Shown: positions 1 through 64,000 of the stretch, in pieces
How positions within the stretch are numbered: the stretch's first letter is position 1
Layout of the letters: each line of letters opens with the position of its first letter
Origin: Isoetes taiwanensis
Lineage: Eukaryota > Streptophyta > Lycopodiopsida > Isoetales > Isoetaceae
NCBI GenBank assembly: GCA_021234155.1
Contig: JAJEKV010000071.1
Location: forward strand, 2,429,138-2,493,137
Direction of reading: 5' to 3'
DNA: 64,000 bases
Notes under the pieces: model-generated
What the model saw: only the letters and a program-made list of their open reading frames with translations
Database searches by the model: none
What the model was told of the DNA's origin: nothing
Made by a program: the position numbers and the translations under genes

Positions 1-134
1 AAGGAGGTAGGGTTTTTTTATTAATGATTAAATTACATGTGGTGACGTGTTAAATGTCCTGGGACTCATAACATATGAGGATATATTGTTCCTACTCAAA
101 TGAGAAGGAGGAGTACAAGAAACACATATGTAAA
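1..134. other. Flanking DNA left of the first Helitron end
   Basis: No gene, repeat or motif can be supported here. The last base, A at 134, is the expected host base next to a Helitron 3' terminus, because Helitrons insert between A and T. Confidence 0.5.
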
Positions 135-162
135 CTAGTCATGGTGCCCAGCGTTGCTGGGC
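135..162 (-). mobile_element. Helitron 3' terminus I (minus strand)
   Basis: Read on the minus strand, this ends with the hairpin GCCCAGC-AAC-GCTGGGC (146-162), an 11-nt spacer that finishes in CTAG (135-138), and then host T. A hairpin 10-12 nt before a terminal CTRR, next to a T, is the diagnostic Helitron 3' end. The matching 5' end is uncertain. It may share the 5' end near 12.13 kb with terminus II, or its own 5' end may be lost. Confidence 0.8.
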
Positions 163-627
163 ATGATTTGGAATCTACAAAATGTTGGGACACCTTCAAA
201 ACATTGCATTTGACGACATTGCATTGTTGGAACTTTGCACTTCCCTTCAGCTACATCCCTTATAAATTGTCTATATCACCATTGAAATTGATATTCGAAA
301 AGGGAATGCAATAAAACCAACTTTAAAAGCAAATTGTCAAGACATGGAAAAAATGTTGTTGTGGAAATTATGTCCTAATTATATCTTATGCGCCATGCTG
401 AAAATTAAACACTTAAACAGAGAAGAAATCATGATGAACCTATTTACCAATCATTATAATGTGCAACCAATGAAGACATTTTTTGGCCAAAGTTTAGAAT
501 CATGAGTAAAGGGTACATCCTCTATGGGAGCTGCATTTACATATGCATAGACCTTTTAAATAAAACTGCAATAAATACTGCATTATTAGATGTTGCTTTA
601 TAGCAAGAAAAACCAATTTTATAGATA

Positions 628-655
628 CTAGTTATGGTGCCCGGCGTTGCCGGGC
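628..655 (-). mobile_element. Helitron 3' terminus II (minus strand)
   Basis: Minus strand: the hairpin GCCCGGC-AAC-GCCGGGC (639-655) is followed by an 11-nt tail ending in CTAG (628-631) and host T. Compared with the other termini in the window, one stem pair is changed on both arms (A to G and T to C), so pairing is kept. Confidence 0.85.
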
Positions 656-974
656 TTTAGTATCGATTTGAAGGGGAGGGGTGGTTGTTTGGTTGTTGGC
701 TAATAAATGTTGCAATTATGTTCATGGTTGGAGATCGATCTACAACTGGTGTGAGGTGATTAATGGTGAGATGAATTTAATTTTGCTAGATTGGATAAAA
801 TTTTGATATAGGAATCTCCAACATAATATGTATCATTATCTTATCTTATCTTATTATAGCTGCTACAATTATCATTGAAGTATATACAACTCTCTCTTTA
901 ACAATGTTAAGCCTTTAGAATCCATTCAACTAAGCAAAATAGGAATTGATGTGGTAAAAATTTTGAATGTGAAA

Positions 975-1068
975 TTCATATTTGTATTTCATATGCTAGA
1001 TTTTGTTTTTCTAAAAGAAAGTTCATATTTGTATTTCATATGCTAGATTTTGTTTTTCTAAAAGAAAG
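975..1068. repeat. 47-bp direct tandem duplication
   Basis: Two perfect adjacent copies (975-1021 and 1022-1068) of an AT-rich sequence. This looks like a recent local duplication with no coding content. Confidence 0.9.
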
Positions 1069-3087
1069 TAAAATATTATGTACAGAACCCACAAAAGCAT
1101 CGATTTTGGTCCTACATGCTCTAAAGAAATGTCTCATGTTAAAGATATGCCATTCTTAAATGATAGTTTCTTTTAAAGACATAGATTAAGGTTTGCAAAA
1201 AGATCCTTTGTAATTTTTTTAGATTCGACCATCCATTGCAATTATAGGTGGTTTGAATAAAGCTGGAAAAGTAAATCACGACCAATGCAATCTTACCTGG
1301 TTTGAATAAATCTGGGCTAGAAAATAACGTATAGAAACCTTTGTATTACAAATGTAGAACATACTCAAGTACCAAAGTCATACTAAGCATCTTGCTTAAA
1401 CAATGGATAGTAGTTTGAATGCTTAATTTGACAGGTCATTCTTTGAGACCTGTCAATAGTTTTATTTGCATTATTAACAAAGGCATTTACGAAGATTAAA
1501 AACATTGCTGCAATTCTGGTATTTGTAGGCATTACAATTTTTGAAGCATTGAGCCTAAAAAAAAGAACAATTTCTTCATTCTCTTCAATACGGGCTCATC
1601 AATTTCCATGTTCATTATTGCAAATTCCTCCTATTTGTCCTCCAAAGTTATAATCCATTAAGCTTTTTTTGCTTCAGTCTTGAATACTTCCCGTATATTG
1701 GGAGAAACCACTATTAAAGCTCACAACTCGATGTAGAGATAAACAACTACGAACTGTACAATGTTTGCCTTAATCAATCTGGAGAAATGATCATATAGGT
1801 ATTGCTCAAGAACTGATAAAACCATTAGATTCAAATGAGGATATGAAAAGGATCATGCGAAGTTGAAGCAACATGCCAGAGGATAGTTTATGGAATAGCA
1901 TGCCCACTTCCATATCCATAGCACTTATGGATTCAAATCCACAACACATTACCGATGGCATGCATTCAGGTGACAATGCCTCACCCCTGGATATAAAGTC
2001 CATTTGCTTGAAAAGGCAGATTCCTCGTGACATTCTTCAAATTAGGCCATAATGTGCTTGTATAACATGTTTTAGAGTAGCCACTGCAAATTCTAGTTAA
2101 GAGCTATGTCATGCATAAAGTCCATGTATGGAATAGCCCTTGCATGTGCTGCAAGGTACACATACCAGAATGATGAACAAAGGTAGTGATATGGGTTTTT
2201 ACAACTGCTCTTATTTAGACAACCCATTCGCATCGAACACTTCAAAAGCATCTGGAAAATGTCTCTTGTGCATAGCCTGCATTACAAATTCCTCAATAAG
2301 AAAAATGAGAGAAACAATATTTCACTCAGACCTAAATTAGTACCTCATATTAATCATATTAAGATGGAACCAAAATTAGCTCCAAAATGGAGCTCAGTTC
2401 TATTGAACAAAAATAGAAGAAGTACCAAATCTAGCAACACATTCACAATGCAATTTAAAATACAAAGAAAATGCAAAAGTTGTCAATGACTCTAAAACAC
2501 CAGGGGCACTATGCCGACAACTAAGATAAAAAATCAAATCCGAAATGAGATGCATGACATTACCTTGGTCAGGGATGTGATTAAAAGGGTTCCTTATAGT
2601 GGAGTAAATGATGAATTTTGTATGTCTCGCATGTGAGGCTCATTTACATAGTTCGATTAATGGGTGTTCCATTGCATAAGTAATTTAGACCCCGAGATTT
2701 TTTATACATTGTATCATTATACAATCTAGCATTCGGATTCAAATATTGCTTTCATGTTCTTTTAACTTTTTTGAGTTCGTTGAACTGAATGTGGAAATAC
2801 ACTGTAATCAAAAACTGAGTTATGCTTCTACAGTTGTAAAAATTTTGCAACCAAATTGAGAGAGATAAAGCCTCTAAATTTGTTAGTAAAAGATGACCCC
2901 ACACAACCAGACATATACCAAAGAAGGAAGTACGCAGCTACAGTTAAGAGCTTCTTTATATCCTGTTATTATGACATTTGAACAGAGTAACAGCATGACA
3001 TGCTCTTGATCATATACAAAATAAACTTAGTGCATATCCAAAAATTTACAATTGCAGTTCTATACCTTAAAAGCATTAGCCTTATAT
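1069..3087. other. AT-rich DNA inside the minus-strand Helitron, no gene seen
   Basis: Only short open frames without recognisable domains are present. I see no repeats, RNA genes or splice-consistent exons that I can support. Confidence 0.4.
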
Positions 3088-3207
3088 TTAAGGTTCTTCT
3101 GCAGAACTGCTGCTTTTGACTTTGTAAACTGCCCAAGAGAAAAGAGGCAATGAAACCAGATAAGTAATGCCAAAAATAGCTGGTACTGCTATAACCCATC
3201 CAAGAAC
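3088..3207 (-). pseudogene. Captured terminal exon of a membrane protein
   Basis: On the minus strand, a 3' splice site (TTTGCAG) at about 3208 is followed by 39 codons and a stop at 3088. The peptide begins VLGWVIAVPAIFGITYLVSL, a strongly hydrophobic segment long enough to cross a membrane, and ends in a short polar tail (KVKSSSSAEEP). The exon border, open frame and stop suggest the last coding exon of a real gene, carried in the same orientation as the surrounding Helitron. I do not recognise the family; a small organellar or ER membrane protein is possible. Upstream exons probably lie at higher coordinates, but none could be joined with confidence. Confidence 0.5.
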
Positions 3208-4496
3208 CTGCAAAATGGACAAAACCAATGATTCAAGAAGTAATATTGTATTGAAATTCATATGTTTAAAGGCGTAAGGTTCTTACAGCATTTAATATCC
3301 CCATTAGAATTTCATGTTTCGTATCATCACCCACGGACCATATGGAGTTGGTTGCCAATAAGAGCCTACTTTGCTTGGTAATCAGAATGGTATGATCAAA
3401 CTATTCAGAGGATATCCATAAGCAAAAGAGTTGAAAGCTCAACCACTGATTATGTCTTCACTTGTACCTTAATTCTAACGGTGTGGCAATAAGATTGGCC
3501 AGCAGAATCAGAGGGGGATTACATCTCGACGTCAGCACAGCAATGCTGCATCCACAAAGCAGTGCGGTTACACTTGGAAGGAAAAGATTATAAAAAATGG
3601 CTTCAAATTTCATCACTATTCCTTCCTGCACTTATATACAACATTCTCGCAGACCTGTTAATAATGCTGCATCGAGAAATGAGATTGTTAAAAGATCACC
3701 TGAGTTGCTCCAAGCTGTTTTTAAGAGAAGGGTTAGGCAAGGATATCAGACGTAATTAAAGAGCATTCTTACCTGAAGCAAAACTTCTAGTATGATATTG
3801 AAGCGAAACTCCAAGCTCCACCTACAATTACAGTTTAGGTTTATAGGACCAAAGCAAATAACTGCAAAAGAGTTACAGAATGAATGCATTACAGACCAAG
3901 ACAAAGAGACTTGGAGAAGAAAATCTGCACAAATAGTGATGCACATAGGCATGGCTGCATATGATTGCTATCTGCGAATATACACCCCAAATACTTATCT
4001 TGGAAGTGGAATTTATATAGATTTTCTTAACAGTTTCGAAATGGCCTAAACTGTCGAGGTTGGATTGAGATTGGCCTGGATTCATATAGGAATAGGTCGA
4101 AATTGACCATCAAGCACCGATTTGGAGTTTTGAATGGCAGATTTGCATCGAAAGAGCTTAGAACCCAAAGAACGATGTAGAATGTTACAGCTCCACTGCA
4201 TAAAGCATATAGCAACATGTGACTGTAACGCTAAATATTCCTTCAGGGCTCCCAATATAGAACACACATAAAGCAAAAGATGATCTGTCATTGCAAATGG
4301 AAAGACATATAGGGAAAATTTGTTAACAGCCAATAGTTACAAATACACAAACCTGCACATATGCTTATGCATGTGTTGCCAGCTTTTCCAAGTGATGGGC
4401 ATTCTAATTTGCTATACGTCGAGAATCAATCTCTAAGCCTAAGCCTGCCTTGCAGACATAAAAGCTTAGTTGAGCATGACTGTTTCAGAGAAAAAC
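3208..4496. other. Intron-like or noncoding stretch
   Basis: This may be intron and upstream sequence of the captured membrane-protein gene on the minus strand. No exon is supported. Confidence 0.3.
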
Positions 4497-4728
4497 TTGC
4501 TGCCATACCCAAGTAGATAAGACCGTTTGAGAATAAAGATTGTTGCCATATCCTGCTCTTGATCAACAATGATCTCCATGTCATATATTAATAGCATTCA
4601 ATCAATAGAGGCTGAAAAAACTTGCTGCCATACCCAAGGTAGATAAGATCGTTTGGGAATAAACATTATTGCCATATCCTGCCCTTGATGAACAATGATC
4701 TCCATGGCACATATTAATAGCATTCAAT
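4497..4728. repeat. Diverged direct duplication of about 108 bp
   Basis: The copies at 4497-4604 and 4620-4728 both run from CTTGCTGCCATACCCAAG to ATTAATAGCATTCAAT, with about ten differences. They probably arose as a local tandem duplication. Confidence 0.85.
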
Positions 4729-7700
4729 AGCAAGAAGGCTCTTCTATTTGACTGCTCACATCCTCTGCACTGTACGTAGCATGCTATGCTCACCTCTGCT
4801 AGAACCATTTATGTAAACCCAGATATTAAACTCAGAACATTAAACTTGGGGTATATGCAGATTTAGATTTGCATGTATCTGAAGATGTGTCCCCAGCAAC
4901 CAGCATTTGAAGAAGTTGAAGCTGGAGAAGTAAAAGTGCACCGTAAATGAGTTCCGTCTGTATCCTTTGTTTCGTGCCTAAAGAAAAAGCAGACGGGCGG
5001 CAAGTTTTAACTCGAAAGAAAATGAAAAACTTACCTGTATGTTAAACCTCCAGCCTGATATCTGGGTTTTTTTTATTTTTTGCTGCAAACAGATGATCAA
5101 AGCTTGTGTGATGTTTATTTCTCCCAGCTAAAGCTTAACGAACACAATTATGCTCCTAATGAATGCATTTACAACAAATGATAGAAAATAAATTAGTGTA
5201 GACATGTCATGTTCTATACTGAAGAAGTTTTTGAAGATTAGGTAGGATAAGCTTGCTTGTAGCTTGCTCTTTGGCAAAACTATTCTAGTGATGGTCTTGA
5301 AATTATAGAAAGGGACATGAAATAGAACCTTGTGCAAACCTGAGATAAAGAAACAAACAGATCGAACTTGAGCAGCTTCATACGCTGAGGAGATATGGTT
5401 CAGAAGACCAATGACATGTCTTTGAATGTAGCACATGGATTCATGGAAGCAAAAGAATAAAAAATAAGGCAGAGCAGAGCTTCCATGCCTACAACAACCT
5501 TAGCCTAACCTTGAAGGATCTAGCAGACATTTATTTGTGCAATACACAAATGAAGCTTACCTCTTCAAAGTGTGCAATATACAGTGGCATCAAAATAGAG
5601 TATTCCAATCAGTGTCAAACCGTGGATTGAAATTCTTTCTCTGAAATCATTACTTAAGAGTCTTTTAGCATAAGCTCCATGCGATTTGTCAATGATGGCA
5701 AAGAACCTTCGTGGCAATGATTGGTGATGGCACCCTAAATCTGGCTTCATATTCAGACATGAACGATGTCTTACAAAACTGTTCATTGCATAATAAGTTC
5801 TCTTGCATGGCGTTAAGCCTAGACATAGAGCTCTTAGATGATGATAATATTCATGAAAAGAAGAATTAAAGGATATAAAAACGCACCTATGTTGAGATAA
5901 AGACTGGTGAAGTCGAGCCATATAAATCAAGCTCAAGATCCTCTTCATAATAGAAACACCTCTGCCGTCGATTTGATAAAGCGTAAAGAAACAGCAGATC
6001 GGTGACTTACAATCAAAAAACAATATGTTATCTGAGAACTGGGAGATCATGTTGCACAAAGGTCTTTGTGAGGCGAGAAACGTTGAGCTTTGAGCAATCG
6101 TCGCATGCAATCAATCGCCAAGTGGAATCGGATAAGGAAGAGATCGAAAATGTCGGAACCCAAAACCAAAATCACATGGAAAAAAAATTCTCGGGCTCTC
6201 TCGATTTTTGGATAATCGGGTTTTTTTCCCGGCATTGAAAAGCCCTAAAACCTTAGGAAATCCGTTAAAAAAAAATTCCAAAAAGGTTTTTCTCTAGACC
6301 GGAAAAACCGAATTTAAAAGATAGATAGATTACGATGTGTTACAAAGCCAAAAAATATAGAAATATGGAACAACGTTTTTTGACAGAAAAAAGGTTCTTT
6401 TAGTCTGATCAAATTGCATCCTTTTAAACGTCCCCACTTGTTCTTGCATGTAATGCTTGTCTTCATCAATAGTACACCAGAATGTAAAAGCACGAAGAAA
6501 TAGACCAACTAATATCCCACGTGGCTCCACCTTTTTATCATAATTACATTGCTGCCGAAGCAACCTAGAGTGAAATGCTCAGTCTATGAAATAAACCAAA
6601 TGATGCTTAAAGTTGAATAAGAAAGAAGTATAAAAGACGTTCCTTTTGCTTCCAAAATTCTTGAATAGAGATAGCAAACAAAGCCATACTTTAACTAAGG
6701 TCTTGAACTATGCAATACCATACCTTGGCTAGAATGCCTTGTGCAATACCATACCTTGGCTAGAATGCCTTGGAATCACTCAGATTTGAGCATCTACTCC
6801 AACCATATGAAGGATTGAAAAAAATCTTAGTGATACAAATGGGACTGTTTAGAATATTTTGATGCATCTTTCTTATCATTCCACTTTCTTCCATGGGACA
6901 TTTTCCTAGAACACTGTCAAAAGTTTTATTGTAATAAGTCACTGGACCGAAACATAAAGCTTAGCTTAAGGAAGATCGTGCACATCCAGAATAGAATGGT
7001 CACCAGAGAAGCTTAAGTCTGGCGGACATTAATCCCTACTCAAAGTCTTCCAATGCGTTTGAGAAAAATCTGCATTGCACAAAATAAGCTAAAAGTTAAG
7101 AGATTGCCCACATATACAGATACCAAATGATTAAAGGCCCTTAACGCCATCAGTATGTATCATGTCCCGTTGGTGATCTAGAAGGATGCAAAATGGCGTG
7201 CAGGTGGTAGATTGATGCAATTTGGCTTGCAAGGGTGATCCTGCAGACTGGCCCCTGAACTTCCTATATGTGATGAGTTCTTATAGCATGATATTATGTC
7301 CTGGTAATCTTCTTAGACACTTTGTTTGTATCCCTCAAGATTTAATTCTATGCAGACCCATAACTATTATAGGCCAAACGTGGAGACTCCAAGATCTTTC
7401 AACTATCGGGCAGATTCTTGAAGAGCATATCAGCATATATACATCTTTGAAAGTTGCCATTGGATCCAGTATCCGTATCAAGTTTCAGAAGACCTAAACT
7501 ACATTTCAAAATAGTGATTCTTGATGGTAAAAAGATTGAGCAGAACAGGGGAAAGCTTAATGTTAAGAAATAATAGAGGGGAGAGTATATGTAAATCAAA
7601 AAATAGATTAATACCTGATTGCATGCCTAAATGATTTGCTGTGAATCAAACAAAGAGAAAATTAGTTAAAGTCTCGTGGGTCAATAAAACAACAATTCTC

Positions 7701-8281
7701 TGATGAATCTTACTCTGTTGATGTGCTGAATTAAGCCCAGCTGCCATGAAGCATCACCAAATCTGCTCCAAGGATCTACTTGGCGGGAGCTTGGTCACCA
7801 TAAGTCTTGAGAAAAAATGGAGCTAGGCCGCCAAAGCATTCGTGCTTTAGAAGATTATGGTAAAGCAGGCAGGTCTGGAGGTTGGCTTTTAACTATGCAA
7901 AGGCTCTCATGTTAGTTTTTAGTAGAATCCGATCTTCTGTCATGATAGAACTTCTTTAGGGGTAAAGCTATGCCATATGAATTGCATGCTCTCGTATCAG
8001 ATTTTCCAAGTAGTGATAGCTTTGATGACCAAAAAGGCCCCCTATGGAGTTATCTATGTTATCTTTCCGTATTTTCATAAACTATGATAGCAAAACAGTG
8101 GTGCCTTCCTTTCCTTGTCTGCTGTAGGTCATCATTCATGTTCAGTTCTTGTTAGTTCTATTTATGTAGAATTCATTTTATAAGGAATCTAATAAATCCA
8201 GTATTTCTGTGATTTGTTTTTACCAATTTCTTAAATGTCTTCTACAATCACAACTTTATGGATTGAACGTTGGTGCTGCAG
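4729..8281. other. Noncoding interior of the long Helitron
   Basis: A minus-strand open frame of 181 codons (5565-6110) has irregular composition and no recognisable domain. The area 5900-6240 (minus) could be a 5' exon or UTR of a captured gene, because a GTAAGT-type donor follows, but this is weak. The remainder is AT-rich with no supported features. Confidence 0.3.
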
Positions 8282-8781
8282 GTGTTAAAATTCATCCAGC
8301 AATATACCGTTCAAGGAAAAACTCAGCTTGCTGGGAATTCTGTCTACACTGATTTACTCTCCATGCGAGTACTGCAATCTGGCTCTGAATTAGTTCCTAG
8401 TTGGCAAGAACTTTGTGCTTGTCAGTATTATCACATTTGGAGCCTATGTCCAATATGCAATAGTTTCGTTTTCAATGGGTGATAATATATGTTCATGGTT
8501 TGCTGCTCACAGAAGTACATGCCAACTCTTGCATCTCATTTCTCACATGTGCTTGTGGATGTCATGTTAGCACGGTGCAGATGGTTTCCAAAAGGTATGA
8601 GCTTTTTCGTTTCAATTTAGGGAAAGAAAGATATTGAATGTGTTCGCTTCCAGATGCATCAAAATTGCCTGCAAAGCAGAATAAACATCGGGCTCTAGAA
8701 GACATTAAAGAGAGCATAGCAGAATTCAAATATCTTCGGAAGGCCATATTCAAAGATCCTCAGAAGGCAGTTGGTTTGTAG
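8282..8781 (+). pseudogene. Oligoribonuclease (Orn/REXO2-type) last three exons
   Basis: Oligoribonuclease is a 3'-5' DEDD exonuclease that degrades RNAs of a few nucleotides, in plants probably in organelles. Three exons can be read: 8282-8368, 8513-8594 and 8654-8781. They have AG/GT borders and compatible phases, giving 99 codons including the stop. Exon 1 encodes QLAGNSVYTDLLSM, the family's conserved AGNSV..D block. Exon 2 gives KYMPTLASHFSHVLVDV followed by RWFPK. Exon 3 gives HRALEDIKESIAEFKYLRK, the HRA..D..ESI block with the last catalytic Asp. The N-terminal part with the first DEDD residues was not found upstream. A few residues seem missing after LVDV. The fragment lies in the opposite orientation to the Helitron that encloses it, so it is most likely a captured 3' gene end. 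Confidence 0.8.
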
Positions 8782-8989
8782 GTCTTGGATATCATCAGTT
8801 AACCATATTTTCACAAGGTATCTTAATTGATGTGGACCTAATAAATTATTATCTGTTCACCTCCACTGCTCGCTCCTCCGGTCCTCGATCAAGCACAGGG
8901 GATCTGAAGAACATGGGCCAATTTTCCCAAATATGGGCGTGGCTTTGGCGATGAAGCAAAGCAGTGCAGCGCATGCTCTTGAAGCTTCA

Positions 8990-9103
8990 GGTAACTGCAA
9001 AGAAAGTAGAGCAAGAAAAAACTGAGAAACTGTTACCTCAAGAAGCTGCAGCTCGCCAGCATCCGAGAAACTGTTACCTCAAGAAGCTGCAGCTCGCAGC
9101 ATC
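8990..9103. repeat. Short direct duplication of about 40 bp
   Basis: GAGAAACTGTTACCTCAAGAAGCTGCAGCTCG-type sequence occurs twice in a row, with a small indel between the copies. Confidence 0.85.
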
Positions 9104-9306
9104 GGGGCTCTGCTTAAATCTGCCTTCCTTTCCTTGAAATCAAGGACCCTCGGCTATTCTAGTGTTTACGTCACTTTTTTTATTTTTTGGACGTCACTTT
9201 TTAACCCCTTTTTCTTACGTGACTTTTTAAGCCTAAGATCGAATCATGAAATCTCGACCGTCTAATTTAGGGCGTGGTCCATTACTTGCACTAAAACATT
9301 ATAATA

Positions 9307-12118
9307 TCCTATATTATAATGTTATGTCGTAATTCCTGGATTTGGATCCAGCCCTAGATCGGACGGCCACAGATGGCCTAACCAGATCGAAGGGTCCAAA
9401 CAAAGCCCCTTTTTTTTAAATATAATCTCTTTTTTCGATGGTCCAAATGCCCTTTATTCTGCGAAGCCCTTCCGAGTCTGACGGCCATGACCACATCAGC
9501 CTGTAAACACGTTTTTTTTTCCTTGCCCTAGCTACCGCTGTGAGCACAGCAACCCAGGCCTTGATCGATTCATGTAGTTGCCCCATGGCCGTTTTTGCTT
9601 GCAGGATTTTCCGGAGGAGAAGCAAGCGACTTCATGCCTTTTTTTAGCTTGGCTTTTCAGGATTTCTCGCCAGAGAAGCAAGTTGCTTCATGCCTGTCAT
9701 TGGCTTTGAGGTAGATATTCCGGAGGAGAGACAAACTGATAATGAGGGTTCATCTCAAAACCTCTGTTCATGGTTCTAGAAAGCAGGATTTTGGAATGCG
9801 TGGATTCTGGCTTCTTATTATAAGTATAAAATGGCATGATGCCATGTCCAGCACTTGGCATGGATATATTCTGCCGAAGTCTTCTACAGTGCAAGGCCTT
9901 ATATTTAGCGAGATCATGTAATACAGATTCATGGCTACTATCTCTGGAACCTCGATTGGGTATCTTCTGAATCCAGACTCCTGATTTTCGTTTGGGTTTT
10001 GTTGAAGAAAACAGTGTCGTTTCTTAGTGGGGCATTGTCTGGATAAACTGGAGTTGGGGAAGTATATGCTCCTTCGTATCTCAGAATTGCCGCTGGTGGT
10101 ATAGGCTCCCTGTCTCTCAAAGGCGGAAACCACTATGTAATATTGGCCTATTGGGGTTGATCTGCAGTGACTAAGAAAGTGTATGTCTGGCTTGGATGGA
10201 TCTGAGATGAGGTATTTTTAATTTGCTTTGTGTAGGATGCATCAATTTCTACCACTGTTAGACTGTAATTTGCTATCGTGATAAAGAGATTTGGAAGCTT
10301 TTCTTTGTTAGGTTGAAGCAACTAACGCTGCATTTTCTTATAACAAAAGCAGCAAAACAAACCAAACCAGCAAACCACCAGGCCAGCAAATCACCAGGCC
10401 AGCAAATCACCAGCAAACGTGTAGAACAGCAGCATGTGCATAGTTTTTCTTCTGCTTCGTGTGAAGGTAAATACAATCTCTTCTGGCATTATAGCATGTC
10501 GATGTAAATATGCAAAAGTGTAGGTTCAGGGATCTTATTTAGGAGATGGAAACTGGCCATGGAATTGTCATTAGTGTTTGGTTGATTTGCAGGTCTGTCC
10601 ATCCAAAAGTGCTACAAACCAGTTATGTTGTTTCAAGAGAAATTGACGTCTACATTTTGCTGAATAATCCATGTTTGAACTATAAATAAAGCTATCTGAA
10701 TAATCCATGTTTGAACTATAAATAAAGCTATCGGAGTTTAACTATTGTGCGTTTGCTTTCCAATTGAAATAAGTTTCTGCCTGTTGTGCTACATCAATAA
10801 TGCAAACATAATAATATGCATGTGTTTTTAGGATGCACATCATTAGTGTGGGTTGCTTTGCAGGTCTGTCCATCCAAAAAGCGGTACAAACCAATTGTGT
10901 TGTTTCAAAAGAAATTGACGTCTACATTAAATTGACGCCTACATTTGCTGATGGTAATTCATGTTTGAACTGGAAAAAAAAAGCTATTCTGAATCTAAAT
11001 CCGAAGCTGCAAATTGGGGTAAGCTTTGCTTTGCTTTTTAATTTGTTTTTGAACAGCTAAGCTAGGGCTTGAATAGGACAATTTTTTTCTACTGTTGTGG
11101 TACAACATTTAACCTCTAGACGTTTCTCTTTTCAGGATTGCATCATTTAGTCTGGTTGAATACCTCATAGAAATTGCACTATGATCTTCGAAAAATAGAA
11201 GTTTGTGCGTTTGGCACAAGCCAGTCTATGTCTACTGCCACATAAGTTCAATACAAAAGAAATTCCTACTTATATCATCCAGCAAAAGGTCATGGAAGTA
11301 AAAAATTTGAGATTCCTGTAACATTATGGATATTTATGCACATCCAATAGTATTTGAATTGTACTCTTCATTCTTTATAATACATTCCATCTTGCAGTTA
11401 TTGTTAGTTCTTACAAGGCAATATAACCATGCCCAGTGTGACTCAAATGTGGATCTGATTGTTCAGTTGGTTGCATCACTTATTGTACAGGTACTTATTG
11501 GAAGCTTGATACACTTATTGTACTTTTGGAATTCTTTATTCGATTCGAATGTTGGCTGAATTGCCAATGCAAAACCAAATTTAAGAACATTGATGGTGTT
11601 ATTTGAAATGCCATGGTGAAATGGCAAAAATAGAAAAGCATTATCATAGATAATAAATAATAACACCTTACAAAATACTTTGCATGCATAAGCAACATCT
11701 GAAGTCGTGATATTTTTTATCGCATGCATAAGCAACACATGAAGTCTTATCCGATTATGTACAAAGCTTACACAAACTAAAGCGGTACAAAAATACTAAT
11801 GGACTAAATTATTGCCCAAAGCTACGTGAGAGCAAAGAACCCTTGCTATGTGAGAGCAAACAACCCTTGACATTTTAAATGTTGGGTCAACTCTAATATT
11901 ATAATTTTTTGCATTTAAAAGGACATTTAAAATGTACAAGCTTGAGATCATATACCTAGGCCACAAGGTTACATAGGAAATTGTTTCTCCTTATGCCATT
12001 ACGATTGGTAAGGGCTTGAAGAGTTTGTCATGGTCTGTAATGGTTCGCTTTTATCATTGCGGCCATAATATTTACATGCCCCCAACTTATGCCCAGCAAC
12101 GCTGGGCACCTTTACTAG
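9307..12118 (+). mobile_element. Helitron copy 1 (2812 bp, non-autonomous)
   Basis: The 5' end is TCCTATATTATAATG, preceded by host A (9306). The 3' end has the hairpin GCCCAGCAACGCTGGGC (12091-12107), then ACCTTTACTAG and host T (12119). It is nearly identical over its whole length to the copies at 31632 and 50996, so the family moved recently. There is no Rep/helicase coding. The interior holds a laccase exon remnant in antisense and an internal duplication (10583-10700 against 10851-10960) containing GGTCTGTCCATCCAAAA. It inserted only 11-23 bp from the 5' end of an older minus-strand Helitron, giving a head-to-head arrangement. Confidence 0.92.
9870..10120 (-). pseudogene. Laccase-like exon fragment in Helitron copy 1
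   Basis: Laccases are secreted multicopper oxidases that polymerise monolignols. The minus strand encodes AAILRYEGAYTSPTP..LRNDTVFFN and KIRSL. After a frameshift it encodes YPIEVPEIVAMNLYYMISLN followed by IRPC. These correspond in order to laccase linker blocks of the type AILxYxGA..P..P..NDT, KIRSL, YPxxVPxxVDxxLFxxIxLN and PC. No copper-binding histidines are included. The frameshift and lack of the remaining exons make it a captured, non-functional fragment, antisense to the Helitron. Confidence 0.65.
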
Positions 12119-12239
12119 TAAGAATAAGATAAGATATAAGATATTAAGGAAAAAATAATTAAGCCATTGGACTAAACTAACGTGACAATGGGCTTTAGGT
12201 TACAAGTTAGGGTTCCGTCCATGAATGGACGGAAAAGCA

Positions 12240-12727
12240 CATGACGGATCCGACCACCAAGTTCTTACAAACGGTTCCAAGAATAGCTGGAAAAAACCTC
12301 AAGTCCCTAATGGACCAGACGGTATTAAGGACAGGTAACGACCCTATCTATGTATTTAACTGCTCAGGCTTTAGAAATCGCTACACTGGCAGAAGTCCCC
12401 ATAGCAAGTCGAACTGCTCAGCCGGATTTGCTTATGGGCAGGAAAAAGGGTGATTTAAACATGGCAACCAGAAGGAAGATTGAGGCTGAGATGAAGAATG
12501 CATCCAAAAGAAAGAAGTTATTTGATTTCCACAAGGTAGCAAGAACCTCTGGGATGGCAGAATGCACCACTAAGGGAAATAAGGAAGCTGCCAACACTGA
12601 GCAGGAAGCTAAAGACGTCCCTGTACAAGAAGGCAAGGAGAATGAAGAAGTTCTATGCATTAGCATTAAGGATACTCGCAGAGTGAAGCTCAAAGATGAT
12701 CCGGTGATCAAGGGAGCAAACAAATGA
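12240..12727 (+). CDS. Unidentified Lys/Glu-rich ORF
   Basis: The best frame begins at the ATG at 12350 and encodes 125 residues, with a charged, helix-prone middle (around residues 40-60, with the block KNASKRKKLFDFHK) and a tail rich in Glu and Lys. I recognise no domain. Composition resembles the 3' part of a transposon gag-like or nucleic-acid-binding ORF, but this is only an impression. An overlapping frame from 12241 is probably a shadow. It lies just outside the 5' end of the minus-strand Helitron. Confidence 0.3.
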
Positions 12728-13883
12728 GCAAATTCGACATACAAGCTATTCAAGCAAATCCTCAAGACCACCGTGTTTCTTAACTAGTTTAAATTCTCTA
12801 TTTACAATTCTCATTATAGATCTACAAAGTTTTATGATGAAATCAGATATGCATGAGTCTATGAATGTCATGAGTAAGATCTAATGTAAGGGATCTAATA
12901 TTATGGATCTAAAAGGCGATACATGCTAAAGAACATTTGATGTTAAAGAAAGAATATAGATGAAATTATGATCCAGATTTAACACTTTGGGAAGATTGAT
13001 CCGCACATGAAGGATTCTTCGGATATCTCAGATTTGCATATGTTCATGGACATCATAAAATTAGAAGGAAAGATCTAATGCATTGGGTTGAAAAACTGGA
13101 AACACCTTAAGAAAACATTGGAGGTTTAAAAGACAAGAAAGAATACATATGAAATTATAATCCATCTAAACACTTGATGGAGACTAATCGGCTTAGGAAG
13201 GATTGTCTGGCTTCATTGTTAGTATAGAGCATGAAGCATAAAGTCTTACCACATTTTTAATCTCGCTACCAGACCAGCCAAGGTAAGTGGTTGTATTTTA
13301 TTAAAAAAGGATGGCGGCAGAAGAAGTAATCGAGAAGACCGGATCACCCGGTGTCCGGACATAAAAGGTTTAGAAATTTTCGCATAAACAGTCTTACAAC
13401 TTGCATCGGGCAAAAGTGAAGGGGATAACCCAAGAAACTTATAGCTTAATTGTTAGTGACTTAGGCTTTTACCCTACTCTGGCTAATCCGTCCTCCTGGT
13501 TTCCTTCAAGTAGTAACCGAAGTTTCTTGCTCTTTTGCTTTGATGATTCTTTAGCATAATGGATGATCAAGCTGCAACTATTTTTGGACATGGTTATTGT
13601 ACCTTCATTATGAAGTAAGATCTTTTCAAAAGAATTGTGGCCTTGCTGAAGGCAATATAATTACATATTTCTTTATTGTAATGTTTTCACTATGTATGAG
13701 TTATTAAAGATAATAGAAATCTTTGGAAGCTTTTAGAGAAATTTCTGAGATAATAGAACAGTAAGTTACAAGTATATACATTGTGACCAAAATGATATTA
13801 ACAAAAACATGACCATGGCCTTGAAGGAAGTCACCTGCAACCCAATAGGACTGCAAATTGTACTCTAAAGTTCTTGATTGTAT
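12728..13883. other. AT-rich noncoding stretch
   Basis: No ORF with recognisable content. Words such as AAGATCTAATG and CATAAAG recur loosely but do not form a defined repeat. Confidence 0.4.
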
Positions 13884-14102
13884 CAGGGGTAAAAAGTCAT
13901 GGACTTAAGGTTTTTTTTTATGTTCACAGACGCTGATTTTCATGTACAGACGCTTTTGATCGTTGTTTTTCAGACGAAAATCTTCCGACGCCGGAAATTT
14001 TTTTTTGCCGTATTTTTTACGTTTTATACGGCAAATATGTGCCGTATCATACAATTCATACGTATTCCGTATAAAACGTACAGCATATTGAACCTATCCC
14101 TG
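13884..14102. mobile_element. Possible small hAT-like foldback element (219 bp)
   Basis: The ends CAGGGGTA and TATCCCTG form short terminal inverted repeats of the CAGGG type common in hAT elements. Inside, ACGTTTTATACGG and CCGTATAAAACGT form a second inverted pair. No clear 8-bp target duplication is visible, so the assignment is tentative. It lies directly downstream (in that gene's sense) of the minus-strand H3-like ORF. Confidence 0.4.
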
Positions 14103-14180
14103 ATTTACAGAGGAAGGTACTTTTATATATATAACAATTTGATTTACACCAAAAAGGATAGTTTTATATATAAACTTTAA

Positions 14181-14698
14181 CTAAGTACAAAATTTTGAAG
14201 CTTCTAGGGCTTCTCCTTGCAGATCCTCCTCGCTAGATGGAGACCCTTGGGCATCACTATCACCCTCTTCGCATGGATACACAAATTGCCCTCCTCGAAA
14301 AAGTTGGACCAGCTCCGCCTCTGCTGCCTCCTGCAGAGATCGGAACATTAGGGGTATGACCCTATAATCGGTCCGAAACTCCTGCGTGATCTCCCGGAGG
14401 AGCCATTCGAATGACGCCTTCCGAATCAGGAGATTAGTGCATTGTTGGAAGTGCCTAATCCCCCGAAATACACGAGCATGCTTCGAGTTCGGCCCATGGT
14501 GAATCTTCTTCGGCGGCTCCGGCCATGGTGGCAGTGGCTTTGGCTGATTCTTCGGCCTCCCGCCCTTAACGTACTTTTGTACATTTTTGCAGTACCAGTT
14601 ATTGTACCTCTTCCATCTAAGGAGGTACTCCTGGTATCCTTTCTTCCGCCTTTGGAATTCGTCGTCCTGCTTGAGAACCACGATTCCATTATCTTGAA
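14181..14698 (-). pseudogene. Histone H3-like protein lacking fold helix 3
   Basis: The frame is open from an in-frame stop near 14700 to the stop at 14181. There is no ATG at its start, so an upstream exon or truncation is likely. It encodes an Arg/Tyr/Trp-rich N part, a proline-rich linker (GGRPKNQPKPLPPWPEPPKK), and then an H3 fold. Recognisable blocks are FRGIRHFQQCTNLLIRKASF (H3 alphaN and alpha1), LLREITQEFRTD (loop and start of alpha2) and LQEAAEAELVQLF (end of alpha2). In place of the H3 segment CAIHAKRVT..KD..LARRI it has an acidic tail (CEEGDSDAQGSPSSEEDLQG). The linker plus fold order matches the larger gene at 36.8-38.0 kb, so the two are relatives. Whether it is a decayed copy or a different functional form is unknown. 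Confidence 0.8.
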
Positions 14699-14971
14699 AT
14701 TATTCCATCACATTTTGAAATTTACAAATAGTGACAACCCCAATTTCAACAATGTAGAATTGTATGTAAATACTTTTTATTACCAGCTTTAATTCTAACA
14801 GGTCTCAAATTACAAGTTCACTTATCACAAGCCAGTATTCCACATTCAAGTAGATGTAACTCAAGTAGATAATCACACGCCAGTATTTCACATTCAAGTA
14901 GAGTAAGATACTCATATACTGAAAGTAAATGAAAGCATGAATGCAATGAAAATGCACTGAAAGTAGGACTA

Positions 14972-15060
14972 TCTTATCTTATATTATAATGTTTTAATGT
15001 AAGTGTGTAGTGCATCGAGCCCTAGATCCTAGGGCCACAAATGACATGATTACATCGAAG
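14972..15060 (+). mobile_element. Helitron 5'-end-like sequence (plus strand)
   Basis: After an A, TCTTATCTTATATTATAATG is followed by subterminal sequence that aligns with the start of Helitron copies 1-3 (GCCCTAGATC, then ggccaca and ATCGAAGGGTCC). I did not find a matching plus-strand hairpin/CTAG 3' end, so the extent of this Helitron is unknown. The captured mannanase and NPF fragments downstream may belong to it. Confidence 0.65.
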
Positions 15061-15067
15061 GGTCCAG

Positions 15068-15155
15068 ATTTAGTTTATTTTTGGCTAGACTCTCTTTTGC
15101 CCATTAGGGAAATTTAGTTTATTTTTGGCTCGACTCTCTTTTGCCCATTAGGGAT
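15068..15155. repeat. 43-bp direct duplication
   Basis: TTTAGTTTATTTTTGGCTMGACTCTCTTTTGCCCATTAGGG occurs twice back to back with a single substitution. Confidence 0.9.
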
Positions 15156-16110
15156 ATTTCTTCCAACTTAATCTAGGGTTTCTTTAGGCAGAGCAGCGGA
15201 CTTTGAGGTGCCTCGACTCACTGAGATGGATGCAGCCAAAACAGTGTAGTGGTGTTCAAAGCAGTTGAAACGGAGGGGCACGGTGTAGAAGTATTTGTTG
15301 CAATGCTTTTCATTCAAAGCAGTTGAAGCAAAGGGGCACGAAGGGGTCTAGATCAGAAAAATTTGTGGAGAGAGGGCGACATAAAGCTTGAGTTTCTTTT
15401 TAAAAGATTTTCGATCCTTACCTAAGAATCCAGCATTGTTGAAGGCGGCGTTGTAGATTGTTGGGGTTATAATGTGGCGTTACAGTTTCTTATTAAGGTT
15501 TTAAACTGGAGTTGTGCCCATTAGCAGAGTTTCTGGAGTTGTCACCAATTTAGGAGCTGGAAGCACGATTCAACATCAAGTCTTCAAGGTTTTATTTATT
15601 TGCTCTAAAGGGATTGCATGCAGTATTTTTCCCTTCCTCCTTCTTGGTTCTTTAGGTGTTCTATAGACAGGACAGTGGATATTGATACAGAAAAAGGAAA
15701 GGGGCTCCGAAGACTATGGCATCTACATCTAGAGGCTTCTGCTTGCTCAAGGCTTCAGTTGGTACATTCAGAGCCTTACTGTGTACATTCACAGTACTTA
15801 CAATTGGGGTGTGGAATTCAGCATCCCTAATGTTGCTATGTTAATTTCTATGATCGGTTTCTTTTGTGGAGCCCCAGGTCTCTATGATATTAAAAGCCTT
15901 GGGGCAATCTTTTGACTCAAATAGCTCAAGTATTTGTTGCAGCAGCTTGAAGATGAGAAACTTTCTGCAAGAGAGTCTACTTCATGAGTGAGAGATAATG
16001 AATCTACCACTAAGGAAGCAGAGTGGTTTAGCATATTAGCGACTTTAGGTCAGTTAACAATTTCAGGGAGAATGCTCATGTTGCCATCTAAACTATTCTG
16101 AGCCTTTTCA
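15156..16110. other. Noncoding stretch with repeated AAAGCAGTTGAA words
   Basis: The phrase CATTCAAAGCAGTTGAA...GGGGCACG appears twice (around 15257 and 15308). There is no recognisable protein. An open frame at 15618-15830 lacks any family feature. Confidence 0.35.
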
Positions 16111-16200
16111 TCTTTACTATATCTTTAATGTTTTACTGTCGTGGATCATGCCCTAGATCCAATGGCCGTTATTTGTTTGGTCCATCTCACGGTTGAAAAA
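16111..16200 (+). mobile_element. Diverged Helitron 5'-end-like sequence
   Basis: After an A, TCTTTACTATATCTTTAATGTTTTACTGTCGTGGATCATGCCCTAGATCC-like sequence resembles the 5' ends at 14972 and 9307, notably in CCTAGATCC and the following GGCCG. It is either an internal duplicate of the 14972 end or a second nested Helitron. Confidence 0.45.
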
Positions 16201-16299
16201 ACAAAGTCAAAGGGAAAAAAAAAAGATTGCATTGGCTATTTTCTCACTCTGTTTTTTCTTGCGAGAGGCCTGGACTGATTGGACCGTAGCTCTGCTTAG

Positions 16300-16590
16300 G
16301 GCTATGTCAAACGAAGAGTCAATTTGCCACAGATGCCAAAACACTGTATTATCTGGAGCGAAATATCCAGATCTTCATGCATTCCTGTTGGTCGGGGAGC
16401 TCTATTTGGGGCTATGGCAAATGAGGAGCCGATTTGATACAGATGGCAAAACACTAGATGGCAAAACACTGTATTATGTGGAGCAAGATATCCAGTAATT
16501 ATGTATTATCTATTTAGGGCGATGGCAAATGAGAAGCCGATTTGATAGATGGCAAAACACTATATTATGTGGAGCTACAATGCTATGCAG
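16300..16590. repeat. Degenerate tandem repeats around ATGGCAAAACACT
   Basis: Blocks of about 90-130 bp recur three times with indels: GGCTATGGCAAATGAGGAGCCGATTTGATA, then ATGGCAAAACACTGTATTATGTGGAGC. They precede the mannanase fragment and may be duplicated exon/intron sequence, but no protein could be assigned. Confidence 0.7.
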
Positions 16591-16722
16591 AGCTCCTTGG
16601 GAGTCTATGATGAACGAGGAGTCTATGACTTACGAGCCCTGCAGGTCTGTTTGTTGGTTCTAGAGTGAAAGAAGTAATGATTTTGCAGTTTCTGAACATT
16701 GACTAACTTAGATAACTTGGAT

Positions 16723-17047
16723 TTGACGTTGTACAAGGCTTAGATTATGTTGTTTCTGAAGCTTCCAACAACGGCATCAAGTTCATTCTTATCAAAGATG
16801 GAGGCTACAATGCAATGCACTCCTTGGGAGTCTGATGAATGAGCCCTGTAGGTTTGTTTCCTGCTTCCAGAAACAAAGAAGTAATAGGTTTGCGCTTTCT
16901 AAACATTTACTAACTTAGGTTACTTGGATTTGACCTTGATGTTGAACATGGCTTGGATTTTGTTGTTTCTAAAGCTTCCAACAACGGCATCAAGCTCATC
17001 CTTACCTTGATCAACAATCACGACGACCTGGGTGGCAGACCTGGGCG
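16723..17047 (+). pseudogene. Endo-beta-1,4-mannanase exon, duplicated in tandem
   Basis: Plant endo-beta-mannanases (glycoside hydrolase family 5) are secreted enzymes that cut cell-wall mannans. Two adjacent copies encode the same exon. The first (16723-16797) gives QGLDYVVSEASNNGIKFIL and then loses the frame. The second (16938-17047) gives GLDFVVSKASNNGIKLILTL followed by INNHDDLGGRPGR and a GGTAAGT donor at 17047/17048. The blocks LDFVVSEA..GI.LIL.L.NN..D.GG are typical of the family. Catalytic glutamates lie outside this exon. The copies come from a duplication of about 190 bp including intron-like sequence. It is a captured fragment, not a working gene. Confidence 0.7.
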
Positions 17048-17743
17048 GTAAGTATGCAGCCTTCCTTGGATTTGAGTTTTAGTCCATCTCTTAATGTGTC
17101 CTTTCGATATACTTATGCTGTCGAGCATTTGTATTGCACATGTTGAACATTTTAGTGCTCCTCCTCACCTCTTGCACTAGCAAATCCATGAATATTTCTA
17201 TTCATTCCCACAATTTGAGGTTCTATAGATTAGATTATCTCTGATACTGATCCAACAAACTATTTGGCCCATAATATTAGCTGCTACATACTTATAGGTT
17301 TTACGTAAGTCATCACCGGGACTGGACACTTTATAGTGAAGGAAAGCAGATTACATAATAAACTTCTCCATGATAATATCTAAACACTGCTGCTTTGGAA
17401 GCATAAGGCTAATATATTGTTGAAACATCCATGAAAAGAGCTTTGGCAGCTAGCATTTCGCCTATCCCTGTATAATTAATGCCTGCAAATTGTTGTAAAA
17501 AGTGTCATTGTGGAGTTAAAGAATGTACGATTTGCCAGACATTGGTATCATTATTTCTATCTGCAATATACTCCTGTCAACGACAATTAGCTACTACATT
17601 CCTCTCTTAAAGCAGATTCTTTCTGCATTGCTCTGCCCTTTACTCTCCAACTTTGTTTATTCTTGGTTTCTCATATTTAACTTTTTCCTTCTCAATACTT
17701 ATGCTCAATTTTATTTGTTGTTTGCAGGATATAGGCACAATGG
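17048..17743. other. Intron-like sequence between captured fragments
   Basis: AT-rich DNA that starts with the mannanase donor site and shows no further coding features. Confidence 0.4.
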
Positions 17744-18320
17744 ATGACAACACATGGACAGAGCCTTGCTATACAATATACACAAACACTACACATAAAA
17801 CTAACTCATCATTTCACATTTCCAGTTGCCTTAGTTGGTTCTTTCGACTGTTTGCAGTCCCCCTTTTGCTTGCAGTCTCCTATCATGCTTCACCATGGTA
17901 ATGGCAACATTTATGGAGACAAAGGATCAGAGTGGCCACCAGCCATCATGTGCTAAACAATCCCATAGCAATTCTTCCAATGATTGTGTTTTGGATTGAT
18001 TTGCAATATTCCTGCTTTGGACTTGCAGATCTATTCACATTTGCAGGGCTGCTAGATTTCTACTATGGTGAATCTCCTGAGAGCCTACACAACATGCCCA
18101 CTTCTGTCATGGTTGTGTCTAACTCTCTGGGCTATTTTAAAGCAGCGCCATTGGTTCTGTTGTCAATGGAATAATCAAGCATGGTTCCAATATGGGTTGA
18201 TTGCCAAGCAACTTCTGATGGCTCCTTGCAGTCATAGGCTTTATCAATTTCATGGTCTATGTTTTTATTGCGAAGTGGCAAGGGAGGAGATTATACAGTC
18301 GATTATTCTGCCTCCAAGGA
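17744..18320 (+). pseudogene. NPF (NRT1/PTR) transporter C-terminal fragment
   Basis: NPF proteins are 12-helix proton-coupled transporters of nitrate, peptides or hormones in plant membranes. In one frame (about 17960-18165) the sequence gives CFGLADLFTFAGLLDFYYGE, then SPESLHNMPTSV..SLGYF. This is the family block QyfllGiaD.FtfvGLleFFY.e.P..M.s..ts..lt...LGyf. In another frame (about 18165-18320) NG, WLLAVIGFINFMVYVFIAKW gives the last transmembrane helix. Weaker similarity (HHFTFPVALVGSF) precedes at 17800. Two in-frame stops and a frame change show it is a pseudogene fragment, in the same orientation as the mannanase fragment. Confidence 0.75.
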
Positions 18321-18663
18321 TCACAAGAAGACTCTTCAAGCTTTTGTGTAGATACCAACTCCAACTCTTATTAATGAATGTTTAAAACTCATTTTCCTTT
18401 TCTTTTTAAAGGTCTGCCAAGTAGATCAGAGCTATGAAATCATGTGGAACGCGGCCATTAAATGAAGGCATCATTACATTCTTTGTCTTTTCTATATTTT
18501 GGAAGTGTTTCTTTTAGTTGGAGACCTCTATGTTAGAAGGGCTTTTGTTATGTTACAAGAGGATCCCTTGACGACATTTTAAACCGAGGTCTACTAAAAT
18601 CGCTATATCTAAGGCAACTTACAACTTGCCTAACAGAACTGAAAAGAAATTTAAGATAACTAC
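18321..18663. other. Noncoding DNA next to the LTR
   Basis: No gene is seen. Sequence next to the LTR shows no primer-binding site, which fits the outer (downstream) side of a minus-strand 3' LTR. Confidence 0.4.
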
Positions 18664-20318
18664 TGTGACGTCCCCTACTCGTACACGATGCCCGCACTGT
18701 ATACAAATAGGAGTTCATCCCCCATACCAGCTCCACACTGATACAGGGCCCTCCACAATCACTGCACCCGTAACGAGTCCCAGTGGGAAGAGTGAAGGGG
18801 TCATTTTACCCCGTCTCCCTCAGGGCCTACCTAGCTACGGAAGTGTAAACATACATGTCAGTATACAAGAGCATCACATATCCACCTCTAGGGTGGTACA
18901 TCACATCTGCATAGACAATGATCAGCACAATGCATAAGGGAAATCCTACCCAAGGTTCAGACACAGGGATGGACTGACAAGCTTGGGTCTCCAGAGTTCA
19001 TTGCAGACAGAATTCATGGCAATGGATTTGGCTGGCATAAGAACATGGCATTGGGTTGTCCACTCCATCCGCCCCTCCTGTGCACACTTTGCAGAGTAGG
19101 CTGAAAAGTGTTGGGACCTGACTGTAGCTCGCCGGGTGCATAGCCAAAGGGGCTATTCCTGGGTTGCATCTCCCCAGTCCCGATGGAGCAGGTAGGGATC
19201 ACTCCCCCCAGAGATCTCCATGCTGACTCAAGGTGACTAGAGGGCCACTGCCCTTATTCGACTGAACCCACTGGAAGGTGAACCCCACCCCACGGGTGTC
19301 GAGCCCATGCCCTGCCCGCACTCAGTGGCAGGCCATTAGACCTAGTCACAATGATCCCCGGTAGCACTAACACACCATAGGGATCGTTCAAGAGTCAGAA
19401 CACGAATCTCCTTCTTAGCCAGTCTGGCCCCTTCACCCACAACCAGCTGGTGTGGTTCTTGTACACAGGCCGAATCTATAGTGTGCTAGAGAGGCTAATC
19501 TAGGAGCATCTACTACCAAGCTTTAAGTCTCTACCCCCCTTCCTAATACAAGGAGTTCATAGAGATACATCATCCATATACATCACAGAAGAACTAAAGA
19601 ACTATATCTAATCTATATCATAGAGTTAGGTTCTTTAGTTAGAGTCTGCTATCTAGAGATCTAGAGGGCTGCTATGGGCAATTTAATATGCTAAACCTAC
19701 TGATTCAATGACTAGAAGATGGTTTAGGCTATTAAATTGGCGAAATACCTAATCCTTGAGTTCCTCCTCCTGACCTGAGTTCGACCATCCTGCTGAAATG
19801 CTCGAATCAAGGGAAATTAATGGTGCAATTCTCTCAGACAGAGTCTGGGAGGCGGTTTTGACCCTTGGGGCAGCCAAAACAGAGCTTTAAAACCCTAGAA
19901 ACGAAATTGGGCAAGTTAGGGTTTCCCTCCCTAAATAGACAAGGGGGTTGGTTAGGGTTTCCAATTATCCCCTTTAGGCATGTGGGATAATTGGGAATGG
20001 CCCCACTTGTCTTAAATGTCTAGGTGGCATAAATACACCTACATGGAAAGGTGTGCACTTAAATAAATGTGCACATTGGTAAATGTGCACATTAATTGCA
20101 CACTTGGGTATGGCCTGTCCACATGGGAAAATGTGCACCTAGATAAATGTGCACATGGGTAAATGTGCACATTAATAAATGCACACTCCTTGCAAGTTGC
20201 CCCCTAGGGGCTACCCGCCTGGCTATACGTCGGCGTACACGTCAGTCGGGGTGGCGTGTACGCGTGACGGGGCAGTATAGTATACGTCTGGGACCGTATA
20301 CTGTGCTGGAACGTCACA
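18664..20318 (-). mobile_element. Minus-strand 3' LTR (1655 bp)
   Basis: On the minus strand it begins TGTGACGTTCCAG (20318 downward) and ends ...GACGTCACA (18664), the expected TG...CA. It aligns in order with the plus-strand LTR at 31474-35851: the start, the TATACGG..CGTATA..TATACTG block, the CATTGG-rich middle (18950-19220 against 35290-35520), and the end GTATAC..GGGCATCGT. A purine-rich tract lies immediately before its start (in its sense), so it is a 3' LTR whose internal region extends to higher coordinates. No 5-bp target duplication or partner LTR is visible in the window. Confidence 0.75.
20030..20190. repeat. Array of ATGTGCACAT words inside the LTR
   Basis: Seven or so copies of the palindrome TGTGCACA or close variants (for example AAATGTGCACAT) occur in 150 bp near the LTR start. 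Clustered palindromes in a U3 region may be enhancer-like protein-binding sites. Confidence 0.75.
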
Positions 20319-20332
20319 TTCTCCCCACCTTG
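20319..20332 (-). promoter_or_regulatory. Polypurine tract of the minus-strand element
   Basis: On the minus strand CAAGGTGGGGAGAA directly precedes the LTR start TGTGACG. A purine run there primes plus-strand DNA synthesis in LTR elements. A second similar run (CCCAAGGTGGGGAGA) lies at 20360-20374. Confidence 0.65.
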
Positions 20333-20429
20333 AAATGATGTTGTCCGCAGCATCGTGGGTCTCCCCACCTTGGGATCTTCCTAACCTGCAATCAACTTGA
20401 TGCATCCAATGTATTACTATTATACTTAC

Positions 20430-20950
20430 ACATTTATTAAGATTACCTTAAGGTAATATTTTTAAATCATTATTAGTATGCCATTACATTATCAAATAAC
20501 TTGTCAATTCGTAACTTCTATTAAAACAAGGTACTTATTAGTCTCCGTTATCACAACATTTAGTTTATCACAATTTAACACTTTCATATACAATTATTAT
20601 TTAAGGTACTCTTCATTCCTTGCAACACATTCCAACAAAATTTGTGTTGCAAGTCTTCACACCTTAAAATCCTGCATTAATTTTACAATATCTATAATTA
20701 CATACTTACTATCTTAATTATTAGGATTACTCTAAGATAATGTTTAAGACATTACTGTACTATTTCATTATCCAGTTAACTTATCACTTCCTAACTTAAT
20801 CCACGCAAGGTAATTATTAACCTTACTTAATACAACATTTAAGCTTATGAAAGTTTATCAATTTCATACAAAATTTACACTTCTAAGGTACTCTTCATCC
20901 CTTGCAACACATTATAACAAAATTTGTGTTGCAAGTCTTCGTAGCTCGAC
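20430..20950. repeat. Diverged tandem duplication, period about 285 bp
   Basis: Unit 1 (about 20430-20690) and unit 2 (about 20715-20950) share ATTAxGATTACxxTAAGxTAAT..., GGTACTCTTCATYCCTTGCAACACATT and TTTGTGTTGCAAGTCTTC. They are AT-rich and noncoding. Confidence 0.8.
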
Positions 20951-22750
20951 CTCCTTGCCCTCCGGAGCGCTCTATTGGCCTGCAGGTCGACCTACGTTAT
21001 TACCATTTTAATTATTAATAAAATTTTGGTTATATGGTGACCACCCCACCTATCTACATGGATGCATGGCTAATCTCCCGGCGTAGGAAGAGGGTGAATC
21101 TTCCATTATGGCCGTGGAGATAGCGCCCTATAATGCCTATATGCCGCTCATGCCTACACCCTAGTTGCCACAGCGTGGAGGATAGGTCCTTCCCGTATAT
21201 GGGCGTGAAGGCCAGATTCCTCCTATCAAAGCATATATGGGGCTAGAGGTGCTTTTCCTATCAATGCATTCCTGAATGACCTCCTTTCTCTCGAGGTCGT
21301 CTACTTCCGTGGGACAGAAGTAGACTTTCTAATCTACCTTCCACTCATCCAAGCGGAAACGCGGACATGCCTACATTGACATTACATCACGCCCTAAAGA
21401 TCACCGTAGTGGTCTCATCATCGGTAACAACGCATGCAACCCATACCTAGCATAGTTTGCATGCGCAGATTAATCTTAACTACACATAGAATTAATCTAC
21501 ACAATTCGACATGCCTGAGCCGATTTTTGCTGGCTCCTATAACGCATGTGATTAACATAATTACCCTAAGGTAATATTTATGAATTAACATTATCATAGT
21601 ATCGGATACATTACTTCCGATAGTACAATTATATTTACTCTAAGCTTTGCAATATTTAACGACTTTTAGATCGCGATTATTTAAACAATAACCCTGATTT
21701 AGACCTATTGTATCATAGACAAGGTTTTAATTATCATACACAAGAATTAGGTGTGCTTCTTATTCTCTTCCTTGAGTCCTGCATTACCCTTGGAAGTATA
21801 TCCCTAAGATGCACTTAAGTATACCTGAATTCTATTTTCGATTTATATTTACAAGGACCCCAAGGTCATATAGCTATTCTTGGAAGGAATTGCATCCTTG
21901 CTACCTCACATTACCGTTGTTATTTAACTTATTTCCCTATGATACATATACGTACAACAATTTCTATGCAGTTATTAGGATCTATATTTAACTTATCTAT
22001 AAGACACATTAAAGCTTATAATACATGCGCACACCTTACCTAAGGCTAGAACGCATCCACCCATTGAGCCGGCGTCGAGTAATTTTGGAGATGACTTGGT
22101 CGTTGCATTGCTCCCATAGTCTTGCTCCACTTCATTGGTGTAGTTAGCTACTACGTCTCGTCTCGCACGTTGAAGGCCTCCTGAGCTATCTATCTATCTA
22201 TCTTACGTTCTATTCGCTTCGGCCATTGCCGGAGTGAACTCTATTCTACGGGTCGGTCAATTCGATGCAAGTACGTTCAATCATAAGATTGAGCCCTCCC
22301 ACTTTCTTCGAAAAGAAAATGGTCCTGCACCCCTTCAATGACGTTGTACACAACGTCATATCTATTCTCTCCCCTTAAGAGGTTATACACTTCTTACTTA
22401 GCGCATTAATTTACTAGCCTTAGCTAACATATATCGCACATATTATGTTATCATTTGTTTCAATATAGTTATGGGTTACCTACTTAGTTAGAACGAGTCT
22501 AAACCACAAGGTTTTGTCATCACGACAATTCCTTTTGTCTCAAAAGACTATTTGATTACTATGATTCTTATCTTAGATGTAATATGTACTATTCTTTTAT
22601 GTTCTAGAAATTCCCCCTTTCTTAGTTATTTGAACTCTTGGAATATTCCTACCAATCGAATTGATGCCATCGTAACAAGTTGGCCGGACTTGTTAGCACA
22701 CCAGCCCTACCGGGCCTACAACCTTTCCTCGAATTCTAGCCTATCCACGT
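20951..22750. other. Interior of the minus-strand LTR element, no pol seen
   Basis: No reverse transcriptase, integrase or gag similarity is visible on either strand. If this is the inside of the minus-strand element, that element is non-autonomous or decayed. A short CTAT microsatellite occurs near 22190. Confidence 0.4.
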
Positions 22751-24797
22751 GTAATTTCCATGTCATCAAAATCTGATTTGGCTTATTTTACACCATCAGA
22801 TCTCTGCTTTTACAAATCTAAGGCCAGGGAAATTAGAAATTCGGTCAAAAATAAGGCACGGAGATGGGAAGAGTCAGGGAATACCTTATTCTTTGCGTCG
22901 AGCGTCGAGGTTGTTCTATTGATTTCATTTTGTGCCCTCCGTCTTCGTGACCTGTTCAGGGATTCAAAACTTTTTTTCAGGCAACAAAACCATCTATCCT
23001 TGCTTTTGACGACGGCCTCTCCTTTCCATTCTGGCGTGGACGCATGCATCTGAGCGGCATGAATCGGGTTTAGAGGTATGGGTAAATTGTTGCCCAAAAA
23101 TCTCCTTTGCTCTGCAAGGTAAATCGATGCTCTATGTGCCAAAACCTGTAGCATAGAATCAGGTTTACTGTAGCATAGAATCAGGTTTACAAAGATGGGT
23201 AAATCGTTACCCAAAAATGCCGTTTGAAAATCCTGCAGGTCTGCACATGTGAAAGAGCAATTTTCTGGCTAGTTAAAGGCCGTCCATTCTAAAACCATTC
23301 AGATATTTCACAGCTCCAAGCTTTCCTTCTTATTTTGCAGATCAATCCCCTAGTTCTTGCCTTTTTCCCATTTGGGTGTTTGTCCCTGATCCCAAATTCT
23401 AGCTTAAATTATTATGTCTCGATTTCAAACTTCCCCCTTCCTTGCCATGGCAAAAGGAGCCCTTCAATCTTGAATTAGGCAAATGTGGTTCTGGGATTTA
23501 TGCCGTTGCAAGATCTTTGCAGTCCCAAGGAACGCCCATTAAGCTGCATTTGCATGATGCCATTTTTGAATTAATTCCAAGTCGTTTTCTTCCATCGCTC
23601 TGTGTATTTCCTATTGTAAAATAATATCTTAGATTTCCAGGCACTACATGGGCAGGTCTTTTTCCATCCAGATGCAATGGGTTTTGAAACACGCGGTTAG
23701 ATCGGTTAGATCGGAACTGCATCTTGCATCTGCTTAAGAGCAGCTTATTCTTTAGCAACCTGCAACAGGTGTGTTAATCCTTTCAATATCCTTTCAATAT
23801 CCCAAAGGGTTCTAAAAGGGTAACAGAGCACATGCATTAAAGATAAACTTCCAATTATTCGTTCTGCCAAATAAATAGTTGCATTTCTTAAACAGGTCAT
23901 AGCGTTTTCAGATCAGGATGACTTTCCTTCTGAGTGTTTCTTGATCTCCTTTATGACTGTATGCAGGTCCTTGGTTGTGAATTGGCACAGATCTGCATAT
24001 GTTGGTATTAGGGATTATGGGTATATGAATTGCACACTCATTTTGCCAGGTCTGCGCCGAAATGCATTTCCAATGTTATAGGGCATGGTATATTTGCAGC
24101 TTCTGCATGTCAAATTCTACTTGAAGCTGGAGTATCCGTTAATCATAGTCTAATTGGGCTTCGAGGTTAGACTCATAACTTACTGCCTTCAGGTAAAATT
24201 TATACTTGGATAAAACATGACTAATGCTCTGCTCTTATTTGCAGCATTCTAAATTAAACCAGAAGCAAAATAATTTTGTTAAAACATACATATCAGTATT
24301 TTTCTGCTGTTATCATGTCAAATGTGATATGGCAGGTTTGATGCGGACATCATTGGATTCCATGGATTTTGATAGCGTATGAGACCTGGTGCTTTTACAA
24401 CCAATGTTGTTTCTTACCAGCGATTTTCTATGCTGAACACCATATTTGGGGATTTGGTAGTGGGATTTGAAAAGCAGGAGTCAAGGCCTTTTGCCCAAGG
24501 AGTCTCTAAGCTGGCAAGGTTTTTGAGGGAGGTCTTTCTTCTCTAAGAATCATCCGATCTCCAACAATGCGTTGTGACAAAGGTATTTTCTGAACCAAGG
24601 CTCCTCTAGTGCCGGAATGGCTGTGGCAGCCTGCCTTTTATCTGCAAACCTTTTTCTCCTCTTCATCCCCCCTCTTTTAGTTCTCAACCATGCTGCACAA
24701 CACAACTATCAGAAGGTTTTTTTTTTTGAGCATTTGAACTCAAGAATCTGTAGGCCCAGGGTAGCTTCTCATCAAAGATTATTCTATCTTCAAATGC
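22751..24797. other. Region upstream of an unidentified plus-strand gene fragment
   Basis: Several TTTGCAG acceptor-like sites occur. One possible exon (about 24089-24164) gives ASACQILLEAGVSVNHSLIG between AG and GTTAG, but I cannot assign it. A minus-strand frame at 22810-23214 has no family features. Confidence 0.3.
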
Positions 24798-25381
24798 TTG
24801 ATCATGAAAATGGAGCACCCATATCTGCGAAATGTCAATGTTGATTGTGAAAAAACTCAGCAGAGCCCTAAGAGCCCTAAAAATGTATTGCTTTCAGTGT
24901 GGAGGATGATGAGCAGGGAGGATAATAACATATTAGATGATGCCATTCCATTTGAAAGCGAAGTAGAAAGTCGCTTGCATGTACCAAAAGTGGAGGAGGA
25001 AGAAGGTGCTTCTTTTCTGCCTTCAATTTCTTAATAGAAAGACTGGACATGTTGCATTAGTATTATATGCCTTGTTTGCTTTATTTGCAGAGGAGGAAGA
25101 CATCACTGTGACTAGCTATTTCAAAGATAACCAAAAGCTTGGGCTAAAGCAAGAGGATATTAGAGAAATACCCTGGGAAATTATCAAAAGGTTCTGGTAT
25201 AATCCGGCATTTTGCAAGTTTCGGCTATCTCTTTTGGTGGCTAACCTCACCACGGCATTGCCATTATTTATTGGCGGGTTGTGCGTTAATATCAAGGTGA
25301 GCCAGCGGTGAGAAAATGGAGTTTACATTTTCTTGCAGATTCCTCTTAAAGGAGTTTCTCGGCAGTATGGAAGATTTTGAA
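24798..25381 (+). pseudogene. Three-exon 3' end of an unidentified protein gene
   Basis: The exons are about 24798-25003, 25091-25296 and 25339-25381. Exon 1 ends in the acidic stretch VPKVEEEE before a GTGCTT donor. Exon 2 follows TTTGCAG and encodes EEEDITVTSYFKDNQKLGLK, then KFRLSLLVANLTTALPLFIG, GLCVNIK and a GTGAGC donor. Exon 3 follows CTTGCAG and encodes IPLKGVSRQYGRF and a stop. Phases fit (phase 0 between exons 2 and 3). The hydrophobic block could be one membrane helix. I do not recognise the family. It may be a captured fragment or a decayed host gene. Confidence 0.5.
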
Positions 25382-28000
25382 CTTGTATATCAGTGTAAAG
25401 AAATGATCTGCTGCTGCATATGAAGCCAGGTATGAGGGCTGCTTCTCGGCATGCTGCCATTACGTTTTATTTAACTGTATGTTGGGGGGATTCTAGTGAC
25501 ACATGTTCTTATTTTCCTTGAACACAAAAAGTACATTGATTTTTAGATAAAACTTTTAGACCAATCAATAGAAAACCTTACACTATTAACATGTTTTGAT
25601 ATTCAGTCGGGTCCTGTGGCATTCCGCACATAGAGAAGTCTACACATCCATTTATAATAACTTTAAGACAAGTATTCAAATGTGAGCCTCTTTGTCCTTT
25701 CTATTTCAAAACCGGGAAATGCAAGCGTAACTATATTATCTACTTTTATTTCACGAAAAGTGTCGATTTTAAACACGGCAATATGCTTGGCGGATGTGGT
25801 TGCTTATGCAACCCATGTACCATCATATCTCTGACCACATGGGGTTTGGGTCATGGTAAGATATGCTTCTAAAAATATTGGTCATTTAAACATGGCTATG
25901 TTATGTATGACCCAAGAATTGATGCATTTTGATAGGCTTCGATCATCAATTCCAAAGCTCATTTCGAGGAATAAAGATAAAGCGGCCGAATCCTTGGGGA
26001 GCTCGGGTTCTTAGATGGGTTTGGTGCGGTTGCTTCGGTTGCCCTTAACAAAGTTGTTCGATTATCGTCAAAGTAGCTAATTTCCCAGACTCTTTTCTTC
26101 CACAAGATGTTTTTATCTGAGCCATTGATAAAATCTGCTTTCAGACTAGCAAAAGAAACCCATGCTTATATAGAACACAGTGCACGTTTTATCCAAGGGC
26201 ATGGTATTGCTGAGAAGTAAATATATACTGCAAATACGTATTTATTGCTTGTAAATTATATCAAATTTACTATCACCATCTGGTCTCTACCAGAGATCTG
26301 ATTTGTAAAACATCAACAAAAGTTCTGAATGGAAATCCATCTATTATACACTGTCAAATTGAAATCATTATCGCAATATGATCCCTATGAAACGTCAAAT
26401 CTGCCGCATGTGAAGTGTCTTCTTTATGAGCCCTCCATCAAATCTATCATTCATTATTGCAAAAGTTTGTCCATTATCTGCGTTTGTAGCTGAACTATGC
26501 TAGACGAGGGAGGCTTAGCAGTAGGAACTCTGGGTAAAGAAGGCTTTTCGATTTGAAAACCAGCCTATTGAATTAGAACACCATGTACACAAAATGAACT
26601 CAAATTATGCAATGGTGCCTTATATGTTAGTAGTAGGTTGGCAAGAGTATGAATTCACCATACTTATCATTGCATCCACCATTTGATGCTCTTAAAAGAC
26701 TACCTCACAAAAAGCTATTGGAAAGTGTTTAACAAAGAGTGTCACCGTACTCATCATAGCATCCACCAGTGTCATAGCATCCACCATTTGATTAAGCTAC
26801 CCACGAAAAGCCTTTGCAAAGTGTTTAACAAAGTGTCTGTATATTATTGGTGTAGCTTTGCCATTGTCCCTTTCCCATGAGTTAAGACAATTATGACTTA
26901 TCTAATAATAAACCCCAATGCCATGGCTCTATGCACACCACAGTCACTAGTAGACTCTCTTTGCTAATCTAGCTATGGGACATGACAACACCATGCTTTC
27001 TGTAAACTCATCTACCTAAATTTTCCTTAGAGCTATTTGCAGTACAAGTACTGCCTTTTGATGGGCATGCCAATTCCAAGGAGCAAGACAAGAAACATAT
27101 ATATTTTACCTCTAAATGCAAACGTCCTTTGAGAATTGGAAGGCGTCAGGTGAATCAATTTCCATACAAATATTTCAAAAAATCATTGATGAGGAGACCA
27201 TACAAGAGACCCAAAAAATTATGATACGGACAGATATATCAAACATGTGTAATTCCTAAGTGGGAGGTTTCACTTGTGCGTACCAAAGATGCTAAGATAA
27301 CCTAAAACTTAACGGAATCCATTACGTTAGAAGTTAACTTTGCGACTTAAGTGTGATCATGGATTTAATCAAAACGGTTGTATTGCCAGCCAATGTAACC
27401 ATGTGTCTGAACTGAATTGTAAAGCTATGCCTTAAATTAACATAGATACCATTTTCTTAATATAAAATTTAGCTAAAATTAACTCCACGTGACCAAACTT
27501 TGTTATCTCTACGTAATATCATGTTTATCATTTATGTTCATCTTTGTAACTTTTCTTGGCAGATCTAGAGTTTATACATAACAATAGGTAGTGAAATGAT
27601 TAGCGATTCTCACCCTGAATTCTATTCCAACAGGTAGGTATATCTGCAACTAGACATTTATTCATATCAATAGAAAAATTGGTAACACCTTCAATTGAAA
27701 AACATATTAATAGAGACCTTGAACCTTGATCTTTCAAATAATGGCCCCTTGATCTTCAAATACAATAAATTGCCAGAAATGCAAAAATATATACAACCAA
27801 CACTTTGCCACGAAAATAACTTTATACTCGAGGAATCCAAAATTAAAGAATATCAACAAAGAATAAATAGAAAAAGAATAGAAACAATAAAACATATGCT
27901 TAAAAACATATTTTTATCTTGTTTACATGTGCAGCCTAAACCAACTACCAAGCCTTAACCAATATGACCTTGCTAAAGCCTTCTGGTGTGCCTTTTGCTA
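25382..28000. other. AT-rich noncoding DNA
   Basis: No gene is recognised. A local repeat near 26650-26850 contains CATCATAGCATCCACCA and AAAGTGTTTAACAAAG, each at least twice. A possible fragment at 26010-26085 (FLDGFGAVASVALNKVV) cannot be assigned. Confidence 0.35.
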
Positions 28001-30045
28001 GTTAGATTACTTCTTTTCTTTCGGTTGGATTATTCTTTGGAGGTACTAGATTTATACATGGTCAACAATTATCCTAGCAATGATTCCTTCTTAGCGAGGA
28101 GATCAATCTCACCAAGTGGTTTCAATACATTGGATGTCTGTTAACAATCGTGTATAATTATAGTTACTCCTATGCATTTCCTTCCCAATCTTGACGCTTA
28201 GCTCAATATTGGGGCGATCCTTTCAGCGAGAATATCTGGAATTGCCTTCTAATCCCATATGGATGTTACCATCCATACATTTAACCTACTAGGCCCCATG
28301 GCCTTAGATCCTTGAGCTTGCTAGAAGCTCATCCACTCGTTGCCTGCTTGAAGTAGCAAGGTACGTTCTTCCGAGTCGCTCGATACTTCAGTCTCCTTGA
28401 CGGTGGCTCCTCTTTGATGTAGAGGTTGACTTTGTTCGTTAGAAGCCTCTCATTGCTGGTGGCTTGATGGTGTAGTTGATCACTTTAATTCTTCCATGCC
28501 GCTTTTCAAAAGCCTGAGGGTGGCGTCGTTGAAAAAGATCTTTCATCTTGAACTCCTTTTCTTGGCAGCTAACGACTATGTATCCGATATTGTTTCTTCG
28601 ACTCCATCGATGTCTCATACGTCGAGTCCTCTTGTCGTTATCGTGTTGCCCAAAGAGTGTTGAGGATATTGATTGCTTCACCCTTGCAAATTGCCTGACA
28701 TCTCTTCCTTTGATCTGTTACGCTATGGGAGGGAAGGAATAACAAGGAAACTATACATGCAAAACATATAGCTTACATAATTACAATTACTACTAGAGCT
28801 ATTAGGTCCCCCTTGTGCCTCCCTTCGAGTTGCACACCTACTCCTTGGCGATGTCATCGGTGTTCCTCCGGTGCAATGGTGTTGATGATCTATATCCTCC
28901 TATTTGTACGTCAGCTCATACTCCGGGGTAACTCGTTGATATACTTGGGCCCTCCGATGTTTGTCGGCTATGGCACAACACGCTTTGCATCACATTCTAA
29001 CTAAAGGTGTGCTGGTCGTTGACGCCTCGACATTTCGGTCTGCTTCCTGATCCTGTTCTTGGGCTGCAATTGTTCCCCCCTTCATGATACTTGAAGCTAT
29101 TTGAAGGCGTCTCTTGAGGCTGTGCGCGATTCCTTTGGCTATACTCCTCTGCAGTTGTTCTCTTCTGCAGTTGTTCTTTGAATCGTCCATCCTTGGGTTC
29201 ACCAAGTTGCATGCAAGTCCTCGTGCAAGTCATCGGCTCGCCTCGCCTCACCTAGTTGCTTCTCCATCGAGCTTCCAATCTTCCTTGTTTGATCCCCTCG
29301 GTCACATGGCTTGGACATTGTCACATTCCTCAGTGCTATGCCGTCTTCTTGTCTTGAGGTACCCTCCGATGGTTTTGATTGTGCTCGTCAGTTTTGATCC
29401 TCCTGTTGCCTCTAGGGAGCTCGTGGAAGAAGTCGGTTGCTAGCAGTTCTCCAGCTTTCAGTTCCTAACCTTTGTCCCTCTATGCATGTCAGTCTCTCTG
29501 GCAAGTGAAGCATCATGGCTCTCCTTCCTGCTGGCTATGTTGTCGGGACGATGGATCCTTATATCTGCGCAGCTTCACCCTTGAGTTGAAGAAGTACCTG
29601 CCTTAGATATACTCTTGTCGTTGAATAGCCTGGCTATTATCTTGAACTCTCATTTTGCCGAAGGTGCTTCAGTTGCTATCCTTGTCGTTAAAGTGTCGAA
29701 TGCTTCTACCTTGGGCGTTTGATGTCTCACATGTCGAAGATATGATCAGCTTCTTCTCTTCCAATTACTGGTGGAGTACCTGACGAAGTCGTCACCTAGT
29801 TGTTGAAGGCATATCTCCTCGTCGCAGTGCCTTTCGTAAGTGCATCTCCATCTAATACACGTGTCATAGCGCATCACCCTATATTACCACGAGGTGGAAT
29901 TATGGTCATCGAGATGTTGCCTTCTTAGTTGGCTGATTGATGTCGGGTCGTTCCTCCTTCTATTGTTGAGGCTACTCGTGTCATAAGTTCGTCAAGTGTC
30001 GCCGCTGCCACAAGAGGTAGTGTTGCGTCCTGACGATGTCCTGGT
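28001..30045. other. Higher-GC decayed sequence, no intact ORF
   Basis: Base composition shifts to higher GC with many TCG/CGA words, as in an old coding or retroelement region. Minus-strand frames such as 28997-29251 are Arg/Gln-rich and could be gag-like remnants, but no domain is recognisable. The hAT element at 30046 inserted into this sequence. Confidence 0.35.
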
Positions 30046-30608
30046 CAATGTTGTTAAGTACGTCAAAATCCGTACGTTTAAAAAACGTTTTTTAAGATTT
30101 TTTGAAGATTTTTAAAATTTTTGAAAAAAATCTTTAAAAACGTATTTTATATAAAATACGTTAAAAATCTTTAAAATCCTTAAAAATCTTTAAAAATCCT
30201 TAAAAATCCTTAGGCTATGATTTTTTTTTAACCAAATATATGATATTCTTGAACTTATTTATCCTTGTATATAAAATTCTTATACTTCTTAACCTCTATA
30301 ATAGTGTTTTTCTAAACTTTCTTAAGAGTTGCATGGCAAAACAGCTATGATATCTATGTACTTGAACTTAATAGTTTCTAATAGCAGTATAAGTTTCTGA
30401 TTTACTTGTTGGCATGCTACGTCTTATAACTTGTAGCAAAAATGTGCATTCTAACAGTAGCAAATATGTCCAATAAAGCAGTGCAAAGAATGTGCAATTT
30501 CTTTATTTTTTATTTTTGGCCATGCCAAATCATAAAAATCCTTTAAAAAACGTGAGGATTTTTATAGAGGTACTTTAAAAATAAAAAACGGGTTTTTTAA
30601 CAACATTG
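30046..30608. mobile_element. Non-autonomous hAT element (563 bp)
   Basis: Terminal inverted repeats CAATGTTGTTAA / TTAACAACATTG are flanked by a perfect 8-bp target duplication GTCCTGGT (30038-30045 and 30609-30616). An 8-bp duplication is the hallmark of hAT transposons. The interior is AT-rich, with many copies of CTTTAAAAATC and AAAACG words near the ends (subterminal repeats that a transposase could bind) and no ORF. Confidence 0.9.
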
Positions 30609-30616
30609 GTCCTGGT

Positions 30617-31473
30617 GCAGCGCTGATGATCTTGACATGACCGGTGTTGTCTCTTGTTCTGACATTGGGTGGACGAGAGGTCTTCTACTTGAGGGCACTT
30701 CCGGAAGTGTTTGGAGTCGAAGGTTTGCTTGGCCTCTGGTCGTTCTCCCTCGTACTTGCTCTTCCATTTTGATCTTGGGCTATAGTTGTGCTTCCTTGCT
30801 TCCTCATTTGGTAGTCGAAGTGAAGGAGCTTCCTGATCTAAGCGTTAAATCCATAAAACATGACTCTAAACTCATGTTTCTCCACTATATCTGTGAGCAC
30901 CCGAGATATACAATAGACATATATGCATTTACATTGGGATTTTAAATCATCCACTTTTTCAAAACAATTACGAAGATCTACTTAAATGTTTATACTCCTT
31001 TAGGGTTTCGCCTCCTCCTATCGCATTTTATTCTTCGGTTTTGCTGCATCTTCTTCGTTCTGGTTGACTCCGGGATTCCTTGAGATGCTGCTACTATTGT
31101 TGACCTTCATGTCTGATCCGAGCTCGTCACACCCAGTTGCGAATAGTGTTCGTCGATGTGATCCCTTGAGAAAGATGCTCCTCCTTAATGTGTATGTCCG
31201 TCGTGAGGAATGCGGTGACCGCTCAACGTCCCTACATGCGGTGTGTCGTTGCAAGGTTGCCGATGTGCGGTGCCGTTGATCGCTTGAGTAGGATCACCTT
31301 GATCTTGCAGTCGGGCATTCTTGAATGTCTTTGAAGCTCTGAGATCGTGGTCGGTAGGCAGGCATTGTCATTCCTCCGCAGGTTGAATTTCTGAGTGCGA
31401 CTCATGTTGCTTGGGCTTTGCTTCGTTCCGAGGTGCCTCTCCTGTGCCTGGAAGTGTGGTCATCTCCATTGCC
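30617..31473. other. Continuation of the decayed region up to the LTR
   Basis: Same composition as 28.0-30.0 kb. No ORF with recognisable content. It forms the left host flank of the plus-strand LTR. Confidence 0.35.
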
Positions 31474-31631
31474 TGTGACGTTCCAGGATAATATACGGTA
31501 TGAATACGTATATTATACTGACACGTCACTAGTACATGTCGACTTAGACGACATGTACGCACCGACCATAAAGGGGTAGTACCCTAGGGTACAACCTTGT
31601 GACCTATTATATTGCACATGCTAAGGCCACA

Positions 31632-34439
31632 TCCTATATTATAATGTTATGTCGTAATTCCTGGATTTGGATCCAGCCCTAGATCGGACGGCCACAGATG
31701 GCCTAACCAGATCGAAGGGTCCAAACAAAGCCCCTTTTTTTTAAATATAATCTCTTTTTTCGATGGTCCAAATGCCCTTTATTCTGCGAAGCCCTTCCGA
31801 GTCTGACGGCCATGACCACATCAGCCTGTAAACACGTTTTTTTTTCCTTGCCCTAGCTACCGCTGTGAGCACAGCAACCCAGGCCTTGATCGATTCATGT
31901 AGTTGCCCCATGGCCGTTTTTGCTTGCAGGATTTTCCGGAGGAGAAGCAAGCGACTTCATGCCTTTTTTTAGCTTGGCTTTTCAGGATTTCTCGCCAGAG
32001 AAGCAAGTTGCTTCATGCCTGTCATTGGCTTTGAGGTAGATATTCCGGAGGAGAGACAAACTGATAATGAGGGTTCATCTCTCAAAACCTCTGTTCATGG
32101 TTCTAGAAAGCAGGATTCTGGAATGCGTGGTTTCTGGCTTCTTATTATAAGTATAAAATGGCATGATGCCATGTCCAGCACTTGGCATGGATATATTCTG
32201 CCGAAGTCTTCTACAGTGCAAGGCCTTATATTTAGCGAGATCATGTAATACAGATTCATGGCTACTATCTCTGGAACCTCGATTGGGTATCTTCTGAATC
32301 CAGACTCCTGATTTTCGTTTGGGTTTTGTTGAAGAAAACAGTGTCGTTTCTTAGTGGGGCATTGTCTGGATAAACTGGAGTTGGGGAAGTATATGCTCCT
32401 TCGTATCTCAGAATTGCCGCTGGTGGTATAGGCTCCCTGTCTCTCAAAGGCGGAAACCACTATGTAATATTGGCCTATTGGGGTTGATCTGCAGTGACTA
32501 AGAAAGTGTATGTCTGGCTTGGATGGATCTGAGATGAGGTATTTTTAATTTGCTTTGTGTAGGATGCATCAATTTCTACCACTGTTAGACTGTAATTTGC
32601 TATCGTGATAAAGAGATTTGGAAGCTTTTCTTTGTTAGGTTGAAGCAACTAACGCTGCATTTTCTTATAACAAAAGCAGCAAAACAAACCAAACCAGCAA
32701 ACCACCAGGCCAGCAAATCACCAGGCCAGCAAATCACCAGCAAACGTGTAGAACAGCAGCATGTGCATAGTTTTTCTTCTGCTTCGTGTGAAGGTAAATA
32801 CAATCTCTTCTGGCATTATAGCATGTCGATGTAAATATGCAAAAGTGTAGGTTCAGGGATCTTATTTAGGAGATGGAAACTGGCCATGGAATTGTCATTA
32901 GTGTTTGGTTGATTTGCAGGTCTGTCCATCCAAAAGTGCTACAAACCAGTTATGTTGTTTCAAGAGAAATTGACGTCTACATTTTGCTGAATAATCCATG
33001 TTTGAACTATAAATAAAGCTATCTGAATAATCCATGTTTGAACTATAAATAAAGCTATCGGAGTTTAACTATTGTGCGTTTGCTTTCCAATTGAAATAAG
33101 TTTCTGCCTGTTGTGCTACATCAATAATGCAAACATAATAATATGCATGTGTTTTTAGGATGCACATCATTAGTGTGGGTTGCTTTGCAGGTCTGTCCAT
33201 CCAAAAGCGGTACAAACCAATTGTGTTGTTTCAAAAGAAATTGACGTCTACATTAAATTGACGCCTACATTTGCTGAGTAATTCATGTTTGAACTGGAAA
33301 AAAAAGCTATTCTGAATCTAAATCCGAAGCTGCAAATTGGGGTAAGCTTTGCTTTGCTTTTTAATTTGTTTTTGAACAGCTAAGCTAGGGCTTGAATAGG
33401 ACAATTTTCTCTACTGTTGTGGTACAACATTTAACCTCTAGACGTTTCTCTTTTCAGGATTGCATCATTTAGTCTGGTTGAATACCTCATAGAAATTGCA
33501 CTATGATCTTCGAAAAATAGAAGTTTGTGCGTTTGGCACAAGCCAGTCTATGTCTACTGCCACATAAGTTCAATACAAAAGAAATTCCTACTTATATCAT
33601 CCAGCAAAAGGTCATGGAAGTAAAAAATTTGAGATTCCTGTAACATTATGGATATTTATGCACATCCAATAGTATTTGAATTGTACTCTTCATTCTTTAT
33701 AATACATTCCATCTTGCAGTTATTGTTAGTTCTTACAAGGCAATATAACCATGCCCAGTGTGACTCAAATGTGGATCTGATTGTTCAGTTGGTTGCATCA
33801 CTTATTGTACAGGTACTTATTGGAAGCTTGATACACTTATTGTACTTTTGGAATTCTTTATTCGATTCGAATGTTGGCTGAATTGCCAATGCAAAACCAA
33901 ATTTAAGAACATTGATGGTGTTATTTGAAATGCCATGGTGAAATGGCAAAAATAGAAAAGCATTATCATAGATAATAAATAATAACACCTTACAAAATAC
34001 TTTGCATGCATAAGCAACATCTGAAGTCGTATATTTTTTACTGCATGCATAAGCAACATCTGAAGTCTTATCTGATTATGTACAAAGCTTACACAAACTA
34101 AAGCGGTACAAAAATACTAATGGACTAAATTATTGCCCAAAGCTACGTGAGAGCAAAGAACCCTTGCTATGTGAGAGCAAACAACCCTTGACATTTTAAA
34201 TGTTGGGTCAACTCTAATATTATAATTTTTTGCATTTAAAAGGACATTTAAAATGTACAAGCTTGAGATCATATACCTAGGCCACAAGGTTACATAGGAA
34301 ATTGTTTCTCCTTATGCCATTACGATTGGTAAGGGCTTGAAGAGTTTGTCATGGTCTGTAATGGTTCGCTTTTATCATTGCGGCCATAATATTTACATGC
34401 CCCCAACTTATGCCCAGCAACGCTGGGCACCTTTACTAG
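31632..34439 (+). mobile_element. Helitron copy 2 (2808 bp)
   Basis: Starts TCCTATATTATAATG after host A (31631). Ends with the hairpin GCCCAGCAACGCTGGGC (34412-34428) plus ACCTTTACTAG, then host T (34440). It differs from copy 1 by a few substitutions and indels. It sits inside the plus-strand LTR, which dates it as younger than that retrotransposon. Confidence 0.93.
32195..32447 (-). pseudogene. Laccase-like exon fragment in Helitron copy 2
   Basis: Same antisense remnant as at 9870-10120: AAILRYEGAYTSPTP, NDTVFFN and KIRSL, then, in a second frame, YPIEVPEIVAMNLYYMISLN. The frameshift is shared by all three Helitron copies, so it predates their spread. Confidence 0.65.
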
Positions 34440-35852
34440 TGTGAATATAATATCCTTTTGCCATGTGGCAATAGCCCATTGACCAATCAGGGCCCAGCCC
34501 TAAAGTCGTGGGGATAAAGAGGCATAAACCCTAAAAGGGAAACCCTTTCAGTCACCAGCCCCCATAAGTCAGATTGGAGCAGCAGTGGACGTTTTCTCGC
34601 GTGAACAGTAGCAGAGGAACCGACATTCCTTAGTAGCAGCTCGATCCAAGCCAGCAATCTCGAGATTCAGCAGCATGGACGCCTTCAGAGGAGTGGGAGC
34701 CAGCCAAGAAGCCGGTTAATGGTTGATCCGATAGTTAGATCCGAGTTTTCAGCCCTCATTCCATAGGATTAGTGTTCATTCTTAGCTATAGGCGACCCCT
34801 ACCTAAGAATGATAGATACTAACAAAGGAACATAACCATGTATGATTAGGTAGATTAGAATAGATGTATTCTATTGTTTCAGTTCTGTTGTGATGATATT
34901 GTGACATTCTATGCGCCACTCTTGTGTATTGGGAAGGGGGGTAGAGACCCAGAGCCCAAGTAGTTGTATGATCATAGTTTTAGCCCATTAATTCCCAATT
35001 AATGCGGCCTGTGCATAAGAGCCCGCCTGGCTGTGGGTGGAGGAGCTAGATCGGCTGACAAGGGAGGGCTTGTCTAATCACGGTTGATCCCGTTGGCGCG
35101 TAAAGACGGCCGGGGAGCGCTGTGAGCTAGGCCTAATACCCTGGCACTGTGTGAGGGTAGGGTATGGGCTCGACACTCGTGGGGTGACGCGTCATCTTCC
35201 AGTGAGTTCAAGTCGTATACGAGCAGTGGCTCTCTAGCTCGCCCGTGGATAGCATGAACCTCCTGGAGGAGAGAGATCTCCTCCTGCCTCATTGGGACTG
35301 AGGAGATGCAACCCAGTAGTAGTAGCCCCCCTGGCTATTCACCCGGCAGGCTACGGTCAGGCTCCAATACTTTTTCAGCCTATCTGCATAGTATGCACAG
35401 GAGGGGCGGATGGAGTGGACTACCCAACGGCCATGTTCCTTTGCCAGCCAAATCCATTTGCCATGAATTCTGTCTGCATTGCTCTCTGGAGACCCCAAGC
35501 TATCAGTCGATCCCCATGAGTCTGAGCCTGGGTAGGATCTTCCCTATGTTATGTTGATGTACTGATGTGTGATGCAGTTACTGTGATATGGTGGACCACC
35601 CTTCGAGGTGGGTATATTATTATTGCTTGATGTTATGTGCTCATGTTTTGTTTACGCTTCTTCCGTTGCTAGGTCGATCCCGAGGGAGACGGGATGAATG
35701 ACACGTCCATTCTTCCCCGTCGGGTTCTTGGCCACCATCGAGGGCCCGATGTTAGGTGGACGGCCTCACATCAGCGGGCAGATGCTGGTTTGAGGGATGA
35801 TCTCCAGTTTGTATACGATCGGGGCATCGTATATGAGCCGGGCCGTCCACAA

Positions 35853-35865
35853 TGGTATCGAGCTC
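35853..35865 (+). promoter_or_regulatory. Primer-binding site (initiator tRNA-Met type)
   Basis: TGGTATCGAGCTC follows the LTR end after one base. It resembles TGGTATCAGAGC, the complement of the initiator methionine tRNA 3' end used by many plant LTR elements. It fixes the orientation of the element and places the H3-like gene first in its internal region. Confidence 0.7.
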
Positions 35866-36106
35866 GATCTTGGCGCACTGGATCGAAAGAATCGCCCAAA
35901 ACCCTATAGGGACTAACTCATCTAGACATTCAGTCTTGGAGGTAAAAGCCCAAGCACAAACCTCGAGTAGCGGGAAAATTTTTTTCTCCCGGGGTAGAGT
36001 TAGTAATTATCTAAGATTAGGATAAATAGAGAACATAGATAAGATAGAACAAACAGTCGAAAAAGCGCTTAAAAGATCCTACTAAATTTCAAGCACTTTT
36101 GGCCAA

Positions 36107-36178
36107 TGACTCCAAGAGTGCACCAGGAGCATGTTAGGTTCAGACCTAATGGCCCTCTCGCGCACTCTTAGAGTAGTC
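36107..36178. repeat. Two-arm hairpin repeat 1
   Basis: An outer stem pairs GACTCCAAGAGTG with CACTCTTAGAGTagTC. An inner stem is TTAGGTTCAGACCTAA. This is the first and most diverged copy. Confidence 0.85.
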
Positions 36179-36321
36179 ACCCCATATGAACCCTAGAACT
36201 TGGCCTTAAGAACCCCAAATGGTAAAATAAAAGATGAAATCCCAGTTAAAATGCTCGAAATAGCTAGAATTTTATCCTGAAACATCGAAAAACATTAAGT
36301 ACAAGTCACTTTTGGAACAGT

Positions 36322-36390
36322 GACTCCAAGAGTGTGCCAGAGTATAGTTAGGTCCCGACCTAACCCCCCCCTCGCGCACTCTTAGAGTCG
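36322..36390. repeat. Two-arm hairpin repeat 2
   Basis: Outer stem GACTCCAAGAGTGTGC / GCGCACTCTTAGAGTC with inner palindrome TTAGGTCCCGACCTAA. Starts 215 bp after repeat 1. Confidence 0.9.
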
Positions 36391-36531
36391 TCCCTAAAAG
36401 TGACCTCAAAAATTGATTATAAATTACTCAAAGGGTCAAAGTAATAATAGGATCTTGCTTAAAATGCTTAAAATAGTGGGTAACAACATGTAAATTGTGT
36501 AAATTGGATGTGTTGGAGCAGAGAAGGCCAA

Positions 36532-36599
36532 CGACTCCAAGAGTGCGCCAGACCATAGTTAGGTCCCGACCTAACCCCATCCTCGCGCACTCTTAGAGC
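36532..36599. repeat. Two-arm hairpin repeat 3
   Basis: Outer stem CGACTCCAAGAGTGCGC / GCGCACTCTTAGAGC and the same inner palindrome TTAGGTCCCGACCTAA. It begins 210 bp after repeat 2 and about 290 bp before the H3-like ATG. Confidence 0.9.
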
Positions 36600-36822
36600 C
36601 ATTCGAAGAAGCAGGAGCAAACAAGACCCCAATTTCGCCCAAGATGAGGAGACTTTCGCCAGCAAACTAACCAGAAGACTAAATCGATCGAACCCTAAAA
36701 ATTCAACCCTAAAAATTACGGGACATAGGCTCATTTTTTTAGGGTTTCTCCCGTGCTTCCACGAGCTCCTTCTGATTAGCCGAACTTTTGGCGCCCTGCT
36801 CCAAATCAGACGCTGTCATACA

Positions 36823-38003
36823 ATGGCTAGGACCAAACAAACCACCCGCAAGCCAAAGAAGGACGATAGACCCAGCGCCCAAGTGCTCGCCGCTGAACAG
36901 AAGCTCAAAGATGCTAACGACAAACTGAAGGCTGACATGGAGAGGCGGCCTAGGTATTACAGGAATTTGGAAAAGAGGCGCAGGAAAGAAGAAAAGGCCA
37001 GGAAGAAAGAAGAAAAGGCAAAGAGAAGAGAAGAAAGAGCCAAGAGAAAGGAGGAGAAAGCGAGAAGAAAAGCAGATGAGGAGGTTGCAGAAGCAGAAGA
37101 CGACCAATGGCGAGAGCAAAGAACCAAGAATAGAGAGGATCCCGACCCCAAAGGAAAAAGGGTAATGACTGAAGAACCCCCACCTAAGAAGAGGAGAACC
37201 TCGGTCGGCGTAACCATAAACGAACCAACCGAAGGCGAACAACCTCCAGCCTCGTCAGAAGACACCGATGATATAGCAGAACTCTTGAGGCAACCCTTCT
37301 CGGAATGGGAGAATCCTCACATCAGAAGCCTAACCCTCGTCCGGACACAGATGAAACGCCGGAGGAAGAACCACTCCCAGCTCAAGATGCAGCTGAGACG
37401 CAGATTGACCTACCTCCGCCATTACCCCCACCATTTTTGGAATGGCAAGAAGCAAAGAAACTAGATGCAGAGAAAGCAGCTGGCAAGAAAGCAACCAAAA
37501 TCGCCCGCGACTCGTACACCTTGGGGCCGGAGAGGAGGTACAAGAAAGAATTAGCAGATTACAAAGTATACAAGAAGATGCACGAGGAATACGTAGCCTA
37601 TTACGAAGCAAACAGGGTCAAAGTTGTCGAAGGAGGGAGGCCAACTCGAGAAGCATTCCAGCTCAAACCTCCGCCAGAACTGCCAGAACCCCCCAAGAAG
37701 CCTATGAAGAGATCCCAAGACTCCCCTTTTGCGAGAGCCCTGCGAGAAATCAAACACTTCCAAAGGAGCTATGGATTCCTCATCCCGAGAGCAGCATTCC
37801 AGAGGTTCGTCCGAGAAATCTTGTGGGAGTTCGACCCCAACAAGCAAGTAACCAACGACATGTTACTCGCTTTACAAGAAGCAGTAGAGATGGAGGTCGT
37901 ACATCATTTCGAGGATTCATTGGCATGCACTCTCCATGCAAAAAGAGTCACCCTTCAACCAAAGGATATGAAACTGGCTAAATACATCAAGAGGAGAGAC
38001 TAA
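36823..38003 (+). CDS. Giant histone H3-like protein with H3 tail and H3 fold (one frameshift)
   Basis: The product would be about 392 residues against about 136 for normal H3. Residues 1-10 (MARTKQTTRK) copy the H3 tail: the positions matching Lys4, Arg8 and Lys9 are kept, Ala7 is Thr, and Ser10 is replaced by Pro. Residues about 25-100 are a Lys/Arg/Glu-rich coiled-coil-like stretch. Residues 100-165 hold a basic patch (PPKKRR) and an acidic region. After a frame change near 37320 come proline-rich linkers (PPPLPPPFLEW; PPPELPEPPKKP). Residues about 303-392 are a complete H3 fold: ALREIKHFQRSYGFLI, FQRFVREI, LLALQEAVEMEVVHHFED, CTLHAKRVTLQPKDMKLAKY. The frame change (CCTCACATCAG) is a 1-2 base indel at a CAG site and may be a sequencing error. 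The gene lies between LTR/PBS and the retroelement's next ORF and has its own AATAAA. I infer a retroelement-borne H3 homologue; a host gene caught beside the element is the alternative. Confidence 0.85.
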
Positions 38004-38064
38004 TAGAAGGGAAATTACCTTTTTGTAACTAACAGGGTTATATGTGATGTATGAAATTTTGAAT

Positions 38065-38070
38065 AATAAA
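38065..38070 (+). terminator. Likely poly(A) signal of the H3-like gene
   Basis: AATAAA occurs 62 bp after the stop codon, in an AT-rich stretch. This suggests a separate mRNA for the H3-like gene. Confidence 0.5.
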
Positions 38071-38145
38071 GATATATAGTCGTTTAAAAATGTGCATTCA
38101 TTAGGTACAGTATTAGTTTTTGAGCAATTGGGGTAATTTGACCAA

Positions 38146-38214
38146 CGACTCCAAGAGTGCACCAGAGCATAGTTAGGTCCCGACCTAACCCTCTCCGCGC
38201 GGACTCTTAGAGTT
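38146..38214. repeat. Two-arm hairpin repeat 4
   Basis: Outer stem CGACTCCAAGAGTGCAC / gcgGACTCTTAGAGT with inner TTAGGTCCCGACCTAA. Located downstream of the H3-like gene. Confidence 0.9.
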
Positions 38215-38356
38215 ATCCAGCCAACTGGAACAGTCATTAGACCTACTTGCTCCAAACCGGGTAAATAAACAAAGAAACTCGCATTTAGGAAGAAAACTAA
38301 AAGGGAATTACCCCTTCCACCGCATTTTTTGGATCCATTTGACAGCAATAGGCTAA

Positions 38357-38426
38357 CGACTCCAAGAGTGCGCCAGAGCATACTTAGGTCCCAACCTAAC
38401 ACCCCCCTCGCGCACTCTTAGAGTCG
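38357..38426. repeat. Two-arm hairpin repeat 5
   Basis: Outer stem CGACTCCAAGAGTGCGC / GCGCACTCTTAGAGTCG (perfect except for a central mismatch) with inner TTAGGTCCCAACCTAA. Starts 211 bp after repeat 4 and lies upstream of ORF1 of unit A. Confidence 0.9.
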
Positions 38427-38648
38427 CCCAACCTTCCCAAGTTCATAACTTGAGCTAGACAAACTTTAGCCTTCATCCCAAATATCAGGAGTTTTAGAAA
38501 CCCTAAAAATTTTAGGGCATAAATTCCCTATATATACCCGTATAACCCCTAAACCTCAACCACAAAGATTGCTCCCCGCGATTGAGGCGATCTCCCGGCT
38601 TACTCAAAGGCTCCCGGTTCCGCTTGATATCGGCAAACAATTCTCGCC

Positions 38649-40170
38649 ATGGCTACGTAATCTTTCATCGGTTGGTATAGCCCCCACGCTTTGAAGTAGA
38701 TGTCAATATAGTATTCCAAGTATTTCAAAAAGAATTTGACCTTTCAGCAACCCTGAACTCCAATCCTTTCTACCAGCAAGTCCTGCAAGAATTCCAAGAG
38801 AAAGTTATCCCTAGCTTACAGAAGATACCGCCATGCATAGGGTACTTTGTACCAAGGACCCAGAATGATGCAAAGCGGCCCTCGGTCATGTACCCAATAT
38901 TGCCAAAGTATTGCGGAACGTAACCAACCGCTTACCAGCCTACATGACCCTAACCAAAGAATGGAAAAGTTTTCTCCTCCTACAACACTGACCTTTAGCG
39001 ATATATCTAGTATATAGGGTCAAACCATAATAGGCTTAACCATCAATTCAGCCACCGGAGGTCACACCCTTGGACGCAAAGTTGATTTAACGACTACCGC
39101 CGGAGTATGAAGAGACCATAGCGTAAGCATCCGAGAGAGTGAAAACTCCGAAAGGTGAAAAGCGAGGATGACATAGAGGTGGACCCAGAGGGGGAACGCC
39201 GGGCGAACAAGACATCACCCGCCTCGAAGCCGACAGACCACCCCGAGGATTGCACAACCAATCGGGTTGGGAATAACAAGTTTAGCACCAATCATAGTCG
39301 AAGGACAAGAATACTTGCCGCTAAATGACATCAAAACCTCCCCTAAATCAGGGGACAGAGGGCTACCGTTGTTGATCTAACTCCTTCACCATCTACGGAG
39401 ACAGCCGGATTTAGAAGACTTCATTGACCAAGAAACTGAAGATTTTCCGTGCAAACACGAAGCGCCTACTTACACAGATACACCATGCTCCGGACATTGA
39501 AGCTTACGGCGCTATCAGAGGTATGATGACGGAAGAACTCCCTACCGAGGAGGAGTTTAGAGCACTTCAAGAGCAGATGGGAATAAGGGGGAAGACAACA
39601 AGAGTACTTCAAGGGGAGTCTTCTTCCTCGCAAGAACAGTAGCAAAATTCCAAGGAGAGCCACAAACCCGACAAGTGTACCTAACGCTCTTCCGGGATTA
39701 TAAGGAATTAGTTCAAGTACCCATCGACAAGATTATCGCCAAGGCACGTGGGTACCTCAGAGCACGTGGAGGAGTACGAGAACAGCAAAGACTCAAATAT
39801 TATCTTCCGCTCCTAATGCATCGGTAGAGTAATAATATTTCACAAGCGCCAGCCCACACGAGAGGAAGCCGCGGCAGATGCTAGTAGCACTTTCGGGATT
39901 TGGCATGCACGCACGCTTATCAGAAAAAGTCGACCATGTTATTTTGGTGAAGCGGAAAATAGCCTTGGGCATTTTCGACTTTGCAGTACCACACCTTCGA
40001 CAAGGTAGGTTAGTAAAGGACAAAGAGCTCATACCTCCCATAGACGGGTGGAAGAGCTAGCATCCGCCATCCGAGGGGGATCAGCAAGGGATATACTCAG
40101 GAACTTGGGAAGTACAGTAGGTACAGCCAAAGTAAAGAAGTTCCTTGAGGATCACCCAGACTATCAGTAA
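38649..40170 (+). pseudogene. ORF1 of unit A (unknown protein, disrupted)
   Basis: Homologous to the better ORF1 of unit C (59392). The fourth codon is a stop (ATG GCT ACG TAA), where unit C has ACA GAA, and many small indels break the frame. The C-terminal part is recognisable up to the stop at 40168-40170. The frame-breaking differences fall mainly at CAG, CTG and CG, so part of the damage may be sequencing error. Confidence 0.7.
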
Positions 40171-40328
40171 ATCAATGTAATGGAAATCATGACTACTGTA
40201 TTAAGATATATCGGCTATATATATTAATATAAGACCCTTTTTGAATTGCATTTCAAAATGTCTTTTTGGTATCGTTGTCTTAACAATCATATCATTTAAA
40301 CACCTAATGCAACCAACAAAAGGAACTC
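40171..40328 (+). promoter_or_regulatory. AT-rich spacer between ORF1 and Gag-Pol
   Basis: About 160 bp, almost identical in all three units. It contains TATATATATTAATATAAG (TATA-like) and TGGTATCGTTGTC. It could hold a promoter for a separate gag-pol mRNA, or the 3' end of an ORF1 mRNA. Confidence 0.4.
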
Positions 40329-43300
40329 ATGATAAATGGTGCCAATGTAATATGTGCAGTCAGAGCAGCTAGGAATGTCGACCTTGAGTTCCAAGCCCAA
40401 GGCGATCAGACACCTCTCAGACAATTCCAGCCTCGGGAACTATTCGAAGAGTATTACGCACCGACACCGGAAGAAGAAATCTCGCAGATGAGGTCAGATC
40501 TGCAAGAAATCAAAGCCATGCTGGTAGGCAGAGGAAGAAACAAGCAGGACCAGAATGTACAGGTCCCAGAGGCCCGTTCTCAGCACAAAGGAAAGGAGAA
40601 AAAGAGGAACCGACCCAGATCTTCTAGTTCCAGCTCTTCCGACAGCTCGGATTCAAGCTCGAAGTCCGAGGAGGAAACAAGAAGAACGGCCCGAAGGAAG
40701 AAAGAATAACGGAGGCAGCAAGGCCAATCCGACTACCGTAAGAAGGTCGATTCGCTTTAAGTAATGTTTGAAAGCACGAAAATGGAACAGCTTTTCCGCT
40801 TAAAAACAGATCGTGGATGGAAGTCAAGCATGGCTAGACGAGATGAGTGAGTACGGAAATGCTTACGCATGAAAGATAAAGATAATGGCAGTGGTAGCCA
40901 CCGCTAACTTGAAAGGGGCAGCCCGTATTTGGTGGAGGGGTTATGCTAAAGCCCATGGAATGAGCAGAGACAAGTGCAGGTTCACAAAGTTCGCAAGGGC
41001 CTTCAAAAAGCACTATGTTCCAAGAGAACACAAGTGCCACCAGATGCAAGCATTCCACAGATTGCAACAGGGGAACAAATGCATTGAAATATACGGAAGA
41101 GTTCATGAGGTTGAGGCTATATGTGCCAAAACTCAGCGAGAGAAGAGCAGTGGAAGGCTATCTGGAGGGGTTGAATGAGGACCTATGGAAGATAGTCCGA
41201 GCCCTCAACCCACGCCAAGATTCGGAGGCTTGAAGCTTAAGGCACCGAGCCTACAAGGGACAGGCCTCGTAAAAGTGAACCCAAGCAATTGGTATGACAA
41301 AGGAAAAGCATATGGAGGTCGAGCCCAAGAGCAAACAGTCCATCGCCTGCAAAGACACCATACACCGGAAATCAATGGAAACAGCCAGAGAAAAAGCAGG
41401 TCAGCTTCAAAGAGAAAGGACAAGGGGAGGCTCAAATTATTCAAAAGACAGTCAAGTAGTTCCTCAACTCCATCCCGAAAAGAAAAGCGGCAGGAATGTA
41501 TAGAAAAACAGTTGAAGCTTAGGTGTTTCCAAGTGGGGCATAGAACACACAACCGCCTGCTCAGTAATGAATGCAAAGACTTTATGAGATGGGAGGTTGG
41601 GAGACCCAAACATGTAAGAAGAGGAGGACTAAAGACGCTTAACTATATCCATGGTGAGTGTCACATCTTTGCCGCCATAGACACGTAAAAGCGCAGAGAG
41701 CCGCATACCAAGTAATATCCACGATTGGTAAAATAGCCGCCAAATCTTTTATAGTCCTCATAGATCGTGGCGCTCCCACAATTTCGCCACCAAGGATGGC
41801 ACAAATGCTAAAGTTGAAAACACTAAAGTCTAAGCCTGCACCAAGAGTAGTGTTAGCCGAGCCATCATAAGCACACGGGCCGGCAAGAGGGTGAATTTCA
41901 ATCTAGACTTACCGGGTATCAATATTGAAATGGGAGCAGAGATCATGAGCATAGGAAAATATGACCTCATCATAGGTATGGAATACCTCAATCCGGCGAA
42001 AGCACAAATAGATTGTGGAGAGCGGAAGGTGAAGCTCACGGCGCCTAACGGGAAAATCATAGAAATCTCAGGTAAGCAAGTGACACCTATAATGCAATGC
42101 ATGTCGAGTAAGAAATTACTTAGATGCATCAAAAGGAGCAAGTTGCATACATCTTCAAATTAGAACTTGCGAAGAAGAAGAGGCACCAGAAGATAAGGAA
42201 GATAAACCAAGAAGCAAACTTGTAGTAGCCAAGCTAATAGAGGAATTCCATGACTTGTTCCCCGATGAAATCAAGGAGCTTCCGCCATATAGGGGAGTAG
42301 AGTGCTAAATTGCACTTTCGAACTGTGCACTAAGCCCACGCAGTAAGGCACCATATAGAATGACAGCTCACCTAACTATCGAGTTGAAGAAGCAATTGCA
42401 AGAGCTATTAGACCTAGGGTTCATAAGACCTAGTGTCTCCGCTCGGAGCCCCCATATTATTCGGCCAAAAGAAAGATGGAAGCTTGAGGATGTGTATTGA
42501 CTATCGCCAATTAAACAAACACACAATCAAGAACAAGTATGCCTTACCCTGAAGCGGATGACCCGATGGATCAATTACAAAGCGCCGTGGTCTTCCAAGA
42601 TAGACTTAAGGTCCGGATATCATCAAATCAGAATCAAAGAGGAAGATATTCACAAGACGGCCTTCCAACAAGATACCACCACTATGAATTTGGCCATGCC
42701 ATTTGGCCTATCAAATGCCTTCAAAGAACGTTCATGAGACTCATGAACGATATCTTTCGAGAATTCCTTGACACATTTGTTATCGTGTTCTTCGATGACA
42801 TTTTGGTGTATAGCAAGTCCCTAGAGGAGCATATTCAGCACTTTAGAAGGGTACTTGAGAAGCTGAGAAGACACCAGCTTTATGCGAAGTTGTCGAAATG
42901 TCATTTCGCCACCGAAAGAGTGGAATACTTGGGGCATATCATATCAGCAGACGGCATCTCCACCGATCCGGCAAAGATCCAAGCAGTGATTGAATGGCCA
43001 GCACCAAAGAACATACACGAGGTGAGAAGTTTTTTGGGCTTAGCAGGATATTATAGAAAGTTCATCAAGAACTTTGCTAAGATAGCAGCACCCTTAACGG
43101 ACCTTACCAAGGCAGAAAAGATAAAAGACTGGGTGGCACATTGGCAAAAGAAGGCTCAAGTAGGATTTGAGAAGTTAAAGGAGGCCTTAACAACCGCCCA
43201 TGTCTTAACATTGCATGATCCAGAGAAGGACAAGCTAGTCGCAACTGATGCGAGCAAGATTGCGACGGGAGCAGTCTTAATGCAAGAGGAAAGAGTCGTA

Positions 43301-45135
43301 GCATACGATTCACGAAAGACGAATGACGCAGAGACTCGCTACCCGACACATGATCAGGAGCTATTGGCAGTAGTAAGAGCTTTAAAGATCTGGAGACACT
43401 ATCTATTGGGAAGGAATTTCCAATTAGATACCGACCACCAGAGTCTGCAGTACATCTTCACGCAACCATTGTTGAATTTAAGACAAAGAAGATGGATGGA
43501 GTTCCTCGAAGAGTACGACTTCGAGATTGTATACAAGCCAGGGAAACTCAATGTGGTCGCAGACGCTCTATCAAGGCACCCCTTAACAACAAGGGTGCAT
43601 TGCAATGTCATATCAACACTTACCAGTGAGTTTGGCAAGAAAATAGAAGAAACGCTGCCAACAGACAAGGACTTCCAGGAAGTATGGGCTAGCCTCTCTA
43701 AAGAGGCAAGAAGGGACAAAGAGAGAGAAGCCTTCAAACATTTTAAGAAGGAAGGAAAGCTCTTGTACCATAAAAATAAGTTGTGTGTGCCGGAATCATC
43801 CGGAGTCAGAAGGTTGATTCTCCATGACACCCACAACAACCCAATAGCCGGCCACGCAGTTTTTTTAAAACCTACTTCAAGATAAGAAGTAGTTACTATT
43901 GGCCGTGCATGAAGAAGCAGATAGCAAGGTACATACGCGAAAGTGTCAGCTATGCCGCCCAGACCAAAGCGAACAACTACTAAATCCGTGAGCATTAGAG
44001 CCATTGCCGCACCAAACTCCAAGTGGGAGATAATAAGCATGGACTTCATTACAGTGGCTCCCTAGAACCATAAGGGGCAAAGATGCCTTAATGGTCGAGT
44101 CGACAAATTGTCGAAGATGGCGACTTTGTGCCTTTGTAGGAGCACCGACACGGATTAGACAAATGGGTGCTATTCACTAAGGAGATTTTTTAGACTCCAT
44201 GGGATGCCAAGAGAAATAATCTCTAATAGAGATTTGAAGTTCATGAGTGCATTCTGGCAGGATCTCTTCAGCACCATCGGAACGAAATTGTCAATGAGCA
44301 CGGCTTATCACCCTCGCATGATGGGTGACGGAGCGCACCAATTGGATACTCGAAGATATGGCGGAATTATGTCCGAACAAGAATCAAAGTGGGATGACTT
44401 CATTTACTTGGTTGAGTTTGCATACAATAGCACCAAGCAAGAGTCATCCCAAATGTCGCCGATTTATGATCAACTACGCTATCGATTGCTTGACACCGCA
44501 CACTTGGCACAACCCCATTGTCCAAGGTAGAAGTATCCCAGGATGATACCGTAGAGAGATGCAACAATTGGTTGAAGAGGTGCGAGGATACCTCCCAGCA
44601 GCAAGAAGCCGGCAAAAGAGCATAGCTGATCTAAGACCTAACAAAGAAGGGAGTTCCAAGTAGGGGACAATGTTTGGCTAAAAGATAAAAGTCAAACAAG
44701 CAAAGCTCGCGATCGGCCATTGCAAGAAGCTTGCTCCAAGGTGGGCTGGTCCATTTAAAATTGTCAAAAAGAGTAGGTAACCAAGCCTACAAATTGACTT
44801 ACCAAAGACACCCTCAAGATCCATAGAGTCTTTCACGTAAGTCTCCTAAAGAAACACACTCCTAATCCAGAGGAAGTATTGGAGACACCGAAGTTTATTG
44901 GAATTAACGGACGATCAACTTGAGATTGTTCCCCAGGTTCTTCTCGAATCCATCTTATAAGAAGACGGTAGAAGATCTCAATTTCTCCAAAGACCTTGTG
45001 AAATGGACGACTTACCAATGGAGGACGCCACTGGTACTACAATCGATCTTGAGAAGCATTACCCACAATGCAAGGGTCATGCAAGGGTCATCCCAAATGT
45101 CGAGTTTTAGAAACCCTAAAAATTTTAGGGCATAA
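40329..45135 (+). pseudogene. Gag-Pol of unit A (Ty3/gypsy chromovirus, frameshifted)
   Basis: Starts at ATG 40329 (MINGANVICAV). Order: Ser/Lys-rich Gag N part (to about 40709), Gag core (NLKGAARIWWRGYAKAHGMS, about 40900), nucleocapsid zinc knuckle with the last Cys lost (about 41520), protease (about 41720-42110, motif LIDRG where unit B has LIDCG), reverse transcriptase ([14 protein letters not shown] at about 42780), RNase H (VATDASKIATGAVL at about 43230, then TDHQSL), integrase zinc domain (HDTHNNPIAGHA) and core (SNRDLKF), and a chromodomain remnant before the stop at 45135. The RT to integrase part is open for 448 codons (42539-43885). Several frameshifts elsewhere make this copy inactive as read. 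Confidence 0.9.
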
Positions 45136-45259
45136 ATTCCCTATATATACACGATAACCCCTAAACCTCAACCACAAAGATCGCTCCCGCAATTGAGGCG
45201 ATCTCCCGGCTTACTCAAAGGCCCCGGGCCTGCTCGAGCATCGGCAACACAATTTCGCC

Positions 45260-46787
45260 ATGGTTACGTAATCTTTCATCGCTTGGTATAGCCTCCCCCG
45301 CTGTTGAAGTAGATGTCAATATAGTATTCCAAGTATTTCAAAAGAATTTGACCTTTCAAAGCAACCCCTCAACTCCAATCCTTTCTACCCGACAAGTCCC
45401 GCAAGAATTCCAAGAGAAAGTTATCCCTAGCTTACGTAAGAAGATACCGCCATGCATAGGGTACTTTGTACCAAGGACCGCGAATGCAAACAAATTTCAG
45501 TCATGTACCCAATATTGCCAAAGTATTATGGAATGAACCAACCGCTTACAGCCTACATGACCCTAACCAAAGCAATGGAAAAGTTTTCTTCCTCCAACAA
45601 CAACCTTTAGCGATATATATCTAGTATATAGGGCCTAAAACCATAATAGGTGAACCATCAATTCAGCCACCGGAGGTCACACCCTTGGACGCCTTGTAGA
45701 CCTAATCAAGCATCGGGCTTGAGTATGAAGAGACCATAGCGTAAGCATCCGGGAGAGAGTGAAGACTCCGAAAGCAGAAAGCGAGGATGACATAGAGGTG
45801 GACCCAGGAGGAGGAACGCCGCTTTGAACAAGACATCACCCGCTTGAAGCCGACGGGACCACCCCGAGGATTGCACAACCAATCGGCCTGGGAATAACAA
45901 GTTTAGCACCAATCATAGTCGAAGGACAAGAATACTTGCTGCTAAATGACATCAAAAACCTCCCCGAATGCAGGGACAGAGGCTACCGCGTCGACGAACT
46001 CCTTCACCATCTACGGAGACAGCCGGATTTAGAAGACTTCATTGACCAAGAAACTGAAGATTTTCCGGTGCAAATATGAGAAGCAGCTACTTACACAGGA
46101 CACACCATGTCGGACATTGAAGCTTACGGCGCTATCAGAGGTATGATGACGGAAGAACTCCCTACCGAGGAGGAGTTTAGAGCACTTCAAGAGCAGATGG
46201 GAATAAGGGGGAAGACAACAAGAGTACTTCAAGGGGAGTCTTCTTCCTCGCAAGAACAGGTAGCAAAATTCCAAGGGAGAGCCACAAACCTGACAAGTGT
46301 ACGAACGCTCTTCCAGGATTATAAGGAATTAGTTCAAGTACCCATCGACCAGTATGCGTCAAGGCACAGGGGTACCTCAGGAGCACGTGGAGGAGTACCG
46401 GGAACAGCACTCAAATATTATCTTCCGCTCCTAACAGACGGTAGAGTAATAATATTTCACAAGCGCTTCAGCCCACACGGAGAGGAAGCTGTGCAGATGC
46501 TAGTAGCACTTTCGGGATTTGGCATGCACGCACGCTTATCAGAAAAAGTCGACCATGTTATTTTGGTGAAGCGGAAAACAGCCTTGGGCATTTTCGACTT
46601 TGCAGTACCACACCTTCGACAAGGTAGGTTAGTAGTGACAGCAGCTCATACCTCCCATAGACGGGTGGAAGAGCTAGCATCCGCCATCCGAGGGGGATCA
46701 GCAAGGGATATACTCAGGAACTTGGGAAGTACAGTAGGTACAACCAAAGTAAAGAAGTTCCTTGAGGATCACCCAGACTATCAGTAA
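45260..46787 (+). pseudogene. ORF1 of unit B (intact C-terminal half)
   Basis: The start region has the same early stop as unit A (ATG GTT ACG TAA). From 46107 to 46787 the frame is open for 226 residues: MSDIEAYGAIRGMMTEELPT, an EEFRALQEQMGIRG stretch, a Ser-rich linker, then a globular-looking part (VQMLVALSGFGMHARLSEK, VDHVILVKRKTALGIFDF, HRRVEELASAIRGG) ending FLEDHPDYQ. No known family is recognised. Similarity to a BRCT-like fold was considered but is weak. Confidence 0.7.
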
Positions 46788-46945
46788 ATCAATGTAATGG
46801 AAATCATGACTACTGTATTAAGATATATCGGCTATATATATTAATATAAGACCCTTTTTGAATTGCATTTCAAAATGTCTTTTTGGTATCGTTGTCTTAA
46901 CAATCATATCATTTAAACACCTAATGCAACTAACAAAAGGAACTC

Positions 46946-49900
46946 ATGATAAATGGTGCCAATGTAATATGTGCAAATGAGCAGCCTAGGAATGTCTAAC
47001 CTTTGAGTTCCAAGCCCAAGGCGATCGACACCTTCTTCGCATTAATTCCAGCCTCGGGAACTATTCGAAGAGTATTACGCACCGACACCGGAAGAAGGAA
47101 TCTCGCAGATGAGGTCAGATCTGCAAGAAATCAAAGCCATGCTGGTAGGCAGAGGAAGAAACAGGCAGGACCAGAATGTACAGGTCCCAGAGGCCCGTTC
47201 TCAGCACAAAGGAAAGGAGAAAAAGAGGAACCGACCCAGATCTTCTAGTTCCAGCTCGACTGGCTGGATTCAAGCTCGAGTCCGAGGAGGAGGAAAAGAA
47301 GAACGACGGGAAGGAAGAAAGAATAACGGGAGGCAAAGAAGGCCAATCGACTACCGTAAGAAGGTCGATTCGACCTTAAGTAATGTTTGAAAGCACGCAG
47401 CCGGAACAGAAGCCCGCGAAAAACAGATCGTGGATGGAAGCGGGCTAGCATGGCTAGACGAGATGAGTGAGTACGGAAATGCTTACGGCATGAAAGATAA
47501 AGATAAAAGGTGGTAGCCACCGCTAACTTGAAAGGGGCAGCCCATATTTGGTGGAGGGTTATGCTAAAAGCCCATGGAATGAGCGAGAGACAAGCGCGTG
47601 TTCACAAAGTTCGCAAGGGCTTTCAAAAAGCACTATGTTCCAAGAGAACACAAGTGCCACCAGATGCAAGCGCCCACAGATTGCAACATGGGGAACAAAC
47701 TCCCGACTGAAATATACACGAAGAGTTCATGAGGTTGAGGCTATATGTGCCAAAACTCAGCGAGAGAAGAGCAGTGGAAGGCTATGTGGAGGGGTTGAAT
47801 GAGGACCTACGGAAGATAGTCCGAGCCCTCAACCCACGCTCAGTATCGAAGGCGGAAGCGAAGGCACTGAGCCTACAAGGGACAGGGCCTCAGAAAAGTG
47901 AACCCAAGCAGTGGTATGACAAAGGAAAAGCATATGGAGGTCAGAGCCCAAGAGCAAACAGTCCATCGCCTGCAAAGACACCATACACCGGAAATCAATG
48001 GAAACAGCCAGAGAAAAAGCAGGTCAGCTTCAAAGATAAAGGACAAGGGGGAGGCTCAAATTATTCAAAGACAGTCAAGCAGTTCCTCAACTCCATCCCG
48101 AAAGAAAAGCGGCAGGAATGTATAGAAAAACAGTTGTGCTTCCGGTGTTTCCAGCTGGGGCATAGAACACACAACTGCCCGTTCGTAATGAATGCAGCAC
48201 TTGCGGAGATGGGAGGTTGGGAGACCCCGACAGAAGAAGAGGAGGACGAAGGACGCGACTATATCCATGGTGAGTGTCACATCTTTGCCGCCATAGACAC
48301 AGAAAGCGCAGAGAGCCAGTACCAAGTAATATCCACGATTGGTAAAATAGCCGCCAAATCTTTTATAGTCCTCATAGACTGTGGCAGTTCCCACAATTTC
48401 GCGTCACCAAGGATGGCACAAATGCTAAAGTTGAAAACACTAAAGTCTAAGCCCAGACCAGTAGTGTTAGCTAGCGGAGCCATCAGGCACACGACCGGCA
48501 AGAGGGTGAATTTCAATATAGACTTACCGGGTATCAATATTGAAATGGGAGCAGAGATCATGAGCATAGGAAAATATGATCTCATCATAGGTATGGAATA
48601 CCTCAATCCGGCGAAAGCACAAATAGATTGTGGAGAGCGGAAGGTGAAGCTCATGGCGCCTAACGGGAAAATCATAGAAATCTCAGGTAAGCAAGTGACA
48701 CCTATAATGCAATGCATGTCGAGTAAGAAATTACTTAGATGCATCAAAAGGGAGCAAGTTGCATACATCTTCAAATTAGAACTTGCCGAAGAAGAGGCAC
48801 CAGAAGATAAGGAAAATAAACCAGTAAGCAAACTACCCAAGCAGGTAGCCAAGCTAATATTCCATGACTTGTTCCCCAACGAAATCAAGGAGCTTCTGCC
48901 ATATAGAGGAGTAGAGTGCGAAATTGCACTCGAACCAGGCACTAAGCCCACGAGTAAGGCACCATATAGAATGACAGCTCACGAACTATCAGAGTTGAAG
49001 AAGCAATTGCAAGTGCTATTAGACCTAGGGTTCATAAGACCTAGTGTCTCCTCGTTCGAGCCCCCATATTATTCGGTCAAAAGAAAGATGGAAGCTTGAG
49101 GATGTGTATTGACTATCGTCAATTAAACAAACACACAATCAAGAACAAGTATGCCTTACCCGAGGCGGATGACCCGATGGATCAATTACAAGGCGCCAGT
49201 GGTCTTCTCGGTGATAGACTTAAGGTGCGGATATCATCAAGTCGAGAATCAAAGAGGAAGATATTCACAAGAAGAACAAGATCGGCCACTATGAATTCAC
49301 GATCCATGCCATTTGGCCTATCAAATGAACAAAGAACGTTCATAAGACTCATGAACGATATCTTTCGAGAATTCCTTGACACATTTGTTATCGTGTTCTT
49401 CGATGACATTTTGGTGTATAGCAAGTCCCTAGAGGAGCATATTCAGCACTTGAGAAGGGTACTTGAGAAGCCGAAGACACCCCTTTTATACGGTTGTCGA
49501 AATGTCATTTCGCCAATCGAAAAGAGTGGAATACTTGGGGCATATCATATCGCCAGACGGGCATCTCAACCGATCCCAAGAAAGATCCAAGCAGTTGATT
49601 GAATGGCGGCCACCAAAGAACATACACGAGGTGAGAAGTTTTTTGGGCTTAGGATATTATAGAAAGTTCATCAAGAACTTTGCTAAGATAGCAGCACCCT
49701 TAACGGACCTTACCAAGGCAGAAAAGATAAAAGACTGGGTGGCACATTGGCAAAAGAAGGCTCAAGTAGGATTTGAGAAGTTAAAGGAGGCCTTACACAA
49801 CGCCCTGCCTTTAACATTGCATGATCCGAGAAGGACAAGCTAGTCGCGAATCGATGCGCAAGCAAGATTGCGTGGGAGCGCCTTAATGCAAGAGGAAAGA

Positions 49901-50606
49901 GTCGAAAGCATACCATTCACGAAAAGATGAATGACGTAGACTCTCGCTACCCGATACATGATCGTGAGCTATTGGCGTTAGTAAAGAGCTTTTAAAGATC
50001 CGGAGACACTATCTATTGGGAAGGAATTTCCAATTAGATACCCACCACCGAGTCCGGCATTACATCTTCACGCTAACCATTGTTGAATTTAAGACAAAAA
50101 GATGGATGGAGTTCCTCGAAGAAAACGACTTGAGATTGTATACAAGCCGTGGAAAACTCAATGTGGTCGCAGACGCGCTCTATCAAAGGCACCCCCTTAA
50201 CAACAAGGGTGCATTGCAATGCCATATCAACACTTACTAGTGAGTTTGGCAAAGAAAATAGAAGAAACGCCAACAAAGGACTTCCGTGAAGTATGGGCTA
50301 GCCTCTCTAAAGAGGCAAGAAGGGACAAAGAGAGAGAAGCCTTCAAACATTTTAAGAAGGAAGGAAAGCTCTTGTACCATAAAAATAAGTTGTGTGTGCC
50401 GGAATCATCCGGAGTCAGAAGGTTGATTCTCCATGACACCCACAACAGCCCAATAGCCGGCCACGCAGGTTTTACGAAAACCTACTTCAAGATAAGAAGT
50501 AGTTACTATTGGCCAGGCATGAAGAAGCAGATAGCAAGGTACATACGCGAGTGTCAGCTATGCCAGCAGACCAAAGCGGAACAACTACGAATTCCAGGAG
50601 CATTAG
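46946..50606 (+). pseudogene. Gag-Pol of unit B, part 1 (Gag to integrase zinc domain)
   Basis: The frame 47729-49099 is open for 456 codons and gives the best view of Gag-PR. It has a zinc knuckle C-FR-C-FQLG-H-RTHN-C (48136-48177), a protease with LIDCGSSHNF (about 48370; Cys replaces the usual Thr/Ser of D-T/S-G), and the start of RT. RT ([10 protein letters not shown] at about 49395) is followed by frameshifted RNase H. The integrase zinc domain is clear at 50430-50590: HDTHNSPIAGHAGFTKTYF...YYWPGMKKQI...CQLCQQTK, giving the HHCC residues. The coding region is broken by the insertion at 50607 and continues at 58122. Confidence 0.9.
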
Positions 50607-50995
50607 AAGCCTTATGCAATTAAATTGAGAGATATGACTCATTTTTGCAAGTGAGAAAATTGGTTCACGCATCAAATTAACATTATTTATAAAACAACTC
50701 ATATTCAATAAAAATTTGAAAAGGAATTTGATGTAGTAATCCATAACTAACAACTATCAAGTAGTACAGTGAATTGTAAATTTTATTCCAATGGACCCGG
50801 ACCCATACATAACATCCGTCCAACATATTCCAACGTATCTTTCACAATATATCTTTCACAATGTCTAAAAATTCCGAGCTTTATTCACGAGTGGTTTTTA
50901 ACCCTTTTTTTTTCTCCTTTTCAATTTGTGTTGTGATCCCTGCATGTAGAAAAACATTGAAACACAAAACGTTTTTAAGAAGCATTATGGAATAA

Positions 50996-53801
50996 CTAGT
51001 AAAGGTGCCCAGCGTTGCTGGGCATAAGTTGGGGGCATGTAAATATTATGGCCGCAATGATAAAAGCGAACCATTACAGACCATGACAAACTCTTCAAGC
51101 CCTTACCAATCGTAATGGCATAAGGAGAAACAATTTCCTATGTAACCTTGTGGCCTAGGTATATGATCTCAAGCTTGTACATTTTAAATGTCCTTTTAAA
51201 TGCAAAAAATTATAATATTAGAGTTGACCCAACATTTAAAATGTCAAGGGTTGTTTGCTCTCACATAGCAAGGGTTCTTTGCTCTCACGTAGCTTTGGGC
51301 AATAATTTAGTCCATTAGTATTTTTGTACCGCTTTTAGTTTGTGTAAGCTTTGTACATAATCGATAAGACTTCGGGATGTTGCTTATGCATGCAAGAAAA
51401 AATATAATGACTTCAGATGTTGCTTATGCATGCAAAGTATTTTGTAAGGTGTTATTATTTATTATCTATGATAATGTTTTTCTATTTTTGCCATTTCACC
51501 ATGGCATTTCAAATAACACCATCAATGTTCTTAAATTTGGTTTTGCATTGGCAATTCAGCCAACATTCGAATCGAATAAAGAATTCCAAAAGTACAATAA
51601 GTGTATCAAGCTTCCAATAAGTACCTGTACAATAAGTGATGCAACCAACTGAACAATCAGATCCACATTTGAGTCACACCGGCATGGTTATATTGCCTTG
51701 TAAGAACTAACAATAACTGCAAGATGGAATGTATTATAAAGAATGAAGAGTACAATTCAAATACTATTGGATGTGCATAAATATCCATAATGTTACAGGA
51801 ATCTCAAATTTTTTACTTCCATGACCTTTTGCTGGATGATATAAGTAGGAATTTCTTTTGTATTGAACTTATGTGGCAGTAGACATAGACTGGCTTGTGC
51901 CAAACGCACAAACTTCTATTTTTCGAAGATCATAGTGCAATTTCTATGAGGTATTCAACCAGACTAAATGATGCAATCCTGAAAAGAGAAACGTCTAGAG
52001 GTTAAATGTTGTACCACAACAGTAGAGAAAATTGTCCTATTCAAGCCCTAGCTTAGCTGTTCAAAAACAAATTAAAAAGCAAAGCAAAGCTTACCCCAAT
52101 TTGCAGCTTCGGATTTAGATTCAGAATAGCTTTTTTTTCCAGTTCAAACATGAATTACTCAGCAAATGTAGGCGTCAATTTAATGTAGACGCCAATTTCT
52201 TTTGAAACAACACAATTGGTTTGTACCGCTTATGGACAGACCTGCAAAGCAACCCACACTAATGATGTGCATCCTAAAAACACATGCATATTATTATGTT
52301 TGCATTATTGATGTAGCACAACAGGCAGAAACTTATTTCAATTGGAAAGCAAACGCACAATAGTTAAACTCCGATAGCTTTATTTATAGTTCAAACATGG
52401 ATTATTCAGATAGCTTTATTTATAGTTCAAACATGGATTATTCAGCAAAATGTAGACGTCAATTTCTCTTGAAACAACATAACTGGTTTGTAGCACTTTT
52501 GGATGGACAGACCTGCAAATCAACCAAACACTAATGACAATTCCATGGCCAGTTTCCATCTCCTAAATAAGATCCCTGAACCTACACTTTTTGCATATTT
52601 ACATCGACATGCTATAATGCCAGAAGAGATTGTATTTACCTTCACACGAAGCAGAAGAAAACTATGCACATGCTGCTGTTCTACACGTTTGCTGGTGATT
52701 TGCTGGCCTGGTGATTTGCTGGCCTGGTGGTTTGTTGGTTTGGTTTGTTTTGCTGCTTTTGTTATAAGAAAATGCAGCGTTAGTTGCTTCAACCTAACAA
52801 AGAAAAGCTTCCAAATCTCTTTATCACGATAGCAAATTACAGTCTAACAGTGGTAGAAATTGATGCATCCTACACAAAGCAAATTAAAAAAATACCTCAT
52901 CTCAGATCCATCCAAGCCAGACATACACTTTCTTAGTCACTGCAGATCAACCCCAATAGGCCAATATTACATAGTGGTTTCCGCCTTTGAGAGACAGGGA
53001 GCCTATACCACCAGCGGCAATTCTGAGATACGAAGGAGCATATACTTCCCCAACTCCAGTTTATCCAGACAATGCCCCACTAAGAAACGACACTGTTTTC
53101 TTCAACAAAACCCAAACGAAAATCAGGAGTCTGGATTCAGAAGATACCCAATCGAGGTTCCAGAGATAGTAGCCATGAATCTGTATTACATGATCTCGCT
53201 AAATATAAGGCCTTGCACTGTAGAAGACTTCGGCAGAATATATCCATGCTAAGTGCTGGACATGGCATCATGCCATTTTATACTTATAATAAGAAGCCAG
53301 AAACCACGCATTCCAGAATCCTGCTTTCTAGAACCATGAACAGAGGTTTTGAGAGATGAACCCTCATTATCAGTTTGTCTCTCCTCCGAATATCTACCTC
53401 AAAGCCAATGACAGGCATGAAGCAACTTGCTTCTCTGGCGAGAAATCCTGAAAAGCCAAGCTAAAAAAAGGCATGAAGTCGCTTGCTTCTCCTCCGGAAA
53501 ATCCTGCAAGCAAAAACGGCCATGGGGCAACTACATGAATCGATCAAGGCCTGGGTTGCTGTGCTCACAGCGGTAGCTAGGGCAAGGAAAAAAAAACGTG
53601 TTTACAGGCTGATGTGGTCATGGCCGTCAGACTCGGAAGGGCTTCGCAGAATAAAGGGCATTTGGACCATCGAAAAAAGAGATTATATTTAAAAAAAAGG
53701 GGCTTTGTTTGGACCCTTCGATCTGGTTAGGCCATCTGTGGCCGTCCGATCTAGGGCTGGATCCAAATCCAGGAATTACGACATAACATTATAATATAGG
53801 A
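50996..53801 (-). mobile_element. Helitron copy 3 (2806 bp)
   Basis: Reverse orientation. CTAG (50996-50999) is followed by the hairpin at 51007-51023; the 5' end TCC...CATTATAATATAGGA lies at 53801. It is flanked by host A (50995) and T (53802). It is near-identical to copies 1 and 2. Differences such as CTGGGC to CCGGC and CTTCAGATG to CTTCGGGATG fall at CTG/CAG. Confidence 0.93.
52987..53252 (+). pseudogene. Laccase-like exon fragment in Helitron copy 3
   Basis: Same remnant as in copies 1 and 2, here on the plus strand because the Helitron is inverted: AAILRYEGAYTSPTP, then in the other frame YPIEVPEIVAMNLYYMISLN and IRPC. Confidence 0.65.
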
Positions 53802-55800
53802 TAGGATCCCAAATCAATGTGAAATTAGAAATCGCCCAAAATTGCAACTTTGTCTAAAGGCTAGCTGCAAGAGATATAGATAGAGATATAGATAAGGTCA
53901 TTGTGCGCATTATTTTATTGATGATTTCATGCTTAATCTTGTGAGGCAGACATGCCAAACAATGAATGGTCTCAAAATTCTGCAATTCAAATCACAGCAG
54001 TATTGGGCAAAAATCCACGTCCAATCTAATTAGAAAAAAACATGCTCCAAAGGAGGTCTGAACCTGGAATTGATCAAGATGAACATCTGGAGTTTCACAG
54101 GATATGTAGGCTGAGAGAATATATATCCCACATAATAAAAAAGATTGCAGGTTAGAAGGCAGAAGAAATCATGCAGAGGCAATCTTTCCAATTTTGAGCA
54201 AGCAATTTGGAGGACTTGCCAATCTTTCCAATTTTGAGCAAGCAATTTGGAGGACTTGGCACAAGTATCTACGCATCAGGAACCCCTTAAGAAGCAAGAG
54301 AGACTCAAATCAATGTGAGGGCCGTGTATGGGAAGGAATCAACTGCTACTGAAGTGCCATTCTCTGAGTATTTCTAATTTCTACTTTGACCAGGTTCAAA
54401 AGATACACAAGCATCTACCATATATTCTGCTCTTCCATTAAACATAGTCAAGGTAAAAAATTACCTGCAGTAGGTAAAGTAGGTAAAGCTGGAGAACGAA
54501 CAACCAGAAAACGGCAAGATAGAGGCTCAAAAATCATCCCTGCAAATCCGCCAGTCACCAGAAATGTGGTGCATTGGATCGCGGACTCAAGTCCTTGCCA
54601 TCAAGTTCACTTTTTTTTTCTACCATCCCTGACAAGAAAACCCACTTCGTTTTCCACAGTAGATCATTTCTTATAGCATTACACGAACCCGTTCTCATGT
54701 TTTAGAGATAGATTTGCTTCCCTTTTCTGAATTGGTAAAACCAGTCTGAAGATATTATTCTCAGTCAATTTTAGTCCGGATCTTGTTTTACAGATGAAAG
54801 GTAATCCCTTTCGAGAGTTCACATTTTTTTTTCTCATTGAAGCTTTTAGCAGGATCTGAGATACGTGCTTGAGAAACAAGAGATATGAAGCAAAAACACA
54901 TCATCGTTTTTCAGAATCGAGTTAGTTAATATGCATAAGAAAGAACTCATGTAGAATGCGGCAAGATTTGGCAAGACCTACCTTGAACTGGTGCTATCTT
55001 GGACGGATTTCTATAATACCTATCTGGAGATAGTATCCTACATGCCGAATCAGTAGCGCTCCCGCAGAATGACGACGTTTTATCCTTCCAAGAACCCGAC
55101 CTGACATGCAAAAACGCCAAGAAGTTGGGATTCAAAAAATGTATGCTATTTTTAGTGCTTTTTTTGAATTCACAGTAACCTCCTGCGCCACGTACAGAGG
55201 CCCAGCACATGAAGACCGACACAGCGAACATGTATGCCTACACAAGCAGCGAACGCCGAAAAAGTTTTGGAAGCCGGTTTGCATTGGGACAGCCGTTTTG
55301 AATGCCCAGGAGAACTAGAAGCCAAGGACAAAATCTTCTATGGCGCCATCTCAACAGAGTTGAGATCTGTAGAAACTACAAATTTTGTAGTCGGGATTGC
55401 AATGTGGCGCAGGAAATTCCATAAAAAACCTAATGGAGATGGGCTCTAAGGCATCTCTTATATTGCGGAAAGGTGCTTCAAGACCATACGATGGCATAGA
55501 ACAAAATAACATCAGGCCGGATGCAAAAGGTAAACCCTCTCTTTATACTCTTGGGATGCTCTTTTCTTTTCATATTGAAATATTTTCCATGCATTTACCG
55601 TACATGTTTTACCCTTTCACCTTTCACTTGTTGTATTAGATTTGTGTGTGTGGTAATATAGTGGATATGGGCGAGTCAAAATATTTAAATACCATTGTTA
55701 TTGTAATGGTGTCGATGGCTGGGTATAATCCTTCCTTCCATCCCTAGCAATATAAGTGTGACAATTTAGATTGAGTATGTAGCATGGCCAATTGTAGGGT
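53802..55800. other. Interior of the TIR element, no identified gene
   Basis: Contains a direct duplication of about 45 bp (CAATCTTTCCAATTTTGAGCAAGCAATTTGGAGGACTTG, 54180-54258). An open frame at 55234-55449 (71 residues, with GLHWDSRFECPGELEAKDKI) looks exon-like, but I do not recognise it. Confidence 0.4.
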
Positions 55801-55831
55801 TCATAGATCATAGCTCGAGCTTATTATATAA

Positions 55832-56030
55832 TTGGCTCCTTATAGATCACGGACTTCAGTCCGTAGTCTCACAAACATTGGACTTGCTTATCACATAGTT
55901 GGCTCCTTATAGATCACGGACTTGAGTCCGTAGTCTCACAAACATTGGACTTGCTTATCATATAGTTGGCTCCTTATAGATCACGGACTTGAGTCCGTAG
56001 TCTCACAAACATTGGCCTTAAATCCATAGT
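55832..56030. repeat. 67-bp tandem repeat, three units
   Basis: Units start at 55832, 55899 and 55966 with TTGGCTCCTTATAGATCACGGACTT. Each contains the palindrome ACGGACTTGAGTCCGT (or CAG in the centre). Confidence 0.92.
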
Positions 56031-56307
56031 TCAAAATAAATCTCTACACTATGGGACTAAGGTCAAATGATATTTTCGTTGGACTTTCTTGATGTGGATA
56101 TGCTTATCTCCATTATTGTTGGCTCCATAAGATGCATTCATTTCCCCAAGTTCACGGACTTAAGTCCGTAATCTCAAGTTACAACTTATGCTCATTTTTA
56201 GTTGATTGGCTCCATAACATGCATTTGTTTTCTCTAGTTCACGGACTCAAGTCCGTAGCTCAAATTCATATTCTCAACTTGAGTCTAGTTTACGCACTTA
56301 AGTCCGT
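55849..56307. repeat. Six dispersed 16-bp palindromes ACGGACTT..AAGTCCGT
   Basis: Sites: 55849, 55916, 55983, 56154, 56241 and 56292, with a degenerate one near 56739. The flanks of the core stay GGACT/AGTCC while the centre varies symmetrically or nearly so (TTGA, TTAA, TCAA). They could be binding sites for a dimeric protein, for example the element's transposase. Confidence 0.85.
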
Positions 56308-57577
56308 ACCTCAAGGTACCTCTTGTGCAGCCAAAGAACATGACTCAAACGAGTATGACTGACCTCACACATGATTCACAAACTGAACCTGTGGGTTAAC
56401 GGTGCATTTCCATGACCCTGTTCCGGACCCAACCTGGCCTGACCATTTGCATCCAAGTCAGGGTGTTTTGAAGTGTCTATTTCCATGAGGCAAGACTCTT
56501 ATTGCATAACCTACAATGAAGAAGTAAGACTCTTACTCTGTTGCATAACCTACAATGAAGAAGCAACTTACTGTTTCTTCAGGAACAGGTCGGTGGAAGA
56601 ACATGTAAGAATCTAGTGCAGGCTCATCTCATTGGCAGGAGCCTGGCCAGGGTAGCCACCAGTCTAGGTCAAACAGAGCATGGAAACGAGTTTTGGTGCA
56701 CCCTGGCTTACAAGCCTCTAAGATGATCTCACGAAGTTCATGGACTTGAGTCTTTAGTGCCACGTTGCATGTATTTGTATCTTTTTCTGTTTCACTCCAT
56801 ATTGTCTACTGACTTGAGGTCGTCGTTGAGATTCGGAACCTTTTAGTGTAACATTACATTGTGGTACCACTTTCTTATACCCACTCTTCCTTCCGCACTC
56901 AACCTTAGTTTGTGTCTATAATGGAATCATAGATATGAGACTATGGCTACAATTAGTTATAGTAATCTTAAAATATTATATGTTCTCTAGTAAGTTGAAT
57001 AGTGAGAATGGAAAATTGGGAACAAAGCTGGAGATGACAAGTAAACAAGAATATTAGTTGAGAGAATGCTTGGACGAGAGTAGACTTTTTTTCCTCAGCT
57101 AACTTGATTTGTTCTTCGAGGCATTCAATGACAAGACCTCTAGTTTTGTCTTAACGTTTTCTAGCATGGTGCAAAATGAGCTTCATTATAGTGTTTATAG
57201 CTAAGTGAATGTCCAATCAATAAAAAATTAAAACAACTAATTCGAGAGGTTGATTCCAAATGGAAGTTTTGCACACTTCACAGCTCTTAATGTACAAATG
57301 TAAATTACCTCCATTTTTCTATGTATTATATAAATTACCCTTGTGGGCGAGGTGCATACCAATGCACGTGGGCGAGCATTGCGGAGGTGGCAATCCACTA
57401 CCAAGACTTGCTTTAAACTCTTATGTGGCATAAAAGCCCACAAGGGCACTTTATAAAACATAAAATGGACTTGCTAAGTAGAAGTATCTCGTCAACATCC
57501 ATTGGATGGGAATCATAGGTCAACTTGGATTTTCTCATGCTATTATTTATATGCCATTACATCGGCTTGTATCACAT

Positions 57578-57630
57578 CTGGAGACAAACAGACTTGAACC
57601 ACTAACACAAGGATTTTCAGCCCTTCGTGA
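57578..57630 (-). pseudogene. Mitochondrial-type tRNA-Phe 3'-half remnant
   Basis: The minus strand shows GGGCTGAAAATCCTTGTGTT (anticodon arm with GAA anticodon) followed by AGTGGTTCAAGTCTG (T arm). This matches plant mitochondrial trnF in its anticodon and T regions. The 5' half is missing and the acceptor is diverged, so it is not functional. Confidence 0.55.
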
Positions 57631-57634
57631 TAAT

Positions 57635-57706
57635 GCTGGAGAAGGACTTGAACCTACAATTGTTAGAGTATGAGCCTGATGAGCTAAACCATTCCTCTAT
57701 CCTAGC
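57635..57706 (-). pseudogene. Mitochondrial-type initiator tRNA-Met (CAU) remnant
   Basis: The minus strand reads GATAGAGGAATGGTTTAGCTCATCAGGCTCATACTCT, then TGTAGGTTCAAGTCC. The D arm AGAGGAATxGGT..CTCATCAGGCTCAT is characteristic of plant mitochondrial fMet tRNA. The anticodon stem and acceptor contain mismatches, so this is a pseudogene, or a tRNA-derived repeat with A- and B-box-like sequences. Confidence 0.6.
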
Positions 57707-57885
57707 AAGGACTACGTGCATGTTGGTAATTGTATTAGTTTTACATGATTTAAAAAAAAAACAGAAGTAATTTGGTAATAATTTCAATAAAACTCCCTTT
57801 ACTAAGATAGTAATACTTTTTGCAAGTAGGTTTCTCTTTTAAATGCATTATTCGTTCATCTGTATCTAATCCAGTGATTGTTCCA

Positions 57886-57960
57886 ATTATTTATAACCAT
57901 GTGGGCCCGTTATCACGGACTAATATCCATGTGGGCCCGTTATCACGGACTAATATGTGT
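57886..57960. repeat. 33-bp direct duplication
   Basis: CCATGTGGGCCCGTTATCACGGACTAATAT occurs twice in succession, near the right end of the TIR element. Confidence 0.9.
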
Positions 57961-58121
57961 GTTTAGAATCATCTTTATCTTTGCATATAACTTTGAATGG
58001 TACATTAAGAAGATGATAAAGGATGCAACAAATGACTTCACGATGATAAAAGGACTTCAAAACTAGTCAATATGATTCAAAATGAGAAGTGGGATTCTCT
58101 CAATTTAATTGCATAAGGCTT

Positions 58122-59266
58122 TTAGAGCCATTGCCAGTATCAAACTCCAAGTGGGAGATAATAAGCATGGACTTCATTACAGGGCTCCCTAGAACCATAA
58201 GGGGCAAAGATGCCTTAATGGTCGTAGTCGACAAATTGTCGAAGATGGCGCACTTTGTGCCTTGTAGGAGCACCGACACGGCATTAGACACAGCGGTGCT
58301 ATTCACAAAGGAGATTTTTAGACTCCATGGGATGCCAAGAGAAATAATCTCTAATAGAGATTTGAAGTTCATGAGTGCATTCTGGCAGGATCTCTTCAGC
58401 ACCATCGGAACGAAATTGTCAATGAGCACGGCTTATCACCCTCGCATTTGGATGGGCGCATCGAGCGCAGCAACCAATCGATACTCAAGATATGTTGTGG
58501 AATTATGTCTCGAACAAGCAATCAAAGTGGGATGACTTCATTTACTTGGTTGAGTTTGCATACAATAGCACCAAGCAAGAGTCATCCCAAATGTCGCCAT
58601 TTATGATCAACTACGCTATCGATGTTGACACCGCATTAATTTGGCACAACCCCCGTGTCCAAGGTAGAAGTATCCCGCCAGATGCTCGCCGAGATGCAAC
58701 AATTGGTTGAAGAGGTGCGAGGATACCTCCTAGCAAAGAAGAAGCCGCAAAAGAGCATAGCTGATCTAAGACCAACAAGTAAGGGAGTTCCAAGTAGGGG
58801 ACAATGTTTGGCTAAAGATAAAAGTCAAACAAGCAAAGCTCCGCATCGGCAATTGCAAGAAGCTTGCTCAAGGTGGGCTAGTCCATTTAAAATTGTCAAA
58901 AGAGTAGGTAACCAAGCCTACAAATTGGACTTACCAGCACACCTCAAGATCCATAGAGTCTTTCACGTAAGTCTCCTAAAGAAACACACTCCTAATCCAG
59001 AGGAAGTATTGGAGACACCGAGTTTACTGGAATTAACGGACGATCAACTTGAGATTGTTCCTGAGGTTCTTCTCGACCGATCTTATAAGAAGACGAGAAG
59101 ATCTCAATTTCTCCAGTACCTTGTGAAATGGACGCACTTACCAGTGGAGGACGCTACCTGGGTACTACAATCAGATCTTGAGAAGCATTACCCACAATGC
59201 AAGGGTCATGCAAGGGTCATCCCAAATGTCAGGAGTTTTAGAAACCCTAAAAATTTTAGGGCATAA
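58122..59266 (+). pseudogene. Gag-Pol of unit B, part 2 (integrase core and chromodomain)
   Basis: Continuation after the insertion. Integrase core: WEIISMDFITGLP (first catalytic Asp), MVVVDKLSKMAHFVP, SNRDLKFMSAFWQDL (second Asp), STAYHP. The expected Glu region is frameshifted. The C-terminal frame 58655-59266 gives YKLDLPAHLKIHRVFHVSLL (GPY/F-like module) and then a chromodomain at about 59040-59205: LEIVPEVLLDRSYKKTRR, QYLVKWTHLPVEDATW. Chromodomains of chromoviruses steer integration by binding chromatin marks such as methylated H3. The stop lies inside the telo-box palindrome that opens unit C. Confidence 0.9.
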
Positions 59267-59300
59267 ATTCCCTATATATACCCGTATAACCCCTAAACCT
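59229..59300 (+). promoter_or_regulatory. Telo-box/TATA promoter-like module of unit C
   Basis: AAACCCTAA within the palindrome CCCTAAAAATTTTAGGG is followed by CCCTATATATACCC. The same module opens units A and B, and a related AACCCTAAAAATT pair lies before the H3-like gene. It doubles as coding sequence for the last residues of the preceding Pol (FRNPKNFRA). Confidence 0.55.
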
Positions 59301-59391
59301 CAACCACAACACTGCTCCTGCGATTGAGGCGATCTCCCAGCTTACTCAGGCGCTCCCAGTTCCGTTCGATATCGGCAACACAATTCTCGTC

Positions 59392-60919
59392 ATGGTTACA
59401 GAATCTTTCATCAGTTGGTATAGCGCCTCCCCCCACGTTGCTGAAGTAGATGTCAATATAGTATTCCAAGTATTTCAAAAAGAATTTGACCTTTCAGCAA
59501 CCCTGAACTCCAATCCTTTCTACCAGCAAGTCCTGCAAGAATTCCAAGAGAAAGTTATCCCTAGCTTACAGAAGATACCGCCATGCATAGGGTACTTTGT
59601 ACCAAGGACCGCAATGCAAACAGCCCTCAGTCATGTACCCAATATTGCCAAAGTATTGCGGAACAGAACCAACCGCTTACCAGCCTACATGACCCTAACC
59701 AACAATGGAAAAGTTTTCTTCTCCTACAACACAGCCTTAGCGATATATCTAGTATATAGGGCCGAAACCATAATAGGCGAACCATCAATTCAGCCACTGG
59801 AGGTCACACCCTTGGACGCAGCAGCAGACGAACGGCTACTGCTGGAGTATGAAGAGACCATAGCAGAAGCATCCGGAGAGAGTGAAAACTCCGAGCAGGA
59901 AAGCGAGGATGACATAGAGGTGGACCCAGAGGAGGAACGCCACGAAGCGGAACAAGACATCACCCGCTTCGAAGCTGATAGGACCACCCCGAGGATTGCA
60001 CAACCAATCGGGCTGGGAATAACAAGTTTAGCACCAATCATAGTCGAAGGACAAGAATACTTGCTGCTAAATGACATCAAAAACCTCCCCGAATGCAGGG
60101 ACAGAGGCTACCGCGTCGACGAACTCCTTCACCATCTACGGAGACAGCCGGATTTAGAAGACTTCATTGACCAAGAAACTGAAGATTTTCCGGTGCAAAT
60201 ACGAGAAGCAGCTACTTACACAGGACACACCATGTCGGACATTGAAGCTTACGGCGCTATCAGAGGTATGATGACGGAAGAACTCCCTACCGAGGAGGAG
60301 TTTAGAGCACTTCAAGAGCAGATGGGAATAAGGGGGAAGACAACAAGAGTACTTCAAGGGGAGTCTTCTTCCTCGCAAGAACAGGTAGCAAAATTCCAAG
60401 GGAGAGCCACAAACCTGACAAGTGTACCTAACGCGGCTTCCGTGATTATAAGGAATTAGTTCAAGTACCCATCGACCAGCCCAAGAGCGCCAAGGCAAGG
60501 GGGTACCTCGAGGGGCACGTGGGAGGAGTAAGGAACAAGACTCAAATATTATCTTCCGCTCCTAACAGACGGTAGAGTAATAATATTTCACAAGCGCTTC
60601 AGCCCACACGAGGAGAGGAAGTCGCGGATGCTAGTAGCACTTTCGGATTTGGCATGCATGCACGCTTTATCAAAAAAGTCCACCATGTTATTTTGGTGAA
60701 GCGGAAAACAGCCTTGGGCATTTTCGACTTTGCAGCACTACCACACCTTCGACAAGGTAGGTTATAAAGGACAAACAGCTCATACCTCCCATAGACGGGT
60801 GGAAGAGCTAGCATCCGCCATCCGAGGGGATCAGCAAGGATATACTGTGAACTTGGGAAGTACAAGAGGGTACGCCCAAAGTAAAGAAGTTTTTTGAGGA
60901 TCACCCGCACTATCAAGAA
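59392..60919 (+). CDS. ORF1 of unit C (unknown acidic protein, best copy)
   Basis: The frame is open for 355 residues from the ATG at 59392 (MVTESFISWYSASPHVAEVD) to 60459. It then continues in shifted frames to about 60919, so the intact protein would be near 510 residues. Features: a globular N part, an acidic segment at about 150-200 (Glu/Asp/Ser-rich with ESENSEQESEDDIEVD), a middle with EGQEYLLLNDIKNLPE, a Ser-rich linker, and the C part described for unit B. It has no zinc knuckle and no recognised family. Position before Gag-Pol is unusual for Ty3/gypsy. Possible roles (extra structural or chromatin protein) are guesses. Confidence 0.7.
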
Positions 60920-61075
60920 ATCAATGTAATGGAAATCATGACTATCAGATTAAGATATATCGCTATATATATTAATATAAGACCCTTTTGAATTGCATTT
61001 CAAAATGTCTTTTTGGTATCGTTGTCTTAACAATCATATCATTTAAACACCTAATGCAACCAACAAAAGGAACTC

Positions 61076-63587
61076 ATGATAAATGGTGCCAATGTAATAT
61101 GTGCAAATGAGCAGCTAGGAATGTCGACCTTGAGTTCCAAGCCCAAGGCTTATCGACACCTCTCGCACAATTCCAGCCTCTGAACTATTCAAGAGTATTA
61201 CGACCGACACCGGAAGAAGAAATCTCGCAGATGAGGTCGATCTGCGCAAGAAATCAAAGCCATGCGGTAGGCGTAGGGAAGAAACAAAGCAGGACTAGAA
61301 TGTATGTGTCCTGTGAGGCCCGCTCTCAAAGACAAAGGAAAGGAGAAAAAGAGGAACCCACCCCGCATCTTCTAGTTCCAGCTCTTCCCGGACTCCGATT
61401 CAAGCTCGAAGTCCGAGGAGGAAACAAGAAGAACGCCCGAAGGAAGAAAGAATAACTGGAGGGCAGCAAAGGCCAATCCGACTACCGTAAGAAGGTCGAT
61501 TCGGCTTTAAGTAATGTTTGAAAGCACGCAAGCCGGAACAGTTTTCCGCGAAAAATAGATCGTGGATGGAAGTCAAGCATGGCTAGACGAGATGAGTGAG
61601 TACGGAAATGCTTACGGCATGAAAGATAAAGATAAGGGCAGGGTAGCCACCGCTAACTTGAAAGGGGCAGCCCGTATTTGGTGGAGGGGTTATGCTAAAG
61701 CCCATGGAATGAGCAGAGACAAGTGCAGGTTCACAAAGTTCGCAAGGGCTTTCAAAAAGCACTATGTTCCAAGAGAACACAAGTGCCACCAGATGCAAGC
61801 TGCCCACGATTGGGTGGGGAACAAACCGCATTTAAAAATATACCGGAAGAGTTCATGAGGTTGAGGCTATATGTGCCAAAACTCAGCGAGAGAAGAGCAG
61901 TGGAAGGCTATGTGGAGGGGTTGAATGAGGACCTACGGAAGATAGTCCGAGCCCTCAACCCACGCTCAGTATCGGAGGCGGAAGCGAAGGCACTGAGCCT
62001 ACAAGGGACAGGGCCTCAGAAAAGTGAACCCAAGCAGTGGTATGACAAAGGAAAACCATATGGAGGTCGAGCCCAAGAGCAAAGGTCCATCACCGCAAAG
62101 ACACCATACACCGGAAATCAATGGAAACAGCCTGCCAGAAAAAAAAGCAGTCAGCTTCAAAGAGAAAGGACAAGGGGAGGCTCAAATTATTCAAAGACAG
62201 GGCCAAGCAGTTCCTCAACTCCATCCCGAAAAGAAAAGCTGGCAGGAATGTATAGAAAAACAGCTTGTGCTTCGGTGTTTCCACTGGGCATAGAACACAC
62301 AACCGCCCGCTCAGAATGAATGCAAAGACTTATGAGAGATGGGAGGTTGGGAGACCCCGGCTGCAAGAAGAGGAGGACTAAAGACGCCGACTATATCCAT
62401 GGTGAGTGTCACATCTTTGCCGCCATAGACACGTAAAGCGCAGAGAGCCGCATCAAGTAATATCCACGATTGGTAAAATAGCCGCCAAATCTTTTATAGT
62501 CCCATATAGACCGTGGCGCTCCCACAATTTCAGCGCCACCAAGGATGGCACAAATGCTAAAGTTGAAAACACTAAAGTCTAAGCCTGCATCAAGAGGTGT
62601 TAGCCACCGAGCCATCAGCACACGACAATCCAAAGAGGGTGAATTTCAATATAGACTTACGGGTATCAATATTGAAATGGGAGCAGAGATCATGAGCATA
62701 GAAAAAATATGACCTCATCATAGGTATGGAATACCTCAATCCGCGAAAGCACAAATAGATTGTGGAGAGCGTAAGGTGAAGCTCACTACCTAAAAAAAAA
62801 AATCATAGAAATCTGAGGTAAGCAAGTGACACCTATAATGCAATGCATGTCGAGTAAGAAATTACTTAGATGCATCAAAAGGGAGCAAGTTGCATACATC
62901 TTCAAATTAGAACTCTGTCAAGAAGAGGCACCGTAAGATAAGGAAGATAAACCAGTAAGCAAACTACCCAAGCAGGTAGCCAAGCTAATAGAGGAATAAC
63001 ATGACTTGTTCCCCGACGAAATCAAGGAGCTTCTGCCATATAGGGGAGTAGAGTGCGAAATTGCACTCGAACCAGGCACTAAGCCCACGAGTAAGGCACC
63101 ATATAGAATGACAGCCACTTAACCATCGAGAGTTGAAGAAGCAATTGCAAGAGCTATTAGACCTAGGGGTTCATAAGACCTAGTGTCTCTCCGTTCGGAG
63201 CCCCCATATTATTCGTCAAAAAGAAAGATGGAAGCTTGAGGATGTGTATTGACTATCGTCAATTAAACAAACACACAATCAAGAACAAGTATGCCTTACC
63301 CAGAGCGGATGACCCGATGGATCAATTACAAGGCGCCAGGGTCTTCTCCAAGATAGACTTAAGGTCTGGATATCATCAAATCAGAATCAAAGAGGAAGAT
63401 ATTCACAAGACGGCCTTCCGAACAAGATACGGCCACTATGAATTCACAGTCATGCCATTTGGCCTATCAAATGCCCCAGCAACGTTCATGAGACTCATGA
63501 ACGATATCTTTCGAGAATTCCTTGACACATTTGTTATCGTGTTCTTCGATGACATTTTGGTGTATAGCAAGTCCTTAGAGGAGCACT
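61076..63587 (+). pseudogene. Gag-Pol of unit C (Gag to RT)
   Basis: Gag N part and zinc knuckle are frameshifted. RT is the cleanest of the three copies: the open frame 63236-63589 reads [20 protein letters not shown], then [45 protein letters not shown], and the catalytic FFDD in [14 protein letters not shown] (about 63535-63575). The coding region stops at the Helitron at 63588. Confidence 0.88.
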
Positions 63588-64000
63588 AGTAATGGTGCCC
63601 AGCGTTGCTGGGCTTATGTTGGGACCTTATAAATGTTTTGGCCGCAATGACGTTCTAGAGGTTTATGAACGCTGAAAACAAACATAGCTCTTTCATGTTA
63701 CACACTGTTAATTTGGGAGGGAACACAAATTCGAAATAGCATTCAATACATTGCAAATGTTAAAAGAACTTAATCAATTGGTTCATGACTTGCATATGGG
63801 TTGTATGCTAGAAGCATAATTTCAAAACCAAAATAGTGTTAGCGCGGTCTGTGGTCCACGCCATCGAGACAAGCCATGAAGTCGCATAGGTCAAAGACTG
63901 GCTACGGTGGTGTGCCAGGTGAACCCTCCGCCTTTTTCTCCTTAGGCGAGGGGTGCGCCGTGGGTGCCCTTTGGCCGCTTTTGTTTACGACAGGGCGAGG
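63588..64000 (-). mobile_element. Helitron 3' end running off the right edge
   Basis: CTAG (63588-63591) and the hairpin at 63599-63615 (GCCCAGC-AAC-GCTGGGC on the minus strand, then ACCATTACTAG). Upstream sequence (GGCCxxAAxATTTAxA) matches the other family members. Its 5' end lies outside the window. The interior seen here has no recognisable gene. Confidence 0.88.

Follow-up and report, generated by a model that had tools for sequence, protein, structure and literature searches.

A histone H3-derived gene in chromodomain-bearing Ty3/gypsy LTR retrotransposons of Isoetes taiwanensis

The 64,000-nucleotide stretch of the Isoetes taiwanensis genome analysed here (the window) contains a reading frame, ORF1, that almost certainly belongs, as a gene derived from a captured histone H3, to Ty3/gypsy LTR retrotransposons with a chromodomain. 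In the copies that have paired LTRs the H3 ORF is the first gene of the element, between the LTR and Gag. At least five sequence types of the ORF (A-E) are present in the genome, and because types D and E keep only residues 1-9 of H3 and types A-C lack the tail start, we regard ORF1 as an H3-derived chimaera and not as H3 proper; the whole modifiable tail (residues 1-38) of core histone H3 was not found in any of these types. Chromoviruses with captured genes are known, but a captured core histone that is under selection and has its signature start intact is remarkable.

The H3-bearing element in the window

The coordinates of the window features are collected in Table 1. The ten N-terminal residues of ORF1, MARTKQTTRK, match H3 in nine positions, the exception being A7T, and the C-terminal part is an H3 fold: residues 140-239 of the second frame match PF00125 (Pfam Histone; E=4.8e-22, 78.9 bits), and the closest PDB sequence is a histone H3 (3e-19). 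The first frame alone (36823-37464) has no match in a Pfam search, and the predicted structure of the fold, having low confidence, is of little help. The tail and the fold sit in two different frames that overlap at 37272-37464, and this copy is therefore frame-broken. With at least 150 scored matches in the genome, and with both tail and fold conserved, the ORF is not a product of chance.

The ORF1 coordinates, near-exact tail and C-terminal fold of the preliminary description all hold, as does its placement of Gag-Pol after the H3 gene, since Gag, protease, reverse transcriptase (RT), RNase H, integrase and chromodomain were found downstream in the order typical of chromoviruses, with the chromodomain C-terminal. 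Its tail-linker-fold protein exists in open copies elsewhere, although the window copy is broken. It had further placed an LTR and primer binding site (PBS) before the gene; the 5' LTR is there, opening with TGTGACG at 31474 and closing at 35851, but it is split by an insertion and the PBS is decayed. The pattern TGGTATCAGAGC, which is the PBS reading 3' of the 5' LTR in most of the fetched relatives, was not found at the window PBS when up to 2 mismatches were allowed; we take the PBS of the window element and its relatives to be of tRNA-iMet type. ORF2, between the H3 ORF and Gag, is an addition to the earlier picture; two of its frames from the window and two fetched copies have no match in Pfam.

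The 3' end of the element is unusual. No second plus-strand copy of the LTR lies within the window, and in place of a 3' LTR an ORF2-Gag-Pol unit of about 6.6 kb occurs three times in tandem with 91% identity (38473-63585), reaching near the window's end, with neither LTR nor H3 between the units.

Table 1. Positions in the window of the H3-bearing element and associated features
Feature	Position	Strand	Basis
Second decayed H3-like ORF, another element	14184..14699	-	PF00125 2e-07
Related LTR region, probably of the element at 14184-14699	18678..20318	-	repeat comparison within window
5' LTR, first part, start TGTGACGTTCCA	31474..31630	+	LTR comparison
2.8 kb Helitron-like repeat inserted in 5' LTR, not the element's own	31631..34447	+	repeat comparison
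5' LTR, second part	34448..35851	+	40 scored genome matches to 35000-35826
Decayed primer binding site TGGTATCGAGCTC	35853..35865	+	comparison with relatives
Leader hairpin 1	36104..36178	+	z -4.4
Leader hairpin 2	36318..36392	+	z -7.4
Leader hairpin 3	36529..36603	+	z -7.0
H3 tail start MARTKQTTRK	36823..36852	+	ATG at 36823
ORF1 (H3-like), first frame, tail and charged linker	36823..37464	+	open frame
ORF1 (H3-like), second frame, linker and H3 fold; stop codon ends at 38003	37272..38003	+	open frame, Pfam, genome matches
H3 histone fold	37725..37991	+	Pfam, PDB sequence match
Hairpin 4, 3' of ORF1	38143..38217	+	z -5.0
Hairpin 5, 3' of ORF1	38354..38428	+	z -9.6
ORF2 remnant and Gag-Pol, unit 1	38473..45087	+	ORF2 recognised by DNA comparison with units 2 and 3
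Unit 1 Gag	from 40771	+	domain search
Unit 1 protease	about 41712-42145	+	domain search
Unit 1 RT	about 42225-43024	+	domain search
Unit 1 RNase H/integrase/chromodomain	43028-45032	+	domain search
ORF2-Gag-Pol unit 2, interrupted at about 50615-58121	45088..59216	+	
ORF2-Gag-Pol unit 3 (matched part)	59217..63585	+	

Several other features of the window deserve mention. Five strong RNA hairpins lie on both sides of the H3 ORF with a spacing of about 212 bp inside each group; they have no match in Rfam, and it is possible that they act as packaging, translation or pausing signals. Of the 20 fetched type D and E copies, 6 carry the hairpin motif in their short upstream flank; the other 32 loci examined lack it. 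The 2.8 kb Helitron-like repeat occurs three times (9305-12126, 31631-34447 and 50995-53803; about 99% identical), one copy being inside the 5' LTR and one inside the insert that interrupts pol, and its Helitron-like ends are TCCTATATT and a hairpin followed by CTAGT. The insert separating the two parts of the second unit also contains a tRNA match (57634-57706, minus strand). A second, decayed H3-like ORF, belonging to another element, reads LIRKASF where it is nearer to canonical H3.

A family of elements with at least five types of H3 ORF

A search of the genome assembly (1,658,258,908 bases in 1110 contigs) with the second frame of the window copy gave at least 150 scored matches (E<=8.4e-63, 54-100% identity), one of them the window itself, from 9421 first-look candidates, which are not counts of copies. 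Among the 150 matches listed, 46 have a frame open for 380 codons or more and a match free of stops, although five of these cover the first part of the query only. Twenty matches were fetched, selected for long frames, and fall into type D, to which the window copy belongs (L033-L048), and type E (L049-L052), whose linker aligns poorly with that of type D. The open copies encode a 10-residue tail, a charged, K/R/E-rich linker of about 289 codons and a fold of about 93 codons, which in L048 contains a shifted stretch. All 20 begin with MAR, and 16 with MARTKQTARK; A1, R2, T6, A7 and K9 are identical throughout (the window has T at position 7) and K4 is kept in 19. After K9 there is P or V in place of S10, and the K14 and K27 sites are likewise absent. 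The D and E folds share 46-50% identity with a host H3, and every row, the window included, has replaced K56 and K79, while R63 is replaced in 19 of 20; judged from the alignment, these changes would count against full nucleosome function.

Linkage of the H3 gene to its element can be followed through the LTR. A query from the second LTR part (35000-35826) has 40 scored matches in the genome, of which 24 are within 20 kb of an H3 match among those listed, 23 of them on the same strand. The spacing is regular, in that 11 of the 40 lie 1430-1525 bp upstream of the matched H3 stretch (one of these is the window) and eight lie 8399-8818 bp downstream, all on the same strand; it is by this spacing that type D is placed in the element. 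The remaining five are irregular in spacing, and one of these is on the opposite strand. Random displacement of the H3 positions by 50-500 kb left on average 0.03 LTR matches, and at most 1, within 20 kb of an H3 position (200 trials). The other 16 LTR matches have no H3 within 20 kb among the at least 150 H3 matches listed, and may be solo LTRs or neighbours of H3 copies beyond those listed.

Types A-C were recovered by searching the genome with PF00125, which yielded at least 150 scored rows, all above the cut-off, from 8704 first-look candidates. The eight top rows whose sequences were extracted are canonical H3 genes; another twelve (L009-L020), picked for the length of their open frames, all contain frames of 456-486 codons with a C-terminal H3 fold. 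Their N-terminal domain is new and comes in three related types, A (seven copies), B (four) and C (one), with no H3 tail start, and in the fold they share 83.9-88.2% identity with a host H3 (PF00125 E-values of 1.9e-43, 2.1e-40 and 2.6e-41 for one copy each of A, B and C). Ten of the twelve are flanked by LTR pairs of 89.6-96.6% identity, as a rule with ends TGTGACG...CGTCACA, a PBS beginning TGGTATC and a purine tract. Five-base target-site duplications are visible in six of these ten; L010, L017 and L019 could not show one because the matched LTR stretch stops short of the LTR start, and in L014 the duplication is absent, though the LTR match would have allowed its detection. The gene order is LTR, PBS, H3 ORF, ORF2, Gag, protease, RT, RNase H, integrase, chromodomain, LTR, with ORF2 missing from L009 and RT and RNase H from L018.

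The proposal that the H3-like gene belongs to a retroelement is thus borne out, with 19 of 40 LTR matches at two fixed spacings from H3, the window included. A genome search for further copies, suggested at the outset, has revealed a family. The pattern that would have pointed to a neighbouring gene, H3-like copies at unique host loci together with LTR and Gag-Pol copies lacking H3, was checked in part, through the LTR spacing and the fetched second-group copies, and was not seen there, the H3 ORF lying between LTRs in 10 of 12 second-group copies.

Types A and B match each other at up to 97% in RT but only at about 30-45% in the ORF1 N-terminal domain and ORF2, as if ORF1-ORF2 cassettes had been swapped between elements. 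Upstream of the 5' LTR of L012 there is an extra H3-fold match (47%; 627-752), perhaps of a nested element.

Selection on the protein and its possible roles

Estimates of dN/dS (Nei-Gojobori) in type D (15 copies) are 0.05 for the tail, 0.17 for the linker and 0.07 for the fold, and in type E (four copies) the tail has a dN of 0 and the linker and fold values are 0.19 and 0.08; the tail figures, from ten codons, are rough, pairs are non-independent and copies were picked for open frames, a choice that gives no bias toward synonymous over replacing changes. For the fold of the seven A and four B copies the values are 0.04 and 0.02. Comparison of types D and E gives a tail pN of 0.014 with a pS of 0.73, a linker pN of 0.41 and a fold pN of 0.205 with synonymous sites saturated, and the folds of A and B differ with a pN of 0.11 and a pS of 0.83. 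Judged by these substitution patterns, tail and fold are under purifying selection, and the low replacement and high synonymous change imply old captures and lasting constraint; the fold tree does not separate one capture from two. These are natural H3 variants, with the tail start kept and the fold diverged, that still appear to be under selection.

C110, H113, K115, R116, T118 and L126 are identical in 31 aligned fetched copies and the window, and K122 and D123 are kept in all but one each; we take these to be residues of the H3-H3' bundle and DNA contacts. Because they are kept, the protein would be expected to pair with host H4 and enter chromatin. Once deposited, it could act as a tether that holds Gag or the pre-integration complex of the element at nucleosomes, thereby biasing where new copies land, a reading that we favour tentatively. 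The conserved ARTKQTARK end could be written and read by the host H3K4/H3K9 machinery as a second chromatin handle. The integrase chromodomain, compared by eye, keeps only one of the three HP1-type cage residues; as the cage looks incomplete, a further handle such as an H3-based tether would be useful. A bolder proposal, which we consider doubtful, is that this clade builds its own nucleosomes from the H3 chimaera and host H4, with K4 and K9 open to modification at the end of a long tether, and uses it in its nuclear life, for the choice of integration site or for escape from silencing; it would then be the first retroelement with a working histone.

The main rival to tethering is that ORF1 acts as an anti-silencing decoy, competing with host H3 for H3K9 methyltransferases, readers or chaperones, or forming an incompletely markable nucleosome on the element's DNA. 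Conservation of the tail to K9 and no further, with P or V and not S10 next, and the strongest selection falling on tail and fold, are what it would predict. The helix 2 site is also unlike the SAVL/TAVL of the host, being FAIL or HAIL in A-C and DMLL in D and E; the available text of a review of viral histones describes this site as a determinant of H3 chaperone choice, and viral and bracovirus histones that alter host chromatin (PMC9145170). However, a simple decoy needs neither a 290-residue linker nor a full fold, and types A-C have no such tail, so that we think a decoy possible but not probable. A particle protein, in which the basic fold and linker condense the element's RNA or cDNA within the virus-like particle as an accessory Gag, would suit the charged K/R/E-rich linker and the location before Gag, but it is an improbable account since it leaves the conservation of the H3 N-terminus and of the H3-H3' bundle residues unexplained.

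Descent of D and E from CENH3, directing insertion to centromeric chromatin, is more improbable still. Like CENH3/CENP-A proteins with long tails, ORF1 has an H3 fold and a long N-terminal part, and the D and E motifs HFQ and LIP resemble plant CENH3. Loop 1 of CENH3 is longer than that of canonical H3, whereas the ORF1 fold aligns gaplessly through loop 1 and has no such lengthening, in a comparison made with canonical H3; moreover, it is a retroelement gene with the H3 tail start kept, the best 60 PDB sequences are H3 or H3/CENP-A chimaeras, and the decayed relative in the window (14184-14699) reads LIRKASF, near H3. Least credible is a passive passenger, whether a host gene that was captured and multiplied while serving no function or simply a neighbouring gene of the host. 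There is a precedent in the H3-like transduplicate of a fungal hAT element, possibly drifting according to its authors in the part of the paper available (PMC3538342), but here dN/dS is far below 1, replacement change between types is low against high synonymous change, and the place within the element is fixed. Neutral drift of a passenger was accordingly set aside, fold dN/dS being 0.02-0.08 within types A, B, D and E among copies chosen for open frames.

Relation to known elements and viral histones

The preliminary description had proposed that no LTR retrotransposon with a core-histone homologue has been described, and a literature search found none in open-licence papers; a fungal DNA transposon with an H3-like gene is, however, in print. 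This hAT element of Pyrenophora tritici-repentis, which carries H3L, is the nearest printed case: in the available text it too is a transposable element whose H3-like gene is multi-copy and has tail insertions, but it is a DNA transposon with TIRs and 26 near-identical copies, perhaps drifted in its authors' view (PMC3538342). The Isoetes elements, in contrast, are LTR retrotransposons of several diverged types, under strong purifying selection and with the D and E tail start intact.

The order of RT, RNase H, integrase and chromodomain, the TG..CA LTRs, the iMet-type PBS and the 5-bp duplications are as in chromoviruses; what sets the Isoetes elements apart is a pair of additional ORFs after the LTR and ahead of Gag, the H3 chimaera and then ORF2. 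Extra internal ORFs, sometimes upstream of gag, occur in other plant LTR retrotransposons (PMC7264820), and orchid Gypsy elements have captured a host demethylase domain in their internal region (PMC9289625); unlike the elements here, no histone ORF is reported in the main text of the former, where 'histone' occurs 0 times, or in the available text of the latter, where it occurs twice in other contexts. The available text on rotifer LTR elements with extra ORFs likewise has 'histone' 0 times (PMC5408684), and the Paracoccidioides lutzii-specific genes enriched in histone domains are tied to no element in the portion available (PMC3203195). Viral histones, such as bracovirus H4 and the single H3 of large DNA viruses, are similarly parasite-encoded, with altered or long tails and likely entry into host nucleosomes, but they belong to DNA viruses, and the available text of the review, whose main text contains 'retro' 0 times, describes no H3 in which 290 residues of linker separate the tail start from the fold (PMC9145170).

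Studies of how retrotransposons target chromatin and are silenced usually look at host histones and integrase chromodomains. In the present case an H3 under selection is encoded by the element, which opens to test the idea that mobile elements can write themselves into the nucleosomes of their host. Gypsy expansion in Isoetes is reported in the available text of the Isoetes sinensis genome paper, where 'histone' occurs 0 times (PMC10541799), and the same count applies to the main text of the I. taiwanensis genome paper (1658.30 Mb, 204 scaffolds and 909 contigs; PMC8566536). From the published I. taiwanensis repeat library, repeats that resembled plant proteins in BLASTx had been filtered out (PMC8566536), and we note as a warning for repeat annotation that such a filter could drop H3-bearing elements.
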